This document shows, in pieces, positions 1 to 14,708 of a DNA stretch of 14,708 nt. The position numbers and the translations under genes were made by a program. The DNA lies in NCBI GenBank assembly GCA_025454125.1, contig JALOPA010000004.1:1-14708 (forward strand), given 5' to 3'. Source of the DNA: Thermodesulfobacteriota bacterium (lineage in GTDB: Bacteria > Desulfobacterota > DSM-4660 > Desulfatiglandales > HGW-15). Below the pieces are notes generated by a model. It was not told where the DNA came from, did no database searches, and saw nothing but the letters and a program-made list of their open reading frames with translations. Position 1 is the first letter of the stretch; the number at the start of each line of letters is the position of its first letter.

Positions 1-1
1 G

Positions 2-1573
2 GTCGTGTACAGGCCGGACACCAGCACCATAGAAGAGATCCTGCTTCGAAAAGAGGCGGCAGCGGGGCAGGGGGTTGAAGCGGCGCTCGTGGATGCCTTC
101 ATTGAACAGGAGAGCCTCGTCTCCGCAGAAATCCTCTCGAAGGACGTAGAGAAATACCGGTGGATGCTCGATTACGGCTTTCGACCCACGCGCCGTTTTG
201 AAAAAGACGGATCGTCCTTTATCCAAATGGACTTGAGCATCGCCGTGTATCTCCGAAAGATCAAGGGCAAGCCCGCTGCAAAACCCTATCCCCACGTGGA
301 GAAGGTGGCCGTGGAGAAGGTCCCGGCCACGCAAACCGGAGAGGAACTCAGGGCCTCGCTCATGAATCTTTTCAATTCCCTTGGTGGAATGGACCCATTC
401 GTGAAAAAAGGCCAGAGCGTGGTCATCAAGCCCAATATCGTGGCGGAGCACGGCCTGAGGGACGGGGTCTACTACGGCGGCATCGTGACGGACGTGAGGC
501 TCGTCAGGGCCTTGATAGAGCTGCTGCTTCCAGTGGCAGGCAAGGTCACGGTGGCCGAAGGCTCGTCCATCAACCGGGAGCAGACGGAAAAGCAGTTTAC
601 CCATTACGGATACGACAAGTTGCCGGAGATCGATCCCAAGAGGGTTTCGCTTGTGGACCTCAACACAGACCGCCTGGTTAGAAAAACGGTCCCCAATGGG
701 AAAAGAATGATTTCGCGAGAGATCCCCGTCACCCTGGAGCAGGCGGATGTGATCATCAACCTTCCGGTCATGAAGACCCATTTCGCAGCGCTGGCGTCTT
801 TGAGCGTCAAGAACCTACAGGGCGCCATCCCTCCCCTTGAAAAGTACATGAGCCATTTCTTCGGCCTGTGGCAAACCCTGGTCAACACCCATTATCTGAT
901 CAAGACGAAACTCTCGATCGTGGACGGGCTCACAGGCCAGGAAGGCTTCGGACCGGTCACAGGAACTTCGAAGCCCATGAACGTGCTGGTCGGAGGGACC
1001 AACCCTGTGGCCGTGGACGCCGTAACCATGCGGATCATGGGACTGGACCCCAGGCTCTCGCCCCCGGTCATGATGGCCTACATGCAGGGGATGGGGCCCA
1101 TCGAGGCCGAAAAAATCCAGGTGGTCGGCGCCTCGGTGGAGGAAGTGCGGAGCGCCTTCCAAGAGGCGGTGATCGACGTGAGGGGCGGTCAGAAGCTTGC
1201 AGTCCATGACGGCCGCGCGTGCAACGGCTGCAGAGGCTACCTGCATTTTGTTCTTCACAAGCTCAGACGGCCGGATCCGAAAAACCCGGAGAGTTCTCTG
1301 CTCGATCGGCCCTTCGAGAAAAAGGTGAACGTCTTCTTGGGGCCGGACACGGCGGCAAACCCGAACCCCGAGGAAACGAACATCTTCATGGGCGTCTGCC
1401 AGCAGCATCACGCTGAGATGGGAAGGTACCTGCCCGGCTGTCCTCCCCATGCGGAAGTGATCATCAAAGGTCTCTACAGTCTTTTCCCGGACGTGGAGAG
1501 AGCCAAGTATGCAAACGAGAGCTCCGAGGAGAGACTCGAAAAGATGTTGATGGAGGTCCTGAAAAAGAATTAG
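2..1573 (+). CDS. DUF362 domain protein with C-terminal cysteine cluster (5' end at window edge)
   Basis: Large protein of at least 522 residues matching the DUF362 family, whose biochemical role is not established. A GTG at position 5 could be the start, but the frame is open to the window edge and no ribosome site is visible, so it may be partial. Family-type signatures are VVIKPNIV (about 139-146), INLPVMKTHF (about 251-260), SVKNLQGAIP (about 267-276) and IVDGLTGQEGFGPVTG (about 305-320). The first 95 residues are a helical, charged extension. After the DUF362 core come four cysteines: a CxxC pair (C406, C409), then C465, then C479 in a YLPGCPPHAE motif that resembles the GCPP cluster-ligand motif of NuoB-type proteins, so an Fe-S or other metal site is plausible (inference). 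It ends at TAG just before a dispersed repeat and is convergent with the radical SAM gene. The family call is firm; the function is unknown. Confidence 0.85.
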   Translation, partial: VVYRPDTSTIEEILLRKEAAAGQGVEAALVDAFIEQESLVSAEILSKDVEKYRWMLDYGFRPTRRFEKDGSSFIQMDLSIAVYLRKIKGKPAAKPYPHVEKVAVEKVPATQTGEELRASLMNLFNSLGGMDPFVKKGQSVVIKPNIVAEHGLRDGVYYGGIVTDVRLVRALIELLLPVAGKVTVAEGSSINREQTEKQFTHYGYDKLPEIDPKRVSLVDLNTDRLVRKTVPNGKRMISREIPVTLEQADVIINLPVMKTHFAALASLSVKNLQGAIPPLEKYMSHFFGLWQTLVNTHYLIKTKLSIVDGLTGQEGFGPVTGTSKPMNVLVGGTNPVAVDAVTMRIMGLDPRLSPPVMMAYMQGMGPIEAEKIQVVGASVEEVRSAFQEAVIDVRGGQKLAVHDGRACNGCRGYLHFVLHKLRRPDPKNPESSLLDRPFEKKVNVFLGPDTAANPNPEETNIFMGVCQQHHAEMGRYLPGCPPHAEVIIKGLYSLFPDVERAKYANESSEERLEKMLMEVLKKN

Positions 1574-1593
1574 GAACGGACGGCCGAGCCTGC

Positions 1594-1757
1594 CAGCAGG
1601 TTGCTGAAAAACACCTGCTTTGCAGGATGCTCAAAAACGTCCAGATGCAAGGCACCCGAAATTCCGAAGAGCGAGGCGTACATAGCAGTACGCCGCAACG
1701 ATGAGGAATGAGGGTAACGCCGCAGATGGGCGGTTTTCAGCATCCTGCTAGAGCGCT
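1594..1757. repeat. Dispersed inverted-repeat element, copy 1 (short form)
   Basis: MITE-like element between two convergent gene ends. Its ends are imperfect inverted repeats of the type AGCAGGNTGCTGAAAA: left end at 1595-1610, right end at about 1733-1757 reading CTGCTAGAGCGCT. The interior includes a CCTGC-TTT-GCAGG hairpin near 1613-1625. The reverse complement aligns along almost its whole length with the element at 13190-13393, which carries two extra short palindromic insertions that are absent here. No ORF is present. The right end overlaps the last codons of the radical SAM gene. Confidence 0.85.
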
Positions 1758-2644
1758 CGCATCCATTCGGGCCTTAGACCGATTTCCCCCTTGAGGGCCC
1801 GATCGATCAGTGCGATGGCTTCCTGCTTTCCGTTGGGAAGCCTGGCCTTGACCGGCAGGTAGTTGGAGGCGTGGTTGGAGTAGAAAAGTCCGCGGCTCAG
1901 GTTGGTGTGGCGAATCATCTCCCTCAGCTCGATCAGCAGTTCCCTCTCGTCCGGAAGTTCGAACTTCTTGTTGACGAAATCCTCATAGAGAGGGGTGCCG
2001 GGAATGAGCATGACCGTGAGGGCCCCGATAAAGTGGGGGTCCATGGCGCTCAGAAGCTCCCCGGTTGCCTTGGCGTGTTTCAAAGAACCCGCTCTGCCCG
2101 CAATCCCCAGAAGCACGGTCACCGAGAGCTTGAATCCCGCTTCAATGACTTTCCGCCCCATTTCAATGCAGGTTTTGGCGTCCGACCCCTTGGTGATCTT
2201 CTTCCGGAGCTCATCATCGCCGGTCTCCACACCGTAGTAGAGAATGCCGAGCCCGTTCTTGCGCAGCTCGACCAGTTCCTCCAGGGTCTTCATTTTCATG
2301 CTCTTGGTGTTGGCATAGGCTCCGACGCGTTTGACCCAGGGAAGGTGCTCCCTGATCCTGTCCAGGATCCACATGAGCCGCTTCTGGGGAATGATCAGAG
2401 CGTCGCCGTCCATGAGGAAAACTTTGTCCTGGCGCTTCATGTACTTGGAGGCGAAAAGAATGTCCCCTAGAATGATCTTGTCATCCTTGATGGCGAATCG
2501 CTTGTCCTTGTAGGTTCCGCAGAAGGCGCACTTGTTGTGGGAGCAACCCAGTGTCACCTGAAGCAAGATGCTGTAAGCCTCGCTGGGCGGGCGGATACAC
2601 ATCCCTTCGTAATGCATGCCTTCGCTTTCCACTTCACATTCCAT
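1748..2644 (-). CDS. Radical SAM protein, CX4CX2C type, function unknown
   Basis: 298-residue radical SAM protein. The cluster-binding cysteines are C34, C39 and C42 (GCSHNKCAFC), a CX4CX2C spacing rather than the canonical CX3CX2C; the aromatic residue before the last cysteine is typical. Further family signs are the GVETGDDELRKKI segment (about 138-150, strand beta-4 region) and LIPGTPLY (about 213-220). The C-terminal NHASNYLPVKARLPNGK (about 257-273) suggests a specific Elp3/MiaB-fold subfamily whose substrate I cannot name. A 4Fe-4S cluster and S-adenosylmethionine would generate the radical; there is no extra ferredoxin, B12 or TRAM domain. The ATG at 2644 is preceded by GAGGAG at a rather long spacing of 11 nt. 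The last codons and the TAG lie inside the right end of the neighbouring repeat. It follows the broken antitoxin gene on the same strand by 57 nt. Confidence 0.88.
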   Translation of the reverse strand: MECEVESEGMHYEGMCIRPPSEAYSILLQVTLGCSHNKCAFCGTYKDKRFAIKDDKIILGDILFASKYMKRQDKVFLMDGDALIIPQKRLMWILDRIREHLPWVKRVGAYANTKSMKMKTLEELVELRKNGLGILYYGVETGDDELRKKITKGSDAKTCIEMGRKVIEAGFKLSVTVLLGIAGRAGSLKHAKATGELLSAMDPHFIGALTVMLIPGTPLYEDFVNKKFELPDERELLIELREMIRHTNLSRGLFYSNHASNYLPVKARLPNGKQEAIALIDRALKGEIGLRPEWMRAL

Positions 2645-2701
2645 GACTTATGTAACTCCTCAGCTATCTGTCCATCGATATGATTACTGACAAAACAGGG
2701 T

Positions 2702-2965
2702 TCACTGCGCCCCTTTCCTGAGGCGACGCATCATCGCCTGATGCGTGATTCCAGTCTCACCCGAGGCATCCAGAGCTTCTGACTCCGCAAGGTTTTGATA
2801 GAGTTCAACAAGACTCTGAAGCCTTTCATAATGGACCTGACTCATCACAACCAAATCCCCTTAGCCGTTCTTGGTGATGAAGACAGGCTCGTCCTCGCTG
2901 TGACACAGGTCGGAAATCTCATTCGCCCGATTTCGAAGATCGGATAACGGAATTATTTGTGGCAT
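2702..2965 (-). pseudogene. Phd/YefM-family antitoxin interrupted by an in-frame TAA
   Basis: Reading the minus strand from ATG at 2965 gives 34 residues starting MPQIIPLSDLRNRANEISDL and ending VFITKNG, then TAA at 2863-2861. The same frame continues GDLVVMSQVHYERLQSLVEL and runs to TGA at 2704-2702, 87 sense or stop codons in all. The two halves together have the length and order of a Phd/YefM antitoxin: an N-terminal DNA-binding part with the (V/F)ITKNGxGDLVVMS core, then a helical toxin-binding tail. One substitution at codon 35 explains the break. A GGGGAG ribosome site lies 6 nt before the ATG. After the stop, AAGGGG precedes in-frame GTG and ATG codons, so re-initiation of the tail is conceivable. 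No toxin gene lies downstream: the radical SAM gene begins 57 nt on. I judge it a pseudogene or a split orphan antitoxin. Confidence 0.8.
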
Positions 2966-2991
2966 GTCCTACTCCCCACAAATTCTGAGAC

Positions 2992-3020
2992 AAAATTATG
3001 ACAAACCTGACAGTTGTCAA
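2992..3020 (-). promoter_or_regulatory. Promoter with TGACA/TGTCA operator-like half-sites upstream of the antitoxin
   Basis: On the minus strand a perfect TTGACA (3020-3015) is followed after 17 nt by AATTTT (2997-2992), a weak -10; an alternative CATAAT lies three bases nearer. Overlapping the -35 is the palindrome TGACAGTTGTCA (3008-3019), with another TGACA at 2999-3003. Phd/YefM antitoxins repress their own promoters at short palindromes, so this is a reasonable autoregulatory operator (inference). Confidence 0.5.
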
Positions 3021-3029
3021 TGGTCTTTC

Positions 3030-3452
3030 TCAGGGTTTGGGTTCCGCATGCATCTCGACGATCACGCGGCCCCATCCCCCGCACGCCGGCCCCACGTCAT
3101 AGCACCCGGTCCGGCTGAACATCACCTCGTTCGGGTCCCTGCCGTTCAGAATGTTTTCAAAAAAAAGATTGATCATCACGGTCAGGTTGGGCATTAAAAA
3201 GGCGCACACCCGTTCAGGCGCTTCACGGGTCAGGAGGTTGCCGCTGGAGTCGAAGACGATTTTCTGGCCCTTCACATGGCCCGAGTGGCAGCCTTTGGAG
3301 TCCACGACCTCCGCAACCAGGTTGTACCTTGAGCCGGTAGCAAGGTTCTCGAAGAGACGCTGAAATTTAGGGCTGTCCTTGATGGGCTGGAACTCCTTGT
3401 CTTGCAGCCCCAATCTTTTCTGGATCAACTTGGAAACCTGCTCTTTGTCCAT
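3030..3452 (-). CDS. Small cysteine-containing protein, possibly TIGR04076-like
   Basis: 140-residue soluble protein of unknown function. The start at 3452 is chosen because AGGAGG lies 7 nt upstream; an in-frame upstream ATG at 3509 lacks such a site and would read into a palindromic repeat. The first 45 residues are a helical, charged segment. The rest has a C-x2-GH-x2-G motif (C55, GH at 58-59) and C83, followed by a strikingly constrained-looking segment with NLFFENILNGRDPNEVMFSR and then TGCYDVGPACGGWG (C117, C124). The CxxGHxxG pattern and size resemble the uncharacterised TIGR04076 family, but I could not confirm that assignment. Four cysteines and a histidine would allow metal or cluster binding. 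There is no signal peptide or membrane segment. It is transcribed away from the hydrolase gene at 4000. Confidence 0.7.
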   Translation of the reverse strand: MDKEQVSKLIQKRLGLQDKEFQPIKDSPKFQRLFENLATGSRYNLVAEVVDSKGCHSGHVKGQKIVFDSSGNLLTREAPERVCAFLMPNLTVMINLFFENILNGRDPNEVMFSRTGCYDVGPACGGWGRVIVEMHAEPKP

Positions 3453-3508
3453 GGGAGATCCTCCTTTCCAAATCCCTTCACCCTTTCCCACAGGAGACGG
3501 TGTCGCCA

Positions 3509-3578
3509 TGTCATTTCGAGAAATCCTGATTCTACGAGAAGCCTGAATCTAAGATTTCTCCCTTCGGTCGAAATGACA
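3509..3578. repeat. Palindromic intergenic element with 11-bp terminal inverted repeats
   Basis: TGTCATTTCGA at 3509-3519 is the exact inverted complement of TCGAAATGACA at 3568-3578. Inside, GAGAAATC (3518-3525) pairs with GATTTCTC (3553-3560). This forms a roughly 70-bp fold with no coding content, of the 'CATTTCGA...GAGAAATC' type seen scattered between genes in many bacteria. It lies immediately upstream of the small cysteine-rich gene's ribosome site region. Confidence 0.75.
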
Positions 3579-3628
3579 AAAAACATGCCCCGCATGATTG
3601 CGACACAGCCCCCAAGTTGCGGGAGAGG

Positions 3629-3646
3629 TTTACCCGCCTCCGGCGG
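3629..3646 (-). repeat. Micro-palindrome (CCGCCGGAGGCGG plus GTAAA tail)
   Basis: On the minus strand this reads CCGCCGGAGGCGGGTAAA, nearly the same as units at 10511-10530 (minus) and 13297-13316 (plus). It interrupts a purine-rich GGGAGAGG ... GGGGCAGGGTGAGGGGG stretch (about 3620-3680) of a kind usually continuous in intergenic repeats, which suggests insertion. The rest of 3579-3816 holds no gene I can support. Confidence 0.6.
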
Positions 3647-3771
3647 CGCCGAAGGCGACCAGGGGCAGGGTGAGGGGGCCGAAGTTCAAAACACTCAGTT
3701 TCTTCATATCAAATTAAGGGGAACACAAGAAAGGCAGAAAATCAAAAGAATTGCTTGTGGAATGTATCCTC

Positions 3772-3800
3772 TTGAATATGAAAACCGGATCGTCTATGTT
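3772..3800 (+). promoter_or_regulatory. Weak candidate promoter upstream of the MBL-fold gene
   Basis: TTGAAT (3772-3777), a 17-nt spacer and TATGTT (3795-3800) give a 4/6 plus 4/6 match to sigma70 boxes in a locally AT-rich stretch; a perfect TATAAT at 3809-3814 has no -35 partner. If used, the transcript would run through the palindromic element at 3817-3968 before reaching the gene at 4000. Confidence 0.3.
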
Positions 3801-3816
3801 TTAAAATCTATAATCC

Positions 3817-3968
3817 GATGGCCTTGTAAGAAGTCTCAAGAGCACGTTTCCCGTCATTCCGGCGCAAGCCGGAATCCATCCGTCTATTGGGGATAAAGGC
3901 TATCTGGACTCCGGTTCTTGTCCGCCTCGGGCGGGTTCACCGGAGTGACGACTTCTTCCTGAGCCGTC
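3817..3968. repeat. MITE-like element, family GTCAYTCC, copy A
   Basis: The outer inverted repeats are 3817-3835 (GATGGCCTTGTAAGAAGTC) and 3950-3968, complementary at 14 of 19 positions. Inside are two hairpins. The left one is ATTCCGGC-GCAA-GCCGGAAT (3856-3875). The right one is ACTCCGG (3908-3914) with CCGGAGT (3940-3946), whose 25-nt loop contains a further palindrome, TCCGCC-TCG-GGCGGG (3921-3935). Copies B and C at 8255-8378 and 11989-12096 share the architecture. No ORF or transposase is present. The element ends 32 nt before the ATG of the MBL-fold gene, so it sits in that gene's leader. Confidence 0.75.
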
Positions 3969-3999
3969 TAACTTGAACACCGTCGGAAAGGAAAAAACT

Positions 4000-4725
4000 A
4001 TGCCGGAAATCACCAAAGGAGTTTACTTTATCCCGGGGCAGGATGAAATGATCCCGGACGCTCATGTGTACGTGCTCGGGCTGCCTTCCTCCCAGGATGT
4101 ATCGATTGTCGATGCAGGGCTCATGGGCAAAGGCGGCTACAAGATCCAGGCCATCCAGAAGCTCGGGATCAAGCTCGCGGACATCAAGAGAATCATCATG
4201 ACCCACACCCATCTCGATCACATCGGGTGCCTCAAGGAGATCAGGGCGCAGATCCCTCATGCCGAGCTGTGGATTCACGAGGACGAGGCCGATCCCATAG
4301 AGAAGGGGGACGAAAGAGGCGTCTACGGCATGGAAATGTTTCGCAGCATGTGCCAGAGCCAGTACGGTCTCAAGTCCGGAGACTTCAAGTTCAAGGTGGA
4401 CAGGAAACTCAAGGAGGGGGACAAACTCGACATGGGCGGTCTGTCCTGGGAGGTCCTCCATATCCCCGGACATTCTGCGGGGAGTGTCGCACTGTATGGG
4501 CGGAGCCAGAAGGTGCTTATTCCAGGGGACGTGGTCTACGCGGATTATGCGATCGGCCGATTTGACCTTCACGGAGCAGACGGCGGCGTGTTGGCGAAGT
4601 CTCTGGCGCGGCTTGCGGAATTGGAAGTCGATATTCTCCTGCCCGGGCACAACAGGGTGGTCAAGGGTGTGAAGCCCGGCTACATCCGGGACACGGCAAA
4701 GCAGTGGGGGCCGTACCTGAAATAG
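4000..4725 (+). CDS. MBL-fold metallo-hydrolase (glyoxalase II-like)
   Basis: 241-residue cytoplasmic metallo-beta-lactamase-fold hydrolase with a full set of metal ligands: HTHLDH at 69-74, H158 in HIPGHSAGS (154-162), D177 in IPGDVVY (174-180) and H217 in LPGHN (214-218). This is the binuclear zinc/iron site of glyoxalase II-type hydrolases. The spacing and the single-domain length match general MBL-fold thioesterases or lactonases, but the substrate cannot be read from sequence. The start at 4000 is preferred because GGAAAGG lies just upstream; an in-frame TTG at 3973 falls next to a repeat. The stop codon at 4723-4725 abuts a GTGACGAGTGAC tandem repeat. It is monocistronic by appearance, divergent from the gene at 3030-3452. 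Confidence 0.9.
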   Translation: MPEITKGVYFIPGQDEMIPDAHVYVLGLPSSQDVSIVDAGLMGKGGYKIQAIQKLGIKLADIKRIIMTHTHLDHIGCLKEIRAQIPHAELWIHEDEADPIEKGDERGVYGMEMFRSMCQSQYGLKSGDFKFKVDRKLKEGDKLDMGGLSWEVLHIPGHSAGSVALYGRSQKVLIPGDVVYADYAIGRFDLHGADGGVLAKSLARLAELEVDILLPGHNRVVKGVKPGYIRDTAKQWGPYLK

Positions 4726-5090
4726 TGACGAGTGACAGGTGACGAGTGACAAGAAAGAATAACTTGTTTCTCGTTACTTGTGAGCGTAGCGGACTCGTCA
4801 CCGAAGACCGAAACAGAATCCCTAAAGTTGAAAGGCCAAAACCAAAAGAAAACCCAACCACGAAAGCACGAAAAAAGGAAAGCGAGAAGAAGTGCCTAAA
4901 ATGCCTAAAGTGAACTAAAGTGCCTAAAGTCGGGAAAACAGAACAAAAGAAAAACCAAACACGAAAGCACGAAAATGAGAAGGCACGAAGAAGAAATATC
5001 TAGGGTTCAAAATGAGCAAAACTGAAGCGCAGAAGAAAAAGATGAAAAAACTCTTCGTGTCTTTCCTCCTTTCGCGCTTCCGTGGTGTCC
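4725..5090. repeat. Quasi-palindromic simple-repeat region between the MBL gene and sufC
   Basis: GTGACGAGTGAC occurs twice (4725-4736, 4739-4750), and an inverted arm ACTCGTCAC closes the block at 4793-4801. Then TGCCTAAA appears at 4893-4900, 4902-4909 and 4921-4928, and CACGAAAGCACGAAAA at 4859-4874 and 4960-4975. The opposing arm is TTTCGCGCTTCCGTGG at 5070-5085, matching the inverted complement at 14 of 16 positions. There is no ORF with coding character, and no clear promoter for sufC could be picked out. Confidence 0.7.
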
Positions 5091-5121
5091 CTTCTTGGTT
5101 TTGCGGGAAAGGAGTTTTGAC

Positions 5122-5880
5122 ATGCTGCTTATTGAAAATTTGAAAGTGGAGCTCGGGGACAAGATTCTGCTCGATCACATCGACCTGGAGATCAAGCCAG
5201 GCGAGACCCACATCCTCTTCGGGCCCAATGGGTCGGGAAAGACATCCCTTCTCATGACCATCATGGGGTATCCCCAGTACAAGGTGGTGGCCGGGAAAAT
5301 GACCTTCAAAGGAGCGGACATCACGTACATGCCCATCAATGAACGGGCCAAGCTGGGCATCGGCATGTCCTACCAGCGGCCGCCGACCATCCACGGCCTG
5401 AAAACCCGGCAGATGGTCAAGATCTGCGGCAAAGGCGAGGCCGACGCTGAAAAACTGGCCGGTCGAGTGAACTTCTCGGAGTTCCTGGACCGGGATGTGA
5501 ATGCAGGCTTCTCGGGCGGGGAGATCAAGAGATCGGAGCTTCTGCAGCTCATGGCCCAAAAGCCGGATCTCATGCTTTTCGATGAACCGGAATCAGGGGT
5601 GGACATGGAGAACATTCACCTCGTGGGCAAGACCATTGCCAAGCTTCTTGAGAAAGACTTTGATCCTGAAGGCGATGAAAAGCCAAAGATGCAGAAGAAG
5701 AGAGAGCGGAGAAAGATGGGGCTCATCATCACCCATACCGGATATATTCTGGACTATGTGGCGGCGGACAAGGGCCAGGTGCTCTATGGGGGGAGGCTGA
5801 GCTGCATCAGCAACCCGAGAGAGATTTTGAGCTGCATCGGCCAGAATGGATATGAGGAGTGTGTGCGATGCATGGCGTAG
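5122..5880 (+). CDS. sufC: SufC-like ABC ATPase (SmsC type)
   Basis: 252-residue soluble ABC ATPase of the Fe-S cluster assembly class, expected to bind the SufB-like protein encoded next and drive conformational change in the scaffold. Visible are Walker A GPNGSGKTS (34-42), Q-loop Q85, ABC signature FSGGE (130-134), Walker B LMLFDEPESGVD (150-161; the SufC-type DEPESG) and switch His H205. Compared with E. coli SufC it has an extra highly charged stretch at about 178-199 and ends GYEECVRC, a C-terminal CxxC not found in E. coli SufC; both look like traits of the SufC paralogues in two-gene systems (inference). The ATG at 5122 has AAGGAG 8 nt upstream. Its end overlaps the next gene by 13 nt, so translation is coupled. 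No sufS, sufU, sufE or Rrf2 regulator gene lies nearby. Confidence 0.92.
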   Translation: MLLIENLKVELGDKILLDHIDLEIKPGETHILFGPNGSGKTSLLMTIMGYPQYKVVAGKMTFKGADITYMPINERAKLGIGMSYQRPPTIHGLKTRQMVKICGKGEADAEKLAGRVNFSEFLDRDVNAGFSGGEIKRSELLQLMAQKPDLMLFDEPESGVDMENIHLVGKTIAKLLEKDFDPEGDEKPKMQKKRERRKMGLIITHTGYILDYVAADKGQVLYGGRLSCISNPREILSCIGQNGYEECVRCMA

Positions 5881-7091
5881 ACGATCTGAGACAGAGAGCG
5901 GCAAGAGCCATCGACAAGAAAGCGGCTTTCGGGCCTGATGTGGATTTGAACCAATTTGATCCGGCGCCGGTGCCCCACACGTACCTGGCGGACGAGGACA
6001 TGTGCGAGCTTCCGCCTGAAGAGCAGAAACGGCTTATCATGGCCGGACTGGACGTGACCCAGAAGGACCGGAGCGGCACTTTTTTTCAGAAAGACACGTC
6101 GGTGATTCACTGCCACAGTCAGCAGCAGGGCATTGAAGTGATGCCCATCCGCAAGGCCCTGGAGCAGGAGTGGATCAAGGATTACTACTGGAAGCTTGCC
6201 GCTGTCGATGCAGACAAGTTCACCGCTGCCGCGGAACTGGGACTTCATGACGGATACATGATCCGCGCCCTGCCGGGGAGCAAATCGATCTACCCGGTAC
6301 AGGCTTGCCTCTATTTGGACAAGGAAGGGCTCCAGCAGAACGTGCACAATATTATCATCGCAGAGGAAGGCTCGGAGCTCCACATCATCACGGGCTGTTC
6401 CACGTCCCCTCACATGAAAAAAGGGATACACGTGGGGATCTCCGAGTTTTTCATCAAGAAGAACGCCAAGCTCAGCTTCACCATGATTCACAATTGGGCT
6501 GAAGACATGGTGGTCCGGCCCCGGTCCGTCGCTCAGGTGGAAGAAGGCGGGCTGTTCCTCAACAACTACATCTGCATGAAGCCGACGAAGTCCCTGCAGA
6601 TGTACCCGACCACGCACCTGATCGGAAGAGATGCGGTGGCGCGCTTTTACAGCATTATCGTGGGAAGCCCGGGATGCGAGCATGACCTGGGAGGCAGGAT
6701 CTTTCTGAAGAACCCCGGGAACAAGGCGGAGATCGTGGCGCGCACCATCAGCAACGGCGGGAGGATTATCGCGCGGGGGCATCTCATCGGAGAGGTCGCC
6801 GACATCAAGGCTCACCTGGAGTGCAAGGGGCTGCTGTTGAAGGGCGGGCTGATCCACGCAATCCCGGAGCTGGAAGGCCATGTGGACGGGGTTGAAATGT
6901 CCCACGAGGCGGCGGTTGGAAAGATCGCCCAGGAGGAGATTTCCTATCTCATGTCCCGGGGGCTGAGCGAGGAAGAGGCCACCTCCACCATCGTCCGCGG
7001 TTTTCTGAATGTGGACATCCCCGGGCTTCCCCCGCAGTTGCGGGCCGAGATCGACAGGGCGATCGAAGAGAGCGACAAGGATGTGATGTAG
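5868..7091 (+). CDS. sufB: SufB/SufD-family Fe-S scaffold protein (SmsB type)
   Basis: 407-residue scaffold of the SufB/SufD family, with the right-handed beta-helix core expected from about residue 135 to 345. The C-terminal landmark region is HLECKGLLLKG followed by PELEGHVDGVEMSHEAAVGKI. C319 aligns by eye with the catalytic cysteine of E. coli SufB (C405) and H346 with the conserved SufB/SufD histidine. The C-terminal RGLSEEEATSTIVRGFL helix is the SufC-binding type. It is shorter than E. coli SufB (about 495 residues) because the N-terminal part is reduced. The start at 5868 (ATG, GGAG 8 nt upstream, inside sufC) is preferred to GTG at 5859. A lone SufB homologue paired with SufC is what has been named SMS (SUF-like minimal system), in which a SmsC2B2 complex is proposed. 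Assignment as B-like rather than D-like rests on C319. Confidence 0.9.
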   Translation: MHGVDDLRQRAARAIDKKAAFGPDVDLNQFDPAPVPHTYLADEDMCELPPEEQKRLIMAGLDVTQKDRSGTFFQKDTSVIHCHSQQQGIEVMPIRKALEQEWIKDYYWKLAAVDADKFTAAAELGLHDGYMIRALPGSKSIYPVQACLYLDKEGLQQNVHNIIIAEEGSELHIITGCSTSPHMKKGIHVGISEFFIKKNAKLSFTMIHNWAEDMVVRPRSVAQVEEGGLFLNNYICMKPTKSLQMYPTTHLIGRDAVARFYSIIVGSPGCEHDLGGRIFLKNPGNKAEIVARTISNGGRIIARGHLIGEVADIKAHLECKGLLLKGGLIHAIPELEGHVDGVEMSHEAAVGKIAQEEISYLMSRGLSEEEATSTIVRGFLNVDIPGLPPQLRAEIDRAIEESDKDVM

Positions 7092-7191
7092 CGATTTGCC
7101 CCTGGGGCACCTGCACCTGGGGAACAGGGGGTCAGAAGAGATCTCCAGTGGGAGAGACGTAACTTAATTCAGGGAAAGAGAGGAAAATCCT

Positions 7192-8175
7192 ATGGGACGA
7201 GTCTTTAGAGTGCTTTTGGTTGGAGCGATCGTTTTGTCGCTGGCCTCCATGGCCGAGGCAAAGACCATCACGATCAAGGCGGTCACGGCGTGGCCCAAGT
7301 CTGTTTGGGAAGTCGGGAACTTCATGAAATTTCAGGACATCGTCAAGGAGCGGGTGGCGCAGAAATACCCCGGCCAGCTCGAGATCCAGTATGCCGGCGG
7401 ACCTGAAGTCATCCCCAATCAGGAGCAGGTGGAAGCCGCCCGGATGGGCGTGGTGGACATGGTCTTCACGACGGACGGATACTATGTGTCGGCGGTACCG
7501 GAGGTCAATGCTCTGAGCGTGTCCATGCTCGACGGGTGGGAAGAGCGTGCCAAGGGCGTGAACGCCTTCCTGGACAAGATCCACCAGGAGAAGGTCGGCT
7601 GCGTCTATCTTGGACGGCTGGGTCACAACCTTCCTTTCACGATCTACCTCACGAAGCCCGTGAAGGGCCTCGACGACCTGAAGGGACTGAAGATCCGGTG
7701 CAGCCCGACCCTCGTCGGCTTTCTGAAGAAAATCGGGGCCAATCCGGTCGTTATTGCCCCTCCGGAGGTCTACACCGCCCTGGAACGAGGTGTGGTGGAC
7801 GGCTATACGTGGCCTGCAGGCCTGATCAAGGATTGGGGATGGGAAAAGGTCACGAAGTGTGTCGTTCAACCGGGCGTTTACAACGGCGCCAACGTGGTGG
7901 TCATGAACAAGAAAAAGTGGGATGAGATTCCCGCGGACCTCCAGAAGCTTCTGATCGAGGCGGAAGACGAGGCAGCGCGCTTTGCCAAGCAGCGCGCTCT
8001 TGATTTGATCAAGAATGAAAAGGAGGCTCTCGATAAGATGGGGGTGCCGTATGTCCAGCTTCCGCCTGATGAGGCGAAGAAACTGGTCGATGCGGCCTAC
8101 TCGGCCCTGTGGGATGTCATTCTGGAAAAGTCGCCCGTAAACGGCCCCAAGCTGAAGGAGATGGTGACCAAGTAG
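7192..8175 (+). CDS. dctP: TRAP transporter solute-binding protein, DctP family
   Basis: 327-residue periplasmic receptor of a tripartite ATP-independent transporter. The N-terminus is a Sec signal peptide: MGRVFRVLL, a hydrophobic core, and a likely cut after SMAEA (residue 23). The mature protein starts KTITIKAVTAWP. Family marks are LKGLKIRC (163-170), whose arginine R169 matches the residue that clamps the substrate carboxylate in DctP receptors, and ALERGVVDGY (196-205) with TWPAG after it. The ligand is probably a carboxylate but cannot be named. The start is ATG with GAGAGGA upstream. It precedes dctQ by 262 nt, a gap that holds a strong hairpin and a MITE-like element, so receptor and permease genes may be expressed at different levels. 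Confidence 0.93.
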   Translation: MGRVFRVLLVGAIVLSLASMAEAKTITIKAVTAWPKSVWEVGNFMKFQDIVKERVAQKYPGQLEIQYAGGPEVIPNQEQVEAARMGVVDMVFTTDGYYVSAVPEVNALSVSMLDGWEERAKGVNAFLDKIHQEKVGCVYLGRLGHNLPFTIYLTKPVKGLDDLKGLKIRCSPTLVGFLKKIGANPVVIAPPEVYTALERGVVDGYTWPAGLIKDWGWEKVTKCVVQPGVYNGANVVVMNKKKWDEIPADLQKLLIEAEDEAARFAKQRALDLIKNEKEALDKMGVPYVQLPPDEAKKLVDAAYSALWDVILEKSPVNGPKLKEMVTK

Positions 8176-8215
8176 GCTATCGGTTTTAGATCGAAGGTCC
8201 AAGCCAGCCTAGCCG

Positions 8216-8235
8216 CTGGCCGCTGAGGCGGCCAG
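8216..8235 (+). terminator. Strong hairpin after dctP (terminator or mRNA-processing hairpin)
   Basis: CTGGCCGC-TGAG-GCGGCCAG is a perfect 8-bp stem with a 4-nt loop, 40 nt after the dctP stop, followed by only TTTGAT, so a weak intrinsic terminator. An alternative stem, GCCAGC (8203-8208) with GCTGGC (8215-8220), shares bases with it and is mutually exclusive. Such a structure could hold down dctQM relative to dctP or stabilise the dctP transcript. Confidence 0.45.
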
Positions 8236-8254
8236 TTTGATCGAATAAGAAACG

Positions 8255-8378
8255 GATGGCTTCGAAAGAAGCCCCCGAGGTCGTCACTCCCGCGAATGAA
8301 GCCTGTCCCCGCGCAGGCGGGGAGCGGGAGTCCAGAGCACTGAGGAAAGGCTGGATTCCCGCCTCCGCGGGAATGACA
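8255..8378. repeat. MITE-like element, family GTCAYTCC, copy B
   Basis: The left arm at 8255-8273 (GATGGCTTCGAAAGAAGCC) matches the left arm of copy A at 15 of 19 positions and the inverted right arm of copy C at 17 of 19. The inner hairpins are ACTCCCGC (8286-8293) with GCGGGAGT (8324-8331), and ATTCCCGC-CTCC-GCGGGAAT (8355-8374). The first hairpin's loop is 30 nt here but only 4 nt (GAAG) in copy C; the extra sequence is itself a perfect palindrome, TCCCCGC-GCAG-GCGGGGA (8306-8323). The right outer arm is not recognisable. The element separates dctP from dctQ. Confidence 0.75.
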
Positions 8379-8437
8379 GATCAAGAGCCTTGTGACACTC
8401 AAGAGGCTCCAAGTTTCATACAAGAGGAGGAGGACTC

Positions 8438-9004
8438 TTGCTGAGCAGGTTTCTGGACAGGATATTGACGGGGATGGCCGTGCTGGCAGGCCTCTTCCTC
8501 CTCTTCATCACCTTCTCCATCAGCTACGGAATATTCACGCGCGCCCTGAACCTGCCAAGCCCGGTCTGGACGATCCAGTTCAACGAATACTCGCTGCTCT
8601 GGATGACGTTCCTGGGATCGGCGTGGGCGCTCAGCAGGCGAAAGCACGTGGCTGTGGATATCCTCACCTCCCGTCTGGGGCCTGAGAGCAAAAGAATCGC
8701 GGAGGTTGCCCACAGCCTGGTGGGGATGGTTTTGTGCGGGGTCCTCTGCTGGTACAGTGCTCTCATGACCCTGAATTTCTTTCAACGCGGGGTCACGGAT
8801 GTCCAGGCTGTGGACATGCCGAAGTCTCTCATCCTCCTCGTCATTCCTGCCGGGTTCCTTGTCCTCACCGCTCAGTTTCTGCGAAACCTGACGGCCTCTT
8901 TGGGTAGAAAAAAGTCTGATGCGCAAAGGGCCGAGCGGCAGGAGCCTGCGTCTGATTCGACGATCGGATCGCCGGAAGCGACTGCCGAAGGGAGGAAGGG
9001 CTGA
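8438..9004 (+). CDS. dctQ: TRAP transporter small permease, DctQ family
   Basis: 188-residue inner-membrane protein with four predicted hydrophobic helices at about 12-33, 50-66, 90-113 and 130-148, the usual DctQ layout. WTIQFNEYSLLWMTFLGSAWALSRRKHVAVDIL (45-77) is the typical conserved region, with a glutamate in helix 2 and the R-x-x-H-V-x-V-D motif. The tail after residue 155 is polar and low in complexity. The start is TTG at 8438, supported by AGGAGGAGG with 4-7 nt spacing and by the lack of any better in-frame start. Only 2 nt separate its TGA from the dctM ATG. DctQ forms the membrane domain with DctM and is needed for transport, although it is not itself the channel. Confidence 0.92.
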   Translation: MLSRFLDRILTGMAVLAGLFLLFITFSISYGIFTRALNLPSPVWTIQFNEYSLLWMTFLGSAWALSRRKHVAVDILTSRLGPESKRIAEVAHSLVGMVLCGVLCWYSALMTLNFFQRGVTDVQAVDMPKSLILLVIPAGFLVLTAQFLRNLTASLGRKKSDAQRAERQEPASDSTIGSPEATAEGRKG

Positions 9005-9006
9005 TC

Positions 9007-10317
9007 ATGGAATGGTGGGGCGTTCTCAGTCTGTTCATCCTCGGGCTGCTCATCGTGCTGGCCTCGGGCTTTCCCATCGCCTTCGGCTTCCTCCTGATCA
9101 ACCTCGTGGGAATCCTCGTCTTCATGGGGCCCATGGGGCTCCAGCAAATGACGCTCCAGATCTTTTCCTCCCTCTCCACGTTCGCCCTGACCCCCATCCC
9201 CCTGTTCATCCTCATGGGTGAGCTGATGTTTCACTCGGGCATCGCCAACAACACGATCGATGTGGTCGACAAATGGCTGGGCCGTATCCCAGGCCGTTTG
9301 AGCCTGCTGGCCGCAGGCACGGGAGTGCTCTTTGCCGCCCTGAGCGGATCCACCCTGGCCAACACGGCCATGCTGGGAACCGTGCTCCTCCCGGAAATGC
9401 GTCGGAGGGGGTACAAGTCGTCCATGTCCGTAGGCCCTATCATCGGGGTCGGGGGCCTGGCCATGCTCATACCGCCCTCTTCGCTCGCTGTCGTGCTGGC
9501 GAGCATCGGACACATCTCCGTAAGTAAGATTCTGGTCGGTGGGGTCATTCCGGGGCTGCTCCTGGGCGCTTTGACCGCCGCCTACGTGATCGTGCGATGC
9601 TGGCTGGACCCTAGCGTTGCCCCCGGCTACGAGGTGGAGCGGACGAGCTTTCTCCAAAAAGTCATAGGAACGATCAAGTATGTGCTCCCTCTGGGGTTCA
9701 TCATCTTTATGGTTCTGGGGCTCATGCTTCTCGGAATCGCGACGCCCACGGAGGCCGCTTCCACCGGAGCTCTCGCAACGATCCTGGTCACGGCGGTTTA
9801 CGGGCGACTGAACTGGAAAATGATCAAGGCCTCCCTCGTCGGGACCCTGGACATTTCGATCATGGTCTTCATGATCATTGCCGGCTCCAACACCTTCAGC
9901 AGCCTGCTGGCGTTCACGGGCGCCACCCGGGGGCTTCTGGGCGTTGTGGAAAACCTGAACGTGGCGCCGCTGATCGTCCTGATCGGGATGCAGCTCGTCG
10001 TGTTCGTGATGGGAACCTTCATGGAAACCATTTCCATCATGATGATCTGCATGCCCATCTTCATGCCCATCGTGAAGATGCTGGGTTTTGATCCCGTGTG
10101 GTTCGGGGTCCTCATGCTCGTTAACTTTGAAACCGGCTTCATCACCCCTCCTTTCGGCATGCTGTTGTTTGTCATGAAGGGGGTGGCCCCTGACTTGTCC
10201 ATCAAGGAGATCTGCTACGCTGCCGCACCTTTCATCCTGATCGAAATCTTCGTCATGGCTATGATCATTGTCTGGCCGGAGCTCGTCCTGTGGCTGCCGA
10301 ATCTTGTCAAGGGGTGA
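9007..10317 (+). CDS. dctM: TRAP transporter large permease, DctM family
   Basis: 436-residue, very hydrophobic inner-membrane protein with about a dozen membrane segments, full length for DctM. The typical signatures are the ALSGSTLANTAMLGTVLLPE region (111-130) with the following MRRRGY, LAMLIPPSSLAVV (151-163) and, near the C-terminus, a TPPFGMLLF segment within FETGFITPPFG. It forms the sodium-driven elevator channel that accepts solute from the DctP receptor. It is translationally linked to dctQ (2-nt gap; GGGAGGAAGGG within the dctQ end serves as the ribosome site). No regulator gene is linked, so the substrate stays open. Confidence 0.95.
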   Translation: MEWWGVLSLFILGLLIVLASGFPIAFGFLLINLVGILVFMGPMGLQQMTLQIFSSLSTFALTPIPLFILMGELMFHSGIANNTIDVVDKWLGRIPGRLSLLAAGTGVLFAALSGSTLANTAMLGTVLLPEMRRRGYKSSMSVGPIIGVGGLAMLIPPSSLAVVLASIGHISVSKILVGGVIPGLLLGALTAAYVIVRCWLDPSVAPGYEVERTSFLQKVIGTIKYVLPLGFIIFMVLGLMLLGIATPTEAASTGALATILVTAVYGRLNWKMIKASLVGTLDISIMVFMIIAGSNTFSSLLAFTGATRGLLGVVENLNVAPLIVLIGMQLVVFVMGTFMETISIMMICMPIFMPIVKMLGFDPVWFGVLMLVNFETGFITPPFGMLLFVMKGVAPDLSIKEICYAAAPFILIEIFVMAMIIVWPELVLWLPNLVKG

Positions 10318-10352
10318 GAGCTCGGGAAAGCGGACAAGGGACAAGGCGGGAG

Positions 10353-10373
10353 GAGACAAAATTTCGTTGTCTC
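10353..10373 (+). terminator. Weak hairpin after dctM
   Basis: GAGACAA-AATTTCG-TTGTCTC has a 7-bp stem and a 7-nt loop, 36 nt after the dctM stop, with no T-run. It is possibly a 3'-end stabilising or weak terminating structure. The remainder of 10374-10494 shows no gene or recognisable signal. Confidence 0.3.
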
Positions 10374-10494
10374 ATGACTGCCGGTGTGCTAAAAAAAACG
10401 CTAAGGTTCAAAAGGGCTTACATGGGCGTGACTGAAGATGTCACAACTGAAGCAGGACCTTGGGCAGGACTGAGGCCTTTTCCGGGGTGACTCT

Positions 10495-10548
10495 GGTGGC
10501 ACGGACAAACTTTTATCCGCCTCCGGCGGAGTGTTTGCCCGTGCCACC
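10495..10548. repeat. Long hairpin with a micro-palindrome in its loop
   Basis: The outer arms 10495-10510 and 10533-10548 pair at 15 of 16 positions (GGTGGCACGGACAAAC against GTTTGCCCGTGCCACC). The 22-nt loop contains TCCGCC-TCC-GGCGGA (10516-10530), on the minus strand TCCGCCGGAGGCGGATAAAA, the same unit that occurs at 13297-13316. The region 10549-10635 up to ilvE has no clear promoter that I can defend. Confidence 0.8.
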
Positions 10549-10635
10549 TGTCCAGATCAGCCGGTCCCATGCAAGCACTCTTGAACGCTACTGAAAACTT
10601 CGATCACTTGCCGTAAACAGGGAGGAAGAGGAATC

Positions 10636-11709
10636 ATGGAAATCAAGATCCTATCTGCCGGGCCGGAGCAGATGAAGAAAAAGCCGACCGATGAATCGAA
10701 TCTGGGGTTCGGGGACATTGTGACGGATCACATGTTCCTCATGGATTTTCAGGAAGGCAAGGGGTGGGTCAACCCCCGCATCGAGCCCTACCACAGCCTT
10801 GCCCTTGATCCGGCAGCCATGGTTCTTCACTACGGCCAGGAGGTCTTTGAGGGATTGAAGGCTTACCGGGGAAAGGACGACGGCGTTTACCTTTTCAGGG
10901 CGAGAGACAATTTCGTGCGGCTCAATCGCTCCGCGGTTCGCGTTTGCATGCCCGAGGTGGATGTGGATTTCACGATGGAGGCCCTGAAAAAGCTCGTCCT
11001 CCTGGACAAAGACTGGATCCCTCGAAGCCCGGGAACGTCGCTTTACATCCGGCCCACGATGATCGCCACAGAGCCTCACCTGGGAGTTCGGCCTGCCAAG
11101 GCGTACCTCTTCTACATCATCATCGGACCTGTGGGGGCCTATTACAAAGAGGGCCTCAACCCGGTAAAGATCTGGGTGGAAGACAAGTATGTGAGAGCCG
11201 CAGTGGGCGGATTGGGTGAGGCCAAGACTGTCGCCAATTACGCGGCCAGCCTTCTGGCGGCAGAGGAAGCCAAGAAGAAGGGTTTCACCCAGGTGCTGTG
11301 GCTGGATGCGGCCCAGAGGAAGTTCGTGGAAGAGGTGGGGACCATGAACATGTTCTTCGTCATCGACGATGAAGTCATCACCGCGCCTCTCGGCGGCAGC
11401 ATCCTCCCCGGTGTGACCCGCGCATCGGTGATTCACATGGTGAAGGACTGGGGCATGAAGATGTCGGAGCGTTTTCTGGCCATTGATGAAGTGATCGCCG
11501 CAGCGAAAAATGGAAGACTCAAAGAGGCCTTCGGAACAGGAACCGCTGCCGTCATTTCGCCCGTGGGCCAGATCACCTACAAGGGAAAGGACTATGTCGT
11601 GGCAGGAGGGAAGATGGGCGCCCTCTCCCAGAAGCTTTACAATGAAATCGTGGCCATCCAGTACGCAGAAAAGAAAGATCCCTATGGATGGAGGATGAAG
11701 ATAGGATAA
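10636..11709 (+). CDS. ilvE: Branched-chain amino acid aminotransferase
   Basis: 357-residue PLP enzyme of fold type IV, length and order matching the long (eukaryote-like) IlvE group. It interconverts leucine, isoleucine and valine with their 2-oxo acids using glutamate/2-oxoglutarate. Visible are GQEVFEGLKAYRG (67-79), LNRSA (96-100), SLYIRPTMIATEP (135-147), K197 in GGLGEAKTVANYAASL as the Schiff-base lysine (matching human K202), EEVGTMN (232-238) and ILPGVTR (256-262). The GNY of most relatives is ANY here. GGGAGG and AGAGG lie before the ATG at 10636. It stands alone between two repeat-rich gaps. Such enzymes can also transaminate 2-oxo-4-methylthiobutanoate to methionine, which fits the neighbouring mtnA (inference). 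Confidence 0.94.
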   Translation: MEIKILSAGPEQMKKKPTDESNLGFGDIVTDHMFLMDFQEGKGWVNPRIEPYHSLALDPAAMVLHYGQEVFEGLKAYRGKDDGVYLFRARDNFVRLNRSAVRVCMPEVDVDFTMEALKKLVLLDKDWIPRSPGTSLYIRPTMIATEPHLGVRPAKAYLFYIIIGPVGAYYKEGLNPVKIWVEDKYVRAAVGGLGEAKTVANYAASLLAAEEAKKKGFTQVLWLDAAQRKFVEEVGTMNMFFVIDDEVITAPLGGSILPGVTRASVIHMVKDWGMKMSERFLAIDEVIAAAKNGRLKEAFGTGTAAVISPVGQITYKGKDYVVAGGKMGALSQKLYNEIVAIQYAEKKDPYGWRMKIG

Positions 11710-11713
11710 GAAA

Positions 11714-11889
11714 GTGCAAGGTGCACGGTACAGGGTGCACGGGGAAGAACAAGAAGAAGGTGCACGGTTCACGGAGAAAGACAGAAGAAAAGACGGTGCA
11801 AGGGAAAAAATAAGAGAAGAAAAGTGCACGGCGCACGGCGCGGGCCCCGGAGATTTTCACCGTGGACCTTGTACCTTGCGCCGTGTACC
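11714..11889. repeat. GTGCACGG simple-repeat block with inverted arm
   Basis: GTGCACGG occurs exactly at 11721-11728, 11735-11742, 11760-11767 and 11824-11831, with degenerate copies between, in a purine-rich background. At 11860-11889 the opposite-strand equivalents follow (CCGTGGAC, CCTTGTAC, CCTTGCGC, CCGTGTAC), so the block can fold back. It begins 5 nt after the ilvE stop and has no coding content. Confidence 0.65.
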
Positions 11890-11928
11890 ATTTTGCCGAC
11901 GGAATCACCATTGGTGCCCTCGCAGAAA

Positions 11929-11964
11929 TTGCGTTCACCCTTCGATACCTCAGGGCGAACGCAA
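11929..11964. repeat. Short palindromic element (TTGCGTTC ... GAACGCAA)
   Basis: TTGCGTTC-A-CCCT (11929-11941) pairs with AGGG-C-GAACGCAA (11952-11964) around TCGATACCTC. It is of the widespread 'CCTTCGATACCTCAGGGCGAAC' intergenic type and sits directly upstream of MITE copy C. Confidence 0.6.
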
Positions 11965-11988
11965 TCGAGCGTCCATGAGTACTCGGGG

Positions 11989-12096
11989 CGTCACTCCCGC
12001 GAAGGCGGGAGTCCAGCAACGTTTTTAAAGACTGGATTCCCGCCTCCGCGGGAATGACAGAAAAAAGCGTTTTCGGACTTCTTACGAAGCCATCAA
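11989..12096. repeat. MITE-like element, family GTCAYTCC, copy C
   Basis: The inner hairpins are ACTCCCGC-GAAG-GCGGGAGT (11993-12012) and ATTCCCGC-CTCC-GCGGGAAT (12036-12055), both perfect, followed by TGACA. The outer right arm is at 12076-12096; its inverted complement matches the left arm of copy B at 17 of 19 positions. The left outer arm is absent, replaced by another palindrome. The remaining bases up to mtnA contain only its ribosome site. Confidence 0.75.
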
Positions 12097-12142
12097 TGTT
12101 TGAAGAAGAGAAAAATCCTTTTTGACATAGAAGAGGGACTCC

Positions 12143-13180
12143 ATGTTGCCAACCATTGAATGGAAGGGCAAAACCATCCGCATGATCGACCAGAGACGGC
12201 TCCCGGCCAAGGTCGAGTGGGTCCGATGCAAGAATGATCAGGAGGTGATCAAGGCCATCCGGGAAATGGTGATCCGGGGAGCGCCCGCCATTGGCGTGGC
12301 CGCAGCCATGGGGCTTTCGCTGGGTTCGGAAGCCATCCGGGCGGACACCTACAATGCCTTTGAGCGTCGATTCAGAATGATGGCGGACCGGATGGTGAAA
12401 GCCAGGCCCACGGCCGTGAATCTGCGGTGGGCCGTGGAACGCATGCTCCTCTTGGTGCAACAGATGGCGGGCACGGATCCGGAGGAAATCCGGATCGCCC
12501 TCAGGGAAGAGTCGGAGAAGATCCTTGCGGAAGACATAGAGATCAACCGGAAGATCGGAGAGCACGGCAACAAGATCGTTCCCCGAAAAGCGGTGATTCT
12601 GACTCACTGCAATGCAGGCTCCCTGGCCACGGGAGGCTACGGGACAGCCCTGGGGGTCATCCGGGCGGCCCACGAAGCAGGAAAGCGAATCGAAGTCATC
12701 GCCGATGAAACAAGGCCGTGGCTGCAAGGTCTTCGGCTCACGGCCTTCGAGCTCATGGAGGACGGGATCCCTGTGACCGTGATTGCCGACAATGCGGCAG
12801 GCTCCTTGATGCGCCGAGGCAAAGTGGACCTCGTGATCACCGGTGCGGACCGGATTGCGGCCAATGGAGACGTGGCAAACAAGATCGGCACCTATCAGGT
12901 GGCTGTTCTCGCCAAGGAGAACAAGATCCCTTTTTATGTGGCCGCTCCCCTTTCCACCATTGATCTGAGAATCCAGTCGGGAGACAGGATACCGGTGGAG
13001 GAAAGGGACCCTTCGGAGGTCTCCCACTTTCGGAAGATCCCGGTAGGGCCTCGCGGGGTCAAGGCCTATAACCCGGCCTTTGACGTGACGCCTGCCAGGT
13101 ACGTGACGGGGATCATCACAGAAAAAGGGATTCTGAAAGCCCCCTACGGGAGAAAGATCCAGGGGCTGTTCACAACGTGA
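12143..13180 (+). CDS. mtnA: S-methyl-5-thioribose-1-phosphate isomerase
   Basis: 345-residue cytoplasmic enzyme of the eIF2B-related isomerase family. It converts 5-methylthioribose 1-phosphate to 5-methylthioribulose 1-phosphate in methionine salvage. Signatures are MVIRGAPAIGVAAAMG (42-57), THCNAGSLATGGYGTALG (154-171) with catalytic cysteine C156, IADETRPWLQG (186-196), GADRIAANGDVANKIGTY (234-251) with catalytic D236, and FYVAAPLSTID (264-274). These place the protein in MtnA rather than ribose-1,5-bisphosphate isomerase or eIF2B, which differ around the THCN motif. The length is normal. The ATG at 12143 has AAGAGGGA upstream. No mtnP, mtnN or later salvage gene adjoins it, but speD and a spermidine-synthase-like gene follow, so it probably handles methylthioadenosine from polyamine synthesis. 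It ends 10 nt before a dispersed repeat. Confidence 0.95.
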   Translation: MLPTIEWKGKTIRMIDQRRLPAKVEWVRCKNDQEVIKAIREMVIRGAPAIGVAAAMGLSLGSEAIRADTYNAFERRFRMMADRMVKARPTAVNLRWAVERMLLLVQQMAGTDPEEIRIALREESEKILAEDIEINRKIGEHGNKIVPRKAVILTHCNAGSLATGGYGTALGVIRAAHEAGKRIEVIADETRPWLQGLRLTAFELMEDGIPVTVIADNAAGSLMRRGKVDLVITGADRIAANGDVANKIGTYQVAVLAKENKIPFYVAAPLSTIDLRIQSGDRIPVEERDPSEVSHFRKIPVGPRGVKAYNPAFDVTPARYVTGIITEKGILKAPYGRKIQGLFTT

Positions 13181-13229
13181 GGTGACAGTCTAGCAGGCTG
13201 CTGAAAAACGCCCATCTGCTGCGTTACCC

Positions 13230-13248
13230 GGCCAGAGGCTGGCAAGCC
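13230..13248. repeat. Micro-palindrome insertion in copy 2 (GCCAG-AGG-CTGGC type)
   Basis: GGCCAGAGGCTGGCAAGCC contains GCCAG-AGG-CTGGC, a 5-bp stem with a triloop and an AAG tail. In copy 1 the flanks GTTACCC and TCATYCCTC are directly joined, so this 19-nt unit is an insertion or an exact loss in copy 1. Its stem-triloop-stem-plus-AAG layout parallels the unit at 13297-13316 but its sequence differs. Confidence 0.75.
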
Positions 13249-13296
13249 TCATCCCTCGTCACTGCGACGTACTGGAATGTACGTCTCATTCCTCGG

Positions 13297-13316
13297 TCCG
13301 CCGGAGGCGGATAAAG
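13297..13316 (+). repeat. Micro-palindrome TCCGCCGGAGGCGGATAAAG in copy 2
   Basis: This 20-nt unit is a 6-bp stem (TCCGCC/GGCGGA), a GGA loop and a TAAAG tail. In copy 1 the flanking bases (TCGG and the AATTTCGGG equivalent) are contiguous, giving a clean empty site. The same 19-nt core plus A occurs on the minus strand at 10511-10530, and a close variant at 3629-3646. Confidence 0.82.
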
Positions 13317-13432
13317 ATTGTCGGGTGCCTTGCATCTGGACGTTTTTGAGCAGCCTGCGTAGCAGGTGTTTTTCAGCAACCTGCTAGAGCGCTACAACGT
13401 GAGGATATTTGGTTGAGAGAACAGAAAAAAGT

Positions 13433-13461
13433 TTGACATACGCGTTCCAAATCCCTATAAG
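13433..13461 (+). promoter_or_regulatory. Sigma70-type promoter for speD
   Basis: TTGACA (13433-13438), a 17-nt spacer and TATAAG (13456-13461) match the consensus at 6/6 and 5/6 in an AT-richer stretch just after repeat copy 2. A start of transcription near 13468 would give a leader of about 97 nt containing the hairpin at 13488-13508. Confidence 0.8.
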
Positions 13462-13487
13462 AGGGACTAACAAATCTCCCTACGGGG

Positions 13488-13508
13488 CGATCCGCCGAAG
13501 GCGGATCG
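13488..13508 (+). repeat. Perfect hairpin in the speD leader (micro-palindrome variant)
   Basis: CGATCCGCC-GAA-GGCGGATCG is a 9-bp perfect stem with a GAA triloop, core TCCGCC...GGCGGA as in the other micro-palindromes. It is followed by GCAAG and lies between the promoter and the ribosome site of speD. It could affect leader stability; no T-run follows, so termination is unlikely. Confidence 0.7.
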
Positions 13509-13564
13509 GCAAGAAAGGGGTTGAGACTTTCTGCTGATTATTTGAAAGAAAGGGGGTGAGGGCC

Positions 13565-13951
13565 TTGCGTTCCTTACTTGACCTTGTGCTCATAGATCTC
13601 TATGAGTGCGAACACGAGAAGCTCCTCGATTCCGAGGTGATCAAAGAGGGGATGCTGACGGCTGCAGGGCTCATGGGAGCCGAGGTAGTCGCGGTGTCCT
13701 TTCATACTTTTGAGCCCTGGGGTGTGAGCGGGACCGTGACCATTGCGGAGTCCCACCTGGCGGTTCACACCTGGCCTGAATACAACTTCGCAGCCATCAC
13801 GTTCGAGACCTGCGGCAAAATGGATCACAAGAAGGCGTACAAATTCCTGACGGAGTTCTTCGGATCAAAAAGCCCGAAGATCACCATCCAGAAAAGGGGA
13901 TTCATGGACACCTACGAAGGGGAGATCCAGTACAAGCAGGTCGCAAGCTGA
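13565..13951 (+). CDS. speD: S-adenosylmethionine decarboxylase proenzyme
   Basis: 128-residue prokaryotic-type SpeD. It self-cleaves to give a pyruvoyl group and decarboxylates S-adenosylmethionine, providing aminopropyl groups for spermidine. The processing site is in IAESHLAVHTWPEY. Counting from the GTG at 13556, the cut is between E65 and S66, the proton-donor histidine is H71 and the catalytic cysteine is C86 in FETCGKMD; from the TTG chosen here these are E62, S63, H68 and C83. I prefer TTG at 13565 because AAGGGGGTGA (13550-13559) pairs with the 16S tail over ten bases at normal spacing; that sequence overlaps the alternative GTG at 13556, which has no good site. The gene has its own promoter and leader and faces the spermidine-synthase-like gene. 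The ID is firm; the start is less so. Confidence 0.93.
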   Translation: MRSLLDLVLIDLYECEHEKLLDSEVIKEGMLTAAGLMGAEVVAVSFHTFEPWGVSGTVTIAESHLAVHTWPEYNFAAITFETCGKMDHKKAYKFLTEFFGSKSPKITIQKRGFMDTYEGEIQYKQVAS

Positions 13952-14078
13952 CTGAGCAATCGGGCTTACGATGATTTGCCCCTGAACGTACCCACCGGCA
14001 CCTCCATCTGCGAAACGCTCTCCGCGTAAGCATGCCCCTGAGGTATGCCCTCCCAACCGGCTGACGCCACGCCTTTCC

Positions 14079-14708
14079 TCACCGACTCTGAGCCGGTGCT
14101 CTAACCATTTCGCCGAATTCAGGAGGCAGTTTTTCGATGGCGGAGACCCTGCGCTCTTCAGCCCTGGTGGGGTCTGACTGGCGAAGCGCGCTCATGGCGA
14201 TGAGATCGGCGCCGGCCGAAACGTATGCCCTTGCTTCCGGCTCGAATTCGGCCAGGTAAGGGTCCTGGTCGAGGGGCGCTTCCTTCATGATATCCTCCAG
14301 AAGCCGCAAAAGCTGCTCTCCAACCAGGGCCCTTTCAATGCCGGCCACACGGCTCTGATAGCTCTGGGGTGAAGAGAACTCGATGGCAGGACGATCGTCG
14401 GTGTTTACGGGGAAGGCCCTGAAAAGCCCGGCCGCCTGCCGGAGGTTGCCGCCATAGAGCATAAGCGCGTTGGCTCTGATAAGAGGCTCACCGAGCGCCG
14501 GCCCGTTCGGGTTCATGCGCCGAAAGGCCTGGGTCAAGGCGGCCGGCTTCAGGGGCGATGGGCCGGCGTGGCCGACGAGGGCCATGGTCGGACGGTCGGT
14601 GAGAAAAGAATTCCGCCACAGCGTGACGGAGTCGAAAACCTGGAGCATGGTGTTGACAATGGTGGAGAACTCCTGGCGCGAGAGCTGGTAGAGGGCCAGC
14701 CACTGAAC
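14079..14708 (-). CDS. C-terminal part of a spermidine-synthase-family protein (5' end outside window)
   Basis: The last 209 residues of a protein whose frame runs off the window end; the ATG at 14648 is only internal. The opening VQWLALYQLSRQEFSTIVNT, then VTLWRNSFLTDRPTMALVG and the later FPVNTDDRPAIEFSSP, are typical of the C-terminal half of large spermidine-synthase-like proteins, often fused to a membrane transporter-like domain. The final about 80 residues are helical with no recognised motif. The catalytic aminopropyltransferase core, if present, lies beyond the window, so activity cannot be judged. The gene is convergent with speD (127 nt apart; nothing recognisable in the gap), which supports a polyamine-related role. 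Medium-high confidence in the family, low in exact function. Confidence 0.75.
   Translation of the reverse strand, partial: VQWLALYQLSRQEFSTIVNTMLQVFDSVTLWRNSFLTDRPTMALVGHAGPSPLKPAALTQAFRRMNPNGPALGEPLIRANALMLYGGNLRQAAGLFRAFPVNTDDRPAIEFSSPQSYQSRVAGIERALVGEQLLRLLEDIMKEAPLDQDPYLAEFEPEARAYVSAGADLIAMSALRQSDPTRAEERRVSAIEKLPPEFGEMVRAPAQSR

Follow-up and report, generated by a model that had tools for sequence, protein, structure and literature searches.

Elements of the IS200/IS605 type end in hairpins, insert at a short target sequence and generate no target duplication. The small dispersed repeats (SDRs) of cyanobacteria were reportedly found by Elhai et al. in 2008 to be 21-27 nt in size. The SDRs of Nostoc and other cyanobacteria are described as very small repeats and termed mobile, with at least one family, SDR5, precisely inserted within another sequence, HIP1 (PMC3116915, PMC4390886). 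REPs and REPINs, which are accompanied by RAYT genes, are short palindromes, one end of which carries a conserved tetranucleotide; some REP families are reported within other palindromes (PMC3733652, PMC3116915). The yeast mitochondrial GC clusters are presented as small hairpins, rich in GC, that multiply, merge and become shuffled by a mechanism that is left open, the GC42 family being 42 nt long with AG as its target nucleotides (PMC4478555).

We analyzed a stretch of 14,708 nt from a Thermodesulfobacteriota bacterium (contig JALOPA010000004.1, positions 1 to 14,708), hereafter the window, in which a 19-nt hairpin unit is nested within other repeats. We recognized no published description of this unit in a literature search of partial coverage, and its closest known kinds are the cyanobacterial SDRs and the GTAG/CGTC-tagged REPs. 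Like the SDRs, it is a very small repeat precisely inserted within other sequence, but it is found in another phylum, has another sequence, measures 19 nt and consists of a lone hairpin whose YAAR tail gives it a direction. With the REPs and REPINs it shares the short palindrome, the conserved tetranucleotide at one end and the multiplicity of copies; however, it lacks the GTAG or CGTC tag, its profile being RYAAR (reverse complement YTTRY). The yeast GC clusters are likewise small, GC-rich and proliferating hairpins, but differ in the length and target given above and in residing in organelle DNA. Finally, the unit recalls IS200/IS605 elements in its hairpin and in that its targets are not generally duplicated, whereas it is geneless and comprises one hairpin, 19 nt in all.

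Empty and filled copies of a repeat within the window

The original prediction held that two copies of a dispersed repeat lie in opposite orientation in the window (Table 1), and that copy 2 carries two extra palindromic units whose flanks are contiguous in copy 1. Our alignments confirm that this empty/filled pair is real. The host repeat is about 165 nt long, and copy 2 differs from copy 1 by two large alignment gaps; upon removal of both inserts, copy 2 is reduced to 166 nt and, over 165 aligned bases, shares 143 with copy 1. At both junctions the flanks are contiguous not only in copy 1 but also in six empty copies from relatives; copy 2 has one further extra base, 4 nt to the right of the second junction (GATTGT versus GATT-T), which is seen in all seven comparisons. 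The flanking CC lets the first insert, CCGGCCAGAGGCTGGCAAG, slide by 2 nt, and its earlier placement at 13230-13248 is thus equivalent to ours. Its best fold is GCCAG-AGG-CTGGC followed by AAG, not a 6-bp stem followed by CAAG, and its membership in the 19-nt family is uncertain. The second insert, TCCGCCGGAGGCGGATAAA, had been taken as 20 nt (13297-13316), but is best read as 19 nt.

Table 1. Coordinates of the host repeat, the 19-nt unit and associated hairpins in the window
Feature	Position	Strand	Basis
Host repeat copy 1 (empty)	1594..1757	-	Alignment to copy 2 and junction comparison
Diverged unit GCCGCCGGAGGCGGGTAAA, 2 mismatches, adjoining a second small palindrome (CGCCGAAGGCG)	3629..3647	-	Mismatch search, sequence
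REP-like pair with one empty arm (loop GCAA) and one arm holding the unit	3853..3951		Sequence
Unit CCCGCCCGAGGCGGACAAG, within a REP-like hairpin loop	3917..3935	-	Additional copy, absent from the original prediction
Hairpin GGTGGCACGGRCAAAC...GTTTGYCCGTGCCACC with the unit in its loop	10495..10548		Sequence; DNA fold z -6.5 on 10498-10550
Exact unit copy	10512..10530	-	Mismatch search of the window
Host repeat copy 2 (filled)	13190..13393	+	Aligned with copy 1 and with copies from relatives
First 19-nt insert CCGGCCAGAGGCTGGCAAG, hairpin then (C)AAG	13228..13246	+	Clean junction versus empty copies
Second 19-nt insert, unit TCCGCCGGAGGCGGATAAA in copy 2	13297..13315	+	19-nt gap versus empty copies

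With up to three mismatches allowed, the second insert has three matches in the window, whereas shuffled sequence gives a mean of 0.01. The recurrences foreseen on the minus strand, at 10511-10530 within a hairpin loop and, in diverged form, at 3629-3646, were both recovered with ends displaced by a single base. That the unit lies inside another repeat is shown for two of the four sites, those starting at 13297 and 3917. It could not be demonstrated for the site at 10512, where the surrounding strong hairpin was found as a dispersed repeat in none of 99 genomes, and consequently this site has no empty counterpart in that set. The filled REP at 3917 does have a potential empty relative (L158), but this comparison is not decisive alone, since the matching stretch is short (E 0.003) and two comparisons put the gap at 19 nt and at 8 nt, respectively.

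Other hairpins and tracts in the window deserve mention in their own right. A REP-like hairpin at 8282-8331 holds a different palindrome of about 27 nt (TGAAGCCTGTCCCCGCGCAGGCGGGGA) in its loop, whereas a copy of this hairpin near 11988-12015 is plain. A hairpin at 13487-13513 (CGATCCGCCGAAGGCGGATCG), followed by GCAAG and positioned upstream of a 131-aa ORF at 13556, resembles the unit in layout. The intergenic tracts at 4840-4993 and 11711-11890 are of low complexity, with imperfect short repeats (CACGAAAGCACGAAA and GTGCACGG).

A directional 19-mer with sharp boundaries in relatives

The relatives nearest by the mtnA gene (Desulfatiglandales MAG SG_15_bin78, here G001; L056) are 76-77% identical in protein sequence across the best segment. 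Across the relatives the unit takes the form of a directional 19-mer, YCCGCCNGAGGCGGRYAAR, with a 6-bp stem, a 3-nt NGA loop and a YAAR tail. Its boundaries were profiled from 169 unique sites of the 13-nt core, grouped into 74 clusters (a first clustering that chained, the largest having 50 sites), from which 54 representatives came from searches without fixed flanks. Among these, a pyrimidine precedes the core in 43 and a purine follows it in 42, and the conserved stretch runs Y, core, R, Y, A, A, R, with random sequence after it; the boundaries are sharp. RYAAR directly follows the core in 12 of the 54 representatives, against 23 of 2916 background right-flank positions (0.8%). As the tail is missing in the other 42, a bare core is no proof of the element, and much of the core count does not represent full elements. 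One locus (L099) has the unit as a head-to-tail tandem with a period of 19.

The core was found in 53 of 61 genomes around the relative G031, with a maximum of 119 copies in G028 and 22 in G013. A reversed core served as control and gave 0-2 matches per strand in most of the 61 genomes; yet it equaled or exceeded the core in eight (G015, G027, G042, G047, G049, G050, G056 and G062), and the core alone is therefore weak evidence. A bulk sample of G028 (274 kb) yielded six core matches, some in tandem, with ACGAG and ATTTAT tails also present. Among the relatives of G001, TCCGCCNGAGGCGGATAAA occurs in 13 of 148 (G001 itself counted), and the full 19-mer in 9 of 198 genomes across the phylum (G001 again counted), with the reversed control giving no match in either set. 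The full 19-mer was also recovered in 42 stretches of viral contigs. One 18-kb viral contig (IMGVR_UViG_3300036770_006310; L389 and L402) has five full 19-mers. A general class of hairpins with YAAR tails beyond the TCCGCC stem showed no clear enrichment, as 7 of 136 loop-3 hairpins carried the tail against a background of 1.9%, four of the seven having the unit's own stem and two of those four coming from the window.

These distributions bear on the proposal that GC-rich short hairpins are selected at many sites, for instance as terminators or mRNA ends, and that the same sequence simply recurs. The breadth of the core, the eight genomes in which its reversed control does as well, and the large fraction of representatives with no tail would all be in keeping with such convergence. 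However, it predicts neither the direction, the NGA loop and the tail, nor the exact empty sites, and the full pattern, when reversed, is absent throughout both genome sets. The exact 19-nt gaps described below weaken it further, and we consider convergence very improbable.

Empty sites in many flanking contexts

The full 19-mer occupies 78 of the 169 core sites, in 41 flank contexts, 18 of which come from loci of searches with a fixed TAAA tail; stricter positional merging leaves 28 context groups instead of 41. A unit-free counterpart was found for 18 of the 41. In ten of these 18 contexts the gap in the best match is exactly 19 nt (nine of the ten at E < 1e-4), in three it is 18, 20 or 21 nt, and the remaining five best matches lack a gap of about 19 nt (8, 38 and 51 nt, and two gapless). 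Five more contexts matched unit-bearing sequences only. A separate junction-spanning comparison gave 25 contexts with matches, several of them self-matches or tail artefacts. In the ilvE region, all five relatives compared had matches at 68-81% identity, in short pieces from which no orthologous empty site could be read. Thus, the fixed ends and precise empty sites that characterize an SDR-type unit of about 20 nt are both found here. The original prediction proposed a very small mobile or copied element and anticipated many precise 19-20 nt insertions with one boundary; the consistent boundary and the ten exact 19-nt gaps support this.

Clear empty/filled pairs, each formed by two copies of one repeat, are L284/L108 (G053) and L318/L316 (G041). 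The unit of the second pair has TAAA on either side, which is readable as a 4-nt duplication. Nevertheless, only two of the 41 contexts have a left 4 nt identical to the tail; target-site duplication is absent as a general feature, with L318/L316 ambiguous.

Probable multiplication with larger repeats

The unit is found inside several kinds of larger repeats, including the host repeat, REP loops and others. In G031, CCCGCCGGAGGCGGATAAA stands at the position of the copy-2 unit in 4 of 13 scored host copies, a proportion biased toward filled copies because the query contained the inserts; the 13 were scored out of 103 first-look candidates, the survey scoring at most 13 per genome. Since the site is filled in these copies too, the insertion in copy 2 was probably inherited with the host repeat rather than gained in an independent event. 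An alignment of 42 host copies (40 stretches among 101 matches listed, plus the two window copies) reveals ten different inserts of 19-52 nt at a few recurrent positions, a count from which we excluded gaps close to the 3' end and the long insertions seen in L199 and L200. These short palindromic inserts belong to host copies of G031, G024 and G021 (L176-L215). In G001, one REP form has an insert in 20 of 20 matches, 18 of them of equal length, although empty forms could be missed because the pattern fixed a REP variant; the stem is TCCGCC in seven and TCCTCC in 12, with pairing kept in most. This pattern had no match in the other four genomes searched. As a separate observation, L313, L316, L318, L321 and the 52-nt insert of the G024 host copies share an outer hairpin, CCCTGTNRAAT...ATTYNACAGGG, whose two inner hairpins differ wholesale between copies, as if exchanged.

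Such filled families, in G001 as in G031, raise the question of whether the unit is a passenger only, which, after an ancient entry into a few large repeats, owes all later copies to their amplification, recombination or transfer, with no mobility of its own. The context clusters, which reach eight sites, and the several clear empty/filled pairs that are themselves repeat copies would fit this account. It is harder to reconcile with 28-41 distinct flank contexts, with boundaries that are sharp and common to them, and with exact 19-nt gaps in ten different contexts; hence, we regard a purely passive history as unlikely.

Target preference and placement

Target positions were picked after a first look at the flanks of the 41 contexts and evaluated on the 28 groups, with the viral-contig sites as a second set. 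An A at position -2 of the unit is seen in 19 of 28 groups (p 3.6e-6) and again at 21 of 42 viral-contig sites (p 3.4e-5). A purine at -1 (22 of 28 groups, p 0.002) did not repeat in the viral set (26 of 42, p 0.13), a pyrimidine at -4 exceeded background in the groups (20 of 28, p 0.017) and was borderline in the viral set (26 of 42, p 0.05), and a T at +3, above background in 16 of 28 groups, likewise did not repeat (6 of 42). The insertions thus show a bias, that of A at -2, and no fixed tetra- or pentanucleotide beside them.

We also considered and set aside targeting of hairpin loops as a general rule. Pairing between left and right flanks is above permutation (0 of 2000), driven by few sites including two in the window, and clear loop placement (stem score >=8) is confined to two of the 41 contexts, both in the window; against it, a fold of the host repeat, in which five insertion positions were tested, gave no preference for unpaired bases (P 0.87). 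It is, at most, a partial feature.

The flanks likewise bear on replicative template switching, whereby a stalled nascent strand would pair through 2-4 bases (a YYAR target with the YAAR beside the donor), copy the hairpin and tail, and return, with no dedicated enzyme. The likeness of the left flank to the tail, the TAAA on either side in L318/L316, the few sites within hairpin loops, and the stem variants TCCTCC and TCCGCC that remain paired, as correction within a palindrome would give, are all compatible with it. However, such a process is expected to leave variable ends, whereas the profile is sharp and 10 of the 18 comparisons give exactly 19 nt; moreover, a left flank equal to the tail is the exception noted above. 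We see template switching as rather unlikely, though with enough in its favor to be the main rival.

The search for a cognate enzyme

The original prediction suggested a linked RAYT. Y1 transposases (PF01797) are present in 12 of 12 genomes, but the 19-mer adjoins the gene at none of 50 Y1 loci, taken out of 82 matches listed, many of the loci stopping at contig edges. The suggested link was not found in this sample, and in having no Y1 gene found beside it, as in measuring 19 nt, the unit differs from the REPs and REPINs. A bare core occurs at three Y1 loci, once in an IS end hairpin (L220) and twice at about 0.7-1.2 kb from the gene (L454 and L466). For 40 of these loci we could place an HUH frame and inspect the flanking hairpins, and a YAAR/YTTR tag was seen in 2 of 39. 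At L451 and L466, hairpins preceded by gtag flank the Y1 genes.

One IS200-type end beside a TnpA gene shares the core of the unit, as TCAAG-CCACCGCCTCAGGCGGTGG (L220, in G029), with a similar end at L293 (G013). The end hairpin CCACCGCCTCNGGCGGTGG, at L220 465-488, L293 and L468-L472, contains that core. The notion that the unit is a solo end of such an element draws on these two ends and on the abundance of the core in G013. But this, the one candidate end examined, occurs in only 3 of 148 relatives (G029, G035 and G013), is missing from G028, G024 and G001, all rich in the core, and has a tail orientation unlike that of the unit. We accordingly rejected an origin from the end of a co-resident IS, which we hold to be extremely improbable.

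Conclusions

The 19-nt unit has defined boundaries and a direction, several precise empty sites, and a preference for A at -2. Taken together, its fixed ends and direction, the bias in its targets and the rarity of any duplication beside it point to a recognized element rather than drift. The reading we favor, with confidence evenly poised, is that a 19-nt micro-element is copied as a discrete piece by hairpin insertion in trans and is then spread by its host repeats. The unit, as hairpin, NGA loop and YAAR tail, would be copied to new places in one piece, and would enter without general target-site duplication preferentially where an A at -2, and probably also a purine at -1, stands in the left flank. 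The hairpin may be inserted in single-stranded form, with a candidate enzyme acting in trans and recognizing hairpin and tail by a logic akin to that of REPs and Y1 transposases; this single-strand chemistry is our best-supported guess. Once inside a larger dispersed repeat, the unit would multiply mainly as a rider on that repeat. Filled sub-families of host repeats are directly seen, and we infer the order of events. Several results weigh against this reading: the 19-mer adjoined none of the 50 Y1 loci, the fold of the host repeat showed no bias of the insertions toward unpaired bases, eight of the 18 best comparisons deviated from exactly 19 nt, and most core representatives had no RYAAR tail.

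More tentatively, and with doubt outweighing belief, we propose that the unit represents a class of YAAR-tailed, 19-nt mobile hairpins distinct from the GTAG/CGTC REPs, mobilized in trans by a putative single-strand enzyme, occurring in Desulfobacterota and in viral contigs from metagenomes, and spread by the larger repeats in which it has repeatedly become nested. If true, the YAAR-tailed unit would be among the smallest DNA pieces proposed as discrete insertions.

The cyanobacterial SDRs pose the question of how DNA pieces of about 20 nt are copied elsewhere, and so does this family. Given a unit of fixed length and fixed ends, a measurable target bias and empty/filled pairs, this question becomes testable, since both boundary and target are known with a precision that would allow assays of candidate enzymes or of replication-stress models. 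Moreover, the nesting observed here points to a way in which the intergenic repeats of environmental bacteria are assembled.
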